From Allobosea sp. OK403 (GTDB lineage Bacteria; Pseudomonadota; Alphaproteobacteria; Rhizobiales; Beijerinckiaceae), in the NCBI RefSeq assembly GCF_900113835.1, contig NZ_FOQV01000001.1:1178001-1242000 (forward strand): DNA of 64,000 bases, read 5' to 3'. A model generated the notes under the pieces. It did no database searches. It was not told where the DNA came from and saw only the letters and a list, made by a program, of their open reading frames with translations. Made by a program: the position numbers and the translations under genes. Below, one piece after another: positions 1-64,000 of this stretch (the first letter of the stretch is position 1; every line of letters starts with the position of its first letter).

Positions 1-791
1 TCGACCGAGCCCTGCACGCTGATCCGCCCCAGATCGTTGCGCAACAGGTCGACGATCATGAGATTTTCGGCGCGTTGCTTCGGGTCGGCCTGCAGCGCCG
101 CCATGGCCGCCCGATCGGCTTCGGGATCGCCGAGACGCGGCGCGGTTCCCTTCATCGGGCGCGTCGTCGCCCGACCGGATTCGACTTCGAGGAAGAGCTC
201 CGGCGAGACCGACAGGATCGTGGCGTCTTCGAAGGCGATAATCCCGCCATGCGACACCGGCTGGCTGGCCCGTAATGCGGCATAGAGCGCGAGCCGGTCG
301 CCCTCGTAGCGGAAGTCGACCGGGAAGGTCAGGTTGATCTGATAGGCGTCACCGGCTTGCAGATATTCGAGCACGCGCCCGACATTGGCGGCATGCGCGG
401 AAGCATCGAGCCGCGGCTGAACCAGATCGAGCGGCCGCGGCGGAGCCAGGACCGCAAAGTGCCGGTCGAGTTCAACCGGCGCGGCCTCTAACGGCTCCTG
501 GAACAACCCGAACCACAGCAGGGGTAATGCACGGTTCAAGGGCATCGCCGCCACGAGCCGGGGCTCGAAGACATAGCCCAGCTCGTAACCCAGGAAACCG
601 GCAGCATGCAGCCCCCGCGCGAGGCCGTCCTCGATCTTGCGCAGCGCAGCCGGAACATCGTCGCCATGAACACAGGAGACGATCTCGACCGGATCGCAAT
701 AGAGCCGCGCTGGGGCCGATCCAGCAAGGCGATCCTCCAGCAGCACGAATGGCTGCCGCGAGCTCAGCATGGTCTGGATCGAAAGCGGCAT
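1..791 (-). CDS. pabB: Aminodeoxychorismate synthase component I (PabB-type), C-terminus beyond the window
   Basis: Chorismate-binding enzyme that would aminate chorismate to 4-amino-4-deoxychorismate for folate synthesis. The frame is open from the ATG at 791 to the left edge (about 263 codons). It shows the family landmarks DAYQINLTFP, SPELFLEVESG, TTRPMKGTAPR and, at the edge, AENLMIVDLLRNDLGRI. TrpE and MenF share parts of this pattern, but the short N-terminus and the RPMKGT context favour PabB. The frame stays open upstream of 791, so the start could lie further out; 791 is the first plausible ATG. The C-terminal third, including the rest of the active site and any fused PabC lyase, lies outside the window. 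Confidence 0.8.
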   Translation of the reverse strand, partial: MPLSIQTMLSSRQPFVLLEDRLAGSAPARLYCDPVEIVSCVHGDDVPAALRKIEDGLARGLHAAGFLGYELGYVFEPRLVAAMPLNRALPLLWFGLFQEPLEAAPVELDRHFAVLAPPRPLDLVQPRLDASAHAANVGRVLEYLQAGDAYQINLTFPVDFRYEGDRLALYAALRASQPVSHGGIIAFEDATILSVSPELFLEVESGRATTRPMKGTAPRLGDPEADRAAMAALQADPKQRAENLMIVDLLRNDLGRISVQGSV

Positions 792-962
792 CTGCAGTGT
801 AGCTTCTGACTGGATGGGCGGCGCAACGCTCGAATCGGCCCGGCGCGTTCCAGATAGAAGGCCATGCGCGACATGCCGAGGGTCATCTGTGTCTGGGCCA
901 TCTCCCTGTCCGACAATCCGATGTCGCGGCCGTGACGTCGGCTTCATACGAGATTGCCCCGA

Positions 963-1724
963 TCAGGTCTCACCAGCCTTGCGGAGCAGATAGGTATCCA
1001 TGATCCAGCCCTTGTCCTCGCGGGCTTGCTGTCGAATCCGTTCGATCTCGCCCTTCACCTCAGAGAGCTTTCCGGCCACCAGGATCTCGTCCTCGGTGCC
1101 GAGATAGGCGCCCCAGTAGATATCGAGATCATCTGCATCGATGCGCTTGAAAGCCTGGTCGCCATCGAGCATGACGACGACGCTGTCGAGGTTGTCGGGA
1201 AATCCCTCAGCGAGTTTGCGCCCGGTCGTGATCAGCACCGGCTGTCCGATACGATTGAGCGCGACGCGATGCCGGGCCGCCAGTGCCTGCACGCTGCTGA
1301 CGCCCGGGATGATATCGTATTCCAGCGCACATCCCTTGGCCCGGATCTGGTCGATGATCCGCAATGTGCTGTCATAGAGCGTCGGGTCGCCCCAGACGAG
1401 GAAGCCCCCGCATTCACCATCCCCGAGCTCCTCCATGATGAGGCTCTCATAGGCATCCGCCAGCTGCGCGTGCCACTGATCGACACTGCCGCGGTAATCT
1501 TGTCCTGCAGCGGCACGCGTAGGAATCGGCACCGGGATCATGCGATAATTCGAGCCCTCGATGAAGCGCTCACAGATGTCCTTGCGCAGTCGCTGCAGCG
1601 CCGTCTTGTCCACTCCTTTGTCGGGGATGAAGAAGACATCGACCTGGTTGAGCGCCTTGATCGCCTGGACCGTGACATAGTCGGGATTGCCAGCCCCGAT
1701 CCCGATGATCAGAATTTCACGCAT
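963..1724 (-). CDS. cobF: Precorrin-6A synthase (deacetylating)
   Basis: SAM-dependent methyltransferase of aerobic cobalamin synthesis: it methylates C1 of precorrin-5 and releases acetate to give precorrin-6A. The 253-residue protein has the tetrapyrrole methylase start ILIIGIGAGNPDYVTVQA, the loop GGFLVWGDPTLYDSTLRI and the segment IIPGVSSVQALAARH, all typical of CobF, whose usual length is about 250. I chose the ATG at 1724 because MREILIIGIG is the conserved N-terminus; the frame runs six codons further upstream. It stands alone here, with no other cob gene beside it. Confidence 0.9.
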   Translation of the reverse strand: MREILIIGIGAGNPDYVTVQAIKALNQVDVFFIPDKGVDKTALQRLRKDICERFIEGSNYRMIPVPIPTRAAAGQDYRGSVDQWHAQLADAYESLIMEELGDGECGGFLVWGDPTLYDSTLRIIDQIRAKGCALEYDIIPGVSSVQALAARHRVALNRIGQPVLITTGRKLAEGFPDNLDSVVVMLDGDQAFKRIDADDLDIYWGAYLGTEDEILVAGKLSEVKGEIERIRQQAREDKGWIMDTYLLRKAGET

Positions 1725-1791
1725 GCGGCCCTCGTGATCCAAGCTCGCATCTCAAGCCAGGCTCTCAGGCATAGCATGTGAGGGGCCTTCG

Positions 1792-1908
1792 ATCACCGAC
1801 AAGGACACGATGCCGCGCGGCTTCCTTGGGCTGAACGCCGCTTCCTGCGAGCGGTACATGCACTTCATCGCCAACCACCGCTGCGCCCAGCTTGGCGTCA
1901 GCTATCCG
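1792..1908 (+). pseudogene. Remnant resembling the C-terminal part of ribonucleotide reductase beta subunit (NrdB)
   Basis: Reading plus-strand codons from 1792 gives [20 protein letters not shown] and then [19 protein letters not shown]. This resembles, from memory, the segment PRG(V/F)LGLNA...Y..(F/Y)IA.RR..QLG near the end of class Ia NrdB proteins. The radical-bearing and di-iron segments are absent upstream, and the match stops where the opposite-strand ialB-family gene ends. It is best read as a scrap of a lost gene. The homology is pattern recognition only and the segment is short. Confidence 0.5.
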
Positions 1909-2642
1909 CCAAGCTGGCCGATGCGGGCGAGCGCCGCAGCAAAACCGTTGAGCGAGATGTTGAAGGCGACAGGATCGCCGCTGGAGAGGTTCAGCGCGGC
2001 GGCGGTCAAGGTCTTGGCGGTCTTCATCGCCTCGGTGGCGACGGTCGGAAACGACACCGGAAGCAGGCAGCCTGCGGGAATGCAGGTCGAGAAGCGCAGA
2101 CCCTGACCGAGATCCTTGTCGTCGAGCCGCAGGATCGCGCCGTTTTCGAGCTTCAATCCGAACGGCATCAGGATCGTGCCGTCGGCACGGCCGTCCTTCG
2201 GCGTACGAAGCTCGATCGCGAAGAGGCGCTGATTATTCTGACTATTGCCCTGTGATTGGGCGAGCACGCAGAGCTTCTGGCCTTCAGTGACGCGGCAATC
2301 GACCGTCCAGTCGCCATAGCTCTCATTGATCGCGCTGGCGCCGTTGGGAAGTGTCGCCGGCCCGGACGCGGGCTGGCTTACGGAAGGCGCCTGCGATTGA
2401 GCCTGGGCTTGCGTTGCTGCCGGCGCCGGGCGCGCTGGCGGCCTGACCGCAACCGGCTTGGGAGCGGGTTTCGGCGGCGCCGCTCGCCTGGCGGCCTCGG
2501 GCCTGACCGCAGGGGCTGCCTCCGTGACGTCGCCGACGGGAACATCCTGTGCGGATGCCCATTGGGGCAGGGAAACGCAGATCGCGATGGCGGCGAGGCC
2601 GACAAAAAGGAGAAGCGGAAGGCGGCGGCGTTCGCGGGACAT
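1902..2642 (-). CDS. Invasion-associated locus B (IalB) family protein
   Basis: Secreted or periplasmic protein of 246 residues. It has a signal peptide of about 34 residues (basic MSRERRR, hydrophobic core, cleavage near WASAQ), an alanine/proline-rich linker (about 40-105), then the IalB domain starting at SYGDWTVDC and containing two further cysteine segments (KLCVLAQ and [11 protein letters not shown]). IalB-like proteins are common in Hyphomicrobiales; in Bartonella the founding member is linked to erythrocyte invasion, but in free-living relatives the role is unknown. The ATG at 2642 follows GAAGAG at a good distance; an in-frame TTG at 2657 is the alternative. Confidence 0.85.
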
Positions 2643-2730
2643 GGTCTGGCTCTTCAAAATGGGCGTTGGGTGGATTCAGCAGAGGAAGGCGATCGGACGA
2701 GCTGTCTGGGGATGAGGCATCACGGCCATG

Positions 2731-2990
2731 CGCACACCGTCGGCTTCTGGCGGGCAAGGATCTTGAGCAATGTCGATTTGCCCTAGCCGTTATGGCCGAT
2801 CAGCCCCGACCACGCGCCGCGCCGGCAGGTTAAGCCTCAACGGCTCCAACAGCACTCGCCCGGGAATCGAGAAGGAGACTGCATCGAGTGCAAACAGGTC
2901 CTCCTCGCCGGCGAGGGCCTGCCATGACCCTGCGCGATCCGACGAGGCGGTCTCGGCAAGGCTGGAGGCGGTCTTGAACAACGGCTTCAT
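2731..2990 (-). pseudogene. Fossil N-terminus of a ferric-siderophore ABC transporter ATPase (FhuC-like)
   Basis: From the ATG at 2990 the frame reads MKPLFKTASS and later LFALDAVSFSIPGRVLLEPL, the opening of a FhuC/FecE-type ATPase. Two lesions follow. An extra G (the CCCC run at 2804-2807 on the plus strand) shifts the frame just before LIGHNG, and a TAG (plus strand 2783-2785) replaces the Walker A serine in GHNG-x-GKSTLLKILARQ. Similarity ends soon after, so the Q-loop, signature and Walker B parts are missing. The gene is dead. A working siderophore transporter lies 1.4 kb away at 4351-9333. Confidence 0.8.
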
Positions 2991-3370
2991 CGACTGAACC
3001 TGATCGGAACGGTGGGCGAGATCGCGCTGGTCCCGCTACGCTCGCCGAGGCAGCGGGATAACGATCTCGCGCACCTGGCACGAGGAGAGTCCGCATCGCT
3101 TAGACAATGCGGAATTCTCTCACAACAACAATGATTTAGATAGATTCTAGAGAAGGCGAGTTCGTGCGGTCGATTCCGGATATTTCAATCTCTAACCACC
3201 GCCGGCTTCTCAACCTCAGCCAGCCGCCGCCAATAGGCCATGCAGAGGTCGCTGCCACCGCATATTAGGATTTCCGTGACTATCTGGCTCGCGCGAGACG
3301 GCCACCGATGCCCCCAAACGGCTGTATGGGATATCGGCTGGCGGGGCGCTGAGGTTAGGACGATGGCGTA
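2991..3370. other. Non-coding stretch with a possible iron box
   Basis: No convincing gene. The minus-strand reading just upstream of the ATPase fossil (about 3000-3100) has short open frames but no family I recognise; it may be further debris of the same locus. An A/T-rich patch around 3120-3155 carries the Irr-box-like palindrome listed separately. Confidence 0.5.
3135..3151. promoter_or_regulatory. ICE-like (Irr box) palindrome
   Basis: The sequence TTTAGATAGATTCTAGA matches the rhizobial iron control element TTTAGAA-N3-TTCTAAA at 12 of 14 defined positions. It lies about 145 bases upstream of the dead siderophore ATPase start. In Hyphomicrobiales Irr binds such sites to regulate iron genes. 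Assignment is by consensus recalled from memory; binding is not shown. Confidence 0.4.
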
Positions 3371-3655
3371 ATGGCATACACTGACGAACTCGAGCCGCTC
3401 CTGGCCCTCGAGCAGGAGCTCCGGCGAAAGATCGCTCTGCGGATCGCCGAGGAAGCGGGCGAGCAGCCTGGTGGCGATCCATCTGAGAATCAGATCGCGG
3501 TTGCCGATGAGGTGATCGCGAACTGGACCGAGGCGGGGGAGGAAGACCAGGACATGCGCGCCTTCCGGCCGATAGGTCCCCTCCAGCAGTTGCTCGCCGA
3601 TCACTCGCTGATCTGCGAGCGCATCCTCGATATTCGCGATCGGCGGCTGTCGTGA
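3371..3655 (+). CDS. Hypothetical protein, 94 residues
   Basis: Small acidic, mostly helical reading frame starting MAYTDELEPLLALEQELRRK. Codon use has the G/C third positions seen in neighbouring genes, but the ribosome site is weak (GAGG well upstream). No family recognised. A longer open frame on the opposite strand (3185-3826) covers the same bases; I prefer this one because its composition looks like a real soluble protein, but either or neither could be expressed. Confidence 0.35.
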   Translation: MAYTDELEPLLALEQELRRKIALRIAEEAGEQPGGDPSENQIAVADEVIANWTEAGEEDQDMRAFRPIGPLQQLLADHSLICERILDIRDRRLS

Positions 3656-3794
3656 CGTCGCCCGCAACCGTCGACCTGCTCCAGACTGATTAGCGCTCTT
3701 CGGAGCGCCTGCGGCGGACGCGGTCCGGGCATTTTCGTTGGAAGGACTGCCTGTCGTATAGCTGCCTCCGCCGAATCGCACCGGGAAGACGTCC

Positions 3795-4007
3795 ATGCCA
3801 AAGCTCTGCAAGTTCACATCGCCCACCGACGGAAAGCCCGTCTACGTCAACCCTGCGCAGGTCAGCGTCGTCTACACCTTCAAGGGCGAACCGCCTGACA
3901 CGATCATCGGCTTTCGCAAGGACTTCATGCTGGGCGTGAGGGAAAGCCTGGAGGAAACCGTCAGCATTCTCGATAAGGCGATGGCCGAGGCGGCGGCTCG
4001 CGGCTAA
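3795..4007 (+). CDS. Small conserved-looking hypothetical protein, 70 residues
   Basis: Begins MPKLCKFTSPTDGKPVYVNP and continues as a compact alpha/beta-like protein with a C-terminal helix (SLEETVSILDKAMAEAAARG). The pattern of a short beta-rich start, VYVNPAQV, then VRESLEETV resembles small single-domain proteins such as the FlbD-like group, but I cannot assign it. No signal peptide or membrane segment. It stands alone, 340 bases before the siderophore receptor gene. Confidence 0.6.
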   Translation: MPKLCKFTSPTDGKPVYVNPAQVSVVYTFKGEPPDTIIGFRKDFMLGVRESLEETVSILDKAMAEAAARG

Positions 4008-4350
4008 AGCCGCGGCGGGCCCGGTATCGCCTTCGTGTTGATAGGGTTGATCGGTCTCACTGCGCTTGCCGCATCAGCCATCGAGCCGGCGGCGTTGCAC
4101 ATCAGCGATGACACACGCTGAAACGCCGGCAGGCTCGGCCTCGCATATGACGAGGCACAGATCGATCATTGTCTCGCCCTGATTTTGAGAAAGACACCGC
4201 ACTCTTTGAGTATAGTCCCGACCGTAGTTCGTAGATACTTCAATTTAGTATAATTATAATCTACAGACTTAATATTGCACCGCACGCGCACTGCGATTAA
4301 CACGCAGCTGAACTGGCGCCCGCGCCGGAAATTCTGCTGCGAGTATCACG
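4008..4350. other. Intergenic region upstream of the siderophore receptor
   Basis: No gene seen. The last 150 bases become strongly A/T-rich (about 4195-4275), unusual in this genome, and probably hold the promoter and iron-responsive operator of the receptor operon. A short open stretch near 4040-4120 has no start signal and no recognised product. Confidence 0.6.
4231..4264. promoter_or_regulatory. Possible iron-responsive operator upstream of the TonB receptor
   Basis: Bases 4244-4260, TTTAGTATAATTATAAT, match the Irr/ICE consensus TTTAGAA-N3-TTCTAAA at 11 of 14 positions. They sit inside a wider inverted repeat, GTAGAT (4231-4236) and ATCTAC (4259-4264). The site is about 90 bases upstream of the receptor start, where promoter control would be expected for an iron gene. 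Confidence 0.4.
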
Positions 4351-6480
4351 ATGACCGGTCTGCGCCGCCCCTTCCTTGCGATCACCTCGCTTGCCTGCGT
4401 CTGGCCTCTGGCTGCAGGCGCACAGACGCAGGCTGCGGCCGACACCGTCGTGCTCGACGAGATCAGGGTCCAGGGCGAGAGCGCCGCGCGCGGCTACCAG
4501 CCGCTGCGTTCCTCGATCGCGGGCGGCGCAGAGAAGCCGCTCGTCGATATCCCGCAATCCGTGACGGTGGTGTCGCCACAGGTGCTGCGCGATCAGGCGG
4601 CGCGCAGCCTCGACGACGCGCTCGCCAATGTCGCTGGCGTCGTCCAGGCCAATACGCTTGGCGGCACGCAGGACGCCTTCGCCAAGCGCGGCTTCGGCGA
4701 TAATCGCGACGGCTCGATCATGCGCGACGGTCTGCGCGTCGCCTCCCCGCGCGCTTTCGACGCCACGGCCGAGCGCGTCGAGGTACTGAAAGGCCCCGCG
4801 ACGCTGCTCTTTGGCATCATCGACCCCGGCGGCATGGTCAACATCATCACCAAGAAGCCTGAGCTGACCGCACGCAACACCATCGAGACGCGGATGAGCA
4901 GCTTCGGCGGCGGCAAGAATGGCGGCGGCACGACCATCGACATGACCGGGCCCATCGGCCAGAGCGGCTTCGCCTACCGCCTGATCGGCGATGTCCAGAC
5001 CAGCGACTATTGGCGCGAATACGGCATGAACCGCACGCGCATGCTGGCGCCCTCGCTGACCTATTTCGGGCCCGACACGACGATCCGCGTCTATGCGCAA
5101 TATTCGCAGTACAAGGTGCCGTTCGACCGCGGCACGATCTTCGATCCCGCTACGGGGCGGGCGGTGCGCGTTTCGTCCCGACACCGCTTCGACGAGCGCT
5201 ACAACGTCACCGAGGGCGAGAACCAGCTCGCCGGAATCGAGATCGACCACCGCTTCAACGCGAACTGGTCGCTGAAGGCGCATTACGCCTACAGCCACAA
5301 CTGGTACAACGACAATCAGGCGCGGGTGATCGCCTATAATTCCGCGACGGGCGCCGTGACCCGCCGCGCCGACGCGACCCAGGACTCCAATTTCGATGTC
5401 CACGCCCTGCGCATCGACCTGACCGGGCGCGAGACGCTGTTCGGCTTCACCAATGAATTCCTGATCGGCGCCTCCTACGACTACAGCAAGGTCATTCGTA
5501 CCGACCTGATCCGCAGCGCCAACGCGACCGGGTTCAACATCTACCGGCCCGTGCACGGGCTGCTACCGTCCAGCCGCACCATCGTCGCCTCGGACAGCGA
5601 CCAGACCGAGCGCCTGGAGACGGCCTCGGCCTATATTCAGGACACGCTCTGGCTGACCGATCAGCTCAGCCTCGTCGGCGGCGCGCGCATCCAGGCCTTC
5701 GACCAATATGCCGGGCGCGGCCGGCCGTTCTCGGTCAATACCGACATCAGCGGCAACAAGATGATCCCGCGCGCCGGCATCCTCTACAAGCTCACCCCGG
5801 CTGTCTCGGTCTATGCGAGCTACACCGAATCCTTCAAGCCGAACTCCTCGATCTCGCAGGCGATCGGCGCATTGCCGCCCGAGGAGGGCAAGTCCTATGA
5901 AGTCGGCGCCAAGGCGGAGCTACCCTTCGGCCTGACCGCCACGGCCGCAATCTTCGACATCGACAAGCGCAACGTGCTCTACACCGAGACGGTGGGCGGC
6001 ACGACGATCGCACGGACCGCCGGGCGGGTGCGCTCGCGCGGCGCCGAGTTCGAGCTCGCCGGCAATCTGACCGAGCAGCTCTCGATCGCGGCCAACTACG
6101 CCTATACGGACCTCAAGGTCTCGGATGATCCGACGCTGGCGCCGGGCTCCAGCCTGCCGAATGTGGCGCGCAACAGCGGCGCCCTGTTCCTGACCTATGA
6201 TTTCGGCCAGATCGGACCGGGGCGGCTGCGCGCCGGCGCCGGTGCGCGCTATGTCGGCCGGCGCCCGGGCGACGCGGCAAACTCGTTCTACCTGCCGGAA
6301 TACACGGTCGCCGATCTCTTTGTGTCCTATGAGACCAAGCTCAACGGCCACCCGCTCGACCTGCAGCTCAACGTCAAGAACCTGTTCGACAAGGTCTACT
6401 ACCCCTCTGCGGTCAATAATCTCAATGTGGCGGTCGGCGAGCCTTTCCAGGCCGTATTGACGGCAAGGCTCGGCTTCTGA
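4351..6480 (+). CDS. TonB-dependent siderophore receptor (FhuA/FoxA type)
   Basis: Outer-membrane gated porin importing a ferric siderophore with energy from TonB-ExbBD. The 709 residues start with a signal peptide (cut near GAQTQA). A TonB-box-like VVLDEIRV follows, then a plug domain (PLVDIPQSVTVVSPQVLRDQ, then VEVLKGPATLLFGIIDPGG and NIITKKP). A 22-strand-type barrel comes next, ending in LNVKNLFDKVYYPS and a terminal aromatic, LTARLGF. The plug wording is that of the FhuA/FoxA/FpvA siderophore family rather than heme or B12 receptors. Its TGA overlaps the next gene's ATG, so it leads a four-gene iron operon. The exact siderophore cannot be read from sequence. Confidence 0.93.
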   Translation: MTGLRRPFLAITSLACVWPLAAGAQTQAAADTVVLDEIRVQGESAARGYQPLRSSIAGGAEKPLVDIPQSVTVVSPQVLRDQAARSLDDALANVAGVVQANTLGGTQDAFAKRGFGDNRDGSIMRDGLRVASPRAFDATAERVEVLKGPATLLFGIIDPGGMVNIITKKPELTARNTIETRMSSFGGGKNGGGTTIDMTGPIGQSGFAYRLIGDVQTSDYWREYGMNRTRMLAPSLTYFGPDTTIRVYAQYSQYKVPFDRGTIFDPATGRAVRVSSRHRFDERYNVTEGENQLAGIEIDHRFNANWSLKAHYAYSHNWYNDNQARVIAYNSATGAVTRRADATQDSNFDVHALRIDLTGRETLFGFTNEFLIGASYDYSKVIRTDLIRSANATGFNIYRPVHGLLPSSRTIVASDSDQTERLETASAYIQDTLWLTDQLSLVGGARIQAFDQYAGRGRPFSVNTDISGNKMIPRAGILYKLTPAVSVYASYTESFKPNSSISQAIGALPPEEGKSYEVGAKAELPFGLTATAAIFDIDKRNVLYTETVGGTTIARTAGRVRSRGAEFELAGNLTEQLSIAANYAYTDLKVSDDPTLAPGSSLPNVARNSGALFLTYDFGQIGPGRLRAGAGARYVGRRPGDAANSFYLPEYTVADLFVSYETKLNGHPLDLQLNVKNLFDKVYYPSAVNNLNVAVGEPFQAVLTARLGF

Positions 6481-7556
6481 TGCGCAGGCTTGTCCTCGGG
6501 GCGCTGCTCGCCGGGCTGTCAGCGGGATTGGCCATTGCTCAGCCCGTCGCTTTCGAGGATCTCGCCGGCCGATCGGTCTCGCTGAGCGCCCCGGCTTCGC
6601 GCATCATCGCCTTGCCGATCCCGGCCGCGCCGACCCTGATGGCGCTGGACCGTTCGCCCGCGCGGCTGCTCGGCATGCATCCGATCGTGCGCTCGATCGC
6701 ACGCGAGAGCCTGCTTGCGCGCATCTTCCCCGGCATCGCCCAGGTCGAGACCAACTTCGTCATGCCCGGCGCGACGGCCTTCATGCCGAATGTCGAGGCC
6801 ATCGCGGCAACCCGGCCGGACCTCGTCCTGCAACGGGGCGAGCGCGGTGCCGACATCATCGGCCCGCTGATCAATGCCGGCCTGACCACCGCATTGGTGA
6901 TCTATGGCGACGAGGAGATCAGCCGCCGCAACATCGCGATGCTGGGCGCCGCGATCGGAGCCGACGCGCGCGCAGAAGCCATCATCGGCTGGCGCAAGGC
7001 CGTGGCGGAGCGGCTCGCGCCCTTGCGGACGCCAGAACTCCGCGCAAAGGCGCCGCGCATCCTCTTTCTCTCCCGCTCGGCCGGGCGCTTCGTCGCCACG
7101 GGCGAGGAGAGCATCATGGGGTATGCGATCTCGCTCGCGGGCGGGCGCAATGCTGCCGATGGGCTGACAGGCTCCAAGACGGCTTCAGCCGAGCAGATGA
7201 TGATCTGGGACCCCGACGTCATCCTGCTCAACAGCGCCATCCCCGATCTGACGCCGCAGACCGTCCTCGACGATCCGATCCTGTCGGGCACGCGGGCGGC
7301 AAAAGACCGGCGCGTCTACAAGATCCCGACCGGCGCCTATCGCTGGGAGCCGCCGACGCAGGAGAATCCCTTCCTCTGGCTCTGGCTGGCGGCCCTTTTG
7401 CCCGAGACCGCTCCGGCCATCGATCTGCGCCACGAATTGCGCGAGGGGTTTCGCGATCTCTATGGTTTCATCGCCTCGGAAAGCGATCTCGACCAAGTCC
7501 TGCGGCTCGATGTGAACGGCTCGTCCCGGGCCTATTCGCGCTTCGCCCGGCCATGA
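6480..7556 (+). CDS. Siderophore ABC transporter, periplasmic binding protein
   Basis: Class III (FepB/BtuF-like) binding protein of 358 residues that would hand the ferric siderophore to the permease. Signal peptide MRRLVLGALLAGLSAGLAIA is followed by the family opening FEDLAGRSVSLSAPASRIIAL, then NVEAIAATRPDLVL and WDPDVILLNSA, standard for this fold. The start overlaps the receptor stop by one base and its end overlaps the permease start (ATGA), so translation is coupled. The signal shows no clear lipobox, which suggests a soluble periplasmic protein. Confidence 0.9.
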   Translation: MRRLVLGALLAGLSAGLAIAQPVAFEDLAGRSVSLSAPASRIIALPIPAAPTLMALDRSPARLLGMHPIVRSIARESLLARIFPGIAQVETNFVMPGATAFMPNVEAIAATRPDLVLQRGERGADIIGPLINAGLTTALVIYGDEEISRRNIAMLGAAIGADARAEAIIGWRKAVAERLAPLRTPELRAKAPRILFLSRSAGRFVATGEESIMGYAISLAGGRNAADGLTGSKTASAEQMMIWDPDVILLNSAIPDLTPQTVLDDPILSGTRAAKDRRVYKIPTGAYRWEPPTQENPFLWLWLAALLPETAPAIDLRHELREGFRDLYGFIASESDLDQVLRLDVNGSSRAYSRFARP

Positions 7557-8599
7557 CCAGCGCGGCCGATAGATCGGCGTCGTATGACCGTGGTGCGCCC
7601 CTCGTCATGGTCGCCCTGGCGGTCGGGCTCGGCCTGGTCATGGTAGCCGCCCTCTGCGCCGGCCGACTCGCGCTGCCGCCCGGCACGGTGCTCGGCATCA
7701 TCGTCTCCCGCATCGTTCCCGTCGATCCAAGCTGGAGCGAATTGCAGGAGCGCATCGTGCTGCTGGTCAGACTGCCGCGCGTCCTGCTCACCGCCATCTG
7801 CGGCGCCGCTCTTGCAGCCGCCGGCGCCGCCATGCAGGGCGTGCTGCGCAACCCCCTGGTCTCGCCGCATATCCTCGGCGTCTCCTCCGGCGCCTCCTTC
7901 GGCGGCGCGGTCGCGATCCTGCTCGGCCTGTCCGGCTGGTTCCTGATCGGCTCGGCTTTTCTTGCAGGGTCCGCCGCCTTGCTGCTGGTCGGCGCCATCG
8001 CCCGCGTCGATGCTCGCTCGGGCACGGTCACCGTCGTGCTGACCGGCGTCATCGTCGCGGCGCTGTTCAGCGCGCTGGTCAGCCTGACGCAATTCGTCGC
8101 CGAGCCAGACAGCTCGCTGCCGGCGATCGTGTTCTGGCTGATGGGCAGCTTCGCCACCGCGAGCTGGCGCCAGCTCGCAGCCGCCACTCCCGCGCTCGCG
8201 CTTGCCCTCATGCTCGTGCTCGGCCTGCGCTTCCGCATCAATGTGCTCTCGCTCGGCGAGGATGATGCGCGCGCACTCGGCCTGCCGGTCGAGCGCGACC
8301 GTTGGCTCGTCTTCCTGGCTGTGGCGTTGATGGAGGCAACCGTCGTCGCCTTCGCCGGCGTCATCGGCTGGGTCGGGCTCGTGGTGCCGCATGCCGCGCG
8401 CATGGTCGCCGGCGAGGATCATCGCCTGCTGATCCCGGCATCGGCCCTGCTCGGCGCATCCTATCTGGTGCTGGTCGACACCATCGCCCGCACGGCGGTG
8501 GCCGCCGAGATCCCGCTCGGCGTTCTGACCGCGATCGTTGGTGCCCCGGTTTTTGCGCTGCTGCTGCGCCAGCGTCAGCGCCGGGAACTGGCGGCATGA
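7553..8599 (+). CDS. Siderophore ABC transporter permease (FecCD family)
   Basis: Inner-membrane permease of 348 residues with about ten hydrophobic segments. Family landmarks are LRLPRVLLTAICGAALAAAG-like wording near residue 75, AMQGVLRNPLVSPHILGVSSG, and late in the protein FAGVIGWVGLVVPHAARMV followed by IPLGVLTAIVGAPVFALLL. One permease gene implies a homodimer. It overlaps both neighbours by four bases. Confidence 0.93.
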   Translation: MTSAADRSASYDRGAPLVMVALAVGLGLVMVAALCAGRLALPPGTVLGIIVSRIVPVDPSWSELQERIVLLVRLPRVLLTAICGAALAAAGAAMQGVLRNPLVSPHILGVSSGASFGGAVAILLGLSGWFLIGSAFLAGSAALLLVGAIARVDARSGTVTVVLTGVIVAALFSALVSLTQFVAEPDSSLPAIVFWLMGSFATASWRQLAAATPALALALMLVLGLRFRINVLSLGEDDARALGLPVERDRWLVFLAVALMEATVVAFAGVIGWVGLVVPHAARMVAGEDHRLLIPASALLGASYLVLVDTIARTAVAAEIPLGVLTAIVGAPVFALLLRQRQRRELAA

Positions 8600-9333
8600 T
8601 CGCGTTGAAAGGCGCGGGCATCCGCCGCGGCGAGCGCTGGATCTTCCGCGGGCTCGATCTGTCGCTGGCGCCGGGGCGCTGCGTTGCCGTGCTCGGCCCG
8701 AACGGGCGCGGCAAGACCACGCTGATCAAGGCCGTCACGGGGCTCGACAAGCTCGATGAGGGCACGCGCGAGGCGCCGCCGCTCGTCGCCTATGTGCCGC
8801 AGGTGATCGCGCCCCTGCCCTATCGTGCGCTCGATGTCGTGGTGATGGCGCGCGCCCGGTCGCTCGGCCTGTTCGGCACGCCGCGCCGCGCCGACTACGA
8901 CATCGCCCGCGCAGCGCTGGCGCGCATCGGCGCCGAGGCTTTCGCCGAGCAGCGGCTCGACCGGCTCTCGGGCGGCGAGCGCCAGCTCGTGCTGCTGGCG
9001 CGCGCCTTGGCGACGCAATCGCCCGTCTTAGTGCTCGACGAACCGGCTTCGGCGCTCGATCTCGCCAATCAGAGCCGCCTCGTCGCCGTGCTGCGCGACC
9101 TGCGCACGGCCGGCGAGCACGCGATTCTGTTCAGCACGCATCTGCCGACCCATGCGCTTGAGGTCGCTGACGAAGCCCTGCTGCTGATGGGACCGGAGGA
9201 TCAGCGCCAGGGGCCTGTCGACACGGTGATGAGCGAGAGCAATCTGAGCGCCCTCTACGGCACGCCACTGCGCCGCCGCCAGGTCGCGATCGAAGGCCAT
9301 GGCCTGGTCGAGACGATCATCCCGCTGCATTGA
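8596..9333 (+). CDS. Siderophore ABC transporter ATP-binding protein
   Basis: Cytoplasmic ATPase of 245 residues that powers the FecCD-type permease. It shows Walker A GPNGRGKTT, signature LSGGERQ, Walker B LVLDEPAS and the switch histidine in LFSTHLPTHAL. The Walker A arginine in place of the usual serine or alanine is a mild oddity. I took the ATG at 8596 overlapping the permease stop. It closes the operon; an A/T-rich non-coding gap follows. Confidence 0.92.
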   Translation: MIALKGAGIRRGERWIFRGLDLSLAPGRCVAVLGPNGRGKTTLIKAVTGLDKLDEGTREAPPLVAYVPQVIAPLPYRALDVVVMARARSLGLFGTPRRADYDIARAALARIGAEAFAEQRLDRLSGGERQLVLLARALATQSPVLVLDEPASALDLANQSRLVAVLRDLRTAGEHAILFSTHLPTHALEVADEALLLMGPEDQRQGPVDTVMSESNLSALYGTPLRRRQVAIEGHGLVETIIPLH

Positions 9334-9594
9334 CGGGACCGGTCCGGCCCAGGGCCTCGACTGTCCATGTCATGGAGCGCCCAAGATCGTGTGAGCCAAC
9401 CCGCACGGGTGGAGCTTATCAGGTTCATTATAGCATTATTGCTATTATTTTCAACCCGCCTGGCCGTCGAATGATCCCGGACCCTGGGCGATCTGACAGC
9501 TAGTCGCCGAATAGCCCGCGGCGCGCTCGGCCGTCATACGAGCGAGCACCGGCACGTCTCGGTCGACTGGAGGCTCCGTCGTCGGTCCTACCGA
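9334..9594. other. Intergenic gap between convergent units
   Basis: Separates the siderophore operon (plus) from the three-gene module (minus). It holds an A/T-rich patch at 9420-9455 but I see no clean terminator hairpin and no recognisable gene. Confidence 0.5.
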
Positions 9595-10734
9595 TCAGGC
9601 CATTTCTGCGTCATTGTCGCGTCCGATCCTGCTCATGCGCTCGATGAATTTCGGCTTTCTCTGGTGCGCTGTCCGGAGCGAGGCTAGGCGGCGGTTGAAT
9701 TCGTCCCGCCCTCCCGCCTCCGTGGCCAGCACCTGAAGGTCGGAGAGCAGAGCTGCCGCCCGGTCATACCCAGAGGCGTTGCGGCGCTCGATTTCTTTGT
9801 CGATCTCCCGCCAGACATCGGCGCCGCGCTGCCCGAGGGCGTTGAGCCGCGTACGCCGCGTCCTTTCGGCCTCTTCAGCTTGACGTCGCCGCTCCGCCTC
9901 GCGACGTTCGGCGTCCGCCCGCTCGCGTGCCTCGGCGATCTCCCGCGCCCGAATTCGCAGCTCGCCAGCGCTGCGGTGTATCGTGGACGCCGGGTCGGCC
10001 TCGCGTGCTTTGTTCTTGAGCTCGGCAGCCACGTGGGGATCGCCATCGACGATGCGCAGCAGCAACTTCGTCTTCTCATCATCGGAGATGGCTGCGAGGG
10101 TTTCCCGCAGATCATCCTTCGAAGGGATCGCGACCTCGCCATCCTGCTCGGCCGCTGCCAGCATGAGGTCCGGGTCCACACCGAAAAAGGCTGCGAAAGC
10201 TTCGAGCGAGCTGGTCACCGGACCAATGCCGGGCAACGGCTCGGCGTCGTCGTCTGCAACCAATTCTTGCTGCACGGCCATCAGCCACAACAGGTAGAAC
10301 AGCCTGAGATCGCCCGAGAGCACGTCACCGCGCAGCGGCGCAAGATCGGCGAGCCAACCGGACCCGTCGTCCCAGTCGTCCTGCGCCTCGGTCTCGTCTG
10401 GGAAAATATCGACTATGAGGCTGTCGCCGGACGCCCACACCTTGACCCAGTCCGCCTCGGACAGAAATGGCGCGAGCCTCGCACGTTTCAGAAGGCGCTT
10501 GGGCAACCGCATCATCAGCCGTCGCGAGCCCCAATTCGTGAGATAGAGATGCAGGTCGAACCACTGTTCCACGAATTTGCGCGGATCGCCCTTGAGGTCG
10601 CCCCACTCGTAGTGATTGGTGAAGCTCGTCGCAGTGATCCGCGCCCGAGACGAAATCGATCGCAATTCCTTTTGGGCAGCGCGATCGAGGGAGCGATCGA
10701 TCGCCTGAAATTCGTAATATTGATACTCGCTCAT
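9595..10734 (-). CDS. Conserved-looking hypothetical protein with central coiled coil, 379 residues
   Basis: Starts MSEYQYYEFQAIDRSLDRAA, with a well-structured N-terminal domain (about 1-190: SFTNHYEWGDLKGDP, FDLHLYLTNWGSRRLMMRLP). A charged coiled coil follows at about 250-300 (AREIAEARERADAERREAER and onward), then a basic tail. No signal peptide or membrane helix, so cytoplasmic. I believe similar proteins occur widely as unannotated genes but cannot name a family. Its start overlaps the stop of the nucleotidyltransferase-like gene (ATGA), which implies translational coupling and probably a joint function. Confidence 0.8.
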   Translation of the reverse strand: MSEYQYYEFQAIDRSLDRAAQKELRSISSRARITATSFTNHYEWGDLKGDPRKFVEQWFDLHLYLTNWGSRRLMMRLPKRLLKRARLAPFLSEADWVKVWASGDSLIVDIFPDETEAQDDWDDGSGWLADLAPLRGDVLSGDLRLFYLLWLMAVQQELVADDDAEPLPGIGPVTSSLEAFAAFFGVDPDLMLAAAEQDGEVAIPSKDDLRETLAAISDDEKTKLLLRIVDGDPHVAAELKNKAREADPASTIHRSAGELRIRAREIAEARERADAERREAERRRQAEEAERTRRTRLNALGQRGADVWREIDKEIERRNASGYDRAAALLSDLQVLATEAGGRDEFNRRLASLRTAHQRKPKFIERMSRIGRDNDAEMA

Positions 10735-11327
10735 GGAAGGAGGCCTTCGTCGATCGCGGGAAGGTCAAGGGCGGAGCGCAGGCGGCCGGCGTCCCGCCGA
10801 TACAGCATGGCGTGGGCTGCTGGCGCCAGAAGGTCGGCGCGCGGTTTGAACTCCGCGATGCGCTTGTTGAAGGGTGTTTCGCCGCAGCCAGGGACAAGGC
10901 AGTCGCGCTTTCCCTTGGGGCACTGATTGAAGGAGCAAAGCCGCCCGAGATAGCGGTCGCTTGCAGGCTCGATCAGGAACACGTCCAGCTCATGACCGAC
11001 GACGCTCATGCCGGCGCCGGCCTCATATGCTTGCCGCAGCGCGCGGACGCCAGCCTGTCGCAATTCACCGAGGCGGCGCTGTGACTCGATCCAAACAGCG
11101 AGATCGAGATCGCCACATTCATGCCAGACCTCGACGCCCTCGCGGCGGAACTCCCTGAAGCGGGGAACCTCTTTCCATAGCGGCTTGGCCACCGAGCCGA
11201 TCACCGCGATCGCCCAGACCTCCGGGAAAGCCATCCAGGCGTCGGCAACGATATCGGCCGCCAAGCGGAACTGGCGCTGGCGCTCCAGAAGGTACCGGTT
11301 TTGTTTCTCGATCTCGGCGCGCCGCAT
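10731..11327 (-). CDS. Nucleotidyltransferase-like protein with a four-cysteine cluster
   Basis: 198 residues. It shows the pol-beta/MNT-type nucleotidyltransferase pattern: a GS motif in AIAVIGSVAKPLW, two acids in CGDLDLAVW and a third in HELDVFLIEP. The spacing between GS and DxD is about 27 residues, longer than the 9-13 of minimal enzymes, so an insertion is present. A cluster C-x4-C-x6-C-x4-C (in LCSFNQCPKGKRDCLVPGCG) could bind zinc. The substrate is unknown; tRNA, antibiotic or protein nucleotidylation are all possible. Middle gene of a three-gene minus-strand set. Confidence 0.7.
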   Translation of the reverse strand: MRRAEIEKQNRYLLERQRQFRLAADIVADAWMAFPEVWAIAVIGSVAKPLWKEVPRFREFRREGVEVWHECGDLDLAVWIESQRRLGELRQAGVRALRQAYEAGAGMSVVGHELDVFLIEPASDRYLGRLCSFNQCPKGKRDCLVPGCGETPFNKRIAEFKPRADLLAPAAHAMLYRRDAGRLRSALDLPAIDEGLLP

Positions 11328-11392
11328 GTCCTATCCCAGGCGCCTCGTCAGGCTGCGTCTGTGGACGAAACGGGCGCGAAGATCTGCGTTGG

Positions 11393-11800
11393 TCATAGTG
11401 GCAAGAGCCGCTCGTCACTCGCGATCAAGCGCAGGGCCTCGTCGAGTGTGACCAAAGCGTGGAGTCGGAACCATTGGCCGGTATGGCGATACCACATGAC
11501 ATGGAATCGGAGGTCGCTCAGGTGCTCTTCCGCATGGTCGAGCCGACTGAAGCTCAAGTCAAATTCCTCCCCGAGGTTCTCTGGGAAGCCGGAGCGATAG
11601 CGCGTGATGAAGCTGTACTTGGATCCGCGCCACTTGCCGACGATGTCGATCGGGTAGTTGAAGGTCGTCGGGCGGACTTCGGGAAGGAACCGGGGCTTCA
11701 AGGTTTCGGCGATGAAGCGCTCGCAGGATGCGGCGATAACGGACCGCTCCTGCCTCGTGAGCGCCTTCACCCTCACCCATTTGCGTTCGGATCCCGCCAT
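11393..11800 (-). CDS. Hypothetical protein, 135 residues
   Basis: First gene of the three-gene module, preceded by AGAGGGG at a good distance from the ATG at 11800. The protein starts MAGSERKWVRVKALTRQERS and has a beta-rich centre with many aromatics (WRGSKYSFITRYRSGFPENL, DLRFHVMWYRHTGQWFRL). The C-terminus looks vaguely like DUF3024-type proteins, but this is not secure. No signal or membrane segment. The gap to the next gene is 65 bases. Confidence 0.7.
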   Translation of the reverse strand: MAGSERKWVRVKALTRQERSVIAASCERFIAETLKPRFLPEVRPTTFNYPIDIVGKWRGSKYSFITRYRSGFPENLGEEFDLSFSRLDHAEEHLSDLRFHVMWYRHTGQWFRLHALVTLDEALRLIASDERLLPL

Positions 11801-12041
11801 TGAGCCCCTCTTGGCACCCGCAGTCGACCGGCAGCCAGGCTGCCGCCTTCCCCATCCGCGAATTCACCCAACTTTCGCGGCTCTGTCGAGCGCCTTGTCC
11901 CACACTCTGATTGTCACGCTGCGCAGGGGACAGAGGCCCTTCGGCGTCGAACGTGTCCCGGCTGGGCTTGGTGTCGGTTGTTGCTGGGCGGCCACTCCGG
12001 CCGATAGCGGCTTTCCGACCTTCCGGCACTCCGTCTTCGGC
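11801..12041. other. Unassigned stretch upstream of the three-gene module
   Basis: Probably contains the promoter of the minus-strand module. Open frames exist on both strands but none has a recognisable domain. The plus-strand frame continues into the 12042-12260 candidate gene. Confidence 0.4.
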
Positions 12042-12260
12042 ATGCATGTCTGCCTGACCGTCGGATTGCCCGACGAGGTCGCTCACACCGCTGTCGGGCA
12101 TTCCTTCGAAGGGCAACATATGGGCGTCAGCGCGGAATGCACCATTGTGCGCCAGGCCGACCATGGCTGGTGGCATGTCGCCGGAGCGCTCGGGCTCATC
12201 AAGCCGGAAACGATGGCCGGCCTCGCCGCGAATCTGACCGCCAGGAAGCCCACGCTCTGA
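12042..12260 (+). CDS. Possible short gene or gene remnant, 72 residues
   Basis: The last 70 codons of a longer plus-strand open frame look coding (G/C third positions, and wording such as ECTIVRQADHGWWHVAGALG followed by LIKPETMAGLAANL). The frame upstream of the ATG at 12042 looks unlike a protein and runs antisense to the 135-residue gene, so this may be the tail of a decayed gene. No family recognised. Confidence 0.3.
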   Translation: MHVCLTVGLPDEVAHTAVGHSFEGQHMGVSAECTIVRQADHGWWHVAGALGLIKPETMAGLAANLTARKPTL

Positions 12261-12285
12261 TGCCGCTAGACGCGCAGCCTCGGCT

Positions 12286-13212
12286 TTACGCGGTCAGCTC
12301 ATCCATGTCCTGATCGACATAGCGCGCCATCTGCCCGTCGCAGATCTCCATGAACAGCGCCTCGGCGCTCGTCACGGGCGCGTCGAGCCGGCGCACCATG
12401 CCGAGTTCGAGCCTGACCAGCGGCTCGAAGCGACGGGAGATGCCGCCAAGCCGCTCATGATGCGCGGCCGTGATCGCGTCGACGATCGCGACGCCGGCGC
12501 CTTCAAGCACAAGCAGCGAAGCAAGCGGCAGCAGCGGCGTTTCGACCGGCATCGCAGGGGAAACGCCATGCCGGTCGAGCAACGCCTGGACCTGTGTGTC
12601 CATCAGCGTGCGCCGCGAGGCGCTGACCAGGCTTTCGCCCTCTAGATCACCGGGGCCGAGAACCTCCTTCCCCGCCAGCCGATGACCGGGCGGCAGGATA
12701 CAGCGGCAGGGCAATGAATAGCGCCGCACTGTCTGCAGATTGGCGAGCGGCACCGAGATGCTGATGAAGCCGATATCGTATTGGCCGGTCATGACCTGCT
12801 GGGTCACCGTCTGCGACCCCGCCGAGTCGAGCCGCACCGCGACACCGGGCGCCCGCCGCAGGAATTCCCCGACCATCTTCGGCAACAGCGAGCTCGCCAG
12901 GATAGGCAGCGAGGAAATCGACAGCGTGCCGCGCCGTCCTTTGCGGATTTCTCCGACGGCCGAGGCGATCCGATCGAGCCCGACGAAGGAGCGCTGCACT
13001 TCGTCGAGCAGCAGTCCAGCCTCGGCGGTTGGCACCAGCCTGCCCTTGGTCCGGTCGAACAGGCGCAGGCCCGTATCGAGCTCCAGCTCCTTGAGAAGGC
13101 GGCTGACGGCCGGCTGCGACAGGTTCATCGTCGCCGCCGTCGCGGAGACGCTGCCGGTCAGCATCATCACGCGGAAGGCCTGCAGGCCGCGATGGCTCAA
13201 CCGGCGAGGCAT
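12286..13212 (-). CDS. LysR-family transcriptional regulator
   Basis: 308-residue regulator with an N-terminal winged helix-turn-helix (SHRGLQAFRVMMLTGSVSAT, MNLSQPAVSRLLKELE, GLRLFDR) and a LysR substrate domain (RRGTLSISSLPILASSLLP, GQYDIGFISI, LVLEGAGVAIVDAI). I chose the ATG at 13212, which places the first helix normally; in-frame starts at 13236 and 13302 are alternatives. It is divergent from hyuA with about 180 bases between, so it probably controls the hydantoinase genes in response to their substrate. Confidence 0.92.
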   Translation of the reverse strand: MPRRLSHRGLQAFRVMMLTGSVSATAATMNLSQPAVSRLLKELELDTGLRLFDRTKGRLVPTAEAGLLLDEVQRSFVGLDRIASAVGEIRKGRRGTLSISSLPILASSLLPKMVGEFLRRAPGVAVRLDSAGSQTVTQQVMTGQYDIGFISISVPLANLQTVRRYSLPCRCILPPGHRLAGKEVLGPGDLEGESLVSASRRTLMDTQVQALLDRHGVSPAMPVETPLLPLASLLVLEGAGVAIVDAITAAHHERLGGISRRFEPLVRLELGMVRRLDAPVTSAEALFMEICDGQMARYVDQDMDELTA

Positions 13213-13392
13213 GGTAGGGCTATCAGCTTTTCGCATACGAGGTGACGGGAATTCTATTTGAGCGCATGTGGTGGGAGATGCAACCGTAGCACCCACGCGC
13301 AAACACCTCCCTTAAATGCTTCAGGAGCCGATATCGGAGCCATAAGGAAAGGGAATGCAGACGCCGTTCATCAGCAGGGAACCGACGGTCTC

Positions 13393-15426
13393 ATGTACAG
13401 GGTTGGTTTTGACGTTGGCGGCACCTTCACCGACTTCACCATTCACGACGGAGCCAGCGGCGCGATACGCCACTTCAAGGTCGCCTCGACCCCGTCCGAC
13501 CCGTCCGAGGCGATCGAGAGTGGGCTGTCGGCGCTGATCACCGAGCTCGGCATCGCAGCCCACGACATCGGCTTCGTCGGCCATGGCACCACGGTCGCGA
13601 CCAATATGGTGATCGAGCGGCGCGGCGTGCGCACCGGGCTGATCACCACCAAGGGCTTCCGCGACGTGCTCGAGATCGGCCGCCAGGTCAGGCCGCATCT
13701 GTTCGACTACTCCGTCGGCAAACCCGAGCCGCTGGTGCCGCGCCAGCGTCGCTTCGAGGTCGCTGGCCGGATCGATGTCGAGGGCAACACGCTGACGGCG
13801 CTTGACGAGGCCGCAATCCGCAGCGCTGCCGAGACGCTGCTTGCAGCGCGCGTCGAGGCGATCGCGATCTGCTTCCTGCACAGCTATCTCAGAGGCGAGC
13901 ATGAGCGGCGCGCGGCCGAGATCGTACGTGAGGTCGCACCCGATCTTTATGTCTCGACCTCCTCCGATGTGCTGCCCGAGTTCCGCGAATATGAGCGCTT
14001 CTCGACGACGGCGATCAACAGCTATGTCGGCCCGAAGATGGGCCGCTATCTCAACCGGTTCCTCGGCCGGCTGATGAATCTCGGCATCGTGGCGCAGCCT
14101 TATACGATCCATTCCAATGGCGGACTGATGTCGGTCGAGACGGTTCGCGCCTATCCGGTGCGTACCTGCCTTTCGGGACCGGCGGCAGGCGTCGTCGGTG
14201 CAGCCGAGGTCGGCAAGGAAGCAGGCTTTCCCGATCTCATCACCTTCGATGTCGGCGGCACTTCGACCGACGTCTCGCTTGTGGAGGCGGGCGCCCCAGC
14301 CTTCGCCGCCAGCCGCATGGTCGCCGACCACCCGGTGCGCACGCCGATGGTCGACATCCATGTCATCGGCGCGGGCGGCGGCTCGATCGCCTGGATCGAC
14401 GACGCCGGCGCACTCAAGGTCGGCCCCCACAGCGCCGGCGCCGATCCAGGCCCCGTCGCCTATGGCCGCGGCGGCACCGAACCGACCCTGACCGACGCCA
14501 ACATCATCCTGCACCGGCTCAATCCGGTGACGCTGCTCGGCGGCCGGATGAAGGTCGATGAGGAAGCGGCGCGCCGGGCCGTCGAGGAACACATCGCCAG
14601 GCCGCTGGGCCTCACGGTCGAGGAGGCCGCGCTCGGCATCATCCGCATCGCGGTGGCGAATATGAGTCGGGCGATCCGGGCCGTCTCGACCGAGAAAGGC
14701 TACGACCTCGCGAATTTCGCGCTCTTTCCCTATGGCGGGGCCGGGCCGCTCCACGCGGTCGCGGTCGCCGAGGAATGCGACCTCAAGCGCGTTCTGGTGC
14801 CGCAGGAGCCGGGCACGATGTGCGCGCGCGGCATCCTGATGTCCGATCTCAGCCTCGATTTCGTGAAGAGCGAGATCATCGTCGCCAATGACGAGAGCTG
14901 GCCGCGCATCGCCGCGCAGTTCGACGGCATGCAGGAGCGCGGTCTCGCCTGGCTCGACAAGGAGGCGGTAGAGCCGCGGCGTCGCAGCTTTCTGCGCGTG
15001 GTCGAGGCCCGCTACAAGGGCCAGAACCATGAGGTCCAGGTCCGCCTCGACAAGGTGCCGTCCAGGGTCGCCTTCGCCGAGTTCGTTGCCGGCTTTAGCG
15101 AGGCGCATCGCCGCGAATATGGCTATGATGTCGAGGATCTCGCGATCGAGGTGGTGAATTGCCGTCTCAAGGTCGTCGGCGCGATCGACCGTCCCAGGAC
15201 GAAACCGCCCAGTGCACAGGCCGCATCCCCGCTGGCGCGCGAACATCGCCTTGTCCACTTCTCCGATGGCTGGGTCGATACGCCGGTCCATGACCGCGCC
15301 GGCCTCGGTGCGGGCGCCTGGCTCGAAGGCCCGGCCGTGATCGAGGAAATGAGCTCCACCACCGTCGTCGGGCCGGGCCAGCATGTCCATGTCGACGCCA
15401 TCGGCAACCTGATCGTGGAGCTGTAA
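13393..15426 (+). CDS. hyuA: Hydantoinase/oxoprolinase subunit A, first copy
   Basis: 677-residue ATP-dependent hydrolase subunit of the N-methylhydantoinase A / 5-oxoprolinase / acetone carboxylase beta family. It opens with the phosphate-binding VGFDVGGTFTDFTIHD, then shows GHGTTVATNMVIER, SGPAAGVVGAAEVG, FDVGGTSTDVSLVEAG and GAGGGSIAWID. ATP-driven opening of a cyclic amide ring is the usual reaction, together with HyuB. The start at 13393 matches the conserved N-terminus; the frame extends further upstream into the promoter region. Two bases separate it from hyuB. Confidence 0.9.
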   Translation: MYRVGFDVGGTFTDFTIHDGASGAIRHFKVASTPSDPSEAIESGLSALITELGIAAHDIGFVGHGTTVATNMVIERRGVRTGLITTKGFRDVLEIGRQVRPHLFDYSVGKPEPLVPRQRRFEVAGRIDVEGNTLTALDEAAIRSAAETLLAARVEAIAICFLHSYLRGEHERRAAEIVREVAPDLYVSTSSDVLPEFREYERFSTTAINSYVGPKMGRYLNRFLGRLMNLGIVAQPYTIHSNGGLMSVETVRAYPVRTCLSGPAAGVVGAAEVGKEAGFPDLITFDVGGTSTDVSLVEAGAPAFAASRMVADHPVRTPMVDIHVIGAGGGSIAWIDDAGALKVGPHSAGADPGPVAYGRGGTEPTLTDANIILHRLNPVTLLGGRMKVDEEAARRAVEEHIARPLGLTVEEAALGIIRIAVANMSRAIRAVSTEKGYDLANFALFPYGGAGPLHAVAVAEECDLKRVLVPQEPGTMCARGILMSDLSLDFVKSEIIVANDESWPRIAAQFDGMQERGLAWLDKEAVEPRRRSFLRVVEARYKGQNHEVQVRLDKVPSRVAFAEFVAGFSEAHRREYGYDVEDLAIEVVNCRLKVVGAIDRPRTKPPSAQAASPLAREHRLVHFSDGWVDTPVHDRAGLGAGAWLEGPAVIEEMSSTTVVGPGQHVHVDAIGNLIVEL

Positions 15427-15428
15427 CC

Positions 15429-17183
15429 ATGACCGCCACCCTCCAGACCAGCCTTGCCGCGCTGCGCAGCGATGACGAAGGCCGCCTCGCCGATCCAATC
15501 GCGATGGAGGTCTTCTCCAACCGGCTGCTCTCGATCACCGAGGACATGGGCAACACGCTCGTCCGCTCCTCCTTCTCGACCAATATCAAGGAGCGCAAGG
15601 ACTGCTCGGTCGCACTCTTCGACGGTGCGGGCCGGCTCGTCTGCCAGGCCTCACATGTGCCGCTGCATCTGGGCTCGCTGATGGGCAGCGTCACCGCAGT
15701 GCTGAAGGCCTGCCCGGTGGCGCGCATGCGCGATGGCGACGCCTTCATCTGCAACGATCCCTACCTCGCCGGCGGCACCCATATGCCGGACATCTCGATC
15801 GTCACGCCGGTGTTCATCGACGGGGCGTTACGTTTCTTCGCGGCGAATATCGGCCATCATTCCGATGTCGGCGGCTCGGTTCCGGGCTCGATCTCGGGCA
15901 CGGCGCGCTCGATCTTCGAGGAGGGCCTGCGCATCCCGGTGATCCGGATCGTGCGCGCCGGCGAGCTCGACGAGGATCTGCTCAATCTCGTCTCGCAGAA
16001 TTCGCGCGAGGCCGAGGAACGCTCGCTCGATCTCAAGGTCCAGATCGCCACGAACGAACGCGGCAAGCGCCTGTTGCTGGCTCTCTCGCTCCAGATGGGG
16101 CTCACCGCAATGACGGGCGCGATCGACGACCTGCTCGCCTATACGGCGCGACGCCTGCGCAACCGCATCCGCGACATGCAGGACGGCCAGGCGAGTTGCG
16201 TCGCCTGGCTCGACGATGACGGGCTCGGCGGCGATCCCGTGCCGATCCAGGCCAATGTCACCGTGCAAGGCGAAAGACTGATCCTCGATTTCGCCGGCAG
16301 CGCCCCCCAGGCGCGCGGCGCGATGAACGTCGCCGAAAGCGCGTTGCTGGCGACCTGCTATTACGCGGTCAAGACGCTGCTCGACCCCGAGCTCCTGCCC
16401 AATAGCGGCATGTTCGCCTGCGTCGAGGTTTCCGCTCCGACGGGCAGCATCGTCAACCCCGCCTACCCGGCTCCGGTCGGGGCGCGCTCGATCACCTGCA
16501 ACAAGGTCGCGCGCGCCTTGTTCGGCGCCTTCGCCCAATTGCTGCCGGCGGAACGGGCGATGGCCTCTTCGCAGGATGTCGTGCCGGTCATCATCTTTTC
16601 CGGCCAACGCCGGCGCGACGACGGCACCTTCGTCTATCTGGAATCGATGGGCGGTGGCGTCGGCGCGCGCCATGATGGCGACGGCATGGACGGCGTCCAT
16701 GTCCATATCACCAACACCTCGAACCTGCCGGCCGAGGCGCTGGAGAACGAATACGCGCTGCTGGTCGATGAATACGCGCTGGTCGAGGATTCCGGCGGCG
16801 CAGGGCGCCATCGCGGCGGGCTTGGCATCGCTCGCCAGATCTCGGCGACGCGCGACGGCATCGTTTTCTCCGCCCGCTCGGACGGCCACCGCGCCGGCGC
16901 TCCCGGCCTGTTCGGCGGGTGTGACGGCCGCACCGCCCGGCTGCTGCGCAATCCCGGTACGGCGCATGAGGACGAGCTCTCCTCGAAGATCTCTAATCTC
17001 GTGCTCAAGGCGGGCGATTCGGTGCGATTGGAGACACCGGGCGGTGGCGGCTTCGGCTCGCCGGCCGAACGCGAGCTCAAGGCCCTGGCTCAGGATATCC
17101 GTTCCGGCAAATGCTCACGGAACGCCGCCGAGCGCGACTATGGCGCTGAGCGCGTGACGCAGGCGCTGGCCCTGGCGGACTGA
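15429..17183 (+). CDS. hyuB: Hydantoinase/oxoprolinase subunit B, first copy
   Basis: 584-residue partner of HyuA. Signature stretches are DPIAMEVFSNRLLSITEDMG, the catalytic-region ICNDPYLAGGTHMPDI, GHHSDVGGSVPGS, and the C-terminal SGGAGRHRGGLGIARQ and LETPGGGGFGSP. It completes the A2B2-type ring-opening enzyme. An orphan solute-binding gene follows after 70 bases, suggesting that the substrate arrives through an oligopeptide-type transporter encoded elsewhere. Confidence 0.9.
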   Translation: MTATLQTSLAALRSDDEGRLADPIAMEVFSNRLLSITEDMGNTLVRSSFSTNIKERKDCSVALFDGAGRLVCQASHVPLHLGSLMGSVTAVLKACPVARMRDGDAFICNDPYLAGGTHMPDISIVTPVFIDGALRFFAANIGHHSDVGGSVPGSISGTARSIFEEGLRIPVIRIVRAGELDEDLLNLVSQNSREAEERSLDLKVQIATNERGKRLLLALSLQMGLTAMTGAIDDLLAYTARRLRNRIRDMQDGQASCVAWLDDDGLGGDPVPIQANVTVQGERLILDFAGSAPQARGAMNVAESALLATCYYAVKTLLDPELLPNSGMFACVEVSAPTGSIVNPAYPAPVGARSITCNKVARALFGAFAQLLPAERAMASSQDVVPVIIFSGQRRRDDGTFVYLESMGGGVGARHDGDGMDGVHVHITNTSNLPAEALENEYALLVDEYALVEDSGGAGRHRGGLGIARQISATRDGIVFSARSDGHRAGAPGLFGGCDGRTARLLRNPGTAHEDELSSKISNLVLKAGDSVRLETPGGGGFGSPAERELKALAQDIRSGKCSRNAAERDYGAERVTQALALAD

Positions 17184-17253
17184 TCGTCAAGAACACGGTG
17201 CACGCGGCTGGGCCTTGCGCCCTTCCCGGCTCCGAACACGACAAAGGAGCGGG

Positions 17254-18798
17254 ATGATGAACGAAACGACGATGCAGCCGAGCCGTCGGGCTTTCCTGGC
17301 AGGCGCAGCGGCCTTCGCCGGCAACCTTGCCGGGCCGGGCGCAATCAGGGCGGCGCGCGCGCAGGGCAAGGACATGCTGCGCTTTGCCCTGTCGAGCTAT
17401 CCGTCGAGCTTGCGTCCATTCCAGCACGCCGGCACCAGCGCCGGCGCCGTTAAGCTGATGATCCATCGCGGTCTCGTCGGCTACGACGCCACCGGCAAGC
17501 TGCGTGGCGAGATTGCCGAAAGCTTTCGCGCCGATGGCGAGCGCGCCTATGTCTTCGAGCTGCGCGAGAACGCCAGATTCCACAATGGCGATCGCGTCAC
17601 CGGCGAGGATGTGAAGTTCACGATCGAGCAGATCGCCGGCGCGAAATCGACCGCCTATCTCAAGGCCGCCTACGAGATCGTCGAGCAGGTCGAGGTCAAG
17701 GGACGCAGCGTCCGCATCCTGCTGAAAGCCCCCTCCGCCACATTCCCCTTCCACCTCGCCAGCTTCAACGCACCGATCATCTCGGCGAAATCGAGCGATG
17801 CGGAGGCGATCGGCTGCGGCCCCTACCGCATCACCGAGATCGAGCGTGGCACCCGGATGGATCTCGCCGCCTTCGACGGCTATTTCCGCCCCGGCTTTCC
17901 GAAGACGCCCAAGCTGCGCTGCATCGCCTATGCCGACGAGAACCTGCGCGTCGCGGCGCTCCAGGCCGGCGATGTCGATCTGATCGAGTATGTGCCCTGG
18001 CAGAGCATGGAAGCGATCGGCGCCAATCCGGCTTTGAAGCTCGATGCGACGGATGGCCCCTTCATGGGCCTCGTCTTCAACACCAGGCAGGGCCCCTTCG
18101 CCAATCCCAAATTGCGCCAGGCCGTGGCCTATGCGGTCGACCGCGCCGATGTGGTCAAGGCTGCCTTCTTCGGCCATGGCACGCCGATGGAAGGGCTGCC
18201 GATCGTCCCGAATTCGCCCTTCTACGATGCGGCGCGCGAAGCGCATTGGAAACAGGACATCGCCAGGGCCAAGCAGCTCCTGGCCGAGGCCGGAATGCCG
18301 GACGGCTTCCAGACCACCCTGCTCTCCTCAGCGCAATACGGCATGCACAAGGACACTGCCGAGGTCGTGCAGCAGAGCCTCGCGGCGGTCGGGATCCGCG
18401 CCACGCTACAATTACCCGACTATGCGACGCGCCTTCAGCTCGGCAATCGCGGCCAGTACGAGCTCGCCGTCGTCGGCTATGCGCTCGACTATGAGGACCC
18501 CGACGCGATGTCGAGCTTCCTCGCCGGCAGCTCGCCCTCCTATCAGCGTTCCTTCGGCTTCGAGAATAAGGCGATCACCGAGCTGCTCGCCAAGGGGCGC
18601 GCCGAGCTCGATCTCGCCGCGCGCAAGACGACCTATGACGAGATGATCCGGCTCGCACTCGCGGAAGCACCGATGGTCGGGCTTGCCTGGCGCTCGCAGG
18701 GCTATGCCTTCCGGCGGGAGCTCACGGGCTTTCACAGCCTGCCCGGTTCGCTCTCATTCTATTCGCCGGTCACCATCGAGGAGGCGAGCCTGGTTTGA
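17254..18798 (+). CDS. ABC transporter solute-binding protein, family 5 (oligopeptide/nickel type), Tat-exported
   Basis: 514 residues. A twin-arginine signal (PSRRAFLAGAAAFAGN) is followed by the SBP_bac_5 fold (GEIAESFRADGERAYVFELR, NGDRVTGEDVKFTIEQ, FANPKLRQAVAYAVDRADV). A strong AAAGGAG lies before the ATG pair at 17254/17257. Genes for its permeases and ATPases are missing here, which is unusual because family 5 systems normally sit together. It is transcribed after hyuAB, so its ligand may be the ring compound or a related dipeptide. Confidence 0.88.
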   Translation: MMNETTMQPSRRAFLAGAAAFAGNLAGPGAIRAARAQGKDMLRFALSSYPSSLRPFQHAGTSAGAVKLMIHRGLVGYDATGKLRGEIAESFRADGERAYVFELRENARFHNGDRVTGEDVKFTIEQIAGAKSTAYLKAAYEIVEQVEVKGRSVRILLKAPSATFPFHLASFNAPIISAKSSDAEAIGCGPYRITEIERGTRMDLAAFDGYFRPGFPKTPKLRCIAYADENLRVAALQAGDVDLIEYVPWQSMEAIGANPALKLDATDGPFMGLVFNTRQGPFANPKLRQAVAYAVDRADVVKAAFFGHGTPMEGLPIVPNSPFYDAAREAHWKQDIARAKQLLAEAGMPDGFQTTLLSSAQYGMHKDTAEVVQQSLAAVGIRATLQLPDYATRLQLGNRGQYELAVVGYALDYEDPDAMSSFLAGSSPSYQRSFGFENKAITELLAKGRAELDLAARKTTYDEMIRLALAEAPMVGLAWRSQGYAFRRELTGFHSLPGSLSFYSPVTIEEASLV

Positions 18799-18962
18799 GT
18801 CGAGCGTGCAGAATGTCCGGATCTGTGTCCAGGCGGCGTGAAACCTCATTGCGGCGAGCAAGGCGACAACGCAATCTAGGCCGACTCGCGCTGCGGCCTT
18901 GGATTGCTTCGTCCCCCGCCATGGCGGGACCGCTTGTCGGGGCAACGCGCTAAGGATCGACC

Positions 18963-19670
18963 ATGGACAGCTCAGCGCTTGACCGACATCGCCAGCGTTG
19001 GCTGCCGATCCGCTATGTGCGGGCGAGGCCGCGCCTGTTTCTCTGCGCAGTCCTGGGCGTTCTGGTCAGCTTGGTTCTGCCCGAGGTCTGGCGCCCGACA
19101 ACGCGTGCTCTGGTGGCTTGGAATGCGGCAACGATCGCGTTCCTCGTCAGCATCATCGCGATGATGCTGCGCGCGACGCATCACACGATACGCCGTAACG
19201 CGGCTCTACAGGATGAAGGTCAGTTCCTGATCCTGTCGCTGGCGATCCTGGCGGCTATTGCCAGCATCGGCGCCATCGTGGCTGAGCTCGGCTCGGTCAA
19301 GGATGCAGTCGGGGTCGTGAAAGGGCTCCATCTCGGCCTGGCTTTCCTGACGATCGTCTCGGCCTGGGGGTTCGTCCATGTGATGTTCGCGCTGCATTAT
19401 GCGCATGAGTATTTCGACGAATGGCGGTCCCATCCGGAAGCAAAGCCGGAAATGCGCGGCGGTCTCGACATTCCAGGCAATGAAGATTGCCCCGACTATT
19501 GGGACTTTCTCTATTTTTCTTTCGTGATCGGCGTCGCCTCGGCAACGGCCGACATCAACATCGCCTCCCGTTCGATCCGCCGGGTGGCGCTGGTCCATTG
19601 CGTCCTGGCCTTCTTCTTCAACCTGGCCATTCTCGGCCTGACCATCAACATCGCCGCCAGCCTGATCTGA
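18963..19670 (+). CDS. DUF1345 family membrane protein
   Basis: 235-residue integral membrane protein with about five hydrophobic segments. The DUF1345 hallmarks are here: HVMFALHYAHEYF, then DYWDFLYFSFVIGVASATAD and a final hydrophobic helix pair. Function is unknown for the family. It stands between unrelated units, with a 160-base gap upstream, and converges with the radical SAM gene 15 bases downstream. Confidence 0.85.
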   Translation: MDSSALDRHRQRWLPIRYVRARPRLFLCAVLGVLVSLVLPEVWRPTTRALVAWNAATIAFLVSIIAMMLRATHHTIRRNAALQDEGQFLILSLAILAAIASIGAIVAELGSVKDAVGVVKGLHLGLAFLTIVSAWGFVHVMFALHYAHEYFDEWRSHPEAKPEMRGGLDIPGNEDCPDYWDFLYFSFVIGVASATADINIASRSIRRVALVHCVLAFFFNLAILGLTINIAASLI

Positions 19671-19685
19671 GATCGGCCCGGCAGG

Positions 19686-21308
19686 CTATGCGGCCGCAAC
19701 CTCCCGCGCGCCCTCTTCAACCGGCAGCGCGCGATATCCACCACCGTCTAGCTCGTCGATCTGCCGTTGCACCTGGGCGATGACCTGCCGGGAGAACGGG
19801 CCGAGATGCAGATAAAGCGCCACCATCATCATCACATAGGGCAAGGCCTGGCGATTATGCGCGAGGCAATCGATCACCGTCTTCCAGAACTCGCCGCGCA
19901 CGCCTCCCTTTGTCGTCGTCATGCGCCAGAACAGGCGCCATGACGATTTCAGCTCCTGCAACTCCATCGATTTCGGCAGTTCCAACCGACGATTGGTGCA
20001 GTCGAGCGCGCGGCCGACACGCCTGACGCGGCCAAAGAAGGCGCTCGGCTTGTAGACCGCCTCCAGGACCGTTTTGTAGTCCGCGAGAATGGCGCGGCGC
20101 GGGCGGCTGGTTTGGAAATTGAGACCGGCGGTGCATTGATCGCCCTGCCCTTGCGAGTGGTCGGCTTCTTCCGGGATGCCGAGCCTGCCCTCGCGCTCCA
20201 GCCGCTTGGTGAGCTGGGTGTTGGGCAGGGCATAGAGCAGCCCGACCATGCAGACCGGGATCGCCATGTCCTCGATACAATCGATCATGCCGCGCGCGAC
20301 GCTGCCCTTCTCGCTGTCGAAGCCGAGGATGAAACCAGCGTTCACGAACAGCCCGGCCTGATAGATCTTGTGCACGCTCTCCTGCAGGCTGCGGCGGGTG
20401 TTCTGCTTCTTCTGCATCGAAATCAGCGTGTCGGTATCAGGACTCTCGATCCCGACGAAGATCGTGAAGAAGTTGGCCTCGCTCATCGACCGCATCAGGC
20501 CCTCGTCGTCGGCGAGGTTGATCGATGCCTCGGTGGAGAACTCGAAGGGGAAGTTCTTCTCGGTGATCCAGCGCTTGAGGTCGGGCAGGAAGCGCTTGAG
20601 CGCCTTCTTGTTGCCGATGAGATTGTCATCGACGAAATCGACATGGCCGCGATAGCCGAGCCCATAAAGCGTATCCAGCTCGGTCAAGATCTGGGCGTTG
20701 GTCTTGGTGCGTGGCACACGCCCATAGAGCTCGATGATATCGCAGAACTCGCAATTGAACGGGCAACCGCGCGAGAACTGGACGCCAACATGCAGATAGT
20801 GCTCGAATTTCAGAAGGTCGAAACGCGGCGTCGGACTCTTGGCGACATCGGTCTTGCCCATCTCGGACTGGAAGACGCCGGTCCGCGCGCCCGCCAGCCA
20901 GGCCGCCACGAAATCGGCCATGATCTCCTCGGCCTCGCCGAGTACCCGGAAATCCGCGGCCGCATAGAGATGCGGCGTCGAGGTTGCATCAGGCCCGCCG
21001 ACCACGACGGGTTTGCCTCGCGAGCGGCACAGTTCGATCACCGCCAGCGAGCCGTCCTGCTGCGGCAGCATGCCTCCGGTCATCACGAGATCGGCCCAGG
21101 CGAGCTCCTGTTCGTCGAGTTCCTCCGTGTTCAGATCGACGAGGCGAATCTCCCAATCCGCAGGCAGCAGGGCCGCAACCGTGATCAAGCCGAGTGGCGC
21201 GGCCGGGTGGCGCGCTCCGGCGAGTTCGCATGTCGCCTTGTAGTTCCAGAAGGAGCCCGCATTGAAGCGCGGATAGATCATCAAGACCTTGTTGCGATCG
21301 GAGTGCAT
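19686..21308 (-). CDS. B12-binding domain radical SAM protein (DUF4070-like C-terminus)
   Basis: 540 residues. The N-terminal cobalamin-binding-like domain (PLGLITVAALLPADWEIRLV, TGGMLPQQDGSLAVIELC, VVVGGPDATSTPHLY) lacks an obvious DxHxxG motif. A radical SAM core follows with the [4Fe-4S] motif C-x3-C-x2-C in RGCPFNCEFCDIIELYGRVP, and VDFVDDNLIGNK. The C-terminus is helical. Relatives modify hopanoids or lipids by methylation or related radical steps; the substrate here is unknown. The ATG at 21308 is preceded by GAAGGAGATGGC. No hopanoid gene is nearby. Confidence 0.85.
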   Translation of the reverse strand: MHSDRNKVLMIYPRFNAGSFWNYKATCELAGARHPAAPLGLITVAALLPADWEIRLVDLNTEELDEQELAWADLVMTGGMLPQQDGSLAVIELCRSRGKPVVVGGPDATSTPHLYAAADFRVLGEAEEIMADFVAAWLAGARTGVFQSEMGKTDVAKSPTPRFDLLKFEHYLHVGVQFSRGCPFNCEFCDIIELYGRVPRTKTNAQILTELDTLYGLGYRGHVDFVDDNLIGNKKALKRFLPDLKRWITEKNFPFEFSTEASINLADDEGLMRSMSEANFFTIFVGIESPDTDTLISMQKKQNTRRSLQESVHKIYQAGLFVNAGFILGFDSEKGSVARGMIDCIEDMAIPVCMVGLLYALPNTQLTKRLEREGRLGIPEEADHSQGQGDQCTAGLNFQTSRPRRAILADYKTVLEAVYKPSAFFGRVRRVGRALDCTNRRLELPKSMELQELKSSWRLFWRMTTTKGGVRGEFWKTVIDCLAHNRQALPYVMMMVALYLHLGPFSRQVIAQVQRQIDELDGGGYRALPVEEGAREVAAA

Positions 21309-21659
21309 GCCATCTCCTTCTTCGCGCGGGGCGCGACGCGGTGCGGTGTGCATGGCTGGCGAGCCCCCCAGACAACGGAACCGCCAGCGCAGTGCCGGAA
21401 CCTTGTTGCCTGAGAATAATGTCAAGAAATCGTCCCAGCCGGCGCCGATCGACTGCGGTCCCAAAACAGAGTTTGTCGACCTCAAGGCGCAAGCGCCCTC
21501 GAACCCATCGCGACGGAGCGCAAATACAAAAGTATCGGATCTAGAAAGATTGCATGACGTATGTCGATACAGCAGAAATTTCATGCCGGTCTGGAACGAA
21601 AACGTTCAAATCGAAATCGGAAGCTTGAAACGCGCTCCAAAATATGGAGCTTCCTCGAT
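21309..21659. other. Non-coding stretch between the radical SAM gene and the M20 fossil
   Basis: Less G/C-rich than its surroundings, especially 21520-21650. The open frames here are extensions of neighbours or lack coding character. It probably contains the radical SAM promoter. Confidence 0.5.
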
Positions 21660-21887
21660 CTACGCCGTCGCTCGGGGCGCTCGCAGCCGGCCAAGCTCGT
21701 ACAGCAGCACAGCCCCGGGGCGCAGCCCGCTATAGAAGCAGTCAAGCGTCAGGCTGTTCGGCTCGTCGGGGTTCGCATAGAGCGTGACGAAAGCCGGAAT
21801 GCCGAGAATCTTGGTGAAGACATAGCCCGACAGGCTGCCGAAGCCCGCCGAGGTCGTGCAGCCCGGCTCCGCGCCGACCGCATGGCG
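21660..21887 (-). pseudogene. Fossil copy of an M20 peptidase C-terminus
   Basis: Minus-strand codons give GFGSLSGYVFTKILGIPAFV, then YANPDEPN-SLTLDCFYSGLR and LLYELGRLRAP. This matches the last 70 residues of the intact M20 peptidase at 23636-25012 (GFGSLPGYVFTKILGIPAFV, ANPDEANHAPNENLTLDC), with a deletion of about six codons that removes the HAPNE segment, including the metal-ligand histidine. The first 380 or so codons are absent. The truncation point lies just before the GMC oxidoreductase start, so the intact gene and the fossil flank that gene. Confidence 0.85.
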
Positions 21888-21939
21888 CGTGGGGTCCGGT
21901 CATGTCAGAACGTGGCGTAGACAGGGAGAATCTGAGCGG

Positions 21940-23484
21940 ATGTACGACGTGATCGTGGTGGGCGCCGGTTCGGCCGGAGCGCCGCTGGCCGCCCGGCTTT
22001 CGGAGGATCCGAACCGCCGCGTGCTGCTGCTGGAGGCCGGGCGCGACTGGCGCGCCGCCGAGGCGCCGCATGCGCTGCGCAGCGCCAACATCATCCCGTT
22101 CATGCACGATCCGGCGCATCAGGCGCAGTGGCAGTGGCCCGAGCTGATGACCCGCCGGACCGCGGCGCAGGAGCCGCGCTTCTACTGGCGCGGCCGAGCG
22201 CTCGGCGGCTCCTCCACGGTGAACGCCCAGATCGCCATTCGCGGCGTCGCGGAAGCCTTCGACACCTGGGCCGAGTACGGCTGCGAAGGCTGGTCCTCGG
22301 AGGACGTGCTGCCGGTCTTCGACGCCATTGAGGGCGATCCGCAGGCCGGCACCGCCGGCCCCTTGCCGGTGTATCGCGCGCCGGAAAGCAGCTGGGGCCA
22401 TGTCGACCTCGCCTTCCGTGATGCGGCTCTGGCTGCCGGCTATCCCTGGCTCGGCAACCTCAACGCGCTGCAGGGCGAAGGGATTGCGACCAACCCGATC
22501 AACTCCCGTGACGGCGCGCGCATCTCCACCAACGACGCCTATCTGGAACCGGTGCGGGGACGCGCGAATCTGGAGATCCGTGGCGGCGCCATGGTCGACA
22601 AGATCCTGTTCGACGGCCATCGCGCCCGTGCGGTGCGGGTGCGCTTTGCCGGTGAGGAGTGGACGGAGATCGAGGGCCGCGAGATCGTGCTCTGCGCCGG
22701 CGCGATCCACAGCCCCACCATCCTGATGCGCTCGGGGCTAGGCCCGGCCGTGCAATTGGCGGCGCTGGGAATTCCCGTGCTGCGCGACCAGCCTTTTGTA
22801 GGGCGCAACCTGATGGACCATCCGGTGCTGCGCCTCAGCCTGGCCCTCAAGCCCGGCTTCGTCGCGCATGACCCCGATTCCCGCCACACCAATTGCTGCC
22901 TGACCTATAGCAGCGGCCTCGGCGGCGGCGGCCGGCGCGACATGATCATGGTCGCCTATAACCATCGCGGCTTCGTGGGCGCCATGCCCGGGCCGGGCGG
23001 AGGGGTGGGCGTATCGCTCTACGATGCGTTCTCGCGTGGCGAATTGCGCCTGAGCTCGGCCGATCCCGATGCCAATCCGATCGTGGACGAGAACATGCTG
23101 GCCGACCCGCGCGACCGGCTACGCATGCGCGACGCGGTACGGCGGCTGGCCGCACTCGCCGAGCAGCCAGCCCTGCGCGCGGTCTGCGACGATATCCGCT
23201 TCTGCGAAACCCCGCTCAGCCCGGCCGAGGCGGCCGCCTTGCCGGAGGCCGAGCTCGATGCGCTGATGCTGCAGGAGGCGAGCGACATCCAGCACGCCGC
23301 CGGAACCTGCCACATGACCGCCTATCACGATCCGCGCGGCGTGGTGGATCCGGATCTGCGGGTGCGCGGCGTCGCGGGGCTAAGGGTCGCCGACGCCTCG
23401 ATCATGCCGACCGATTGCCGGGCGAACCTGCACTTCACCTGCGTGATGATCGGCGAGGCCCTGGCGCGGCGGATGCGCGCCTAG
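21940..23484 (+). CDS. GMC-family FAD oxidoreductase
   Basis: 514 residues. FAD-binding MYDVIVVGAGSAGAPLAARL at the start, LLLEAGRDW, the GMC signature RALGGSSTVNAQIAIRG, second signature GAIHSPTILMRSGLGP, and a C-terminal active site with HAAGTCHM and later NLHFTCVMIGEALARRM. The family oxidises alcohols such as choline, glucose or long-chain alcohols; the substrate here is open. The usual second-site NTNAP-like wording is replaced by NLHFT. GGGAGAA precedes the ATG. No signal peptide. Confidence 0.88.
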   Translation: MYDVIVVGAGSAGAPLAARLSEDPNRRVLLLEAGRDWRAAEAPHALRSANIIPFMHDPAHQAQWQWPELMTRRTAAQEPRFYWRGRALGGSSTVNAQIAIRGVAEAFDTWAEYGCEGWSSEDVLPVFDAIEGDPQAGTAGPLPVYRAPESSWGHVDLAFRDAALAAGYPWLGNLNALQGEGIATNPINSRDGARISTNDAYLEPVRGRANLEIRGGAMVDKILFDGHRARAVRVRFAGEEWTEIEGREIVLCAGAIHSPTILMRSGLGPAVQLAALGIPVLRDQPFVGRNLMDHPVLRLSLALKPGFVAHDPDSRHTNCCLTYSSGLGGGGRRDMIMVAYNHRGFVGAMPGPGGGVGVSLYDAFSRGELRLSSADPDANPIVDENMLADPRDRLRMRDAVRRLAALAEQPALRAVCDDIRFCETPLSPAEAAALPEAELDALMLQEASDIQHAAGTCHMTAYHDPRGVVDPDLRVRGVAGLRVADASIMPTDCRANLHFTCVMIGEALARRMRA

Positions 23485-23487
23485 GGT

Positions 23488-23609
23488 ATTTTCGAGCGAA
23501 GTGGACACCGGTTCTCCCGCGACAAACGCGAAGCGTTTGCGCGGAGAAAACGCGTTGAAACAAAGAGCTGGAGCCGTTTCCGATCCAGTCGGATCAGAAA
23601 CGGCTCCAG
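23488..23609. repeat. Intergenic palindromic element (type with GAGCGAAGTGG core), copy 1
   Basis: Begins just after the GMC stop and has a core TTTTCGAGCGAAGTGGACAC shared with the element at 50583. It contains a small hairpin CAAACGC-GAA-GCGTTTG (23523-23539) and a long hairpin with arms CTGGAGCCGTTTC (from 23568) and GAAACGGCTCCAG (to 23609). Placed between convergent genes, it may also act as a two-way transcription stop, though no T-run follows. Confidence 0.75.
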
Positions 23610-23635
23610 AACAAGGGGCGCCCTACCCAGCCCGC

Positions 23636-25012
23636 TCAGGGAGCCCGCAGCTGGCCCAGCTCGTGCAGCAGCGCGGCCCCGGTGCGTAGCCCGCTATAGA
23701 AGCAGTCGAGTGTCAGGTTTTCGTTCGGGGCATGGTTCGCCTCGTCGGGATTGGCATAGGGCGTGACGAAGGCGGGAATGCCGAGGATCTTGGTGAAGAC
23801 ATAGCCCGGCAGGCTGCCGAAGCCCGCCGGGATCAGCAGCGGCTCCACGCCTTGCGCGGCGACGAAGGCCCGGCGCAGCACCGGGGTGAAGGGCGAGGCA
23901 ATCGGCGTCTTGGAGGGCTGCATGCCCTTCTCCACCGCGATGAACTCGACCTCCGGCGCGTGCCTGGCGACATGAGCCGCTATCTTGCGCAGGACATCTT
24001 CCGGGTCCTGCGCGCCCACCAGCCTGACATCGCATTTCACGAAGGCCTCGTTGGGCAGCACCGTCTTGGAGCCGGGCCCGCCATAGCCGCCGTGCAAGCC
24101 GTTGATCGTCAAGGTCGGGCGGAAGCAGAGACGATCGTAGAAGGGCCGCTCCGCCGGTGCATCGAGCCGTGTGAGCCCAAGGCTGTGCTTGAACGCCTCG
24201 ATGTCGAGCGGCAGGCGCTCGATCGCGGCAAGCTCCTCCGGTGAAGGGGGCTCGACGCCGTCATGGAAGCCTTCGATGGTGATCTCGCCAGCCTCGTTCT
24301 TCATGGTGCCGAGCAGATGCACCAGCGTCCAGATCGGGTTGGGCACGACGCCGCCGAAATTGCCGGAATGCACGTCGCGGCTGGCATGGCGGCAACGCAG
24401 CTCGAAGGACGCCACGCCGCGCGAACCGAACTTGATAGCGGCCGCCCCGCTGGCATGGCGCGGACCGTCGGCGGTCACCGCGAGATCGGCCTTCAGCACG
24501 TCCTTATTGGCGCGCACGAAGCCGGCGATGTTCGGGCTGCCGATCTCCTCCTCGCCTTCCAGCATCAGGATGACGTTGCAGGGAAGGGTTCCATGCACCT
24601 TGAGGTGGGATTCGATCGCCAGGATCTGTGCGAAATGCTGACCCTTATTGTCGCCGACACCGCGCGCATAGAGACGGCCATCTCGGATGGTGGGCTCGAA
24701 GGGTGGCGAGAGCCATTTCTCGAGCGGGTCCGGCGGCTGCACGTCGTAGTGGCCGTAGAGCAGCACGGTCGGCTTGCCCGGCGCCTTCTCCCAGCGCGCG
24801 ACGACCATGGGGTGCCCCTCGGTCGGCATCAGGCTGGTTTCGAGCCCGATATCGCTCAGCATCTCCACCAACAGCGCCCCGACTTCGGCAATGCCGACAT
24901 TTTCGGCGCTAATGCTGGGATGGCGAAGATAGGCGATCAGGCGATCGAGGAAACTCGCTCGGTTCGTCTCGATATGCTCGAAAACCGCAGCCAGCGCATC
25001 GGAGGAAGGCAT
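23636..25012 (-). CDS. M20 family metallopeptidase / dipeptidase
   Basis: 458-residue di-zinc hydrolase of the CNDP-like carboxypeptidase group, hydrolysing dipeptides or N-acyl amino acids. Zinc and catalytic landmarks: VLLYGHYDVQPPDPLEKW, GRLYARGVGDNKGQ, LMLEGEEEIGSPN, the dimer-domain RDVHSGNFGG, and late NHAPNENLTLDC. No signal peptide, so probably cytosolic. A peptidase beside hydantoinase genes fits processing of N-carbamoyl or peptide-like products, but that is inference. A decayed copy of its C-terminus lies at 21660-21887. Confidence 0.9.
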   Translation of the reverse strand: MPSSDALAAVFEHIETNRASFLDRLIAYLRHPSISAENVGIAEVGALLVEMLSDIGLETSLMPTEGHPMVVARWEKAPGKPTVLLYGHYDVQPPDPLEKWLSPPFEPTIRDGRLYARGVGDNKGQHFAQILAIESHLKVHGTLPCNVILMLEGEEEIGSPNIAGFVRANKDVLKADLAVTADGPRHASGAAAIKFGSRGVASFELRCRHASRDVHSGNFGGVVPNPIWTLVHLLGTMKNEAGEITIEGFHDGVEPPSPEELAAIERLPLDIEAFKHSLGLTRLDAPAERPFYDRLCFRPTLTINGLHGGYGGPGSKTVLPNEAFVKCDVRLVGAQDPEDVLRKIAAHVARHAPEVEFIAVEKGMQPSKTPIASPFTPVLRRAFVAAQGVEPLLIPAGFGSLPGYVFTKILGIPAFVTPYANPDEANHAPNENLTLDCFYSGLRTGAALLHELGQLRAP

Positions 25013-25341
25013 GACTTTGTCCCTGACGGAGGAAAGATAGGCCTGAAGGCGCAGAACGCCTCATCACCTATTTCTAGATAGTTGAGCCCGATGCTTGATG
25101 AAACGGTTTATCGGGATGCCAGCATCTTTCGCACGGCGTCCTTCGCCTGTCCGGAAGCCTCTCGGCCCTCGCTGGAGAGGCCCGAGCCGCAACCAATTCG
25201 CCCGCCCTTTCTGACAGCGCCAGACGATTTGCGGCTGCACGCCCCCTGATCCGGGCATCCGAAGAAAACTGATCAGCACGGCCAGAGTGGGCATTGACCT
25301 CCTCGCAGCTTTCATCATAGCGTATCAAATAACAAAATGAT
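25013..25341. other. Intergenic region between the M20 gene and iclR
   Basis: Divergent promoter region. Minus-strand open frames here have no recognisable domain. The part nearest iclR (25310-25365) is A/T-rich and carries the operator listed next. Confidence 0.5.
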
Positions 25342-25363
25342 GTTTCATTATATGAAATGAAAC
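25342..25363. promoter_or_regulatory. Probable IclR operator
   Basis: Perfect inverted repeat GTTTCAT (25342-25348) and ATGAAAC (25357-25363), with an overlapping inner repeat TTTCAT-TAT-ATGAAA (25343-25357). It sits directly upstream of the likely TTG start of the IclR gene, a typical place for autoregulation. IclR-family sites are often palindromes with TTTCA-like arms. Confidence 0.55.
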
Positions 25364-25377
25364 ACAGAGGAACGCTC

Positions 25378-26172
25378 TTGCCGACGAAACCCGATCCAGA
25401 TGCGGCCAAAGCCGCACCGGCCGGCACCAGCACGCTCGATCTCGCCTTGCAGGCAGTCGAGTACCTGGTGCAGCAGAGCCGTCCGGCGGCGCTGGCGCAG
25501 ATCGCCGGCGCGCTGGGGGCATCGAAAGCCACGATCTACCGGCATCTGGTGACGCTGCAGCGCCACGGCTTCGTGCGGCAGGATGCCGAGACCGGTCGTT
25601 ACGAAGCCGGCATCAAGCTGATGGTGCTGGGCGAGTCGCTGCGGCAGCGCTTCGACATCGTCAGCGCCGCCCGCGAGGAGCTGATGACGCTGCGCGATCG
25701 CACCGGCCAGGCCGTCACGGTCTGCGCCGCGATCGACGCCGAGCTGATCGTCCTCGAATTGATCCAGGGCCGCACGCTTATCGAATTCGCCACGCGCCCC
25801 GGCACGCGGCTCGCTTTCCATGCCAGCGCACATGGCAAGATCTGGCTCGCCTTCGGCTCACAGGAGCGCACGGCCGCCATTGCCAATGGCGAGCTCAAGG
25901 CCTGGACGCCAGCGACGATCGTCACGCGGGATGCCCTGCTCGCTGATCTCGACGCCGTACGCGAGCGTGGCTGGGCCACCGCACCCGACGAGGTCATCAC
26001 CGGCGTCAACACGCTCGCCGCCCCCGTCTTCGACCATCGCCAGATTCTCGTCGGCTCGATCGCCATCGTCGGCGCGACACAGTTCATCCCTCCCGTCCCC
26101 GATCCCGAACAGATCCGCGAAGTCGTCGGCAGCGCCGCGCGCATCTCGCGGGGATTGACCTGGAAAGACTGA
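25378..26172 (+). CDS. IclR-family transcriptional regulator (likely TTG start)
   Basis: 264 residues with an N-terminal winged helix (STLDLALQAVEYLVQQSRPA, ASKATIYRHLVTLQRHGFV) and a C-terminal IclR effector domain (LRDRTGQAVTVCAAID, HASAHGKIWLAF, GVNTLAAPVFDH). An in-frame ATG at 25357 lies inside the operator palindrome and has no ribosome site. The TTG at 25378 has AGAGGAA six bases upstream, so I prefer it. Four bases separate it from hyuA, so it is probably co-transcribed with and controls the unit that follows. Confidence 0.88.
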   Translation: MPTKPDPDAAKAAPAGTSTLDLALQAVEYLVQQSRPAALAQIAGALGASKATIYRHLVTLQRHGFVRQDAETGRYEAGIKLMVLGESLRQRFDIVSAAREELMTLRDRTGQAVTVCAAIDAELIVLELIQGRTLIEFATRPGTRLAFHASAHGKIWLAFGSQERTAAIANGELKAWTPATIVTRDALLADLDAVRERGWATAPDEVITGVNTLAAPVFDHRQILVGSIAIVGATQFIPPVPDPEQIREVVGSAARISRGLTWKD

Positions 26173-26176
26173 AGCC

Positions 26177-28240
26177 ATGAGCTATTCGCTGGCCGTCGAT
26201 ATCGGCGGCACCTTCACCGATATCGTCCTGCGCGACTCCAAGGGCGGCCTCAGCGTCGACAAGACGCTGACCACGCATCACGACCTGCTCGAAGGCTTCT
26301 TCCGCGGCGTCGATTCCGTACTCGGCAAGGCCGGCGTCGCGGCCGATGCCGTCGATGGTCTGGTGGTCCACGCCACGACGGTCGTCACCAATGCGCTGAT
26401 CGAGCGAAAAGGCCTGCCGACGGCACTCGTCGTGACCGAGGGCTTCCGCGATGTGCTCTCGATCCGCAACGAGCACCGCTACGACATGTACGATCCCCAG
26501 ATCGAGTTCCCCGAACCGCTGGTGACGCGCGAGCTGACCTTCGGCCTCAAGGAGCGCGTGCTCGCCGACGGCACGATCGCGATCGCGCCCGATCCGCAGG
26601 ATATCGCGCAATTGGTTCGCGATATCCGCGCCAGCGGCGCGCGAGCGTTGGCGATCTGCTTTCTCAACAGCTTCGCCAACCCCGCCAACGAGGCCCTGGT
26701 CGCCGCAGCGCTGGCGCGGGAGCTCAACGACGTCTTCATCTGCACCTCCTCGGAGGTCGCCCCGCAGATCCGCGAATATCAGCGCGCCTCGACGGCGACG
26801 GTGAACGCCTATGCGATGCCGATCTCGCAGCCCTATCTCAAGCGCTTGAGCGACAGGCTGCGCCTCGAGGGTTTCGCCAACACGCCCTTGATCATGCTGT
26901 CCTCGGGCGGCGTCGTCGGCGCGGAAACCGCCGGGAAGAACCCGGTGCGCATGATCGAGAGCGGCCCCGCCGCCGGCGCGCTGGCGGCCTGCCACTATGC
27001 CGAACTGCTCGGCATCGACCGTTTGATGTCCTTCGACATGGGCGGCACCACCGCCAAGGCCTGCCTGATCGAGAACCGCACCCCGCTGGTCACCGGGCTG
27101 TTCGAGGTCGACCGGCGCTATCGCTTCAAGGAAGGCAGCGGCCTGCCCGTCACCGTGCCCTCGATCGACCTGATCGAGATCGGCGCGGGCGGCGGCAGCA
27201 TCGCCCATGTCGACGATCTCGGCCTGCTCAAGGTCGGCCCGGAAAGCGCCGGCTCCAATCCCGGCCCCGCCTGCTACGGCCGCGGCGGCCAGAGCGCGAC
27301 CGTGACCGATGCCGACCTCGTGCTCGGCCTGATCGATGCCGAGAACTTCCTCGGCGGCGACATGTCGCTCGACAAGCTGGCCTGCGAGGCCGCGATGGCG
27401 CGGCTCGGCGAGGCGCTCGCGGTCTCCCCTGTCCAGGCGGCGCGCGGCATCTACCGGATCGTGACCGAGGCGATGGCCTCGGCCGCGCGCACCCATGCCA
27501 CCGATCGCGGCGTCGACTATCGCGGCCTGCCGCTGTTTGCGTTCGGCGGCGCGGGTCCCTTGCATGCCTGCGGCGTCGCCGACCTGCTGCAGAGCACCTG
27601 CGTGATCGTGCCGCCGCAATCGAGCGTGCTGTCGGCCTTCGGCACGCTGGTGACGCCAGTCCGGCTCGATCTGGTGCGCAGCGACCTGACCTTGGTCGCC
27701 CATCTCGACTGGAGCCGCGTCGACCGCGTGCTCGGCGACCTCGAAAGCGAGGGCATGGCGGCGCTCGGCCAATCCGGCTGCGCACCCAAGGACGTCACGA
27801 TCCTGGTCGGCGCCGATATGCGCTATGTCGGCCAGCAGCATGAGGTCACCGTCATCTTCGAGACCGACCCGCGCCAAAGCCGCGATGCGAGCGCCCTCGC
27901 CCAGCAATTCGAGGCGGCTTATCGCACGCTCTACGGCGTCAACCCCTCGCATGTCCCCATCGAGATCGTGACCTGGCGCGTGGTGGCGCGCGGCCCCTCG
28001 CCGCATTTCGACGGCCAGACCCGCCCCCAGATCGAGCAGGGGCAGGCCAAGCGGCATCGCCCGGTCCATGCCTGGCAGGATGACCAGTCGGTCCCGGTCT
28101 ATGAGCGCGCCGCGCTCGCTGAGGGCCAGACCATCACAGGCCCCGCCATCATCGAGGAGCGCGAGACCACGACCGCGCTTCCCCCCGGCTGGAACGCCAC
28201 GATCGACAGCCTCGGCTGCATCATCGCCAGGAAAGGCTGA
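26177..28240 (+). CDS. hyuA: Hydantoinase/oxoprolinase subunit A, second copy
   Basis: 687 residues, same family as the copy at 13393 but clearly diverged. Key segments are LAVDIGGTFTDIVLRDSKGG, VHATTVVTNALIERKG, ESGPAAGALAACHYAE, FDMGGTTAKACLIEN and IGAGGGSIAHVDDLG. Forms the ATP-using subunit of a ring-opening amidase with the next gene. Located between iclR and a branched-chain-type transporter, so a dedicated uptake plus hydrolysis unit is likely. Confidence 0.9.
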   Translation: MSYSLAVDIGGTFTDIVLRDSKGGLSVDKTLTTHHDLLEGFFRGVDSVLGKAGVAADAVDGLVVHATTVVTNALIERKGLPTALVVTEGFRDVLSIRNEHRYDMYDPQIEFPEPLVTRELTFGLKERVLADGTIAIAPDPQDIAQLVRDIRASGARALAICFLNSFANPANEALVAAALARELNDVFICTSSEVAPQIREYQRASTATVNAYAMPISQPYLKRLSDRLRLEGFANTPLIMLSSGGVVGAETAGKNPVRMIESGPAAGALAACHYAELLGIDRLMSFDMGGTTAKACLIENRTPLVTGLFEVDRRYRFKEGSGLPVTVPSIDLIEIGAGGGSIAHVDDLGLLKVGPESAGSNPGPACYGRGGQSATVTDADLVLGLIDAENFLGGDMSLDKLACEAAMARLGEALAVSPVQAARGIYRIVTEAMASAARTHATDRGVDYRGLPLFAFGGAGPLHACGVADLLQSTCVIVPPQSSVLSAFGTLVTPVRLDLVRSDLTLVAHLDWSRVDRVLGDLESEGMAALGQSGCAPKDVTILVGADMRYVGQQHEVTVIFETDPRQSRDASALAQQFEAAYRTLYGVNPSHVPIEIVTWRVVARGPSPHFDGQTRPQIEQGQAKRHRPVHAWQDDQSVPVYERAALAEGQTITGPAIIEERETTTALPPGWNATIDSLGCIIARKG

Positions 28241-28245
28241 ATCCG

Positions 28246-29832
28246 ATGGCAGGGTCACATCCAATGGCAAAGTCGCCTGCAATGGACGGCGTCGAACTCG
28301 AAATCCTCTGGTCGAACCTGATCGGCATCGTCAACGAGCGGGCCAAGGCGCTGCAGCGCATCGCCTTCAGCCCGATCGTGCGCGAGGCGGGCGACCTTGC
28401 CTGCGCCCTGTTCGACCAGCGCGGCCGGATGGTGGCGCAGGCCAATACCGGCACGCCCGGCCACATCAACTCGCTCGCCTTCGCCGGCGCCCATCTCGTG
28501 CGCATCTTCGAGGGGCGCTGCGAGCCCGGCGACGTGCTGATCACCAATGATCCCTGGCTTTCGGCCGGGCATTTCTTCGACATCACCGTGCTGACGCCGA
28601 TCTTCGACGGGCAAAACCTCATCGCCTATATCGGCTCGACCATCCACCACACCGATATCGGCGGCTACGGCATCGGCGCCGGCGCGCGCGACGTGCATGA
28701 GGAGGGGCTGTGGATTCCCCCGCTCAAGCTCTATGAGCGCGGCAAGCCCAATGAGGTTCTCCACGATATCATCCGGCGCAATGTGCGCACGCCGGACGCC
28801 GTCTTCGGCGACCTCTCCGCCCAGGTCTCCAGCGGCGAGGCCGCGGCCGAATACCTGATCACGCTGTGCCGGCGCTACGGCGTCGCCGATATCGAAACCC
28901 TGTCGGACGAGATCATCAATCGCTCGGAAGAGGCGACGCGCAACGCCATCCGCAAGCTGAAGCCCGGCACTTATCACGGTGAAACCAGCTTCGACGTGCC
29001 CGGCGGCGAGATCATCACGCTCAAGACCGCCGTGACGGTCGATGTCGAGGCCGGCGCGATCATCGTCGACTTCGCCGGCTCGTCGCCCCAGACCGCCACC
29101 GGCATCAATGTCGTGCTGAACTACACCCACGCCTATTCGACCTTCGCCATCCGCTCCTGCCTCAACCCCGATCTGCCCAACAACACCGGTTCGCTCGCGC
29201 CGATCGAAGTGCGCGCGCCGGAGGGCTCGATCATCAACTGCGCCTATCCGGCGCCGGTGAACGCCCGCCATGTGGTGGGCATGTATGTGCCGATGCCGAT
29301 CCTGAAGGCGCTGCATCAGGTCATGCCCGAGCGCGTGCTGGCCGAAGGCTCGGGCGCAGTCTGGACCATGCAGATCCAGGGCAAACGGCAGGACGGCCAG
29401 GCCTTCACCTCGTCCATGTTCAACTATTCCGGCGGCATGGGCGCTCGTGCCAACAAGCCCGGCCCCAGCGCGACCTGCTATCCGACCGGCGTCGCGGCGG
29501 TGCCGATCGAGATCCTGGAGGCGACGATGCCGATCGTGTTCGACCGCAAGGAGCTGCGGCGCGGCTCGGGCGGCAAGGGGCGGATGCAGGGCGGCGACGG
29601 CCAGAGCATCCAGTTCCATATGCGCACCGAGACGCCCTGGCTGCTGAACGCAGTGCCGAGCCGATTGAACCACGGCCCCGACGGCATCGATGGCGGACTG
29701 CCCGGCGCATCCGGCCACTTCCTCGTCAATGGCAAGCCCGTCAGCGAAGCCAAGAAGCTGACGATGCAGCCCGGCGACGTCGTGCTCCTCGAAACGCCCG
29801 GCGGCGGCGGCTACGGAAAGCCAGCGGCCTGA
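28246..29832 (+). CDS. hyuB: Hydantoinase/oxoprolinase subunit B, second copy
   Basis: 528 residues. Landmarks: VELEILWSNLIGIVNERAKA, ITNDPWLSAGHFFDITVLTP, STIHHTDIGGYGIGAGAR, FAGSSPQTATGIN and the glycine-rich LLETPGGGGYGKP near the end. The ATG at 28246 is used here; the ATG at 28264 is a possible shorter start. A short hairpin follows before the transporter genes. Confidence 0.9.
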   Translation: MAGSHPMAKSPAMDGVELEILWSNLIGIVNERAKALQRIAFSPIVREAGDLACALFDQRGRMVAQANTGTPGHINSLAFAGAHLVRIFEGRCEPGDVLITNDPWLSAGHFFDITVLTPIFDGQNLIAYIGSTIHHTDIGGYGIGAGARDVHEEGLWIPPLKLYERGKPNEVLHDIIRRNVRTPDAVFGDLSAQVSSGEAAAEYLITLCRRYGVADIETLSDEIINRSEEATRNAIRKLKPGTYHGETSFDVPGGEIITLKTAVTVDVEAGAIIVDFAGSSPQTATGINVVLNYTHAYSTFAIRSCLNPDLPNNTGSLAPIEVRAPEGSIINCAYPAPVNARHVVGMYVPMPILKALHQVMPERVLAEGSGAVWTMQIQGKRQDGQAFTSSMFNYSGGMGARANKPGPSATCYPTGVAAVPIEILEATMPIVFDRKELRRGSGGKGRMQGGDGQSIQFHMRTETPWLLNAVPSRLNHGPDGIDGGLPGASGHFLVNGKPVSEAKKLTMQPGDVVLLETPGGGGYGKPAA

Positions 29833-29851
29833 GCGAGGCGTGAAGCCTCGC
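29833..29851. terminator. Stem-loop between hyuB and the transporter genes
   Basis: GCGAGGC-GTGAA-GCCTCGC immediately after the hyuB stop. No T-run, so more likely an mRNA stability or partial attenuation element than a full terminator. Confidence 0.4.
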
Positions 29852-29922
29852 CACCAAGACCAGAAAGGGCGCGTCGCAGCTTGCGGCGAACGACCCGAAA
29901 GCAAGGGAAACGGGAGGAACCC

Positions 29923-31062
29923 ATGAAGACATCCACTGCCCTGGCGGCCGCGCTCGCCGCCTGCCTCGCATCGGCTCTGCCGCAGATGGCCAGCGCGCAG
30001 GACTACAAGATCGGCGTCTCCGCCGGACTCACCGGCTATGCCGCAACCGTCGATCGCGCCTGGCGCGACGGCGTCGAGCTCGCGGCGGCAGCCGTCAACG
30101 CCAAGGGCGGCGTGATGGGCCGCAAGATCCAGGTGATCGTCGAGGACAACCGCTCCGAACCGCAGGAATCCGTGACGGTCTATCGGAAGATGCTGAGCTC
30201 CGACAAGGTCGACGTCTTCGTCAGCGGCTGTGTCTCGGCGGGCAATTTCGCCGCCGCCGGCCTGCTGCTGCGCGCCAAGGTGCCGATGATGCTGTGCTCG
30301 ATCCTGCCGCAGCTGGCCGAGCATCTGCCCTGGGCTTTCACCACGCTGCCGCCAGCCGGTTTCGAGGTCGACAAGCGCCTCGAATTCCTCAAGGAGAAGA
30401 CGCAGATCCGCAAGATCGCGGTGCTGCACGACCCCACGCCCTACGCCAATCTCCAGAAGACCGTGGCCGAGCGCAATGCCGCGAAATACGGGCTCGAAAT
30501 CGTCTCCATCGAGCAATACAAGCAGGACGACGCCGATCTCAGCGTCCAGATCAGCAAGGCGCGCTCGGCCGGGGCCGGCGCCATCCTGAAGATCGGGCTC
30601 GGCGGCACCACGCTGACCGCCGCCAAGAATATCAAGCAGCTCGGCGCCGACATGCTGCTCCTGACCAGCCTCGAGGATCTGGCGGTATTTGGCCCCGTCG
30701 CCGAAGTGCTGGGCGACAAGTTCTTCTTCGTCGCTTCGCCCTCGCAGGTCTATGAAGCGCTGCCGAACGGCCCGCTCAAGACCAGCATCAAGGCGTTCCT
30801 CGATCCCTGGCGCGAGAAGTACCGGGATCGCGACCCGAACTGGGCCTCGCGCGGCTGGGACGGCGTGATGCTCACCGTCGCCGCGGTCGAGCAGGCCAAG
30901 TCCTTCGAGGGCGAGAAGCTCCGCGCGGCCTTTGAGGAGCTGAAGGGCTTCCAGGGCACGACCGGTGTCTACAATTTCCGGCCAGATCTGCATCAGGGCA
31001 TCACCGACAACCCCTTCGTGCTGGCGACGATCCAGAACGGCGCGGTCAAGGTGGTGCAATGA
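29923..31062 (+). CDS. Branched-chain-type ABC transporter, periplasmic binding protein
   Basis: 379 residues with a signal peptide (cut near MASAQD) and the LivJ-type fold: YKIGVSAGLTGYAATVDRAW, NAKGGVMGRKIQVIVEDN, FVSGCVSAGNFAAAG. GGGAGGAACCC precedes the ATG. In this family ligands range from branched amino acids to amides, urea and aromatic acids. Linkage to hyuAB suggests a cyclic amide or its product. Its stop overlaps the next start. Confidence 0.9.
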   Translation: MKTSTALAAALAACLASALPQMASAQDYKIGVSAGLTGYAATVDRAWRDGVELAAAAVNAKGGVMGRKIQVIVEDNRSEPQESVTVYRKMLSSDKVDVFVSGCVSAGNFAAAGLLLRAKVPMMLCSILPQLAEHLPWAFTTLPPAGFEVDKRLEFLKEKTQIRKIAVLHDPTPYANLQKTVAERNAAKYGLEIVSIEQYKQDDADLSVQISKARSAGAGAILKIGLGGTTLTAAKNIKQLGADMLLLTSLEDLAVFGPVAEVLGDKFFFVASPSQVYEALPNGPLKTSIKAFLDPWREKYRDRDPNWASRGWDGVMLTVAAVEQAKSFEGEKLRAAFEELKGFQGTTGVYNFRPDLHQGITDNPFVLATIQNGAVKVVQ

Positions 31063-31805
31063 ACCTGGCCGTGGCCACGGCGCCGGGCGTCGCGGCTCCC
31101 GCGCCCATACTAGCGGCGACAGGCCTCTCGGCCCGCTATGGCCATGTCCAGGCGCTGCATCCGCTCGACATCCGGATCGGCGAAGGCGAGCTCGTCGCCG
31201 TGCTCGGTCCCAACGGCGCCGGCAAGTCGACCCTGCTGCGGGCGCTGATGGGGCTGGTCTCGAATGCGGGCGAGGTCCGCTTCCGGGATGCGCCATTACC
31301 GCGCCAGGATGTCGTCGCCGTCGCCTCGCGCGGCATCGTCCTGGTGCCGGAAGGGCGCGGCATCTTCGGCCCGATGAGCGTGGCCGATAATCTCGAGCTC
31401 GGCGCCTATCGCCTGCGCGACAAGTCCGAATTCGCCCGGCGGCGCGAGCGCGTGCTGACGCTTTTCCCGCGCCTGAAGGAGCGGCTGGGGCAGATGGCGG
31501 GCTCGATGTCGGGCGGCGAGCAGCAGATGCTCGCCATCGGCCGAGCGCTGATGGCCGGCCCCAAGGTCCTGCTCCTGGACGAGCCTTCGCTTGGTCTTGC
31601 GCCCCGCGTCACCGACGAGATCCTGGAGACGCTCGGCCTCCTGAACCGCGAGGGCCTCGCAATCGTGCTGGTCGAGCAGAAGGCGCCGCTGGCGCTGAAG
31701 CTCGCAGCCCGAGTCTACCTGCTTTCCCTGGGGCGCATCGTCGCCGAACTCGATCCGCGTGACATCACATCCCATGACGATCTCGCCCAGCATTACCTCT
31801 CCTGA
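31059..31805 (+). CDS. livF: Branched-chain-type ABC transporter ATPase (LivF-like)
   Basis: 248 residues. Walker A GPNGAGKSTLLRALMGL, signature MSGGEQQMLAIGRALM, Walker B VLLLDEPSLGLAP. GRGIFGPMSVADNLELGAY is the characteristic LivF wording. It precedes livM, livG and livH, so the gene order is J-F-M-G-H rather than the enteric order. Confidence 0.92.
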   Translation: MNLAVATAPGVAAPAPILAATGLSARYGHVQALHPLDIRIGEGELVAVLGPNGAGKSTLLRALMGLVSNAGEVRFRDAPLPRQDVVAVASRGIVLVPEGRGIFGPMSVADNLELGAYRLRDKSEFARRRERVLTLFPRLKERLGQMAGSMSGGEQQMLAIGRALMAGPKVLLLDEPSLGLAPRVTDEILETLGLLNREGLAIVLVEQKAPLALKLAARVYLLSLGRIVAELDPRDITSHDDLAQHYLS

Positions 31806-32739
31806 CCGGCGCCGCCTGCGGCTCGTCGGCCTGCTGCCCTGGCTCTTCGCCGGCGCGGTCGTCGGCTATGCCATCCTTGTCGGCGGCTATGCGGCAACCG
31901 TCGTCTCCTTCGCGCTGATCTATGCCGTCTTCGTCACCGGCCTGAACCTGTTCATGGGCTTTGCCGCCCAGGTCTCCTTCGGCCAGAACGCCTTCGCCGC
32001 GATCGGCGGCTATGTCTCGGCCGTGCTCACCGCGAGCCATGGCTGGAGCCCCCTGCCCGCCATGGCGCTGGGCATGACTGCCGCCGTGCTGGCTGCCGCC
32101 ATCATCGGCTTCCCGACCTTGCGGCTGAAGGGCCATTACCTCGCCATGGGCACGCTCGCCATCGGCCTGATCGCCTATGAGATCACGGTCGAATGGCAGT
32201 CGGTGACGCAAGGCTATATGGGCATTTCCGGCATCCCGCCGCTGAGCCTGGCCGGCTACGAAGTCTCCTCGGATCGCGGCCAGCTCGTCATGCTGGCACT
32301 CGTCGTCGCAGGCGGCGCTTTCGCCGCGGCGCGCATCCGCCGCTCGCGCTTCGGCCGCGCCTTGTCGGCCGTGGCAGGCAGCGAGGAAGCAGCCCAAGCG
32401 CTGGGCATCGATGTCGCGCGCTACAAGCTGATGGCCTTCCTGCTCTCGGCGGGCTTCGCTGCGCTCGCGGGCTCGCTCTTCGTCCATGTCGTCGGTTTCG
32501 TCAGCCCGGAGGTGTTCGGGCTGCACATGGTCATCGTTACCTTCACCATGCTCTATGTCGGCGGCATCGGCACCGTCGCGGGGCCGTTGATCGGCGCGCT
32601 GATCGTCAGCCTGCTGCCCGAGACCTTCCGCGCCTTCAAGGATTATCAGGACCTCGCCTATGGCGCGGCGCTGATCCTGCTCCTGATCTATGCGCCGCGC
32701 GGTCTCGCCAGCCTGTTCTCGACGCGAGGCCGCTCATGA
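31774..32739 (+). CDS. livM: Branched-chain-type ABC transporter permease (LivM-like)
   Basis: 321 residues, about nine membrane segments. LivM landmarks are NLFMGFAAQVSFGQNAFAAI, GHYLAMGTLAIGLIAYEIT and MLYVGGIGTVAGPLIGALI. The ATG at 31774 lies inside the end of livF; a GTG at 31759 is an alternative. Overlap implies coupled translation. Confidence 0.9.
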   Translation: MTISPSITSPDRRRLRLVGLLPWLFAGAVVGYAILVGGYAATVVSFALIYAVFVTGLNLFMGFAAQVSFGQNAFAAIGGYVSAVLTASHGWSPLPAMALGMTAAVLAAAIIGFPTLRLKGHYLAMGTLAIGLIAYEITVEWQSVTQGYMGISGIPPLSLAGYEVSSDRGQLVMLALVVAGGAFAAARIRRSRFGRALSAVAGSEEAAQALGIDVARYKLMAFLLSAGFAALAGSLFVHVVGFVSPEVFGLHMVIVTFTMLYVGGIGTVAGPLIGALIVSLLPETFRAFKDYQDLAYGAALILLLIYAPRGLASLFSTRGRS

Positions 32740-33521
32740 CCCGCCGCCTGCGGCTCGAGGGCGTGACGCGCCGCTTCGGCGGCCTCATAGCCGTCGACGA
32801 TGTCAGCTTTTCCGTACCGGCCCAGGGTGTCACGGCCGTGATCGGCCCCAATGGCGCCGGCAAGACCACCCTGTTCAACCTGATCTCGGGCTTCCTGCCG
32901 CCAAGTTCAGGACAAATCATCTTCGAGGAGCAGGACATCACCGGCCTGCCGCCGGTCAGGATCGCGGCGCGCGGGCTGGTGCGCACCTTCCAGCTCGTCA
33001 GGCTGTTCGAGGATCTGAGCGTGCTCGACAACGTCAAGGTCGGTTGCCATCTGCATGGCAAGGCCGGACTGTTTTCGGCTCTGTTGCGCCCGGCCTCGGC
33101 CCGGCGCGAGGAGGCCGAGGTCGAAGACCGCGCCCGCGAGCTCCTGGCTTTCACAGGCCTTGCCGCTCTGGCCGAGGAACCCGCCTCCAGCCTGCCCTAT
33201 GGCCGGCAGCGCCTGCTGGAACTGGCCCGCGCCATGGCGGCGGGTCCGCGCCTGATCCTGCTCGACGAGCCAGCGGCGGGACTGAACGCCGAGGAATCGG
33301 CCGCCCTATCGCGGATCATCAGGCGCATCGCCGAGACGGGCACGACGGTGTTGCTGGTCGAGCACGACATGACTTTGGTGATGAACACGGCCGACCGGAT
33401 CGTCGCGGTCGATTTCGGCCGCAAGATCGCCGAGGGCACGCCGGCACAGATCCGCTCCGACCCGGCCGTGATCGCAGCCTATCTCGGCGCCCCCGCCAGC
33501 AAGGAAGCGGCCGATGGCTGA
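32736..33521 (+). CDS. livG: Branched-chain-type ABC transporter ATPase (LivG-like)
   Basis: 261 residues. Walker A GPNGAGKTTLFNLISGFLP, LARTFQ-like RTFQLVRLFEDLSVLDNV, the LivG signature SLPYGRQRLLELARAM, Walker B LILLDEPAAGLN and LLVEHDMTLVMNTADRI. Start at 32736 overlaps the livM stop by four bases. Confidence 0.92.
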   Translation: MTRRLRLEGVTRRFGGLIAVDDVSFSVPAQGVTAVIGPNGAGKTTLFNLISGFLPPSSGQIIFEEQDITGLPPVRIAARGLVRTFQLVRLFEDLSVLDNVKVGCHLHGKAGLFSALLRPASARREEAEVEDRARELLAFTGLAALAEEPASSLPYGRQRLLELARAMAAGPRLILLDEPAAGLNAEESAALSRIIRRIAETGTTVLLVEHDMTLVMNTADRIVAVDFGRKIAEGTPAQIRSDPAVIAAYLGAPASKEAADG

Positions 33522-34392
33522 CTGGTCCTATATCCCCCAGGTCCTCGTCAGCGGGCTCGGCATCGGCTGCGTTTATGGGCTGATCGGCATCGGTTTCTGC
33601 GTGATCTACAATGCCAGCGGCATCGTGAACTTCGCCCAAGGCGCCTTCGTGATGCTCGGCGGCATGATCACCCAGACATTGTTTAGCCGCCACGGCCTGC
33701 CCTTGCCAGTGGCGGCGCTGGCCGCGGTCGCGGCCGTCGCCGCGCTCGGCGTCGCGATCGAACGGATCGTCGTCAGGCCGCTCTGGAACCGCAAGGCGAC
33801 GATGTTCGTGATGATCCTGGCGACGCTCGCAGCCCAGATCGTCATCGAGCGCTTGACGCTGATCGCGGTCGGCGATCAGCCCAAGACGCTGCCGGTCTTC
33901 ACCGACCTGCCGCCCCTCATGATCGGCAGCGTCGCGATCGGCACGCAATTCCTCTGGATCGTAGGCGGCTCGCTCGCAATCGTCGCGCTGCTTGCCGCCT
34001 TCTTTGCCCTGACCCGCACCGGCAAGGCGATGCGGGCCTGCTCGATCAACCGCGAGGCGGCGGCGCTGCAAGGCATCCCGGTCTCGCGCATGCTGGCGCT
34101 GGCCTTCGCGCTCAGCGCCGCGCTCGGCGCCATCGCCGGCATCTTGATTACGCCGACCCAGTACACCGCCTTCAATGTCGGCGTGCCTTTCGCCATCAGC
34201 GGCTTCATCGCCGCGATCGTCGGCGGCTTCGGACGTCCCTTCGGGGCTTTTCTCGGTGGGCTTCTGCTCGGCCTGATGCAGGCGCTCGCCATCGTCGTCT
34301 TCGGCGCCGGCCTCAAGACCGTCGCGGCCTTGTCGGTGCTGCTGCTGTTCCTCTTCATCCGCCCATCGGGAATTCTCGGCGCAGCCAAGTGA
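33514..34392 (+). CDS. livH: Branched-chain-type ABC transporter permease (LivH-like)
   Basis: 292 residues with eight or so membrane segments. IYNASGIVNFAQGAFVMLGG, TRTGKAMRACSINREAAALQ, GIPVSRMLALAFALSAALGA and GGFGRPFGAFLGGLLLG identify LivH. Overlaps livG by eight bases, with AAGGAAG upstream of its start. Confidence 0.92.
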   Translation: MADWSYIPQVLVSGLGIGCVYGLIGIGFCVIYNASGIVNFAQGAFVMLGGMITQTLFSRHGLPLPVAALAAVAAVAALGVAIERIVVRPLWNRKATMFVMILATLAAQIVIERLTLIAVGDQPKTLPVFTDLPPLMIGSVAIGTQFLWIVGGSLAIVALLAAFFALTRTGKAMRACSINREAAALQGIPVSRMLALAFALSAALGAIAGILITPTQYTAFNVGVPFAISGFIAAIVGGFGRPFGAFLGGLLLGLMQALAIVVFGAGLKTVAALSVLLLFLFIRPSGILGAAK

Positions 34393-34420
34393 GCGCGCCT
34401 GTCACGACAGGAGACAAGCC

Positions 34421-34753
34421 ATGGACATCCACAAGATCGACTGGAGCCAGCTCCCCTGGACGCCGGTGCGCCCGGGCGTCGAACGCAAGGCCTTCTCGGG
34501 TAGCGCCGCGACGCTGGCGCTGCATCGATTGATGCCGGGCCATGAACCCAAGCCCCACAGCCATCCCCATGAACAGATCGCCTATATCGTCAGCGGCACG
34601 ATCCGCTTCGTCGTCGGCGGCGAGGAACATCTCCTGGGACCGGGCTCGCTCCTGGTCGTGCCGGCCAATGTCGAGCATTGGGGCGAGGTCGTCGGCGATG
34701 AGCCCGTGATCAATCTCGACGTCTTCACGCCGCGCAGGCCTGAATATGCCTGA
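34421..34753 (+). CDS. Cupin-domain protein
   Basis: 110-residue single-domain cupin. Metal-binding motif 1 is HRLMPGHEPKPHSHPHEQIA and motif 2 is GPGSLLVVPANVEHWGEVVG, with the expected histidines and glutamate. Small cupins in catabolic operons may act as isomerases, dioxygenases or effector sensors. An AGGAG site precedes its ATG and the gap to livH is 28 bases, so it ends the iclR-hyuAB-liv unit. Confidence 0.85.
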   Translation: MDIHKIDWSQLPWTPVRPGVERKAFSGSAATLALHRLMPGHEPKPHSHPHEQIAYIVSGTIRFVVGGEEHLLGPGSLLVVPANVEHWGEVVGDEPVINLDVFTPRRPEYA

Positions 34754-34836
34754 TTAAGGAAGCCACCCATCACCTTGAATCGATTCGGGAACTCCCGCCT
34801 CGTCTCCTGACGGAACGATGACGCGCAAGCGCGGCT

Positions 34837-35005
34837 TCAGCCCGTGGCGAGGCCGTCAGTCATGATCTGAACGCTGCCGGCCGAGAGCAGCGCTCGACCC
34901 TGGCCCTGACGCCGTAGACACGTTGCAGCATCGCGGACGTGACGACCACGGCCGGCATGCCTTCCGCATCGAGTTTGCCGCTGTCCAGAACCACGACATG
35001 GTCGG
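34837..35005 (-). pseudogene. Fossil C-terminus of an iron/siderophore ABC ATPase
   Basis: Minus-strand codons give PDHVVVLDSGKLDAEGMPAV followed by MLQRVYGVRARVE, the usual end of FecE/FhuC-type ATPases (LDxGRxxAxGxPxxV...VYGVxARVE). The expected last residues (LLSAGSVQIMTDGLATG) are in another frame, so a frameshift lies near 34890. All catalytic motifs upstream are gone. The remnant abuts the 3' end of the LysR gene. Confidence 0.7.
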
Positions 35006-35012
35006 GCCGTTC

Positions 35013-35993
35013 TCAACGCAGCGCCGCGAGCTCCTCCATCTGCAGCGATGGCTCGCTCTGGATCAGGCCCGGCCCGTCAGTGGAGAGTTTCGTCCAGAGC
35101 TCCTCGGCGCGCCGAGGCAGTTTCTGCGGCGGCCGATAGATGCGGATGTCGAGCGTCAGGTCGAGCGCGCTATCGCCGGCGCGCACGAGCCGGCGGCGCA
35201 GGATGTCGTTATGCGTCGTCGTCAGCGGCAGCCAGGCGACGCCGAGCCCCGACAGCGCCATCGAGCGAAGCCCGTCGGCGAGCGAGTTCTCATAGAGCGC
35301 ATTGAGCTGTGGCAAGTCGCGGCGCGTGGCGATCAACTGCTCGACAGCCCAGCCCAGCGAGCATTCGCGGCTGTAACCGAGATAGGAGGTCGACAGCCTC
35401 GGGCCGATGTCGAGCCGATGCAGCGGGGCGCCGTTGCCATCCGGAGCCGATAGTGGGATCAGCGTTTCGCGGCCAATGGTCAAGGAGGCGCAGCCCTCGA
35501 TGGAGAGCGGCCGCCCAGCCGCCCTGAAGATCGCATCCTGCGCGTCGGCGAGGCAGACGACGAAATCGACCGAGCCATCCTCGAAGGCGCTGGCGCATCC
35601 GGGCAGGTTGTCGGACATGACCGAAAGCCGCGTCGCGCCGAGGCTGCTCTGGATCGCGGGAATCCAGCGCGGAAAGAACGTCATCGAGAGGATGTGCGGA
35701 GCAGCGAAGCGGATGCTGCGCAGGCGTTCGTCCAGATCCTCGCGGATCGCCCGGCGCGCACCCTTGAGGCGACCCAGCGTGTCGTTGGCGACCTCCAGCA
35801 GCTTGTAGCCGGCCTCGGTCAGATCCAGCGGCGACTTGCGGCGATCGATGAGCGGTGCGCCGACCCAGTGCTCGAGCGACTGGATGCGGCGGCTCAGGCC
35901 GGACTGCGTGACGTTGCGGATTTCGGACGCCTTCGTGAGATTGCGCGTCTCCGCGACGACGATGAGGTCTTCCAGCCAGCGGATGTCCAGCAT
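35013..35993 (-). CDS. LysR-family transcriptional regulator
   Basis: 326 residues with the N-terminal helix-turn-helix (DIRWLEDLIVVAETRNLTKA, VTQSGLSRRIQSLEHWVG) and a long effector domain. The ATG at 35993 has GGAGAG upstream and gives the canonical LysR start; the frame is open for a further 29 codons. Divergent from the polar amino acid transporter, which it probably regulates. Confidence 0.92.
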   Translation of the reverse strand: MLDIRWLEDLIVVAETRNLTKASEIRNVTQSGLSRRIQSLEHWVGAPLIDRRKSPLDLTEAGYKLLEVANDTLGRLKGARRAIREDLDERLRSIRFAAPHILSMTFFPRWIPAIQSSLGATRLSVMSDNLPGCASAFEDGSVDFVVCLADAQDAIFRAAGRPLSIEGCASLTIGRETLIPLSAPDGNGAPLHRLDIGPRLSTSYLGYSRECSLGWAVEQLIATRRDLPQLNALYENSLADGLRSMALSGLGVAWLPLTTTHNDILRRRLVRAGDSALDLTLDIRIYRPPQKLPRRAEELWTKLSTDGPGLIQSEPSLQMEELAALR

Positions 35994-36203
35994 GGCTCTC
36001 TCCAAAGGGGCCTGCAGCGATCGGGGCGACGCCGAGCATGTCACGGCCGGCATGGCCGCGCCATGCGGATTGCTCATCACTCACCCAGCGATCCGCATTG
36101 GCCAGCCTGTTCCCGGCCCAGCATTGTCGGGATCGAAAGCTGGCATATCGCTGCGGGGCAGCAAGCCCCCCGCGGTCAAGACCGGCGGGAACAACCGTAT
36201 TCC

Positions 36204-36214
36204 ATTCCGAGAAT
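36204..36214. promoter_or_regulatory. Candidate LysR-type site upstream of the amino acid transporter
   Basis: ATTC-CGA-GAAT, a short dyad with the T-N-A style of LysR boxes, in the 290-base divergent region about 70 bases before the binding-protein start. Weak evidence, by position and symmetry only. Confidence 0.25.
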
Positions 36215-36283
36215 CCGCGGCCCGTCCGAGCAGCAGCGCTCGGGCGCCATGCCGTCATGCCCGACGCAGAGGGGAGCATCATC

Positions 36284-37183
36284 ATGTCGAAATTCGTGCA
36301 AGGGTTGGCCGCCACCAGCCTTCTCGGCGCCCTGGTCCTGGCCATCTCTCCCAGCCTGGCGCAGGGCGCGGGCAGCGGCACTGGGACCAGCCCCATCCTC
36401 CAGCGCATCGCCGAGCGCAATGCCTTGACGATCGGCCATCGCGAGGCGTCGGTGCCCTACTCCTACATCGACCGGGAGCAGAAGGTGGAAGGCTACTCGG
36501 TCGATCTCTGCCTGAAGGTCGTCGAGGCGGTGAAGGAACGTCTCGGCAAGCCCGGCCTGCAGATCAACTACGTGCCGATCAACACGACCAACCGCATTCC
36601 GCTGGTCGCCAACGGCACCATCGACCTGGAATGCGGCACCACCACCAACACGCTCGCCCGCCATGAGCAGGTGGCGTTCTCGCCAATCTTCTACATCACC
36701 GGCACACAATTGCTGGTGAAGACGGGCAGCGGCTTCAAGGAGGTCGAGGATCTGGCGGGAAAGCGCGTCGCCGTGCTCCAGGGCTCCAGCAACGAGCAAT
36801 CGCTGCGCGCGCTCAACGACGGCAAGAAGCTCAACATCTCCCTGGTCTATGCCAAGGATCTCGGCGAGGGGGCGCTTCTGGTCGAGACCGATCGCGTCGA
36901 CGCCTTCGCCGCCGATGGCGGCCAGATCAAGGTCTATGCCGCGACGCGCGCGCAGCGCAAAGGCTCGCTTTCCGTGGTCGGGCGTCTGCTGACCTATGAT
37001 CCCTACAGCGTGATGATCCAGCGCGGCGACCCGGAATTCGCGCAGCTGGTCTCGCGCGTCTTTGCCGAGACCTTCCGCGCCGGCGAGGCGGAACAGCTCT
37101 ATGCCAAATGGTTCGGGCCGCTCGGTATCGAGATCGATCCGATCCTCAAGGCCGCCTTCGAGATCCAGGCGCTGCCGCGCTGA
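36284..37183 (+). CDS. Polar amino acid ABC transporter, periplasmic binding protein
   Basis: 299 residues with signal peptide (cut near SLAQGAG). Family 3 binding-protein segments: LTIGHREASVPYSYID, VEGYSVDLCLKVVEAV, ANGTIDLECGTTTNT, DLAGKRVAVLQGSSNE. Relatives (GltI/DEBP type) bind glutamate or aspartate, and ECGTTTNT is typical of that group. First gene of the transporter unit. Confidence 0.9.
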   Translation: MSKFVQGLAATSLLGALVLAISPSLAQGAGSGTGTSPILQRIAERNALTIGHREASVPYSYIDREQKVEGYSVDLCLKVVEAVKERLGKPGLQINYVPINTTNRIPLVANGTIDLECGTTTNTLARHEQVAFSPIFYITGTQLLVKTGSGFKEVEDLAGKRVAVLQGSSNEQSLRALNDGKKLNISLVYAKDLGEGALLVETDRVDAFAADGGQIKVYAATRAQRKGSLSVVGRLLTYDPYSVMIQRGDPEFAQLVSRVFAETFRAGEAEQLYAKWFGPLGIEIDPILKAAFEIQALPR

Positions 37184-37211
37184 GACCCGCGCGCCGATCT
37201 CGGAGGCTGCA

Positions 37212-37928
37212 ATGACCTATCGCTGGAACTGGAGCGTGCTCGTCACAGAGCCTTATCTTGGCTGGCTGCTGTCGGGCTTGACCTGGACGCTTCTGGTCGC
37301 GGGGACCGCCTGGATCGTCGCGCTCCTGATCGGAACCGGGGTCGGCATCCTGCGCACGCTTCCATCACGAACCGCGCGCGCCCTCGGCACGGTCTATGTC
37401 GAGATCTTCCGCAACATCCCGCTGCTGTTGCAGCTCTTCCTCTGGTATTTCGTGATACCCGAATTGCTTCCCGCGGAGATCGGCCGCTGGATCAAACGCG
37501 ACCTGCCGATGCCGGAATTCTGGACGGCGGCACTTGGGCTCGGCCTTTTCACCGCAGCCCGCATCGCCGAACAGGTGCGCGCCGGCATCGAGGCCGTCGG
37601 ACGCGGCCAGGCCATGGCGGCAGCCGCCAGCGGCCTTTCCACCGCCCAGGCCTATCGCCATGTGCTGTTGCCGATCGCAGCCCGCAACGTACTGCCGCCG
37701 CTGACCTCTGAGTTCCTCAACATCGTCAAGAACTCGTCGCTGGCGCTCACCATCGGTGTCCTCGAACTCACCGGCCAGAGCCGCCAGATCGAAAGCAACA
37801 CCTTTCAGGGCATCGAGGCCTTCACCGCGGCGACGCTGATCTATGTGCTGCTGACGATGCTGGTGATCGCCGCGATGCGGACGGTGGAGCGGGCCACCGC
37901 CATCCCCGGCATCTTGGCGAGGGCCTGA
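37212..37928 (+). CDS. Polar amino acid ABC transporter permease (GltJ-like)
   Basis: 238 residues, HisM/GltJ-type membrane protein. GTVYVEIFRNIPLLLQLFLW and the EAA-type cytoplasmic loop (AAAASGLSTAQAYRHVLLPI) contact the ATPase. Follows the binding protein by 28 bases. Confidence 0.9.
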   Translation: MTYRWNWSVLVTEPYLGWLLSGLTWTLLVAGTAWIVALLIGTGVGILRTLPSRTARALGTVYVEIFRNIPLLLQLFLWYFVIPELLPAEIGRWIKRDLPMPEFWTAALGLGLFTAARIAEQVRAGIEAVGRGQAMAAAASGLSTAQAYRHVLLPIAARNVLPPLTSEFLNIVKNSSLALTIGVLELTGQSRQIESNTFQGIEAFTAATLIYVLLTMLVIAAMRTVERATAIPGILARA

Positions 37929-37931
37929 TCG

Positions 37932-38591
37932 ATGCACGCCTTCGACATCGATGCGGTCCGGCTCGCCCTGCCCTTCCTGTGGAGCGGCATGATCACGAGC
38001 CTGACCCTGCTCGCCATCGCCATGACGGGCGGCATCCTGCTCGGCACCGTGATCGCCATGCTGCGCCTCTCGGCGCCCAGGGCGGTCGCCGCCATCGCGG
38101 CAGGCTATGTCAACGGGCTGCGCTCCGTGCCGCTGATCATGGTGATCTTCTGGTTCTATCTGCTCGTGCCGCTGATCATCGGCCGGCCGGTCGGCGCCTT
38201 CGTCTCGGCGGTCATAGCCTTCACGCTGTTCGAGGCCGCCTATTATTCCGAGATCATCCGGGCCGGAATCCAGGGCGTGTCGCGAGGCCAGATGGCGGCA
38301 GCGCAGGCCGCCGGCCTGTCCCGGCTCCAGGCCTACCGGCTCGTCGTCCTGCCACAGGCGTTCCGCCGCATGACGCCGATCCTGCTGACCCAGAGCATCG
38401 CGCTCTTCCAGGATACCTCGCTGGTCTATGTCATCGGCCTTCACGACTTCATGACGGCCGCATCGATCACCGCCAACCGGGAGGGGCGCCTGATCGAGCT
38501 CTATCTGTTCGCAGCCGCCATCTACCTGGGCCTGTGCCTGGCTGCCTCGCAGTTGGTCCAGGCGCTGAAACGCCGGATGGCAACGTCATGA
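37932..38591 (+). CDS. Polar amino acid ABC transporter permease (GltK-like)
   Basis: 219 residues, second half of the membrane channel. GYVNGLRSVPLIMVIFWFYL and the loop MAAAQAAGLSRLQAYRLVVL are the family hallmarks. Three bases separate it from the first permease and it overlaps the ATPase start by four bases. Confidence 0.9.
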   Translation: MHAFDIDAVRLALPFLWSGMITSLTLLAIAMTGGILLGTVIAMLRLSAPRAVAAIAAGYVNGLRSVPLIMVIFWFYLLVPLIIGRPVGAFVSAVIAFTLFEAAYYSEIIRAGIQGVSRGQMAAAQAAGLSRLQAYRLVVLPQAFRRMTPILLTQSIALFQDTSLVYVIGLHDFMTAASITANREGRLIELYLFAAAIYLGLCLAASQLVQALKRRMATS

Positions 38592-39391
38592 CAGCTCCGT
38601 TTCCCCAGTCCCGCCTCAAAGGCACGGCCATGCCTCGAACCGGCCCTGAGACCGCATCGCCGATCATCGCCATTGACGATCTCTCGAAGGCCTACGGCTC
38701 CCTGCAGGTGCTGAAGAACTGCACGACATCCGTCGCTCGCGGCGAGGTCGTGGTCGTCTGCGGCCCGTCCGGCTCCGGAAAATCCACGCTGATCAAATGC
38801 GTCAACGGTCTCGAGCCCTTCCAATCCGGTTCGATCAGCGTCGAGGGTCTGTCGGTCGGGGATCGCAAGACCGATCTGACACGCCTGAGATCGCGGATCG
38901 GAATGGTGTTTCAGCATTTCGAGCTCTATCCCCACCTCACGGTTCGCGACAACATCACGCTGGCGCCACGCCATGTCCTGCGGCGCTCCCGCGACGAGGC
39001 GATCGACAAGGCCGAGGCACTGCTGGCCCGCGTGGGGTTGGCCGACAAGGCCGATCGCTTCCCGGGGCAGCTCTCGGGAGGGCAGCAGCAACGCGTCGCC
39101 ATCGCGCGCGCGCTCGCCATGGACCCGGTCGCCATGCTCTTCGATGAGCCGACCTCGGCGCTCGATCCGGAGATGATCAACGAGGTTCTCGACGTCATGA
39201 CGGAGCTGGCGGCGGACGGCATGACGATGATGGTCGTGACGCATGAGATGGGGTTCGCGCGCCGGGTCGCTCACCGGGTCCTGTTTATGGATGGCGGCCA
39301 GATCCTGGAGGAAGCGCCAACCGCGGCCTTCTTCGAAGCGCCACGAACCGATCGCGCCAGGAGCTTCCTGTCGAAGATCCTGCAGCATTGA
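38588..39391 (+). CDS. Polar amino acid ABC transporter ATPase
   Basis: 267 residues: Walker [20 protein letters not shown], signature [19 protein letters not shown], Walker [15 protein letters not shown], and [20 protein letters not shown]. The first 25 residues are an unusual extension; an ATG at 38630 could be the true start. Confidence 0.92.
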
Positions 39392-39401
39392 GACTGCCGT
39401 C

Positions 39402-40544
39402 ATGCTTCATCTGAACGCAGCCGGGGCCGGCCTGCCGCCGGCGATCGTCACCGAGACGATCGTGAACCATCTCCGCCGCGAGGCGGAGATCGGGCCGCAT
39501 TGGGCCGCCTCGGAAGCACGCGAGCGGCTCGACGCCGTCCGCGTCAGCGCGTCGGCATTGCTGGGATGCCGGACGCGGAACATCGCCTTCGGCCCCAGCG
39601 CCGGACGCCTTTGGGCGATGGCCTTGCTGAGCCGGCCCGTGACGGCCGGAGCTCGGATACTGGTCGCCCGCTCGGAATGGGCGAGCAACGTCCTCAACCT
39701 GCTCAAGCTCCAGCGCGACTGCGGCGTGGCCATCGAGATCATGCCGATGGACGAGGCCGACCTGATCGATGTCGCGCGAACCGCGGCGCTGATCGATGAC
39801 CGGACGATCGCGATCTGTCTGCCCGTGGTCAGCAGCGGCTACGGCCTGCGCCAGCCGGTTGCGGCCATCGCCGCCTTGCCCCGTCCTGCCGATTGCCTGC
39901 TTTTCGTCGACGCGGCGCAGGCGGTCGGGCAGTTCTCGATCGGCCTCGATGGGGCGGAGATCGATGTGCTGGTGACACCGGGCCGAAAATGGCTGCGCGG
40001 CCCCCGCGGCGAGGCGATGATGGCGCTGTCCGAGCGCGCCCTGAGGCAGCTCGGCGATCCGCCGCTCCTCGACCAGACCGGGTCGCCCTGGACCGATGCA
40101 TGGACCTATAGAAGCCTCGACGATGCCCGTCGCTTTGAAACCTATGAGTTCTCCGCCGCGAGCCGCCTCGGCTTGGGCGCCGCCATCGATCACGCGCTGG
40201 CGCAAGGCATTGCGGAGATCCGCGAGGGCATCGGGGCGCGCCTGGCGCATCTGCATGAAGGCCTGTCGAGGCTGCCAGGCATCCAGCTGTTCGAGCCGTT
40301 GGACGCAGAGCCCTTGTTTCTCACCTTCGTCGCCGACGGCCTGCCGCCAGGCGAACTGAACCAAAGGCTCGCCCAGGCCGGGATAGCAGCCGCGATCGTC
40401 GACCGCGCTTATGCGAGGCTCGATTTCGAGGCGCGCGGGCTGGCGGCCGTCAACAGGGTTGCGCCCCACATCTACTCGCGCGAAGCGGATCTCGATAAAT
40501 TCCTGAAAGCGATGGAGACTATCTGCTCTCGGCCCGCCAGATAG
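39402..40544 (+). CDS. Class V PLP-dependent enzyme (EgtE/isopenicillin-epimerase-like)
   Basis: 380 residues. Fold-type I: cofactor aspartate in LLFVDAAQAVGQ, PLP lysine near residue 196 in TPGRKWLRGPRG. The GRKWLRGPRG wording is that of the EgtE-like branch, which includes C-S lyases and racemases, rather than of IscS-type desulfurases. Placed ten bases after a polar amino acid transporter, it probably acts on the imported amino acid, for example a sulfur or betaine derivative. Reaction not determined. Confidence 0.82.
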   Translation: MLHLNAAGAGLPPAIVTETIVNHLRREAEIGPHWAASEARERLDAVRVSASALLGCRTRNIAFGPSAGRLWAMALLSRPVTAGARILVARSEWASNVLNLLKLQRDCGVAIEIMPMDEADLIDVARTAALIDDRTIAICLPVVSSGYGLRQPVAAIAALPRPADCLLFVDAAQAVGQFSIGLDGAEIDVLVTPGRKWLRGPRGEAMMALSERALRQLGDPPLLDQTGSPWTDAWTYRSLDDARRFETYEFSAASRLGLGAAIDHALAQGIAEIREGIGARLAHLHEGLSRLPGIQLFEPLDAEPLFLTFVADGLPPGELNQRLAQAGIAAAIVDRAYARLDFEARGLAAVNRVAPHIYSREADLDKFLKAMETICSRPAR

Positions 40545-40614
40545 CGCGCTGTCCGGCAGTGCGTCAGCAGCGCATCCGCACGCTTGTTGATCCGCTAGAA
40601 CAAAGCGGCAGCCC

Positions 40615-41766
40615 TCACGGCTCCGCCGTCACCCAGAGCCCGCCCGCAGCGTGGGAGCGCAGCGCGGCCTCGACCATGGCGACGCCGGCGAAGCCATCCT
40701 CAATCGTCGGGAAGCTGACCATCGGATCGAGTGGCGCGCCCTTGCGCCGGGCCAGGATCGCCTCGGCGACCTCCGCATAGATCGTCGCGAAGGCCTCCAG
40801 ATAGCCTTCCGGATGGCCCGAGGGAATGCGGCTGACCCGCTGTCCGGCGGCATTCACCGCCGCCGTGCCCCGGCGGATGAGGCGTGGCGCCTCGCCGAGC
40901 GGTGACCAGAGGAGCTGGTTGGGCTCCTCCTGAGACCAGTCGAGGCCACCTTTCTCGCCAAAAACCCGCAGCCGCAGGCCGTTGTCGCAGCCCGGCGCGA
41001 CCTGGCTCGCCCAGAGCGCGCCGCGCGCACCATTGCCGTAGCGCAGCAGGATCTGGGCGTTGTCATCGAGCCGGCGTCCCGGCACGAAGCTGGTCAATTC
41101 GGCCAGGATCTGCTCGGGAGCCATGCCGGTGACGAAATGCGCAAGCTGATAGGCATGGGTGCCGATATCGCCGACGCAGCCGCCTGCGCCCGAACGGGCC
41201 GGGTCGGTGCGCCATTCCGCCTGCTTCTGGCCGCTGGCCTCGAGCGGCCCGGCGAGCCAGTCTTGCGGATATTCCACCTGCACGACCCGGATCGCCCCGA
41301 GCTCGCCTGCCTGCACCATGGCGCGGGCATGCCGGACCAACGGATAGCCCGAATAATTATAGGTCACCGCGAAGATCAAACCGCTCGCCCGCGCCTTGTC
41401 GCGCAGCCGGCGCGCCTCCGCCAAAGTCGCCGTCAGCGGCTTGTCGCAGATCACATGCAGGCCGGCTTCGAGAAAGGCCTCGGCGACCGGCGCATGCATA
41501 TGGTTGGGCGTGACGATCGCGACCGCCTCGATACCGTCGGGGCGCGCGGCCTCGGCGCGGGCCATGCTGCGATAATCGGGATAGGAGCGCCCGGGCGGAA
41601 GCCCGATCGCCTCAGCCGAACGCGCTGCCTTGTCGGGCGAGGCGGAGAGCGCCCCTGCGACCAATTCGTAGCGGTCGTCGAGGCGGGCGGCGATGCGGTG
41701 AACGGCGCCGATGAACGCGCCTTCGCCGCCGCCGACCATCCCCAATCGAATGCGTGGTTCGGCCAT
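40615..41766 (-). CDS. Gfo/Idh/MocA family oxidoreductase, copy 1
   Basis: 383-residue NAD(P)-dependent dehydrogenase of sugars or cyclitols. N-terminal Rossmann IRLGMVGGGEGAFIGAVHRI, EAVAIVTPNHMHAPVAEAFL, the catalytic lysine in HVICDKPLTATLAEA, and later GGCVGDIGTHAYQLAHFVTG. Last gene of the eight-gene sugar operon, 16 bases after its isomerase partner. Likely oxidises a hydroxyl (often C3) of the imported glycoside or sugar. Confidence 0.9.
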   Translation of the reverse strand: MAEPRIRLGMVGGGEGAFIGAVHRIAARLDDRYELVAGALSASPDKAARSAEAIGLPPGRSYPDYRSMARAEAARPDGIEAVAIVTPNHMHAPVAEAFLEAGLHVICDKPLTATLAEARRLRDKARASGLIFAVTYNYSGYPLVRHARAMVQAGELGAIRVVQVEYPQDWLAGPLEASGQKQAEWRTDPARSGAGGCVGDIGTHAYQLAHFVTGMAPEQILAELTSFVPGRRLDDNAQILLRYGNGARGALWASQVAPGCDNGLRLRVFGEKGGLDWSQEEPNQLLWSPLGEAPRLIRRGTAAVNAAGQRVSRIPSGHPEGYLEAFATIYAEVAEAILARRKGAPLDPMVSFPTIEDGFAGVAMVEAALRSHAAGGLWVTAEP

Positions 41767-41782
41767 CGCGGCATCTCCTCGT

Positions 41783-42841
41783 TCAGGTCAGGCCCAGCAT
41801 GCGGCGCAATTGTGCATCGTCGCTGCCGGCGCCGGCGAAATCATCGAACGCCTTGTCGGTGACGCGGATGATCTGGTCGGCAATGAAGGCCGCGCCCTCG
41901 CGTGCGCCGTCCTCGGGATGTTTCAGGCAGCATTCCCATTCCAGCACCGCCCAGCGATCATAACCGATGGCAGCGAGCCTGGAGAAGATCGCCTTGAAAT
42001 CGACCTGCCCGTCGCCCAGCGAGCGGAAACGGCCGGCGCGGTTGAGCCAGGGCTGGAAGCCGGAATAGACGCCTTGCCGGCCGCTCGGATTGAACTCCGC
42101 ATCCTTGACGTGGAAGGCCCGGATGCGCTCGGCATAAATGTCGATGAAGGCGAGATAATCGAGCTGCTGCAGCAGGAAATGCGACGGATCGTAATTGATC
42201 GCGCAGCGCGGATGGTTGCCGACGCGCTCCAGGAACATCTCGAAGGTCGCGCCGTCGAAGACGTCCTCGCCGGGATGGATCTCGTAGCAGAGATCGACGC
42301 CAGCCTCCTCATAGGCATCGAGAATCGGCCGCCAGCGCCGGCCAAGTTCATCGAAGGCGGTCTCGATCAGCCCCGGCGCGCGCTGCGGCCAGGGATAGAG
42401 GAAGGGCCAGGCAAGCGCCCCGGTGAAGCTGACACTGCCGCTGAGCCCAAGCCGACGCGAGGCTTGCGCGGCCTTCATGAGCTGGTCGACGGCCCAGGCC
42501 TGGCGCGCCTGCGGCTTGCCCCTGAGGGCCGCTGGGGCGAAGGCGTCGAAGGCCTCGTCATAGGCGGGATGGACGGCGACGAGCTGGCCCTGGAGATGGG
42601 TCGAGAGCTCGGTGATTGCGAGGCCATGGCTCGCCGCCACCCCGGCAACCTCGTCGCAATAGCTCTGCGAGCCCGCCGCCTTGTCGAGATCGAACAAGCG
42701 GGCATCGAAGGTCGGAATCTGGACGCCCTTATAGCCGAGCCCGGAAGCCCAGCCGCAGATCCCGTCGAAACTGTTGAACGGCGCGGCATCACCGGCGAAC
42801 TGCGCGAGGAAGAGCGCCGGTCCTTTCATCGTAGCGGGCAT
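41783..42841 (-). CDS. Sugar phosphate isomerase/epimerase family (TIM barrel), copy 1
   Basis: 352-residue xylose-isomerase-like barrel. Metal-site segments: YEIHPGEDVFDGATFEMFLE, CAINYDPSHFLLQQLDYLAF, IRAFHVKDAEF and a final YDRWAVLEWECCLKH. AGGAGAT lies upstream of the ATG. Such proteins act as epimerases, dehydratases or hydrolases on keto-sugars made by Gfo/Idh partners. Longer than its paralogue at 44131. Confidence 0.88.
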   Translation of the reverse strand: MPATMKGPALFLAQFAGDAAPFNSFDGICGWASGLGYKGVQIPTFDARLFDLDKAAGSQSYCDEVAGVAASHGLAITELSTHLQGQLVAVHPAYDEAFDAFAPAALRGKPQARQAWAVDQLMKAAQASRRLGLSGSVSFTGALAWPFLYPWPQRAPGLIETAFDELGRRWRPILDAYEEAGVDLCYEIHPGEDVFDGATFEMFLERVGNHPRCAINYDPSHFLLQQLDYLAFIDIYAERIRAFHVKDAEFNPSGRQGVYSGFQPWLNRAGRFRSLGDGQVDFKAIFSRLAAIGYDRWAVLEWECCLKHPEDGAREGAAFIADQIIRVTDKAFDDFAGAGSDDAQLRRMLGLT

Positions 42842-42909
42842 CGATATCTCCTGCGTCCAGCGTCTCTGGTTGATGCTGAGGGCCAGCTCTCCAGCCGGTC
42901 CCGAATTGG

Positions 42910-42933
42910 CCTCCGGAGCGACCGCCCCGGAGG
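42910..42933. terminator. Stem-loop separating the two isomerase/dehydrogenase pairs
   Basis: CCTCCGG (42910-42916) and CCGGAGG (42927-42933) in the 118-base gap between the second Gfo gene and the first isomerase. No T-run; possibly an RNA-processing or attenuation hairpin inside the operon. Confidence 0.35.
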
Positions 42934-42959
42934 AACAGGCGGCGAATTACGGGCCCTGT

Positions 42960-44120
42960 TCAGCCCGCCGCAGCGCGCCAATAGGACGCCGCCTCCGCAT
43001 CGGAGAGCGGCGCAGGCCGTTCCATACGCGTCTCCACCGCGATCGTGCCGCCATGCTCGCCGGCCCGCAGGATCGCATGCATGGCTTCCAGCACATGCGC
43101 CGCGAAAGCGCCCGACGCGCGATGCGGCGTTCCGTGCAGGACAGCGCTCGCCAGCTCGGCGATGCCGAGGCAGCGGTAATTCGCCCGGTCGGGTGCACTG
43201 GCGGGCCAGTTCGGCGAGCGCCAATTCGGCTTCCCATAGAGCCGGTCTGCGGAATCGAGCACCTGCCAGTCCTCGCCGCGGGCAGTGATCTCGACCGTGC
43301 CGCCGAAGAAATTCGGATCGGGCGCGCGCAGCGAGCCCTCGGTGCCGTAAAGCTCGATCGGCGGATGACCGTGCTTCCACACGTCCCAGCTCATCGACAG
43401 CACGATGTCGGCGCCTTCCGCGAAATGCAGCAGCGCCATCACGGTCGTCGGCGTCTCGACTGTGATGCGGTCGCCTTTGCGCGGCCCCTCGGCGGAGACC
43501 ACCCGCTCCGCGAAGCCAACGGAAGCGCGGGCCTGCACGCTCTCGATCGGCCCGAGCAGGTTGCACAGCGCGCCGAGATAATAGGGCCCGATGTCGAGGA
43601 TCGGGCCGCCGCCAGGCTTGAAGAAGAACTCCGGATTCGGATGCCAATGCTCCATGCCGTGGGACATCAGGAAGCAGGAACCGGCCAGGACGCGCCCGAC
43701 CTTGCCGCTGTCGATCGTCTCCCGGGCGAGCCTTCCGCCCGCGCCGAGAAAGGTGTCGGGCGCGCAGCCGAGCTTCAGTCCGCGGCGATCGGCCTCCCGC
43801 ACCAGCCGCAAGCCATCCTCTGCCGAGACGCAGAGCGGCTTTTCCGAGAAAACATGCTTGCCCGCCGTGAGCGCGGCATGGCTGACGGCGAAATGGGCGT
43901 TCGGCGTCGTCAGATTGACGACGAGATCGACCTCCGGATCGCGCAGCAATTCGTCGATCGTAAGCGCCCGGATGCCGAATTTCTCAGCCTGGGCGCGCGC
44001 ACTTTCCGCCAGAAGATCGGCGCAGGCGACGAGGCGCACGCCTCGAAACAGCGCGAGGTTCTGCATGTAGATGGTTGAAATGACTCCGCAACCAACGATT
44101 CCGACACCAAGCTCGGCCAT
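42960..44120 (-). CDS. Gfo/Idh/MocA family oxidoreductase, copy 2
   Basis: 386 residues: LGVGIVGCGVISTIYMQNLA, DLVVNLTTPNAHFAVSHAAL, catalytic EKPLCVSAEDG, and GGGPILDIGPYYLGALCNLL. The ATG at 44120 follows GAGGAGAAGGGC; the longer open frame upstream overlaps the isomerase gene and is not needed. Different subgroup from copy 1, so the two enzymes probably act on different intermediates or positions. Confidence 0.9.
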   Translation of the reverse strand: MAELGVGIVGCGVISTIYMQNLALFRGVRLVACADLLAESARAQAEKFGIRALTIDELLRDPEVDLVVNLTTPNAHFAVSHAALTAGKHVFSEKPLCVSAEDGLRLVREADRRGLKLGCAPDTFLGAGGRLARETIDSGKVGRVLAGSCFLMSHGMEHWHPNPEFFFKPGGGPILDIGPYYLGALCNLLGPIESVQARASVGFAERVVSAEGPRKGDRITVETPTTVMALLHFAEGADIVLSMSWDVWKHGHPPIELYGTEGSLRAPDPNFFGGTVEITARGEDWQVLDSADRLYGKPNWRSPNWPASAPDRANYRCLGIAELASAVLHGTPHRASGAFAAHVLEAMHAILRAGEHGGTIAVETRMERPAPLSDAEAASYWRAAAG

Positions 44121-44130
44121 GCCCTTCTCC

Positions 44131-44889
44131 TCAGCGCCAGGATGAGACGGTGGCGAAGGCGCGCCGGGCAAAGCGTGCGACATCGTTGGGCTTGTCGTGC
44201 TCGGCGACGAACAGCGTCACGCCGATCTCCTGCAGCACCGGCAGGAGCTTTCCCCAATCGAGCACGCCATGGCCGGGATCGGCCCAGCCATCCTCGTCCA
44301 GGCATTGGCCGGCCGGGGCGATGTCCTTGACATGGACGGCTTTGACACGGCCGGCATAGCGCCTGACCTCGGCTGCGGGATCTGCCCCGCCGCGCACGAT
44401 CCAGGCGAGATCCGCCTCCCAGAGGATATCGGGCGCCTCCTGCAGCATGATGTCGAGGAAGCGCCGGCCATCTGCCGCCTTGCCATATTCCCAATGATGG
44501 TTGTGCCAGCCGAAGGTCAGCCCCTCGCCGGTGACCACTTTGCCGATCCGGTTGAGCTCCTGGCCGATGGCCTTCCACTCGGCCTCGCCGCCTTCGCGCT
44601 CGCCGAGAGGCGGTGCGGGTGCGTAGATCGTGCCGACGCCGAGATCGCGGCAGAGCTTGACCGTCGCCACCGGGTCCACCCGCAGGCGATCCAGGCCGAC
44701 ATGCGATGTCGGCGCCGCGATGCCGTGGCGCTCCAGCAGCCCTCTCAGCCTGTCCGGCTCGTTCAGGAGCCCGCCAAAGGGCTCGACCTTGCGATAGCCG
44801 AGGCCGGCCAGCAGCTCGAACTGCTTCTCCAGCGGTTCGAGCATCCTGGCCGAGTAGAGTTGGAACGAAAGACCATCGAGCGGCGTCAT
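44131..44889 (-). CDS. Sugar phosphate isomerase/epimerase family (TIM barrel), copy 2
   Basis: 252 residues. TPLDGLSFQLYSARMLEPLE is the typical opening; metal-site segments are TFGWHNHHWEYG, ILWEADLAWIVRGG, KAVHVKDIAP and LFVAEHDKP. Its short length resembles inosose-isomerase or 3-keto-sugar-acting members. Eleven bases separate it from the dehydrogenase downstream. Confidence 0.88.
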   Translation of the reverse strand: MTPLDGLSFQLYSARMLEPLEKQFELLAGLGYRKVEPFGGLLNEPDRLRGLLERHGIAAPTSHVGLDRLRVDPVATVKLCRDLGVGTIYAPAPPLGEREGGEAEWKAIGQELNRIGKVVTGEGLTFGWHNHHWEYGKAADGRRFLDIMLQEAPDILWEADLAWIVRGGADPAAEVRRYAGRVKAVHVKDIAPAGQCLDEDGWADPGHGVLDWGKLLPVLQEIGVTLFVAEHDKPNDVARFARRAFATVSSWR

Positions 44890-44916
44890 GAGGTGTCCTT
44901 TCGGTTATGCGGAGGG

Positions 44917-45993
44917 TCAGAGACGCCGGCCGGTGGCGGCATCGAACAGGTTGAGCTTGTCGGCCGGCAGCCTGAGCTGCATCGCCTCGCCCGCGACGGT
45001 GCAGGCCTCCGCCGGCAGGCGCATCGAGAGCGGATGGCCGCCGACCCGCAGCCAGGCGAGCTGGTCGCTGCCCATCGGTTCGACCATCTCGATTTTGGCT
45101 GGGACCTCGCCGCCGGCCTCGACATGCTCGGGGCGGATGCCGAGTTCGACAGGCGCGCCGTCTTGCGGCGGGGCCTCGAAAGCATAGCCGCTCAGGGGGA
45201 TGGCGATGCCCTCGGTCAGGAAACAGGGCGCGCCCTCTTTCACCGCGAAGGCGCCGGGCAGGAAGTTCATCGCCGGCGAGCCGACGAAGGAGGCCACAAA
45301 CCGGTTCGCCGGCCGGCGGTAAACCTCGTTGGGCGTGCCAAGCTGCTGGATCACCCGGTCCTTCATCACCGCGATGCGGTCGGCCAGCGTCAGCGCCTCG
45401 ATCTGGTCGTGGGTGACGTAGATCATCGTCGCCGCCAGACGCTGGTGCAGGCGCTTGATCTCGACCCGCAGTTCGGCGCGAAGCTGGGCGTCGAGATTGG
45501 AGAGCGGCTCGTCGAACAGATAGACGCCGGCATCGCGCACCAGGGCGCGGCCAATGGCGACGCGCTGGCGCTGGCCGCCGGAAAGCTCGGCCGGACGGCG
45601 ATCGAGCAATTCAGTGATCTGCAGCGTCGCGGCGGCAGCGTTGACCCGCCGCTCGATCTCGGGCTTCGGCATGCCGGCGACCTTGAGGCCGAAGGACATG
45701 TTGCCGCGCACGGTCATGCGCGGATAGAGCGCGTAGGACTGGAACACCATGGCGATGCCACGGTCCTTCGGCTCCTCCCAGGTGACGTTCTTGCCGCCGA
45801 TCCAGATCTGCCCGGCCTGCACGTCGATGAGGCCTGCGACCGCGTTCAGCAGCGTCGACTTCCCGCAGCCGGAGGGACCGAGCAGGACGATGAACTCCGA
45901 TTGCGCCACATCGAGATCGAGCTTCTCCAGCACGCGCACCGCGCCGAAGGAAATCTCGACCCCGCGGATGGAGACGTCGCAAAGCTTGCCCAT
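44917..45993 (-). CDS. Sugar ABC transporter ATPase (UgpC/MalK type)
   Basis: 358 residues with Walker A GPSGCGKSTLLNAVAGL, signature LSGGQRQRVAIGRALV, Walker B LFDEPLSNLDAQL and a C-terminal TOBE/regulatory domain (about 240-358) containing ELGIRPEHVEAGGE. Located three bases before the start of the isomerase end of the operon. Confidence 0.93.
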   Translation of the reverse strand: MGKLCDVSIRGVEISFGAVRVLEKLDLDVAQSEFIVLLGPSGCGKSTLLNAVAGLIDVQAGQIWIGGKNVTWEEPKDRGIAMVFQSYALYPRMTVRGNMSFGLKVAGMPKPEIERRVNAAAATLQITELLDRRPAELSGGQRQRVAIGRALVRDAGVYLFDEPLSNLDAQLRAELRVEIKRLHQRLAATMIYVTHDQIEALTLADRIAVMKDRVIQQLGTPNEVYRRPANRFVASFVGSPAMNFLPGAFAVKEGAPCFLTEGIAIPLSGYAFEAPPQDGAPVELGIRPEHVEAGGEVPAKIEMVEPMGSDQLAWLRVGGHPLSMRLPAEACTVAGEAMQLRLPADKLNLFDAATGRRL

Positions 45994-45995
45994 GG

Positions 45996-46889
45996 TCAGC
46001 CTTTCACCGCGCCGGCGGCGATGCCGCGCACGAACCAGCGCCCGGAGGCGAAATAGACGGCGAGCGGGACGAGCGCCGTGAGGAGGGTGGCGGCCATGTC
46101 GACGTTGTAGGCGCGCTCACCCTGAGTGGAGTTGACGATGTTGTTGAGCTGCACCGTCATCGGCAGGTTCTCGCGGCCAGCGAAGATCAGCCCGAGAATG
46201 AAGTCGTTCCAGATGCCCGTGACCTGCAGGATGACGGCGACGATCAGCATCGGTGTCGCCATCGGCAACATCACCGACCAGAAGATGCGGAAGAAGCCCG
46301 CCCCATCGACACGCGCCGCCTTGAACAATTCCTGCGGCAGCGAGGCGAAGTAATTGCGGAACAGCAGCGTCATCGTCGGCAGGCCGAAGATGGTGTGGAT
46401 CAGCACAATGCCGAGGATCGAGTTGTTGATCCCGGCAAAGGCGAAGACGCGCACCAGCGGGTAGATGAAGATCTGGTAGGGCACGAAGGCCACGATCATC
46501 AGGGCGCCGAAGAGCAGGCCTGCCCCACGCACCCGCCAGAAAGACAGAGCGTAGCCGGTGAGCGAGCCCACCGCGATCGAAGCGACGACGGACGGCACCA
46601 GGATCTTCACCGAATTGGCGAAGCCGACGCTGATGCCGTCGCATCTCAGCCCGGTGCAGGCCGCCGACCAGGCCTTGACCCAGGGCTCCAGGCTCGGCGC
46701 GCGCGGCAGGGCCAGGATCGCCCCGAGGCGGATCTCCTCCATCGGCTTGAGCGAGGTCACGAGCATCACATAGAGCGGCGTCAGGAAGAACAGCGCCGTC
46801 ACGATCAGGAAGGCATAGACGCCGATGCGGGCGGGCGTCAGCCGGCGCGGCCGCATGCCGGCGGGTTGGGTCACGGCGATCGCGCTCAT
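45996..46889 (-). CDS. Sugar ABC transporter permease (MalG type)
   Basis: 297 residues with six or so membrane segments. The EAA loop FKAARVDGAGFFRIFWSVML contacts the ATPase. TPLYVMLVTSLKPMEEIRLG is the usual N-terminal periplasmic part of MalG-type proteins. Overlaps the other permease gene by four bases. Confidence 0.92.
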   Translation of the reverse strand: MSAIAVTQPAGMRPRRLTPARIGVYAFLIVTALFFLTPLYVMLVTSLKPMEEIRLGAILALPRAPSLEPWVKAWSAACTGLRCDGISVGFANSVKILVPSVVASIAVGSLTGYALSFWRVRGAGLLFGALMIVAFVPYQIFIYPLVRVFAFAGINNSILGIVLIHTIFGLPTMTLLFRNYFASLPQELFKAARVDGAGFFRIFWSVMLPMATPMLIVAVILQVTGIWNDFILGLIFAGRENLPMTVQLNNIVNSTQGERAYNVDMAATLLTALVPLAVYFASGRWFVRGIAAGAVKG

Positions 46890-47779
46890 ACCTGCGCCCT
46901 CCGGGCCCGGCGGTTCTGCCAGACCAGCCAGGGCGCGACCACGGCCGCGACCGTGATCAGCATCGAGGTCGCGGCCGCTGTGGCGAGGCCGAGATTGCCG
47001 CGCTCGAACAGGTGGTCCATGACGAATTTGGCCGGCACCTCCGAGGCGACGCCGGGGCCGCCATTGGTCATTGCAACGGAGAGGTCGTAGAGGCGCACCA
47101 CACTGGTCGCGAGCAGGACGGCGGCGGTGGCGAAGCTCGCGCCGAGCATCGGGATCACGATCGAAAGATAGACCCGCCAGGGCGGCAGGCCGTCGATCCT
47201 GGCCGCCTTCCAGATATCCTCGTCAATGCCACGCAGGCCCGCCAGCATGATCGCCATGACGAGGCCCGCCGCATGCCAGACGGCGGCAAAGACCAGCGTG
47301 TAGATCACCATGTCCTGGCGCACGATCCAGTCGAAGTGGAAGGACGGGAAGCCTAAATCCCGGACCATCTTCTCGATGCCGAAGCTCGGGTTCAGCAGCC
47401 ACTGCCAGACCAGGCCAGTGACGATGAACGACATCGAATAGGGGTAGAGGAAGATCGAGCGCAGCGTGTTCTCGGCCCGCACGCGCTGGTCGATCGCCAC
47501 CGCCAGCAGGAAGCCCAGTGCCAGGCTCGCGATCAGGAACAGCGAGCCGAAAACGGCAAGATTGGCGACCGAGACCTGCCAGCGCTCATTGCCCATCAGG
47601 GAGGCGTATTGGCGCAGGCCCACAAAGGTGGAATTCGGCAGCATCCGCGACGATGTCAGCGAGATCCACACGGTCCAGGCCGTACAACCGAGATAGACCA
47701 CGACGAGGACCAGCAACGCCGGCGACAAGGCGAGGCCCGCTGCGAGCCGGGATGCGGTTCGGTGTCTCACGAGGGGCAT
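46886..47779 (-). CDS. Sugar ABC transporter permease (MalF type)
   Basis: 297 residues. LALSPALLVLVVVYLGCTAW, NTLRSIFLYPYSMSFIVTGL and the EAA loop WKAARIDGLPPWRVYLSIVI identify a MalF/UgpA-type permease. Separated from the binding-protein gene by a strong hairpin. Confidence 0.92.
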   Translation of the reverse strand: MPLVRHRTASRLAAGLALSPALLVLVVVYLGCTAWTVWISLTSSRMLPNSTFVGLRQYASLMGNERWQVSVANLAVFGSLFLIASLALGFLLAVAIDQRVRAENTLRSIFLYPYSMSFIVTGLVWQWLLNPSFGIEKMVRDLGFPSFHFDWIVRQDMVIYTLVFAAVWHAAGLVMAIMLAGLRGIDEDIWKAARIDGLPPWRVYLSIVIPMLGASFATAAVLLATSVVRLYDLSVAMTNGGPGVASEVPAKFVMDHLFERGNLGLATAAATSMLITVAAVVAPWLVWQNRRARRAQV

Positions 47780-47842
47780 GGCAAAGCTCCGCCGCCGAGC
47801 GACCTAAGGGGGTGAGTGATGCTCCGGGGAGCCCCTGGAGCC

Positions 47843-47866
47843 GCCCTCGCCTGTCAAGGCGAGGGC
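47843..47866. terminator. Strong stem-loop between binding-protein and permease genes
   Basis: GCCCTCGCCT-GTCA-AGGCGAGGGC: ten paired bases and a four-base loop in the 115-base gap. No T-run. In ABC operons such hairpins often protect the binding-protein message so that it is made in excess over the membrane parts. Confidence 0.6.
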
Positions 47867-47894
47867 GATGAGGCACGAAGATCCCGACTGACCG

Positions 47895-49139
47895 TCAGAA
47901 AGGCTGCTTCAGCACGTCGGCGACCTTCGCCATGAAGGCGTCGGCGGTCATCGCTGGCGTGTTCCAATATTGCGAGATCACATCCTCCATCGCGCCGGTC
48001 AGGGCGGGAGGCGAGAGCATCTCCTGGGCAGCGACCTGATGCTTCTTGTCCGCCAGGAGTTTCACCGCCTTCTGGGCGCAGGCGTCGAGGGAGCTGACAT
48101 CGAGATCGAGCCGAACCGGGATCGAGCCCTTCTTCTGGGCGAAGCGGATCTGCGTTTCAGGCTCGAGCATCACCTTGGCGAGCACCAATTGCGCCTTCTG
48201 CTGGGCAGGATCCTTGAGCTTGGGAAAGGCGAAGACATCGCCTCCCATCACATAGCCGCCCTCGTTCGAGAGAATGGCGCAGCCGAACTCCTTGCCCGCC
48301 GTCTGGCCGGCCGCGGCAAACTCACCCTTGGCCCAGTCGCCCATGATCTGCATCCCGGCCTTACCCTGGATCACCAGATTGGTGGCGTCGTTCCAGTTCC
48401 GTCCGGGTGCGCCCGGATCGATATAGCCGCGCAGCTTGCCATAGGTCTCGGCGACCGCCCTGAATTCGGGGCTCCTGGCCGCAGCCGGGTCGCGTTTGCC
48501 ATGGATCGATGCCCAGAGCGCGGTGCCGCCCTTGCCGACCAGCACAGCGTTGAAGAGACCGCGCTCCCAGACCTTCTGACCGCTGAAGGCCAGCGGAATC
48601 AAGCCCGCGGCCTTGAGTTTCTCGAGTGCGACGAGCGCCTCGTCCCAGTTCGCCGGCTCGGAGGCGCCGGCCTTCTCGAGCGCGGCCTTGGACAGCCACA
48701 ACCAGTTCTGCCCGTGGATATTGACCGGCACCGCATACATCTTGCCGTTGCGGCTGGTGGCGTCGATGATCGCCTGAGGCATGAAGCTCTTCCACTTCTG
48801 CTCGGTCGCGATCTGGTCGACATCGCGCAGCAGATCGTTCTCGACCAGCTCATCGAACTGCTTGCCGGTGTTGAACTGCATGGCGGTGGGCGGCGTACCG
48901 CCGACGACGCGGTTGATGGCGGCGGTACGGGCATTGACGCCCCCGGCGATCGCCGTGTCGACCCAGGTTCCGCCCGCTTTCGCGAACTGTTCGGCGAAGA
49001 CCTTCACCGCCGCCGACTCGCCGCCCGAGGTCCACCAATGGATGACCTCGGCCTTCATCTCCTGCGCATTTGCCGCCTGGAACGAGGCGCCGGCCGCGCA
49101 CGCCAAGGCGAGAGCCGTCAAGCAAGGCTTGAGCTTCAT
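47895..49139 (-). CDS. Sugar ABC transporter, periplasmic binding protein (family 1)
   Basis: 414 residues; signal peptide cut near AANAQEM. Family 1 segments: AEVIHWWTSGGESAAVKVFA, PTAMQFNTGKQFDELVEN, AVPVNIHGQNWLWLSKAALE and GGDVFAFPKLKDP. The HWWTSGGE opening is seen in glucose/mannose and related binding proteins. GGGAGGACAGGACC precedes the ATG at 49139. First gene of the eight-gene operon. Confidence 0.92.
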   Translation of the reverse strand: MKLKPCLTALALACAAGASFQAANAQEMKAEVIHWWTSGGESAAVKVFAEQFAKAGGTWVDTAIAGGVNARTAAINRVVGGTPPTAMQFNTGKQFDELVENDLLRDVDQIATEQKWKSFMPQAIIDATSRNGKMYAVPVNIHGQNWLWLSKAALEKAGASEPANWDEALVALEKLKAAGLIPLAFSGQKVWERGLFNAVLVGKGGTALWASIHGKRDPAAARSPEFRAVAETYGKLRGYIDPGAPGRNWNDATNLVIQGKAGMQIMGDWAKGEFAAAGQTAGKEFGCAILSNEGGYVMGGDVFAFPKLKDPAQQKAQLVLAKVMLEPETQIRFAQKKGSIPVRLDLDVSSLDACAQKAVKLLADKKHQVAAQEMLSPPALTGAMEDVISQYWNTPAMTADAFMAKVADVLKQPF

Positions 49140-49204
49140 GGTCCTGTCCTCCCTGTATTCGCATCGTCGTTGAACCCGTGTCCGGGCGCGCTGCGATTTC
49201 GATT

Positions 49205-49218
49205 TGTAATCGATTACA
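49205..49218. promoter_or_regulatory. LacI-family operator 1 (perfect palindrome)
   Basis: TGTAATCGATTACA, a perfect 14-base dyad centred on CG, as LacI/GalR-family sites are. It lies 66 bases before the binding-protein start, in the divergent region shared with the LacI gene. Confidence 0.8.
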
Positions 49219-49313
49219 TTTTTTTCCATACTGCCACAGGAATGACGCCTGTCAAGCCGTTCCGAGACAGCGTCTTGGCAGGCCGCCGGGATAACGATAG
49301 GGCAGATCGAGGC

Positions 49314-49362
49314 TAGAGCATTGCGCGAAAAACTGGGCACCGGTTTTTCGCGCAATGCTCTA
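49314..49362. repeat. Perfect intergenic palindrome (GGGCACCGG core), copy 2
   Basis: Arms TAGAGCATTGCGCGAAAAA (49314-49332) and TTTTTCGCGCAATGCTCTA (49344-49362), 19 of 19 paired, with an 11-base loop CTGGGCACCGG. Same family as the element at 50455. It lies between the two operators, so it may affect looping or block readthrough. Confidence 0.85.
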
Positions 49363-49368
49363 AACTTA

Positions 49369-49382
49369 TAGAATCGATTACG
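49369..49382. promoter_or_regulatory. LacI-family operator 2 (imperfect)
   Basis: TAGAATCGATTACG matches operator 1 at 11 of 14 positions, with the central AATCGATTAC intact. It lies 53 bases before the LacI start and about 164 bases from operator 1, fitting autoregulation and possible loop formation. Confidence 0.65.
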
Positions 49383-49434
49383 TTTTTTGCATTCGGACGG
49401 CTCCGTCCGAAGGCGACGTGATCTAGGGACGATC

Positions 49435-50451
49435 ATGGACGAACGGCTGCGCAAACCGAGGATCGACGACGTCGCCAGGCGGGCGGGCGTCTCGACAGCC
49501 ACTGTGAGCCGCGCTCTCGCCACCCCCGACCAGGTGAAGCCGAAAACGCGCGCGGCCGTGGAAAAAGCGGTGCTGGAGACGGGTTATGTGCTGAATGTCG
49601 CGGCCCGCAATCTGCGCACCAACCGCACCCATGCCGTGCTCGCCGTGGTGCCCGACGTCGCCAACATCTTCTTCTCGCAGGTGCTGCGCGGCATCTCCGA
49701 CACCTTGCACCAGCACGGCTACCGGCTGGTGATCGCCGATACCGGCAACGATCCCGAGCGCGAGCGCGACCATGCCGAATTCGCCCAGGCCGGCTGGGTC
49801 GACGGCCTGCTGCTGCTGAACGGGCGTCTTCTGCCCACCCCGGCAGGAGGGCGGCGCCGCCTGGCCGTGCCGACGGTCAGCCTGTGCGAACGCATCCCGG
49901 GCTCCGACATCCCCTATGTCGAAACCGCGAACCGCGAGGCGGCGCGAGCGATGACGGAGCGCCTGCTGCAATTGGGACATCGCCGCATCGGCTATGTCTC
50001 CGGCCCGCCCAACAACATCCTGGAGCATGACCGTTTCGCCGGTTATCGGGATGCGCTGGCGGCGCGGGGCCTCGCACCTGACCCTGCGCTGGTGCGCCCG
50101 GGCGACTATACGCTGGCCACGGGCGAGGCGGCAGCGAGCGCCTATCTGGCTCTTGCCGAGCTTCCGGACGCGGTCTTCGCCAGCAACGACGCCATGGCGA
50201 TGGGCCTGATCCGGGGCTTTACCGCCGCCGGCCTCTCGGTGCCGGAGGCGATCTCGATCGCCGGCTTCGACGACATCGAGTTCGCCGGCGCCTACAACCC
50301 CGCCCTCACCACCATGCATCAGGCCCGCAGCGAGATCGGCGCCCGCGCGACCACGATGCTGATCGATCTGATCGAAGGCCGCCAACCGGCCAGCCGCGAG
50401 GTCCATCTGCCGGCCGAGATCGTCATGAGGGACAGCACGCGCGAGCGCTGA
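49435..50451 (+). CDS. LacI-family transcriptional regulator
   Basis: 338 residues with the LacI DNA-binding head (RIDDVARRAGVSTATVSRAL, then the hinge YVLNVAARNLRTNRT) and a periplasmic-binding-like sugar domain (GYVSGPPNNILEHDRFAGYR, FASNDAMAMGLIRGF, ISIAGFDDIEFA). Start at 49435. Divergent from the sugar operon, whose operators it should bind in the absence of the sugar. Confidence 0.94.
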   Translation: MDERLRKPRIDDVARRAGVSTATVSRALATPDQVKPKTRAAVEKAVLETGYVLNVAARNLRTNRTHAVLAVVPDVANIFFSQVLRGISDTLHQHGYRLVIADTGNDPERERDHAEFAQAGWVDGLLLLNGRLLPTPAGGRRRLAVPTVSLCERIPGSDIPYVETANREAARAMTERLLQLGHRRIGYVSGPPNNILEHDRFAGYRDALAARGLAPDPALVRPGDYTLATGEAAASAYLALAELPDAVFASNDAMAMGLIRGFTAAGLSVPEAISIAGFDDIEFAGAYNPALTTMHQARSEIGARATTMLIDLIEGRQPASREVHLPAEIVMRDSTRER

Positions 50452-50454
50452 GCC

Positions 50455-50505
50455 AGAGCAGGATGCGAAAAAGTGGGCACCGGTTTTTCGCATTGATCCT
50501 GCTCT
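50455..50505. repeat. Intergenic palindrome (GGGCACCGG core), copy 3
   Basis: Starts three bases after the LacI stop. Arms AGAGCAGGAT + GCGAAAAA pair with TTTTTCGC + ATCCTGCTCT; the right arm carries a four-base bulge. Loop GTGGGCACCGG. Could double as the terminator of the LacI gene. Confidence 0.8.
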
Positions 50506-50531
50506 CAACTCTTAGATGAGAGACGGATTCA

Positions 50532-50570
50532 GATTTCAGATGGGATCACTTGGTGAGCCCATCTGAAATC
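50532..50570. repeat. Separate perfect palindrome
   Basis: GATTTCAGATGGG (50532-50544) and CCCATCTGAAATC (50558-50570), 13 of 13 paired, 13-base loop. Unrelated in sequence to the flanking palindromes. Confidence 0.8.
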
Positions 50571-50582
50571 ATCCGGCTCTCG

Positions 50583-50683
50583 GCGTTTTCGAGCGAAGTG
50601 GCCACCGGTTCGCGTGAAGAAAACGCTATAAAACAAAGATTTAGAGCAATTTCCGATCCAATTGGATTGGAAATTGCTCTAAA
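50583..50683. repeat. Intergenic palindromic element (GAGCGAAGTGG core), copy 4
   Basis: Two hairpins: GCGTTTTC (50583-50590) with GAAAACGC (50619-50626), and TTTAGAGCAATTTCC (from 50640) with GGAAATTGCTCTAAA (to about 50683). Same layout and core as the 23488 element. It ends at the 3' end of the GntR gene. Confidence 0.8.
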
Positions 50684-51425
50684 GGGCAAGATCCAGGACC
50701 CGCCCCTCGAACAGGCGGTCATAGGAGCCCTTGATGTGCATGCGCATCGCATCCCGCGCCACTTCGGCGTCACGGGCGCGGATCGCCGCGAAGATGTGCG
50801 CATGCTCGTCCAGCACGCCGGCGAGGCCGCCCGCGGGTCCGAGCAGCGAAAGCCCGTGCAGCTTCATGCCGACATTGATGTGGTCCTTCAGCGCCTGCAT
50901 CGACGACAGGAAGAAGTAGTTGTTCGCCGCCTCCGCGATGGCGATGTGGAAGGCATAATCGGCGTCCTCGCGATGGCGATGCGCGTGGGTGGTGTCGCGC
51001 AGCAGCTCGAAGGCGCTGCCGATGGCCTCCAGCGCCGCCGCATTATGGCGCTTGGCGGCATAGAAGGCATTGGCCGGCTCCACCTCGAGCCGGAACTCGT
51101 AGCAGCGCTGCACATCCGCGATCGTGCCGACCGGCGCGAAGGCCAGCGCCCTGCCTTGGTCCGCCTCGGTCCCGCGCACGAAGGTGCCCGCGCCCTGGCG
51201 GGAAAAGATCAGCCCGTCCTCGCGCAGACGGCGCAGCGCCTCGCGCACCACCGGCCGCGATACGCCGTAGATCGCCGACAGGTCGTGCTCGCCGGGCAGC
51301 CGCGAATGGCTGGCGTACTCGCCCGAGGCGATCCGGGCGCGCAATTGATGATGCACGCGCTGCACCAATGGCGAGGGCGGGGTGACGTCCGCGGAACGCG
51401 CCGGCTTGCCTGAGGTCTGATCCAT
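50679..51425 (-). CDS. GntR-family transcriptional regulator (FadR/FCD subfamily)
   Basis: 248 residues. Winged helix (VHHQLRARIASGEY, LPGEHDLSAIYGVSRPVVRE, RQGAGTFVRG) and an all-helical FCD ligand domain with the metal-binding histidines (YAFHIAIAEAANNYFF, LDEHAHIFAAIRARD). FCD regulators often sense organic acids or sugar acids, matching the divergent four-carbon acid cluster. Confidence 0.92.
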   Translation of the reverse strand: MDQTSGKPARSADVTPPSPLVQRVHHQLRARIASGEYASHSRLPGEHDLSAIYGVSRPVVREALRRLREDGLIFSRQGAGTFVRGTEADQGRALAFAPVGTIADVQRCYEFRLEVEPANAFYAAKRHNAAALEAIGSAFELLRDTTHAHRHREDADYAFHIAIAEAANNYFFLSSMQALKDHINVGMKLHGLSLLGPAGGLAGVLDEHAHIFAAIRARDAEVARDAMRMHIKGSYDRLFEGRVLDLAL

Positions 51426-51507
51426 GGTCGCATGCTTACAACTATTTACAAATCAGTCAATCGCCCGGTCAAAACGCCGCTGGAGGCCTATATCGGCAGA
51501 CAAATTA

Positions 51508-51517
51508 CAACATGTTG
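51508..51517. promoter_or_regulatory. Candidate GntR operator
   Basis: CAACATGTTG, a perfect ten-base dyad in the wider context ATTACAACATGTTGACAT, in the divergent region between the GntR gene and the aldolase. FCD-type regulators commonly bind short TTGT/ACAA dyads. Confidence 0.45.
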
Positions 51518-51656
51518 ACATATCCAGCCGGATGATGTTCAACCCCCTCAAGGCCCGAAGAGGCCGGCTCATGGAGGCATCCCAAGGACCGTGCGCTACA
51601 GCGCAACCGCCCGCTTCCGTGATCCGCTGCCCCGATGGGTGTCTTTCAGCAGGTGG

Positions 51657-52427
51657 ATGATGGCTGACGTCAGGACGAACGGTTTCAAGCGCGATCTCGG
51701 CAAGCGGCAGATGCTCGGCATCTTCTCGACGCTGGCCAGCCCCACCCTCACCGAGCTCTTCGCACAGGTCGGCTTCGACTGGATCCTGATCGACACCGAG
51801 CACAGCCCCAATGAGCCCGGCGATGTCGTCGCCCAGTTGCAGGCGATGTCGGCATTGCCCGCTGAAGCGATCATCCGGCCGGCCTGGAACGACATGGTAC
51901 TGGTCAAGCGCGTGCTCGATCTCGGCGCCCAGACCCTGCTCTTCCCTTATGTCCAGAATGCCGAGGAAGCGGCTCGCGCCGTCAGCTACACCCGTTATCC
52001 GCCCCATGGCGTGCGCGGCGTCTCCGGCAGCTCGCGCGCGGCGGCCTATGGCCTGATCCCGGATTATTTCGCCAAGGTGCAGCAGGAGATCTGCGTCATC
52101 GTGCAGATCGAGACGATCGAGGCGCTGGCCGATATCGAGAAGATCGCGGCGGTCGACGGCGTCGATGCCGTCTTCATCGGCCCCGCCGACCTCGCCGCCT
52201 CGATGGGCCATCTCGGCAACACGCAACATCCCGAGGTCCAGGCCGCGATCGATGACGGCTTCCGCCGCCTGAAGGCCATCGGCAAGCCGGCCGGCTACCT
52301 CACCAACAACGAGGCCGAGGCGGTGCGGCGCGTCGCGCAAGGCATCGATTTCGTCGGCGTCGCCAACGACACGACGATCGTGGTGCGCGGCTCCAAGGCG
52401 CTGCTCTCGGCGGTAAAGGCGAGCTGA
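51657..52427 (+). CDS. HpcH/HpaI-family aldolase
   Basis: 256-residue class II, divalent-metal aldolase that splits 2-keto-3-deoxy (or related) acids to pyruvate plus an aldehyde. Family landmarks: LGIFSTLASPTLTELFAQVG, DWILIDTEHSPNEP, metal-site VQIETIEALADIEKIA and VFIGPADLAASMGHLG, RGVSGSSRAAAYG. Starts at either ATG, 51657 or 51660. First gene of a sugar-acid cluster; one base before the kinase gene. Confidence 0.88.
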   Translation: MMADVRTNGFKRDLGKRQMLGIFSTLASPTLTELFAQVGFDWILIDTEHSPNEPGDVVAQLQAMSALPAEAIIRPAWNDMVLVKRVLDLGAQTLLFPYVQNAEEAARAVSYTRYPPHGVRGVSGSSRAAAYGLIPDYFAKVQQEICVIVQIETIEALADIEKIAAVDGVDAVFIGPADLAASMGHLGNTQHPEVQAAIDDGFRRLKAIGKPAGYLTNNEAEAVRRVAQGIDFVGVANDTTIVVRGSKALLSAVKAS

Positions 52428-52428
52428 G

Positions 52429-53535
52429 ATGGCGCCGCTCCGGCTCCTGGCTGATGACCTGACCGGCGCGCTCGACAGCGCGGCCGCGTTCGGTTCGCCC
52501 GCCGAGCCGGTCGCGGTGTGCTGGCGCGGCGGAGCCCCCGCGGAGGGCGCCATCGCCATGGACAGCCGCAGCCGCGAGGTTTCGACCGCCGAGGCGCGCA
52601 GTGCAGTCGCCGCAATCGCTCCCACCTTGTGGGCGCGCGGCTCGGGCCTCGCCTATAAGAAGATCGACAGCCTGTTGCGCGGACAGGAGGTGGCCGAGAT
52701 CGCCACGATCCTCGACCTGCTGCGCCCGGCCCATTGCATCATCGCCCCGGCCTTCCCGGCGCAGCGCCGGATCACCCGCGACGGCAGGCAATATGCCTGG
52801 GCGGATGGCGACTGGCGCGCAGCGCCCGCCGATCTCGCTACCGGGCTTGCAGTGGCGGGCCATCGCGTCACGCAGGCCGTTCCGGGAGATGCCCTGCCCC
52901 CGGGCATCAGCCTCTGGGATGTCGAGACCGACGCCGATCTCGACGCCGTCATCGCAGCCGCCTCCGGGCGCGATGATGTGCTCTGGGTCGGAAGCGCGGG
53001 GCTGGCGGCGGCGCTCGCACGGGCAGCCGGCATCATCCGCTGGATCGATGACCGCCCGCTCGCAGGCAAGGTTCTCGGGCTCGTCGGCTCGGACCATGCG
53101 GCGATCGGCCAGCAGCTCGACCGGCTCGGCTCGCTTCACATCGTTCTAGGTCCTGCCTGCAATGCCGAAATCGCCCGGCGCCTCACCCATGATGGCATCG
53201 TCTTCGCGAGCGTCGCGTTGCCGGACGGCACCTCGCGCCGCGACGCCGCCGCGCTGATCGACGCGCGACTGGCCAGCCTCCTGCAGGAGCTCGACCGCCC
53301 GGACACGCTCTTCGCCGCCGGCGGCGAAACCTTGCGCGGCATCTGCGAGAGCCTCGGCACTGACCGCCTCGACGTCACCGGCGAGATCATGCCGGGCGTG
53401 CCGCGCTCGATCATGCGTGGCGGTCGCTGGGACGGCGTCGCCGTGATCTCGAAATCGGGCGCCTTCGGCGCGCCGGACCTTCTTCAACAGCTCGCCGCGA
53501 CCCGGATCGCGGCCTTTGCCGGAGCGGCAGCATGA
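52429..53535 (+). CDS. Four-carbon acid sugar kinase (DUF1537, OtnK/DtnK type)
   Basis: 368 residues. N-terminal LLADDLTGALDSAAAF and KKIDSLLRGQEVAEI are the substrate-domain signatures; C-terminal GEIMPGVPRSIMRGG and AVISKSGAFGAPDLL are the nucleotide-domain ones. Family members phosphorylate D-threonate, L-threonate or D-erythronate. It is shorter than the usual 410-470 residues, and the family's KIDSTLRG appears as KIDSLLRG. It overlaps the pdxA2 start, its known pathway partner. Confidence 0.88.
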   Translation: MAPLRLLADDLTGALDSAAAFGSPAEPVAVCWRGGAPAEGAIAMDSRSREVSTAEARSAVAAIAPTLWARGSGLAYKKIDSLLRGQEVAEIATILDLLRPAHCIIAPAFPAQRRITRDGRQYAWADGDWRAAPADLATGLAVAGHRVTQAVPGDALPPGISLWDVETDADLDAVIAAASGRDDVLWVGSAGLAAALARAAGIIRWIDDRPLAGKVLGLVGSDHAAIGQQLDRLGSLHIVLGPACNAEIARRLTHDGIVFASVALPDGTSRRDAAALIDARLASLLQELDRPDTLFAAGGETLRGICESLGTDRLDVTGEIMPGVPRSIMRGGRWDGVAVISKSGAFGAPDLLQQLAATRIAAFAGAAA

Positions 53536-54572
53536 AACCTCACCTTGCCATCACCATGGGCGATCCCGCCGGTGTCGGCCCCGAGATCATCGTCAAGGCC
53601 TGCCTCGCCCTGAAGGACAGGCTGGCGAGCGGCGATCTGCGCCTGCTCGTCATCGGCAGCAACCCCGCGCTGGCCGAGGCGCGCCGCCTGCTCGGCGCCG
53701 ACATCGCCATTCCCGAGGTCTCCGAGAGCGAGGCCTGGCCGCATCTCGCCTGTCTGCAGGCGGGGCCGGAGGGCGAACCGATCCGCCCGGGCGTGCTTTC
53801 CGCCGATGGCGGCCGCTTCGCCTATCTCGCGGTCGAGAAGGGCGTGAAGCTCGCTCAGGCCGGCCGCATCGGCGGCATCGTCACGGCGCCGCTGAACAAG
53901 GAAGCGCTGAACAAGGCCGGCTACAAATTCGCCGGCCATACCGACATGCTGGCGACGCTGACGGGCGCCAAGGGCTCGGTGATGATGCTCGCCCATGGCG
54001 GCATGCGGGTAAGCCATGTCACCACCCATGTCGCTCTCAAGGACGTGCCCGCCAAGCTGACGCCGGAGCGGTTGCGCTATGTGCTCGACCGCACCGACGA
54101 GGCGCTCTCCGCGCTCGATCTCGGCCGGCGCAAGATCGCGGTCGCCGCGCTCAACCCCCATGCCGGCGAAGGCGGATTGTTCGGCCGCGAGGATGACGAG
54201 GTCTCCGCGCCGACCATCGCCAAGGCGGTCACTGATGGTCTCGACGTCGTCGGGCCGGTGCCGGGCGACACGGTCTTCGTCAAGCTGCGCGCCGGTCAGT
54301 ACGACGCCGTCGTCGCGATGTATCACGACCAGGGCCACATCCCGGTGAAGCTCCTGGGCTTCAATGTGAACCCGGAAACCGGCACCTGGGATTCGCTCTC
54401 GGGCGTCAATATCACGCTCGGCCTGCCGATCGTGCGGACCTCCGTCGACCATGGCACCGCCTTCGACATCGCCGGCAAGGGCATCGCCAACGAGCTCAGC
54501 CTGATCGAGGCGATCGAATACGCCGAAAAACTGGCTGCAGCGCGCGGCCTCAGTGCCGACCGCGCGGCCTGA
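53532..54572 (+). CDS. pdxA2: PdxA2-type 4-phospho-sugar-acid dehydrogenase
   Basis: 346 residues of the PdxA fold. AITMGDPAGVGPEIIVKA, the metal and substrate residues in FAGHTDMLATLTG, ALNPHAGEGGLFGRED, YHDQGHIPVKLLGF and TSVDHGTAFDIAGKG. In this setting (DUF1537 kinase next door) it should oxidise and decarboxylate 4-phospho-threonate or -erythronate to dihydroxyacetone phosphate rather than make vitamin B6. Confidence 0.88.
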   Translation: MKPHLAITMGDPAGVGPEIIVKACLALKDRLASGDLRLLVIGSNPALAEARRLLGADIAIPEVSESEAWPHLACLQAGPEGEPIRPGVLSADGGRFAYLAVEKGVKLAQAGRIGGIVTAPLNKEALNKAGYKFAGHTDMLATLTGAKGSVMMLAHGGMRVSHVTTHVALKDVPAKLTPERLRYVLDRTDEALSALDLGRRKIAVAALNPHAGEGGLFGREDDEVSAPTIAKAVTDGLDVVGPVPGDTVFVKLRAGQYDAVVAMYHDQGHIPVKLLGFNVNPETGTWDSLSGVNITLGLPIVRTSVDHGTAFDIAGKGIANELSLIEAIEYAEKLAAARGLSADRAA

Positions 54573-54623
54573 CAGCGCCAAAGCTGAAAGCGCCAGAAGC
54601 CAAAAGTGCCAAGGGAGGCGACC

Positions 54624-55784
54624 ATGAATATCCACGCGCCCAGCCAGATCGCCGTCGCGAGCCTCGCCACGCCGATCGCGATCACCCGGCCGAAGATCAT
54701 CGAGTTCGGCTCCGGCACGGCGCCACTCGCCGGGCGTTGGGCTGCGGCCCAGGGGCTCTCGCGCATCCTCGTCGTGGCGGATGCCTTCAATGCCGCCCGC
54801 GTCGATCTGCTCGGCCTGACCGGCGAGGTCACGATCTTCGGCGAGGTCCGCCCCGAGCCGGACGTTCCCAATCTCGAGGCAGCGCTTGCCGTCGCCGAGC
54901 GGGTGAAGCCCGACCTCGTCATCGGCTTCGGCGGCGGCAGCGCCATGGACCTCGCCAAGCTCGTCGCTGTCCTGCCGGGTTCCGGCCAGTCTCTCCAGGA
55001 TGTCGTCGGCCCCGAGAAGGTCGCCGGCAAGCGCTCGGCCCTGATGCAGGTGCCGACCACCTCGGGCACCGGCAGCGAGGCCGGAACACGCGCCCTGGTC
55101 ACCGACCCCAAGACGCAGAACAAGCTCGCCGTGCAGAGCCTGCACATGCTCGCCGACATCGCGGTGATCGACCCCGACCTGACGCTGACGCTGCCGCCGG
55201 CCGTGACCGCAGCGACCGGCGTCGATGCCATGGCCCATTGCGTCGAGGCCTACACCAGCCTGAAGGCACATCCGCTGATCGACATGTATGCGCTCGAGGG
55301 CGTGCGCCTGGTCGGCCGCTTCCTCGGTCGCGCCATCGCCGACGGTTCCGACATCGAGGCCCGCGCCGGCCTGTCGCTCGCCTCGCTTTATGGCGGCTAC
55401 TGCCTTGGTCCGGTCAACACGGCCGCCGGCCACGCCGTGGCCTATCCGCTCGGCACGCGCCACCATATCGCCCATGGCGCCGCCAACGCGCTGATCTTCC
55501 CGCATACGCTCGCCTTCAATGCGCCGGCCGTGCCGGAGAAGACCGCCGCGATCCTCGCCGCACTCGGCCTGAAGGCGTCGGCCCGGCAGGAGGAGGTCTT
55601 CGAGGGCGCCCATCGCTACTGCGCCGAGCTCGGCTGCGAGATGAAGCTGTCGCGTCTCTCAGTGCCCCGCGACGATCTCCCGGCGATGGCGAGCGAGGCT
55701 CACGCCATACGCCGCCTGCTCGACAACAACCCGCGCGACATCAGCCGCGACGAGATCCTGGCCCTTTACGAAGCCGCCTATTGA
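54624..55784 (+). CDS. Iron-type (group III) alcohol dehydrogenase
   Basis: 386 residues. NAD site VIGFGGGSAMDLAKLVA, VPTTSGTGSEAGTRA, and metal ligands in GVDAMAHCVEAYTS, NTAAGHAVAYPLG and HHIAHGAANAL. Relatives reduce lactaldehyde, hydroxybutyrate or maleylacetate. Its role here may be reduction or oxidation of the aldehyde released by the HpaI aldolase. AAGGGAGG lies before the ATG; the preceding spacer is a degenerate A/G-rich repeat. Confidence 0.88.
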   Translation: MNIHAPSQIAVASLATPIAITRPKIIEFGSGTAPLAGRWAAAQGLSRILVVADAFNAARVDLLGLTGEVTIFGEVRPEPDVPNLEAALAVAERVKPDLVIGFGGGSAMDLAKLVAVLPGSGQSLQDVVGPEKVAGKRSALMQVPTTSGTGSEAGTRALVTDPKTQNKLAVQSLHMLADIAVIDPDLTLTLPPAVTAATGVDAMAHCVEAYTSLKAHPLIDMYALEGVRLVGRFLGRAIADGSDIEARAGLSLASLYGGYCLGPVNTAAGHAVAYPLGTRHHIAHGAANALIFPHTLAFNAPAVPEKTAAILAALGLKASARQEEVFEGAHRYCAELGCEMKLSRLSVPRDDLPAMASEAHAIRRLLDNNPRDISRDEILALYEAAY

Positions 55785-55818
55785 GCGCGTTCGCCAGACG
55801 CCCACAGGGAGAGAAGCG

Positions 55819-57252
55819 ATGACAGTCCATGCCACGCCCATGATCGTCGAGCGCCTCGCGGCGATCGTCGGGGCGCGGCATGTCATCGGGCCCGATGGCG
55901 ACCAGGAGCCTTATCTCGTCGACTGGCGTGGGCGCTATCGCGGCACGGCCGAGGCGATCGTGAAGCCGGCGAGCACCGCCGAGGTCGCCGCCGTGGTCAA
56001 GCTCTGCGCTGAGCTCGGCTTCGCCATCGTCCCGCAGGGCGGCAATACCGGCATGTGCGGCGCGGCGACCCCGCTCAGCGGGCGCCCGAATGTCGTGCTG
56101 CGGCTCGACCGCATGAACAAGGTCCGCGCCATCAGCCGGCTCGGCGATTCCATCGCGGTCGATGCCGGCTGCATCCTCGCCGATGTCCAGAAGGCGGCCG
56201 AGGCGGCCGACCGCCTGTTCCCCTTGAGCCTCGGCGCCGAGGGCTCCTGCCAGATCGGCGGCAACCTCTCGACCAATGCCGGCGGCACGGCCGTGCTGCG
56301 CTACGGCACGACGCGCGAGCTCACCCTCGGGCTCGAAGCCGTGCTGCCGGATGGCTCGGTGCTCGATTTGATGACGAGCCTGCGCAAGGATTCCACCGGC
56401 GTCGATCTCAAGCAGCTCTTCATCGGCGCCGAGGGCACGCTCGGCATCATCACCGGCGCGGTGCTGAAACTGTTCCCGCGCCCGCGCCAGCGCAGCGTCG
56501 CGCTGGCCAAGGCCGAGGATATCGAGGCGGTGCTCGATCTCCTGGCGCTGGCCCGCACCGAACTCGGCGACCGGCTCGGCGCCTTCGAGGTGATGTCGCG
56601 CGGGCAGGTCGAGGTCATCGCCGAGAATGTGCCCCATGTCGCGATCCCCTTTGCGGCGGACGCGCCCTGGTTCGTGCTGATCGAGCTCATCGACACATTG
56701 CGGGGCATCGACCTCTCCGCCGAGATGGAAGCAATGCTGGCCTCGGCCTTCGAGCGCGGGCTGATCGGCGACGCCCTCGTCGCTTCAAGCGAGGCCCAGG
56801 CGGCTGCGCTCTGGGCCATCCGCCACAGCGTCTCGGAAGGCTCCAAGCGCGCCGGCTACGTTGTCTCGCATGACAGCGCCGTTCCGCTCGAACATCAGGC
56901 CGAGTTCGTGCGCCGGGTCGAGGCGCGTATCGCGGCGCTCCGGCCCGAGGCGCGCATCGTCATGCATGGCCATCTCGGCGACGGCAACATCCATGTGCTC
57001 GCCATCCTGCCCGGCATCGCCGCCGACCAGCGCGGGACGCTTGCCCCGATCGTCAGCGCGATCAACCGCGCCGTCGACGAGGAGACGGCGGCGCTCGGCG
57101 GCAGCATCAGCGCCGAGCACGGCATCGGCATCGCCAATAAGGAGCGCCTCAACCACGTGACGGCGCCGCGCGAAATGGCCCTGCTGCGGCAGGTCAAGGG
57201 GCTGCTCGATCCGCAGGGGCTGATGAATCCGGGCAAGGTCCTCAGCGACTGA
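55819..57252 (+). CDS. FAD-linked 2-hydroxyacid dehydrogenase (GlcD/D-lactate dehydrogenase type)
   Basis: 477 residues. FAD-binding PQGGNTGMCGAATP and GSCQIGGNLSTNAGGTAVLR; C-terminal HGHLGDGNIHVLAI and GSISAEHGIGIANKERL, with the metal-binding histidines of D-2-hydroxyacid oxidisers. Subunits GlcE and GlcF are absent, so it acts alone, as D-lactate or D-2-hydroxyglutarate dehydrogenases do. Probably oxidises a hydroxyacid of the pathway. Confidence 0.88.
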   Translation: MTVHATPMIVERLAAIVGARHVIGPDGDQEPYLVDWRGRYRGTAEAIVKPASTAEVAAVVKLCAELGFAIVPQGGNTGMCGAATPLSGRPNVVLRLDRMNKVRAISRLGDSIAVDAGCILADVQKAAEAADRLFPLSLGAEGSCQIGGNLSTNAGGTAVLRYGTTRELTLGLEAVLPDGSVLDLMTSLRKDSTGVDLKQLFIGAEGTLGIITGAVLKLFPRPRQRSVALAKAEDIEAVLDLLALARTELGDRLGAFEVMSRGQVEVIAENVPHVAIPFAADAPWFVLIELIDTLRGIDLSAEMEAMLASAFERGLIGDALVASSEAQAAALWAIRHSVSEGSKRAGYVVSHDSAVPLEHQAEFVRRVEARIAALRPEARIVMHGHLGDGNIHVLAILPGIAADQRGTLAPIVSAINRAVDEETAALGGSISAEHGIGIANKERLNHVTAPREMALLRQVKGLLDPQGLMNPGKVLSD

Positions 57253-57324
57253 CAAGATCTTGAGCGCCTGTCCTGGGTACATGAACGACGCGATACGAAA
57301 AAAATAATGCAAGGGAGAACAGAG

Positions 57325-58299
57325 ATGAACCGCCGCGATGTCCTGGCTGCACTGAGCCTCCTGTTCGGCCCGGCTCCCGCCTTCGCGCAAGGCGTCGGCT
57401 ACCCGTCGAAGCCGGTCAGCATGATCGTGCCCTTCTCGGCCGGCGGCACCGCCGACATCTTCGCCCGCATGGTCGGCGAGCATCTGCAGAAGAGCTGGGG
57501 CCAGCCCTTCGTGACCGAGAATGTCGGCGGCGCCGGCTCGATCGTCGGGATCACGCGGATTGCGCGCGGGACGCCGGACGGCAGCATCCTCGGCCTCGCC
57601 TCGACCTCGGGCCTCTCGATCAACCCGACGCTCTATGGGGCGAAGCTGTCCTATCGCCCGGCGCAGGACCTCCTGCCCATCGCCCAGATCAGCATGGTTC
57701 CGAACGTGCTCGTGGTGAACCCCGACAAGATCAAGGCCCGCACCGTCCCGGAGCTGATCGCCCATCTCAAGGCCAATCCGGACAAGGTCTCCTTCGGCTC
57801 GGCCGGTGTCGGCACCTCACAGCATCTGGCGGCCGAATTGTTCAAGCAGATGACCGGCACGCAGATGACGCATGTGCCCTATCGCGGCTCGAGCCAGATG
57901 GTCACAGACCTCATCAGCGGCAATATCGACCTCGCCTTCGACAATGTGCCGCTGCTGCTGCCGCAGGCGGCGGGCGGAAAGCTCGCGCTGATCGCGACCG
58001 CGACCGCCAAGCGCGCGGCCTTCGATCCCAATCTACCGGCGCTGTCGGAATACCTGCCTGGCTTCGAGGCCGTCGCCTGGCACGGCTTCGTCGCTCCCGC
58101 GGGGACGCCCAAGCCTGTGATCGACAAGCTCTCGGCCGAGATCCGCAGCTTCATGCAGAAGCCCGAGACGGCCAAGAAGATGGACGAGGTCGGTGCCATC
58201 GCGGTTGCGCTCGGCCCCGACGAATTCGCCGCCTACATCGCCTCCGAGACCACCCGCTGGAAGGCGGTCATCGAGGCCGCCGCCATCAAGATCGACTGA
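57325..58299 (+). CDS. Tripartite tricarboxylate transporter binding protein (TctC/Bug family)
   Basis: 324 residues; signal peptide cut near AFAQGV. Bug-family wording: YPSKPVSMIVPFSAGGTADI, HVPYRGSSQMVTDLISGNID, PALSEYLPGFEAVAWHGFVA. The membrane parts TctA and TctB are not in the window, so it is an orphan or serves a transporter elsewhere. AAGGGAGAACAGAG precedes the ATG. Confidence 0.92.
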   Translation: MNRRDVLAALSLLFGPAPAFAQGVGYPSKPVSMIVPFSAGGTADIFARMVGEHLQKSWGQPFVTENVGGAGSIVGITRIARGTPDGSILGLASTSGLSINPTLYGAKLSYRPAQDLLPIAQISMVPNVLVVNPDKIKARTVPELIAHLKANPDKVSFGSAGVGTSQHLAAELFKQMTGTQMTHVPYRGSSQMVTDLISGNIDLAFDNVPLLLPQAAGGKLALIATATAKRAAFDPNLPALSEYLPGFEAVAWHGFVAPAGTPKPVIDKLSAEIRSFMQKPETAKKMDEVGAIAVALGPDEFAAYIASETTRWKAVIEAAAIKID

Positions 58300-58368
58300 G
58301 CCGCATCGACAGCGGCGCCGGACCAGGCGGGCGAGCTGCCCGCGCAGACCAGAAGGAGGCCTTCCGAA

Positions 58369-59580
58369 ATGGGAGCCCATTCGACCGATATCGCACCCGC
58401 CGGCCTCTCCGAGCGCAGCGGCATCCTGCATCCGCGCGAGGGCGATGCACGGCGCATCGAGGCCTATCTGCCCTCCCCTTGCGTCCAGAACCACGCAGCC
58501 AACATCGCCGTGCTCGGCAATGGCGATCTCGCCATCGTCTGGTTCGGCGGCACGCAGGAAGGCATCCCCGACATCTCGGCCTATTTCTCGCGATTGCCCA
58601 AGGGTGGCGATCGCTGGTCGGCCCCGGTCAAGCTCTCCGACGATCCGGCCCGCTCCGAGCAGAACCCGGTGCTGTTCACCGCACCCGGTGGCGAGCTCTG
58701 GCTGATCTGGACCGCGCAGATCTCCGGCAACCAGGACACAGCGCTGGTGCGCAAGCGCATCTCGCTTGACCATGGTCTGACATGGGGACCGATCGAGACC
58801 CTGTTCGAGGCGCCCAAGGGCCATGGCCTGTTCGTGCGCCAGCCTCCCGTCGTGCTCGACAATGGCGATTGGGTAATCCCGGTGTTCCATTGCGTCAGCG
58901 TACCCGGCGCCAAATGGGTCGGCGATCACGACATCAGCGCCGTGCGTGTCTCCTCCGACGCCGGCAAGAGCTGGGTGGAGCATGCCGTGCCCGGCTCGAC
59001 CGGCTGCGTGCACATGAACGTGCTGAAGACGAAGGACGGGCTCGTCGCGTTCTATCGCAGCCGCTGGGCCGATTTCATCTATGCCAGCCGCTCGACCGAC
59101 GGCCGCAACTGGACGTCACCCGAGCCCACCGCGCTGCCCAACAACAACTCCTCGATCCAGGCGACAGTGCTCGCCGACGGCCGCATCGCGCTCGTCTTCA
59201 ACCACTCCAGCGCGGCCGACGCGACCGACCGGCGCACCGGCCTTTATGACGACATCGAGGACGAGGAGGCCGGCGCGCCGCAAGCCGAGGCCGCCTCTGC
59301 CCCCGCTGCGTCGCATCGCACCGCCTTCTGGGGCGCACCGCGCGCACCGATGACGCTGGCGCTCTCCTCCGATGGCGGCCGGAGCTGGCCGATGATGCGC
59401 GACCTCGAGACCGGCGACGGCTTCTGCATGACCAACAACTCCAAGGACCAGCTCAATCGCGAGTTTTCCTATCCCTCGATCACGCAGACGCCGGACGGGG
59501 CGCTGCACATCGCCTTCACCTATTTCCGCCGCGCCATCAAATACGCCCGCGTCGCGCCCGATTGGGCGGCCCAGACCTGA
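58369..59580 (+). CDS. BNR-repeat / sialidase-fold protein, cytoplasmic
   Basis: 403 residues with no signal peptide. Repeated Asp-box type motifs (S-x-D-x-G-x-x-W): SLDHGLTWG, SSDAGKSWVE, STDGRNWTS and SSDGGRSWP, as in six-bladed sialidase-like propellers. An insertion near 285-310 is rich in Glu, Ala and Pro (DIEDEEAGAPQAEAASAPAA). Annotated relatives are called exo-alpha-sialidase, but the gene sits among four-carbon acid enzymes with no sialic acid genes, so a different hydrolase or lyase role is likely. AAGGAGG precedes the start. Confidence 0.8.
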   Translation: MGAHSTDIAPAGLSERSGILHPREGDARRIEAYLPSPCVQNHAANIAVLGNGDLAIVWFGGTQEGIPDISAYFSRLPKGGDRWSAPVKLSDDPARSEQNPVLFTAPGGELWLIWTAQISGNQDTALVRKRISLDHGLTWGPIETLFEAPKGHGLFVRQPPVVLDNGDWVIPVFHCVSVPGAKWVGDHDISAVRVSSDAGKSWVEHAVPGSTGCVHMNVLKTKDGLVAFYRSRWADFIYASRSTDGRNWTSPEPTALPNNNSSIQATVLADGRIALVFNHSSAADATDRRTGLYDDIEDEEAGAPQAEAASAPAASHRTAFWGAPRAPMTLALSSDGGRSWPMMRDLETGDGFCMTNNSKDQLNREFSYPSITQTPDGALHIAFTYFRRAIKYARVAPDWAAQT

Positions 59581-59638
59581 ACAAGACCAAGCCTGAACAA
59601 GACCGAGAACAGCAAGACCAAGAACAGGGAGACCGCAG

Positions 59639-60448
59639 ATGCCTGCACTCGCTCAAGTCCATCCGCTCAACGCCGCGTCCTCGCCTCAGCGCGACCTCAT
59701 CCGCATTCGCGGCCTCGACAAGACCTATGCCGGCGGCAGCGTGCATGCGCTGTCGGCGATCGATCTCGACATCAAGGATGGCGAGTTCGTCTGCGTTGTC
59801 GGCCCTTCGGGCTGCGGCAAGTCGACCTTGCTGCGCATCCTCGCCGGGCTCGACGATTACGACACCGGTACGGCAGCGCTCGACGGCAAGACGATCTCCG
59901 GCCCCTCGCGCGATGTCGGCGTCGTCTTCCAGGCAGCAAATCTCCTGCCCTGGCTGACCGTGCGCGAGAACATCGCCTTGCCGCTGCGCGTCGGCGGCAA
60001 GCAAGTCGGGCAGGCCGAGGATATCGACCGGTTGCTCGATGTCGCCGGCCTCAAGGATTTCGGCGAGCGCTTCCCCTATGAGCTCTCCGGCGGCATGCAG
60101 CAGCGCGCCGGCATCTGCCGCGCCCTGGTGCGCTCACCCCGCGTCCTGCTGATGGACGAGCCTTTCGGCGCGCTCGACGCATTGACCCGCGAGCGCATGA
60201 ACCTCGAGCTGCAGCGCATCTGGCAGGCCAGCCGCAAGACCGTGCTCCTGATCACCCATTCGATCTCGGAGGCGATCTTCCTCGCCGACCGCGTCGTGGT
60301 GATGTCGGCCCGGCCGGGCCGCGTCATCTGCGAGCTTGAGGTGCCGATCCCGCGCCCGCGCAGCAACGACACCATCATCAGCCACCCCGCCTATCCGGCG
60401 CTGGCTAAGGAAATCCGCGGATTGCTCAACGCGCAGGGAGACGAATGA
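59639..60448 (+). CDS. ABC transporter ATPase (SsuB/TauB type)
   Basis: 269 residues. Walker A GPSGCGKSTLLRILAGL, FQAANLLPWLTVRENI, signature LSGGMQQRAGICRALV, Walker B VLLMDEPFGALDALTRERM. This is the NitT/TauT branch (nitrate, taurine, sulfonates, pyrimidine precursors). Its stop overlaps the permease start. Confidence 0.92.
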   Translation: MPALAQVHPLNAASSPQRDLIRIRGLDKTYAGGSVHALSAIDLDIKDGEFVCVVGPSGCGKSTLLRILAGLDDYDTGTAALDGKTISGPSRDVGVVFQAANLLPWLTVRENIALPLRVGGKQVGQAEDIDRLLDVAGLKDFGERFPYELSGGMQQRAGICRALVRSPRVLLMDEPFGALDALTRERMNLELQRIWQASRKTVLLITHSISEAIFLADRVVVMSARPGRVICELEVPIPRPRSNDTIISHPAYPALAKEIRGLLNAQGDE

Positions 60449-61311
60449 TGAGCCAGGCGCAAACCACCATCATTGCAGACAGCGTCGCGATCGAGCGCGC
60501 GCCCCCGAAGCCCAAGACCAAAGCCAAGGACGGCAAAGGCGTTAACGGCACCGCGATCACGCTGATCGGCCTCGTCGTCCTGTTCGGCGGCTGGTCGCTC
60601 GCGGTGAAGTATCTCGAAGTGCCTTCCTACATCCTGCCGACGCCACTGGCGGTGTGGAAGGCGCTGTGGTCGGGCATCGCGGTCAGTCCGTCGAGCCCGC
60701 TTGGCTATTACCTGCCGCTCTGGGGCACGCTTAAGAACGCCGCGATCGGACTGGCGATCGGCTCGGGGCTGGGCCTGACGCTCGGCTCGCTGATGGCCGA
60801 AAGCCGCTTGATCGAGAAATTGGTCATGCCCTATGCCTTCGCGCTGCAGAGCCTGCCCAAGGTCGCGATCGCGCCCCTGATCGTGATCTGGTTCGGCTTC
60901 GGCGACGGCTCCAAGATCGCGATCTCGGCATTGCTCGCCTTCTTCCCGATGCTGATCAACAGCTTCACGGGCCTGCGCGCCGTTGAGCCCGAACGCATTG
61001 ACCTGATGCGCTCGCTCTCGGCCTCGCGCTTCGAGACCTACCGCATCGTCAAGCTGCCCAATGCGGCGCCCTTCATCTTCGCCGGACTCGACATGGCGGT
61101 GGTCTATGCGCTGCTCGGCACCATCGTCGCGGAATTCCTCGGCGCCCAGCAAGGCATGGGCGTCGTCATCACCCAGGCGCAGGCGGTCACCGACGTGGCC
61201 GGCGTCTTCGCCGCCCTCGTCATCCTCGGCGCCATGGGAATCACGCTCCACGCCATCGTACGCGGGCTGGAAAAGAAGGTCGTCCATTGGGGCGATCGCG
61301 GCCGCAAGTGA
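60445..61311 (+). CDS. ABC transporter permease (SsuC/TauC type)
   Basis: 288 residues. A 30-residue basic cytoplasmic start, then six membrane segments with LPTPLAVWKALWSGIA, the EAA-type region LMRSLSASRFETYRIVKLPN and GTIVAEFLGAQQGMGVVITQ. Start is the ATG at 60445 or 60448. Confidence 0.92.
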   Translation: MMSQAQTTIIADSVAIERAPPKPKTKAKDGKGVNGTAITLIGLVVLFGGWSLAVKYLEVPSYILPTPLAVWKALWSGIAVSPSSPLGYYLPLWGTLKNAAIGLAIGSGLGLTLGSLMAESRLIEKLVMPYAFALQSLPKVAIAPLIVIWFGFGDGSKIAISALLAFFPMLINSFTGLRAVEPERIDLMRSLSASRFETYRIVKLPNAAPFIFAGLDMAVVYALLGTIVAEFLGAQQGMGVVITQAQAVTDVAGVFAALVILGAMGITLHAIVRGLEKKVVHWGDRGRK

Positions 61312-61362
61312 TCGAGCAAACCTAGACGACCAAAAGCAATAAGCCATAACGGGAGGAACATC

Positions 61363-62430
61363 ATGGTCACACGCAGAGAATGGCTTCTCGCCAGTGGCGC
61401 CGTCGCGGCGGCGCTGGCCCTGCCGGCCCGCTCGGCGTTCGCCCAGCCGGCCCGCACCGTGAAGGTGGCGATCGGTCAGAAGACGATCGCGCCGAACCTG
61501 GTCAACCTGCTCATCGGCGAAGGGCTCGGCTACAACGCGGCCGAGGGCTTCAAGGCGCAGTTCATGACGGTGGGCGGCGTCTCGAACGCTCAGGTCGCCA
61601 TCGATCGCGGCGATTCCGACATCTCGACCGGTGTGCCCTCCTTTGCCCTGCCGATCCTGGCCAAGGGCGAGTGGGGCAAGGCGATCCACTTCTACCAGTA
61701 TACCTATCCCTACAAATGGGACGTGGCGGTGAAGCCGGAATCGACGCTGACGAGCTATGAGGGGCTCAAGGGCAAGAACATCGGCGTGCCGGATTTTGCG
61801 GAGACAGCATTCCCAGTCACCAAGAACGTTCTGCGTAGCCTGGGCCTTGACCCGGACAGGGACGTCAAATGGACGGCGGTGGGCACTGGCGTCGCTGCCG
61901 GTGTCGCACTGCAGCGCGGCGCCGTCGACGCCCTCGCCTATTACGACACCGGCTTTGGACAGATCGAAGGCGCCGGTATCCCGTTCAAGATGCTGCCGCT
62001 TCCGAAAAACGTGCCCATGGTCGGCGGGCAGTTCCTGATGGCGCTGCGCGAACGCATCGCCAGCGATCGCGCATTGCTGATCGGCTATGGCAGGTCGGTC
62101 GCGAAGGCGTCCGTCTTCCTCGCGGCAAGTCCGGGCGGCGGGGCGCGCGCCTTCCTGAAAATGTATCCCGAAGCGGCGCCGCGCGGCTCCAACGAGGAGG
62201 ATGCGATCAAGTCGGTGCTCGTCGCGATCTCCCGGCGCATCAAACTCTACGAGCCGCCCTATCAGGGCGCCAAGATCGGCAGCATCAATCCGGAGGAGTT
62301 TCGGATCGAGGCGCAGATGAACGACATGAAGATCGGCTCCTTCGACGGCTTCTACACCAACGAGCTGATCGATGAGATCAACCGCTTCGATCGTGAGGAG
62401 ATCAAGCGGCAGGCGCAGTCCTACGCATGA
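61363..62430 (+). CDS. ABC transporter binding protein (NMT1/SsuA-like), copy 1
   Basis: 355 residues. Signal resembles a Tat leader (TRREWLLASGAVAAALAL, cut near SAFAQPA). NLLIGEGLGYNAAEGF, GDSDISTGVPSFALPIL and QYTYPYKWDVAVKP are shared closely with the second copy at 63331. The family binds sulfonates, taurine, thiamine precursors or aromatic acids. GGGAGGAACATC lies before the ATG. Its end overlaps the amidohydrolase gene. Confidence 0.9.
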   Translation: MVTRREWLLASGAVAAALALPARSAFAQPARTVKVAIGQKTIAPNLVNLLIGEGLGYNAAEGFKAQFMTVGGVSNAQVAIDRGDSDISTGVPSFALPILAKGEWGKAIHFYQYTYPYKWDVAVKPESTLTSYEGLKGKNIGVPDFAETAFPVTKNVLRSLGLDPDRDVKWTAVGTGVAAGVALQRGAVDALAYYDTGFGQIEGAGIPFKMLPLPKNVPMVGGQFLMALRERIASDRALLIGYGRSVAKASVFLAASPGGGARAFLKMYPEAAPRGSNEEDAIKSVLVAISRRIKLYEPPYQGAKIGSINPEEFRIEAQMNDMKIGSFDGFYTNELIDEINRFDREEIKRQAQSYA

Positions 62431-63287
62431 GCATCGGGGCCACGGAGATGGACGCTTCGACGGCGCTACGCATCGATGCGCCTGCCGCTGTCGGGATATG
62501 CGACACGCATTTCCATGTCTTCGGCCCCTATGACCGCTTCCCGCTGCCGCATCATCCCTCCTATGCGCCGCAGGAGGCGACGGCTGCGGCCTATCGCCAG
62601 GTTGCCGAACGGCTCGGCATCGACCGGATGGTGGTCGTGCAGGGTGGCTGCTACGGCACCGACAACGCGGCGATGCTCGATGCGGTGCAGGTGCTGGGTC
62701 CCGGTCGGACCTGCGGAATCGCCATCATCGAGGGGACCACGACCGCGGCAGATCTCCGCCGGCTTGACGAAGGCGGCGTACGCGGCATCCGGCTCAACGC
62801 CATATCGGACACGCGCATCGACGCCGACGCTATCCGGACCCAGGCGAACATGATCGCGGAGTTGGGTTGGCACATCCAGTTCCACGCGCGCGCCGATCAG
62901 ATCGTGCAGCATGCGGCGCTGCTTCGCGATCTGCCTGTCGACGTGGTGATCGATCATTGCGGCCGGATCGATCCGCGCGGAGGCCAGGATCAGGAGGCGA
63001 TGCGGGCGATGCTGGACCTGCTCGCGACCGGGCGATGCTGGATCAAGCTGATCAGCTACCGATCGCTTCCAGCTGGCGGCAAGGGCGACGAGATGGCGCC
63101 GTTCCTGCGGCGCTTCGCAGCCGCCGCGCCGGAGCATTGCCTCTGGGGCACCGACTGGCCACATCCGCTGATGGAGGTCGTGCCTGACACGCAAAGACTA
63201 TTCGAAGAGCTCTGTAGCGTTTTTGACGAGCCTTTTCGCAAGAAGATTTTCAGCAAAAACGCTGAACGACTCTATGGCTTCAAGTAA
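62427..63287 (+). CDS. Amidohydrolase-family lactonase (2-pyrone-4,6-dicarboxylate lactonase-like)
   Basis: 286-residue TIM barrel. ICDTHFHVFGPYDRFPL at the start with the H-x-H metal motif, WHIQFHARADQIVQHAALL, VVIDHCGRIDPRGG and the C-terminal active-site LWGTDWPHPLMEV. Closest in feel to LigI-type PDC lactonases and related sugar-lactonases. Cytoplasmic. Translationally coupled to the binding protein before it, so it may open the lactone form of the imported acid. Confidence 0.88.
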   Translation: MSIGATEMDASTALRIDAPAAVGICDTHFHVFGPYDRFPLPHHPSYAPQEATAAAYRQVAERLGIDRMVVVQGGCYGTDNAAMLDAVQVLGPGRTCGIAIIEGTTTAADLRRLDEGGVRGIRLNAISDTRIDADAIRTQANMIAELGWHIQFHARADQIVQHAALLRDLPVDVVIDHCGRIDPRGGQDQEAMRAMLDLLATGRCWIKLISYRSLPAGGKGDEMAPFLRRFAAAAPEHCLWGTDWPHPLMEVVPDTQRLFEELCSVFDEPFRKKIFSKNAERLYGFK

Positions 63288-63330
63288 CGGCTCGCGTATC
63301 GGGCCCAATCAGCAAGAAGGGAGAGAAACC

Positions 63331-64000
63331 ATGACGACACGCAGAGAATGGCTTCTGGCAAGCGGCGCCTTCGCCGCCGCACTGACAATGGGACCACGCT
63401 CGTCCTTCGCTCAGGCGACGCGGACCGTAAAGGTCGGCGTCGGGCTGAAATCGCTCAACTCCAGCGTTATCAACCTGCTGATCGGCGAGGCACTCGGCTA
63501 CAATGCCGAGGAAGGCTTCAAGGTCCAGGGGCTGGCGCTCGGCGGCAACGCCAACGTCCAGGTCGCGACCGATAAGGGCGATGTCGATGTCGGCATCGGC
63601 GTGCCCTCTTACGCCCTGCCGATCCTGGCCCGCAACGAGTGGGGCAGCGCGCAATGGTTCTACCAGTACACCTACCCCTATAAATGGGACATTGCGGTCA
63701 AGCCCGGCTCGACCGCCAAGGCCTATACCGACCTCAAGGGTAAGAATATCGGCGTCTCCGATTTCGGCGGCACCGAATATCCGGTCACTCGCAACGTGCT
63801 GAAATCGCTCGGTGTCGATCCCGACAAGGATGTGAAATGGACGGCCGTCGGCGCCGGCGTACCGGCTGGCGTCGCCCTGCAGCGCGGCGCCATCGACGCC
63901 CTCGCCTATTATGACACCGGCTTCGGTATCATCGACGGCGCCGGCATCCCGCTGGAGCTGCTGGCGCGCCCCAGCAACCTGCCGATGATCGGCGGCCAAT
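63331..64000 (+). CDS. ABC transporter binding protein (NMT1/SsuA-like), copy 2, cut by window edge
   Basis: First 223 codons. Tat-like leader TRREWLLASGAFAAALTM and then NLLIGEALGYNAEEGFKVQG, GVGVPSYALPIL-like wording, QYTYPYKWDIAVKPGS, WTAVGAGVPAGVALQRGAID. Clearly a paralogue of the copy at 61363, with the same leader and length of landmarks. The rest lies outside the window. Confidence 0.9.
   Translation, partial: MTTRREWLLASGAFAAALTMGPRSSFAQATRTVKVGVGLKSLNSSVINLLIGEALGYNAEEGFKVQGLALGGNANVQVATDKGDVDVGIGVPSYALPILARNEWGSAQWFYQYTYPYKWDIAVKPGSTAKAYTDLKGKNIGVSDFGGTEYPVTRNVLKSLGVDPDKDVKWTAVGAGVPAGVALQRGAIDALAYYDTGFGIIDGAGIPLELLARPSNLPMIGGQ

Follow-up and report, generated by a model that had tools for sequence, protein, structure and literature searches.

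In GH33 sialidases, catalysis depends on a nucleophilic tyrosine, a glutamate partner that activates it, an acid/base aspartate and a triad of arginines. Kdo hydrolase activity is also tabulated for this family (PMC9120202). In plants, Kdo and Dha are described as known to date only from the pectin RG-II and as structurally related to sialic acid (PMC12168206); both help to join side chains C and D of RG-II to its backbone (PMC12282258), and Dha standards for RG-II analysis are reported to be lacking (PMC12168206). A YhcH protein is described as opening the ring of sialic acid for sialate lyase (PMC8141875). The pathway for D-threonate, consisting of DtnK and PdxA2, goes back to studies on DUF1537 by Zhang et al. 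(2016); PMC9997740 cites that work and PMC10971088 describes it. Among the matches listed in the open-access literature searched, no catabolic pathway for Dha was found.

The locus analysed in this study places a gene for a cytosolic protein of predicted sialidase fold among genes for the conversion of four-carbon acids. It is possible, falling short of probable, that this cassette serves to break down a C7 3-deoxy-2-ulosaric acid, of which Dha of RG-II is the likeliest, with the BNR protein as a candidate cytosolic ketosidase.

The BNR_2 gene and its neighbourhood

The BNR gene lies near the end of the window, as the whole stretch of 64,000 nucleotides is called here. Its open reading frame runs on the plus strand from the ATG at 58369 to a stop codon ending at 59580 and encodes 403 amino acids; AGAAGGAGG, immediately 5' of the ATG, provides a good ribosome-binding site. 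A scan for promoters and terminators gave no signal exceeding that of shuffled sequence. The gene and its neighbours are as follows.

50679..51425, minus strand: FadR/GntR-family regulator, divergent (PF00392 and PF07729)
51591..52427, plus strand: HpcH/HpaI-type pyruvate aldolase, start codon unsure (PF03328, 150 bits)
52429..53535, plus strand: four-carbon acid sugar kinase, DUF1537 (SBD_N and NBD_C, Pfam)
53532..54572, plus strand: PdxA-family dehydrogenase, putative PdxA2 (PF04166, 337 bits)
54624..55784, plus strand: iron-containing alcohol dehydrogenase (Fe-ADH), putative aldehyde reductase (PF00465/PF25137; co-occurrence with BNR)
55819..57252, plus strand: FAD-linked oxidase, GlcD-like, accessory (matched in 1 of 80 relatives' loci)
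57307..58299, plus strand: TctC-type solute-binding protein (PF03401)
58369..59580, plus strand: BNR_2 sialidase-fold protein, cytosolic, 403 aa (open reading frame call, Pfam, AlphaFold2 model, alignments)
59236..59319, plus strand: disordered acidic Ala/Pro-rich linker of the BNR protein, residues 290-317 (pLDDT < 50)
59639..60448, plus strand: ABC transporter ATPase, SsuB/TauB-like, labelled by inspection (close homologues near BNR elsewhere)
60445..61311, plus strand: ABC transporter permease, SsuC-like, labelled by inspection
61363..62430, plus strand: NMT1-like solute-binding protein (PF09084)
62427..63287, plus strand: Amidohydrolase_2 protein, accessory (PF04909; in 2 of 80 loci)
63331..64000, plus strand: second solute-binding protein, cut by the window end

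The gene set extends beyond the end of the window, where the second solute-binding protein is followed by a conserved SDR (L121:1899-2606). Homologues of the ABC ATPase (78-97%) are found near BNR in L033-L036, L056, L057 and L118. The series of four-carbon acid genes reported in a preliminary description of this DNA, made from the sequence, is indeed present, comprising the HpcH/HpaI aldolase, the DUF1537 kinase, PdxA and Fe-ADH. Against substrate-specific NCBIfam models, the aldolase scored best of five with TIGR02311, HpaI 4-hydroxy-2-oxoheptanedioate aldolase (297 bits, cut-off 369), the kinase with D-threonate kinase DtnK, NF047819 (103 bits, cut-off 450), while PdxA reached 278 bits with D-threonate 4-phosphate dehydrogenase, NF002891 (cut-off 583); all three stay below these equivalog cut-offs, which counts against the assignment to Dha. 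The best NCBIfam model for the amidohydrolase was 4-sulfomuconolactone hydrolase, with 148 bits at a cut-off of 500. A search of the whole genome (G000, 99.99% complete) gave no match to NanE (PF04131), in agreement with the earlier remark that sialic acid genes are missing, and a sialic acid cluster was rejected on the absence of NanE with C4-acid genes in its place. The cassette in the window yielded no pectin glycosidase, which also weighs against Dha.

Fold and active site of the BNR protein

The protein scored 217 bits with Pfam BNR_2 (PF13088; cut-off 31.4 bits, E 4e-64, profile positions 1-277 covered), which is far beyond chance, and no other protein of its genome matches PF13088 at E <= 0.001. 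Its four Asp boxes (residues 132, 195, 242 and 333) had previously been taken to indicate a sialidase-like propeller, and the predicted structure agrees. An AlphaFold2 model built from 34 sequences (pLDDT 85.3, pTM 0.87) was compared by Foldseek with the PDB, and nearly all of the 50 matches listed were GH33-type sialidases, the best with E 1.1e-17. Structural re-alignment of the model gave Z scores of 36.9 to 4j9t, a designed metalloprotein (rmsd 2.3, 310 residues aligned), 36.6 to the Micromonospora viridifaciens sialidase 1w8o (rmsd 2.6, 313 aligned), 36.4 to the GH33 sialidase 1eur of M. viridifaciens and 34.3 to the A. fumigatus Kdnase 4m4v. Taken as a whole rather than blade by blade, the modelled fold is that of the six-bladed Asp-box propeller of GH33. 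At the level of sequence, phmmer with the window protein alone returned only a chance match from the PDB (E 0.09), a profile of 24 homologues matched parts of sialidases, from E 8.6e-11, and a profile-profile comparison with GH33 gave a probability of 98.4% (E 9e-15), starting at residue 64.

The lack of an export signal stated in the preliminary description was confirmed, since the protein has no hydrophobic N-terminus (12-residue hydropathy maximum of 0.37 in the first 45 residues). A hydropathy of 1.8 in the first 45 residues is reached by one of the 121 core proteins, L023, probably owing to a mis-set start codon, and is attained within the first 80 residues by six of the seven GH33 controls. 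The acidic Ala/Pro-rich insert singled out earlier is real, but it does not distinguish the window protein, because this linker varies in length from 21 to 50 residues among the 121 proteins.

Among the matches listed in a genome scan with one genome per species, the closest homologue belongs to Bosea psychrotolerans (94% identity), which makes a Bosea-like bacterium the most likely source of the window. The scan confirmed at least 588 related stretches, so the BNR protein is no lone oddity; many of them come from genera associated with soil and plants. The core set used for residue counts consists of the window protein and those of 120 of 121 loci, L036 being left out because of an in-frame stop in the stretch used. 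It was aligned with seven FRIP-motif GH33-type proteins from actinobacterial genomes; one of the seven was searched against the PDB and matched solved sialidases from E 2.7e-28.

The preliminary description had made a complete arginine triad the mark of a true sialidase. In the joint alignment the triad is incomplete: the first arginine (FRIP/YRIP), found in 7/7 GH33 proteins, is His42 in 121/121 core proteins, and the other two, R230 and R325, are kept in all proteins of both sets. The nucleophile column likewise holds tyrosine throughout (Y368 in 121/121; 7/7 in GH33), whereas the glutamate partner of this tyrosine, present in 7/7 GH33 proteins, is H215 in 121/121 core proteins and glutamine in 12/12 distant BNR_2 relatives aligned. 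E64 and D68 are both conserved in 121/121, and the alignments disagree on which of them matches the acid/base aspartate of GH33; the distant relatives keep E64 in 12/12 and D68 in 10/12 cases. Of the 23 positions examined, 20, all polar, are invariant in the 121 core proteins, a conservation on which a structural or non-enzymatic propeller was rejected; the invariant residues include H42, E64, D68, E97, R157, D188, H215, R230, R232, N258-N260, R325, Y368 and R387. A maximum-likelihood tree of 43 proteins set GH33 apart by a branch with 100/100 support and recovered the core clade (24 rows) with 97/97.

Judged from these alignments, the BNR protein is not a standard sialidase, and the hypothesis of a true sialidase was rejected on the absence of both the FRIP arginine and NanE. 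It can be regarded as cytosolic and as belonging to the superfamily of Asp-box propellers with the sialidase fold, without being a sialidase any longer; that it has become a ketosidase for Dha is a possibility to which we would not yet give even weight.

The gene cassette in relatives and sister branches

Gene neighbourhoods were tallied by tblastn with reference proteins in the best 80 of at least 588 confirmed relatives and thus describe close relatives; 14 of the 80 loci are shorter than 20 kb. The outcome is a modular cassette, ranging from Rhizobium to Pectobacterium and Bacillus, which consists of an importer, BNR, a pyruvate aldolase of DHDPS or HpaI type, an aldehyde reductase, a four-carbon acid kinase and PdxA. 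This survey, proposed in the preliminary description, located all four downstream enzymes within 10 kb in 49/80 loci, and this linkage upholds the suggested tie between a cytosolic propeller and a sugar-acid cluster. At least one type of importer occurs in 79/80 loci, including sodium:solute symporters of monosaccharide type in 51/80. The commonest neighbour is an SDR (73/80). PdxA and the kinase were each found in 53/80, the kinase tally having risen from 37/80 on adding two more kinase references. The DHDPS aldolase (51/80) is replaced by an HpaI aldolase in some loci (7/80), as in the window, where the HpaI type occupies the slot of the DHDPS type of most relatives; Fe-ADH (54/80) is similarly exchanged for an aldo/keto reductase (AKR, 7/80). 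These replacements define one slot for a pyruvate aldolase and one for a carbonyl reductase. YhcH was found in 11/80 loci, 10 of them in Enterobacterales, and FAH in 4/80.

None of the four enzymes is nearby in 19/80 loci, 13 of which are from Bradyrhizobium. Whole genomes were searched for 15 of these 19 and for L094 and L106, which have the genes nearby, giving 17 genomes; L055, L047, L073 and L090 were left out. In 12/12 of the searched Bradyrhizobium genomes with split loci, Fe-ADH and the kinase lie about 1 kb apart elsewhere in the genome, with one kinase in two pieces and one Fe-ADH carrying an internal stop. The kinase was not found in 2/17 genomes, those of Telmatospirillum siberiense and Bacillus swezeyi, and the Fe-ADH of the latter is only 37% identical.

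In the order of the host, BNR occurs in 32/297 genomes (18/123 genera) and Fe-ADH (E <= 1e-70) in 36/297 (17/123 genera), both being present in 28/297 (Fisher p 6.4e-28, with genomes treated as independent and relatedness uncorrected). Counted against the cassette are the 8/36 genomes with Fe-ADH and no BNR and the 4/32 with BNR and no Fe-ADH; in three of these four another SDR adjoins PdxA (L179-L181) and may fill the Fe-ADH slot. Aldolase, Fe-ADH, PdxA and the kinase or a kinase-like stretch are also found on annotated plasmids of Azospirillum (two), Rhizobium, Sinorhizobium, Agrobacterium, Caballeronia and Methylobacterium.

Several loci depart from this pattern. No kinase is annotated near BNR in Pantoea, and the related locus of P. 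allii has one; neither kind of aldolase lies within 10 kb in the core loci L088 and L093 of Streptomyces; in the actinobacterial stretches L173 and L174 there is no kinase or PdxA in 17 kb; and the loci of Rhizobium, Sinorhizobium and Agrobacterium have no SDR within 9 kb. In the class of the Streptomyces of L093, 5/148 sampled genomes contain a family match at E <= 1e-40. When cassette proteins of four relatives were scored with the substrate-specific models, PdxA of Pantoea exceeded, with 650.7 bits, the cut-off of 583 for D-threonate 4-phosphate dehydrogenase and those of the other three did not, while all four kinases remained below the DtnK cut-off of 450 (115-323). For the DHDPS of Pantoea, DapA and N-acetylneuraminate lyase scored ahead of the heptenedioate-aldolase model, which came third; none of the three cut-offs was reached.

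Twelve distant BNR_2 proteins share H42, E64, R230, R325 and Y368 with the core and have glutamine at 215. On a conjugative plasmid of Klebsiella (L189), a cytosolic BNR accompanies an FGGY kinase, an isomerase-like protein, a DHDPS, an MFS protein and a LacI protein. The isomerase-like protein has no Pfam match and is 45% identical to a Nonomuraea protein, which itself matches Fucose_iso_C with 33.2 bits (cut-off 29.3). As read from homology, such a set would be expected for the conversion of Kdo to pyruvate and D-arabinose and of the latter to ribulose phosphate. Nonomuraea L178 also combines DHDPS and BNR with that Nonomuraea protein; blastp shows the DHDPS proteins of the two loci to be unlike each other (24% over 49 aa, E 0.14), and the L189 one has 21-25% identity to core DHDPS. 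At positions 157, 232 and 215, the core has R, R and H, and the sister branch formed by L178 and L188-L190 has K, T and Q. Outside the core, R232 is present in L116, L117 and L192 and R157 in L116. The additional charge of R157, R232 and H215 would fit a second carboxylate, as in Dha versus Kdo.

Other sister-branch genes lie near genes for glycan degradation. Bacteroides finegoldii has an exported GH78-BNR fusion adjoining GH140; in Rufibacter one BNR adjoins GH78 and is near a propeller protein, which we take to be BT_1020-like (BT_1020/GH143), and a second is near a pectinesterase and a pectate-lyase match. In Croceibacterium, BNR is near GH127, GH28, a DUF1537 kinase and a RuBisCO-like protein, in Monoglobus pectinilyticus beside an arabinofuranosidase and a GH106 match, and in Streptomyces L116 and Nonomuraea L177 apiosidase-type genes adjoin it or are near. 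Martelella has DHDPS, BNR and TctCBA. Two contexts do not fit: in Pandoraea L188, BNR is flanked by unnamed proteins only, and in Paraburkholderia L195 no RG-II-type gene is annotated in 17 kb, where a sugar ABC transporter is found. The sister branches support the assignment to ketosidases and RG-II.

A proposed Dha pathway and its alternatives

Two aldolase families and varied carbonyl reductases in the same slots point to a common theme, in which a keto-deoxy acid is cleaved to pyruvate and an aldehyde, the aldehyde is reduced, and the resulting C4 acid is phosphorylated and oxidised by PdxA. A C4 acid and pyruvate add up to a C7 keto-deoxy acid, and the presence of a reductase suggests that the C4 fragment is already carboxylated and the C7 compound a diacid. 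A hint of such a diacid may be seen in the heptanedioate- and heptenedioate-type models, best for the window aldolase and third for the DHDPS of Pantoea, both below cut-off. Dha of RG-II is, as far as we are aware, a C7 diacid of this kind. It is the most likely substrate on the basis of family resemblance and sister-branch contexts. Kdo was rejected as the substrate of the core clade, since the aldolase would then yield D-arabinose, yet core cassettes carry C4-acid genes.

From these elements we infer the following order of steps. The importer would take up Dha or a small Dha conjugate, and the BNR protein would hydrolyse the ketosidic bond and free Dha. According to the alignment, Y368 would be the nucleophile and E64 (or D68) the acid/base, R230 and R325, perhaps with R387, would hold the carboxylate, and H215 would stand for the usual glutamate. 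The HpaI- or DHDPS-type aldolase would then split open-chain Dha into pyruvate and D-threuronate, which Fe-ADH or AKR would reduce to D-threonate; the DUF1537 kinase would convert this to D-threonate 4-phosphate and PdxA2 would form DHAP and CO2. D-threonate as the product of retro-aldol cleavage and reduction was worked out by hand from the D-lyxo name.

The earlier proposal of a new hydrolase, lyase or lactonase survives in its first part, a hydrolase of ketosidase type being indicated and positive evidence for a lyase or lactonase being absent, so that the earlier interpretation as a whole is partly supported. Aldolases of the DHDPS/NanA superfamily, sometimes with YhcH, near relatives of the BNR gene represent ulosonic-acid chemistry related to that of sialic acid and point to a hydrolase of ketosidase type whose substrate is an ulosonic acid other than sialic acid; YhcH in 11/80 loci would, by analogy, fit a keto acid that closes into a ring. 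A ketosidase is favoured by the retained nucleophile and two arginines and by relatives fused to, or near, glycosidases. It is disfavoured by the missing nucleophile-activating glutamate of GH33 and by the monosaccharide-type symporters, as free Dha imported by them would need no ketosidase; what is imported is the main doubt. Moreover, the most constant neighbour, the SDR, is given no role in the scheme.

The same symporters are the starting point for an alternative within the same cassette and substrate class, in which the substrate of the BNR protein is the free monosaccharide: the protein would open its ring, change its anomer or open a lactone or inner anhydro form, and so provide the aldolase with the open chain. 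NanM, likewise a propeller, mutarotates sialic acid; YhcH and FAH occur in some taxa only, as if this step were variably assisted, and the amidohydrolase downstream in the window has lactonase-like homology. Nevertheless, all core proteins retain the ketosidase-type Y368 together with two arginines of the triad, ten enteric loci contain YhcH along with BNR, and the glycosidase-fused or glycosidase-near relatives resemble glycan hydrolases, so that this alternative appears somewhat unlikely. An improbable one makes the BNR protein a dehydratase or eliminase, with H215 and Y368 taking the alpha proton of an arginine-held C7 sugar acid, formed from the aldose by the SDR, to give the 2-keto-3-deoxy acid. 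Histidine and tyrosine with arginines are typical of polysaccharide-lyase chemistry, oxidative sugar pathways would offer a parallel to the order SDR-(lactonase)-dehydratase-aldolase, the SDR would find a use as the commonest neighbour, and of the two dehydratase types searched, enolase-superfamily matches are absent from 66/80 loci and UxaA-type matches from 79/80. However, enolase-superfamily matches do occur near BNR in 14/80 loci, no SDR lies within 9 kb in the three genera named above, the 12 distant relatives keep the tyrosine and both arginines with glutamine in place of H215, and we know of no sugar-acid dehydratase in the sialidase fold.

The substrate rather than the enzyme is at issue if the aldolase, kinase and PdxA2 are correctly assigned and Dha is not: another acid yielding a C4 unit, such as a 3-deoxy-heptulosonate, would give a tetrose that is oxidised to tetronate. 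The evidence for Dha would allow this, coming from family resemblance and sister-branch contexts, and the SDR could serve as the oxidising enzyme. A semialdehyde acid suits the aldehyde reduction usual for Fe-ADH, AKR and their like better than a tetrose does, and genes of pectin or RG-II type recur around the sister-branch genes, which renders the other acid rather unlikely. Public annotation, finally, would have an ordinary cytosolic GH33 sialidase: 25 of 30 BNR genes among the plasmid matches listed are named exo-alpha-sialidase, and the Z of 36.6 to 1w8o and the conserved Y368, R230 and R325 are in line with the name. Histidines in place of the FRIP arginine and of the tyrosine partner in 121/121 proteins, a genome without NanE and the fully supported branch that sets the seven GH33 proteins apart from the core clade leave this hardly credible, and the name is probably wrong for the BNR gene.

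The Dha ketosidase scheme can tentatively be extended, with some reserve, to the proposal that a Dha pathway supplies the natural D-threonate for DUF1537/PdxA2 and that cytosolic ulosaric-acid ketosidases form a new family, founded by the BNR protein, with His42 and His215 for Arg and Glu and the third arginine relocated (R387), beside a sister family for Kdo. If true, this would provide a concrete gene set for the bacterial use of Dha and Kdo, two sugars known within plants only from RG-II, suggest the origin of D-threonate, yield enzymes for RG-II analysis and show that a diacid can be accommodated by re-tuning the active site of sialidases.

Compared with the GH33 sialidases (1w8o/1eur; Kdnase 4m4v/2xcy), the BNR protein has the same propeller fold, Asp boxes, nucleophilic tyrosine and two of three triad arginines, and differs by His42 for the first arginine, His215 for glutamate, invariant R157, R232 and R387, a cytosolic location, a NanE-less genome and a separate clade. 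With the GH33 Kdo hydrolases, likened by their description rather than by sequence, it would share the fold and the proposed ketosidase action on a 3-deoxy-2-ulosonic acid. The Klebsiella L189 and Nonomuraea L178 cassettes are similar in that a cytosolic BNR_2 protein adjoins a DHDPS aldolase; they differ in that an isomerase-like protein, together with an FGGY kinase in L189, replaces the C4-acid module, and in K157, T232 and Q215. The D-threonate pathway has a counterpart in the succession of DUF1537 kinase and PdxA in the window and in the enteric cassette whose PdxA passes the D-threonate 4-phosphate dehydrogenase model. The window proteins differ in falling below the D-threonate equivalog cut-offs and in being linked to BNR, a reductase and a pyruvate aldolase, a linkage that would provide D-threonate from upstream.

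Neighbours of the BNR gene in Allobosea

The regions flanking the BNR gene set, which continues past the window end into locus L121, comprise the following features:
Window 40615-50451: sugar or polyol cluster, upstream of the BNR gene set and separate from it
L121:1899-2606 (genome C11): SDR, directly beyond the window end
L121:2776-6537: genes immediately downstream of the BNR gene set

Of all neighbours of the BNR gene, the SDR (226-235 aa) recurs most consistently, at 73 of the best 80 loci among at least 588 confirmed relatives; its top NCBIfam model is the unnamed PRK07577, with a score below the cut-off. The genes that follow include an altronate/galactarate dehydratase-type gene (GD_AH) and, as labelled by inspection, a second GntR-like regulator and a TctC-like protein, and perhaps represent another sugar-acid unit. 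The upstream cluster encodes two Gfo/Idh/MocA dehydrogenases, two xylose-isomerase-like TIM barrels, a MalK-type ABC transporter and a LacI regulator.

Fusion of the kinase and PdxA

A Nonomuraea locus (L105:280-2679) encodes a single fusion protein of 798 aa that combines the four-carbon acid kinase with PdxA. The similar length of a PdxA-annotated protein in Caballeronia (L119:5049-7355) suggests that it is the same fusion.

Distant BNR loci

Features of the sister-branch loci are as follows:
L178:5746-7386; L188:3764-5368 and 8529-10187: proteins of 534-552 aa beside BNR genes
L189:2723-10624: compact BNR cassette on the Klebsiella conjugative plasmid NZ_CP056276.1

Pfam matches of the 534-552 aa proteins were weak or none: the L178 protein matched the L-fucose isomerase C-domain at 33 bits, and neither L188 protein had a match. 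The plasmid cassette, flanked on either side by insertion sequences, encodes an FGGY kinase, an isomerase-like protein (annotated as 'signal transduction protein'), DHDPS, a cytosolic BNR protein, an MFS transporter and a LacI regulator, and is a candidate operon for catabolism of Kdo, a 3-deoxy ulosonic acid.
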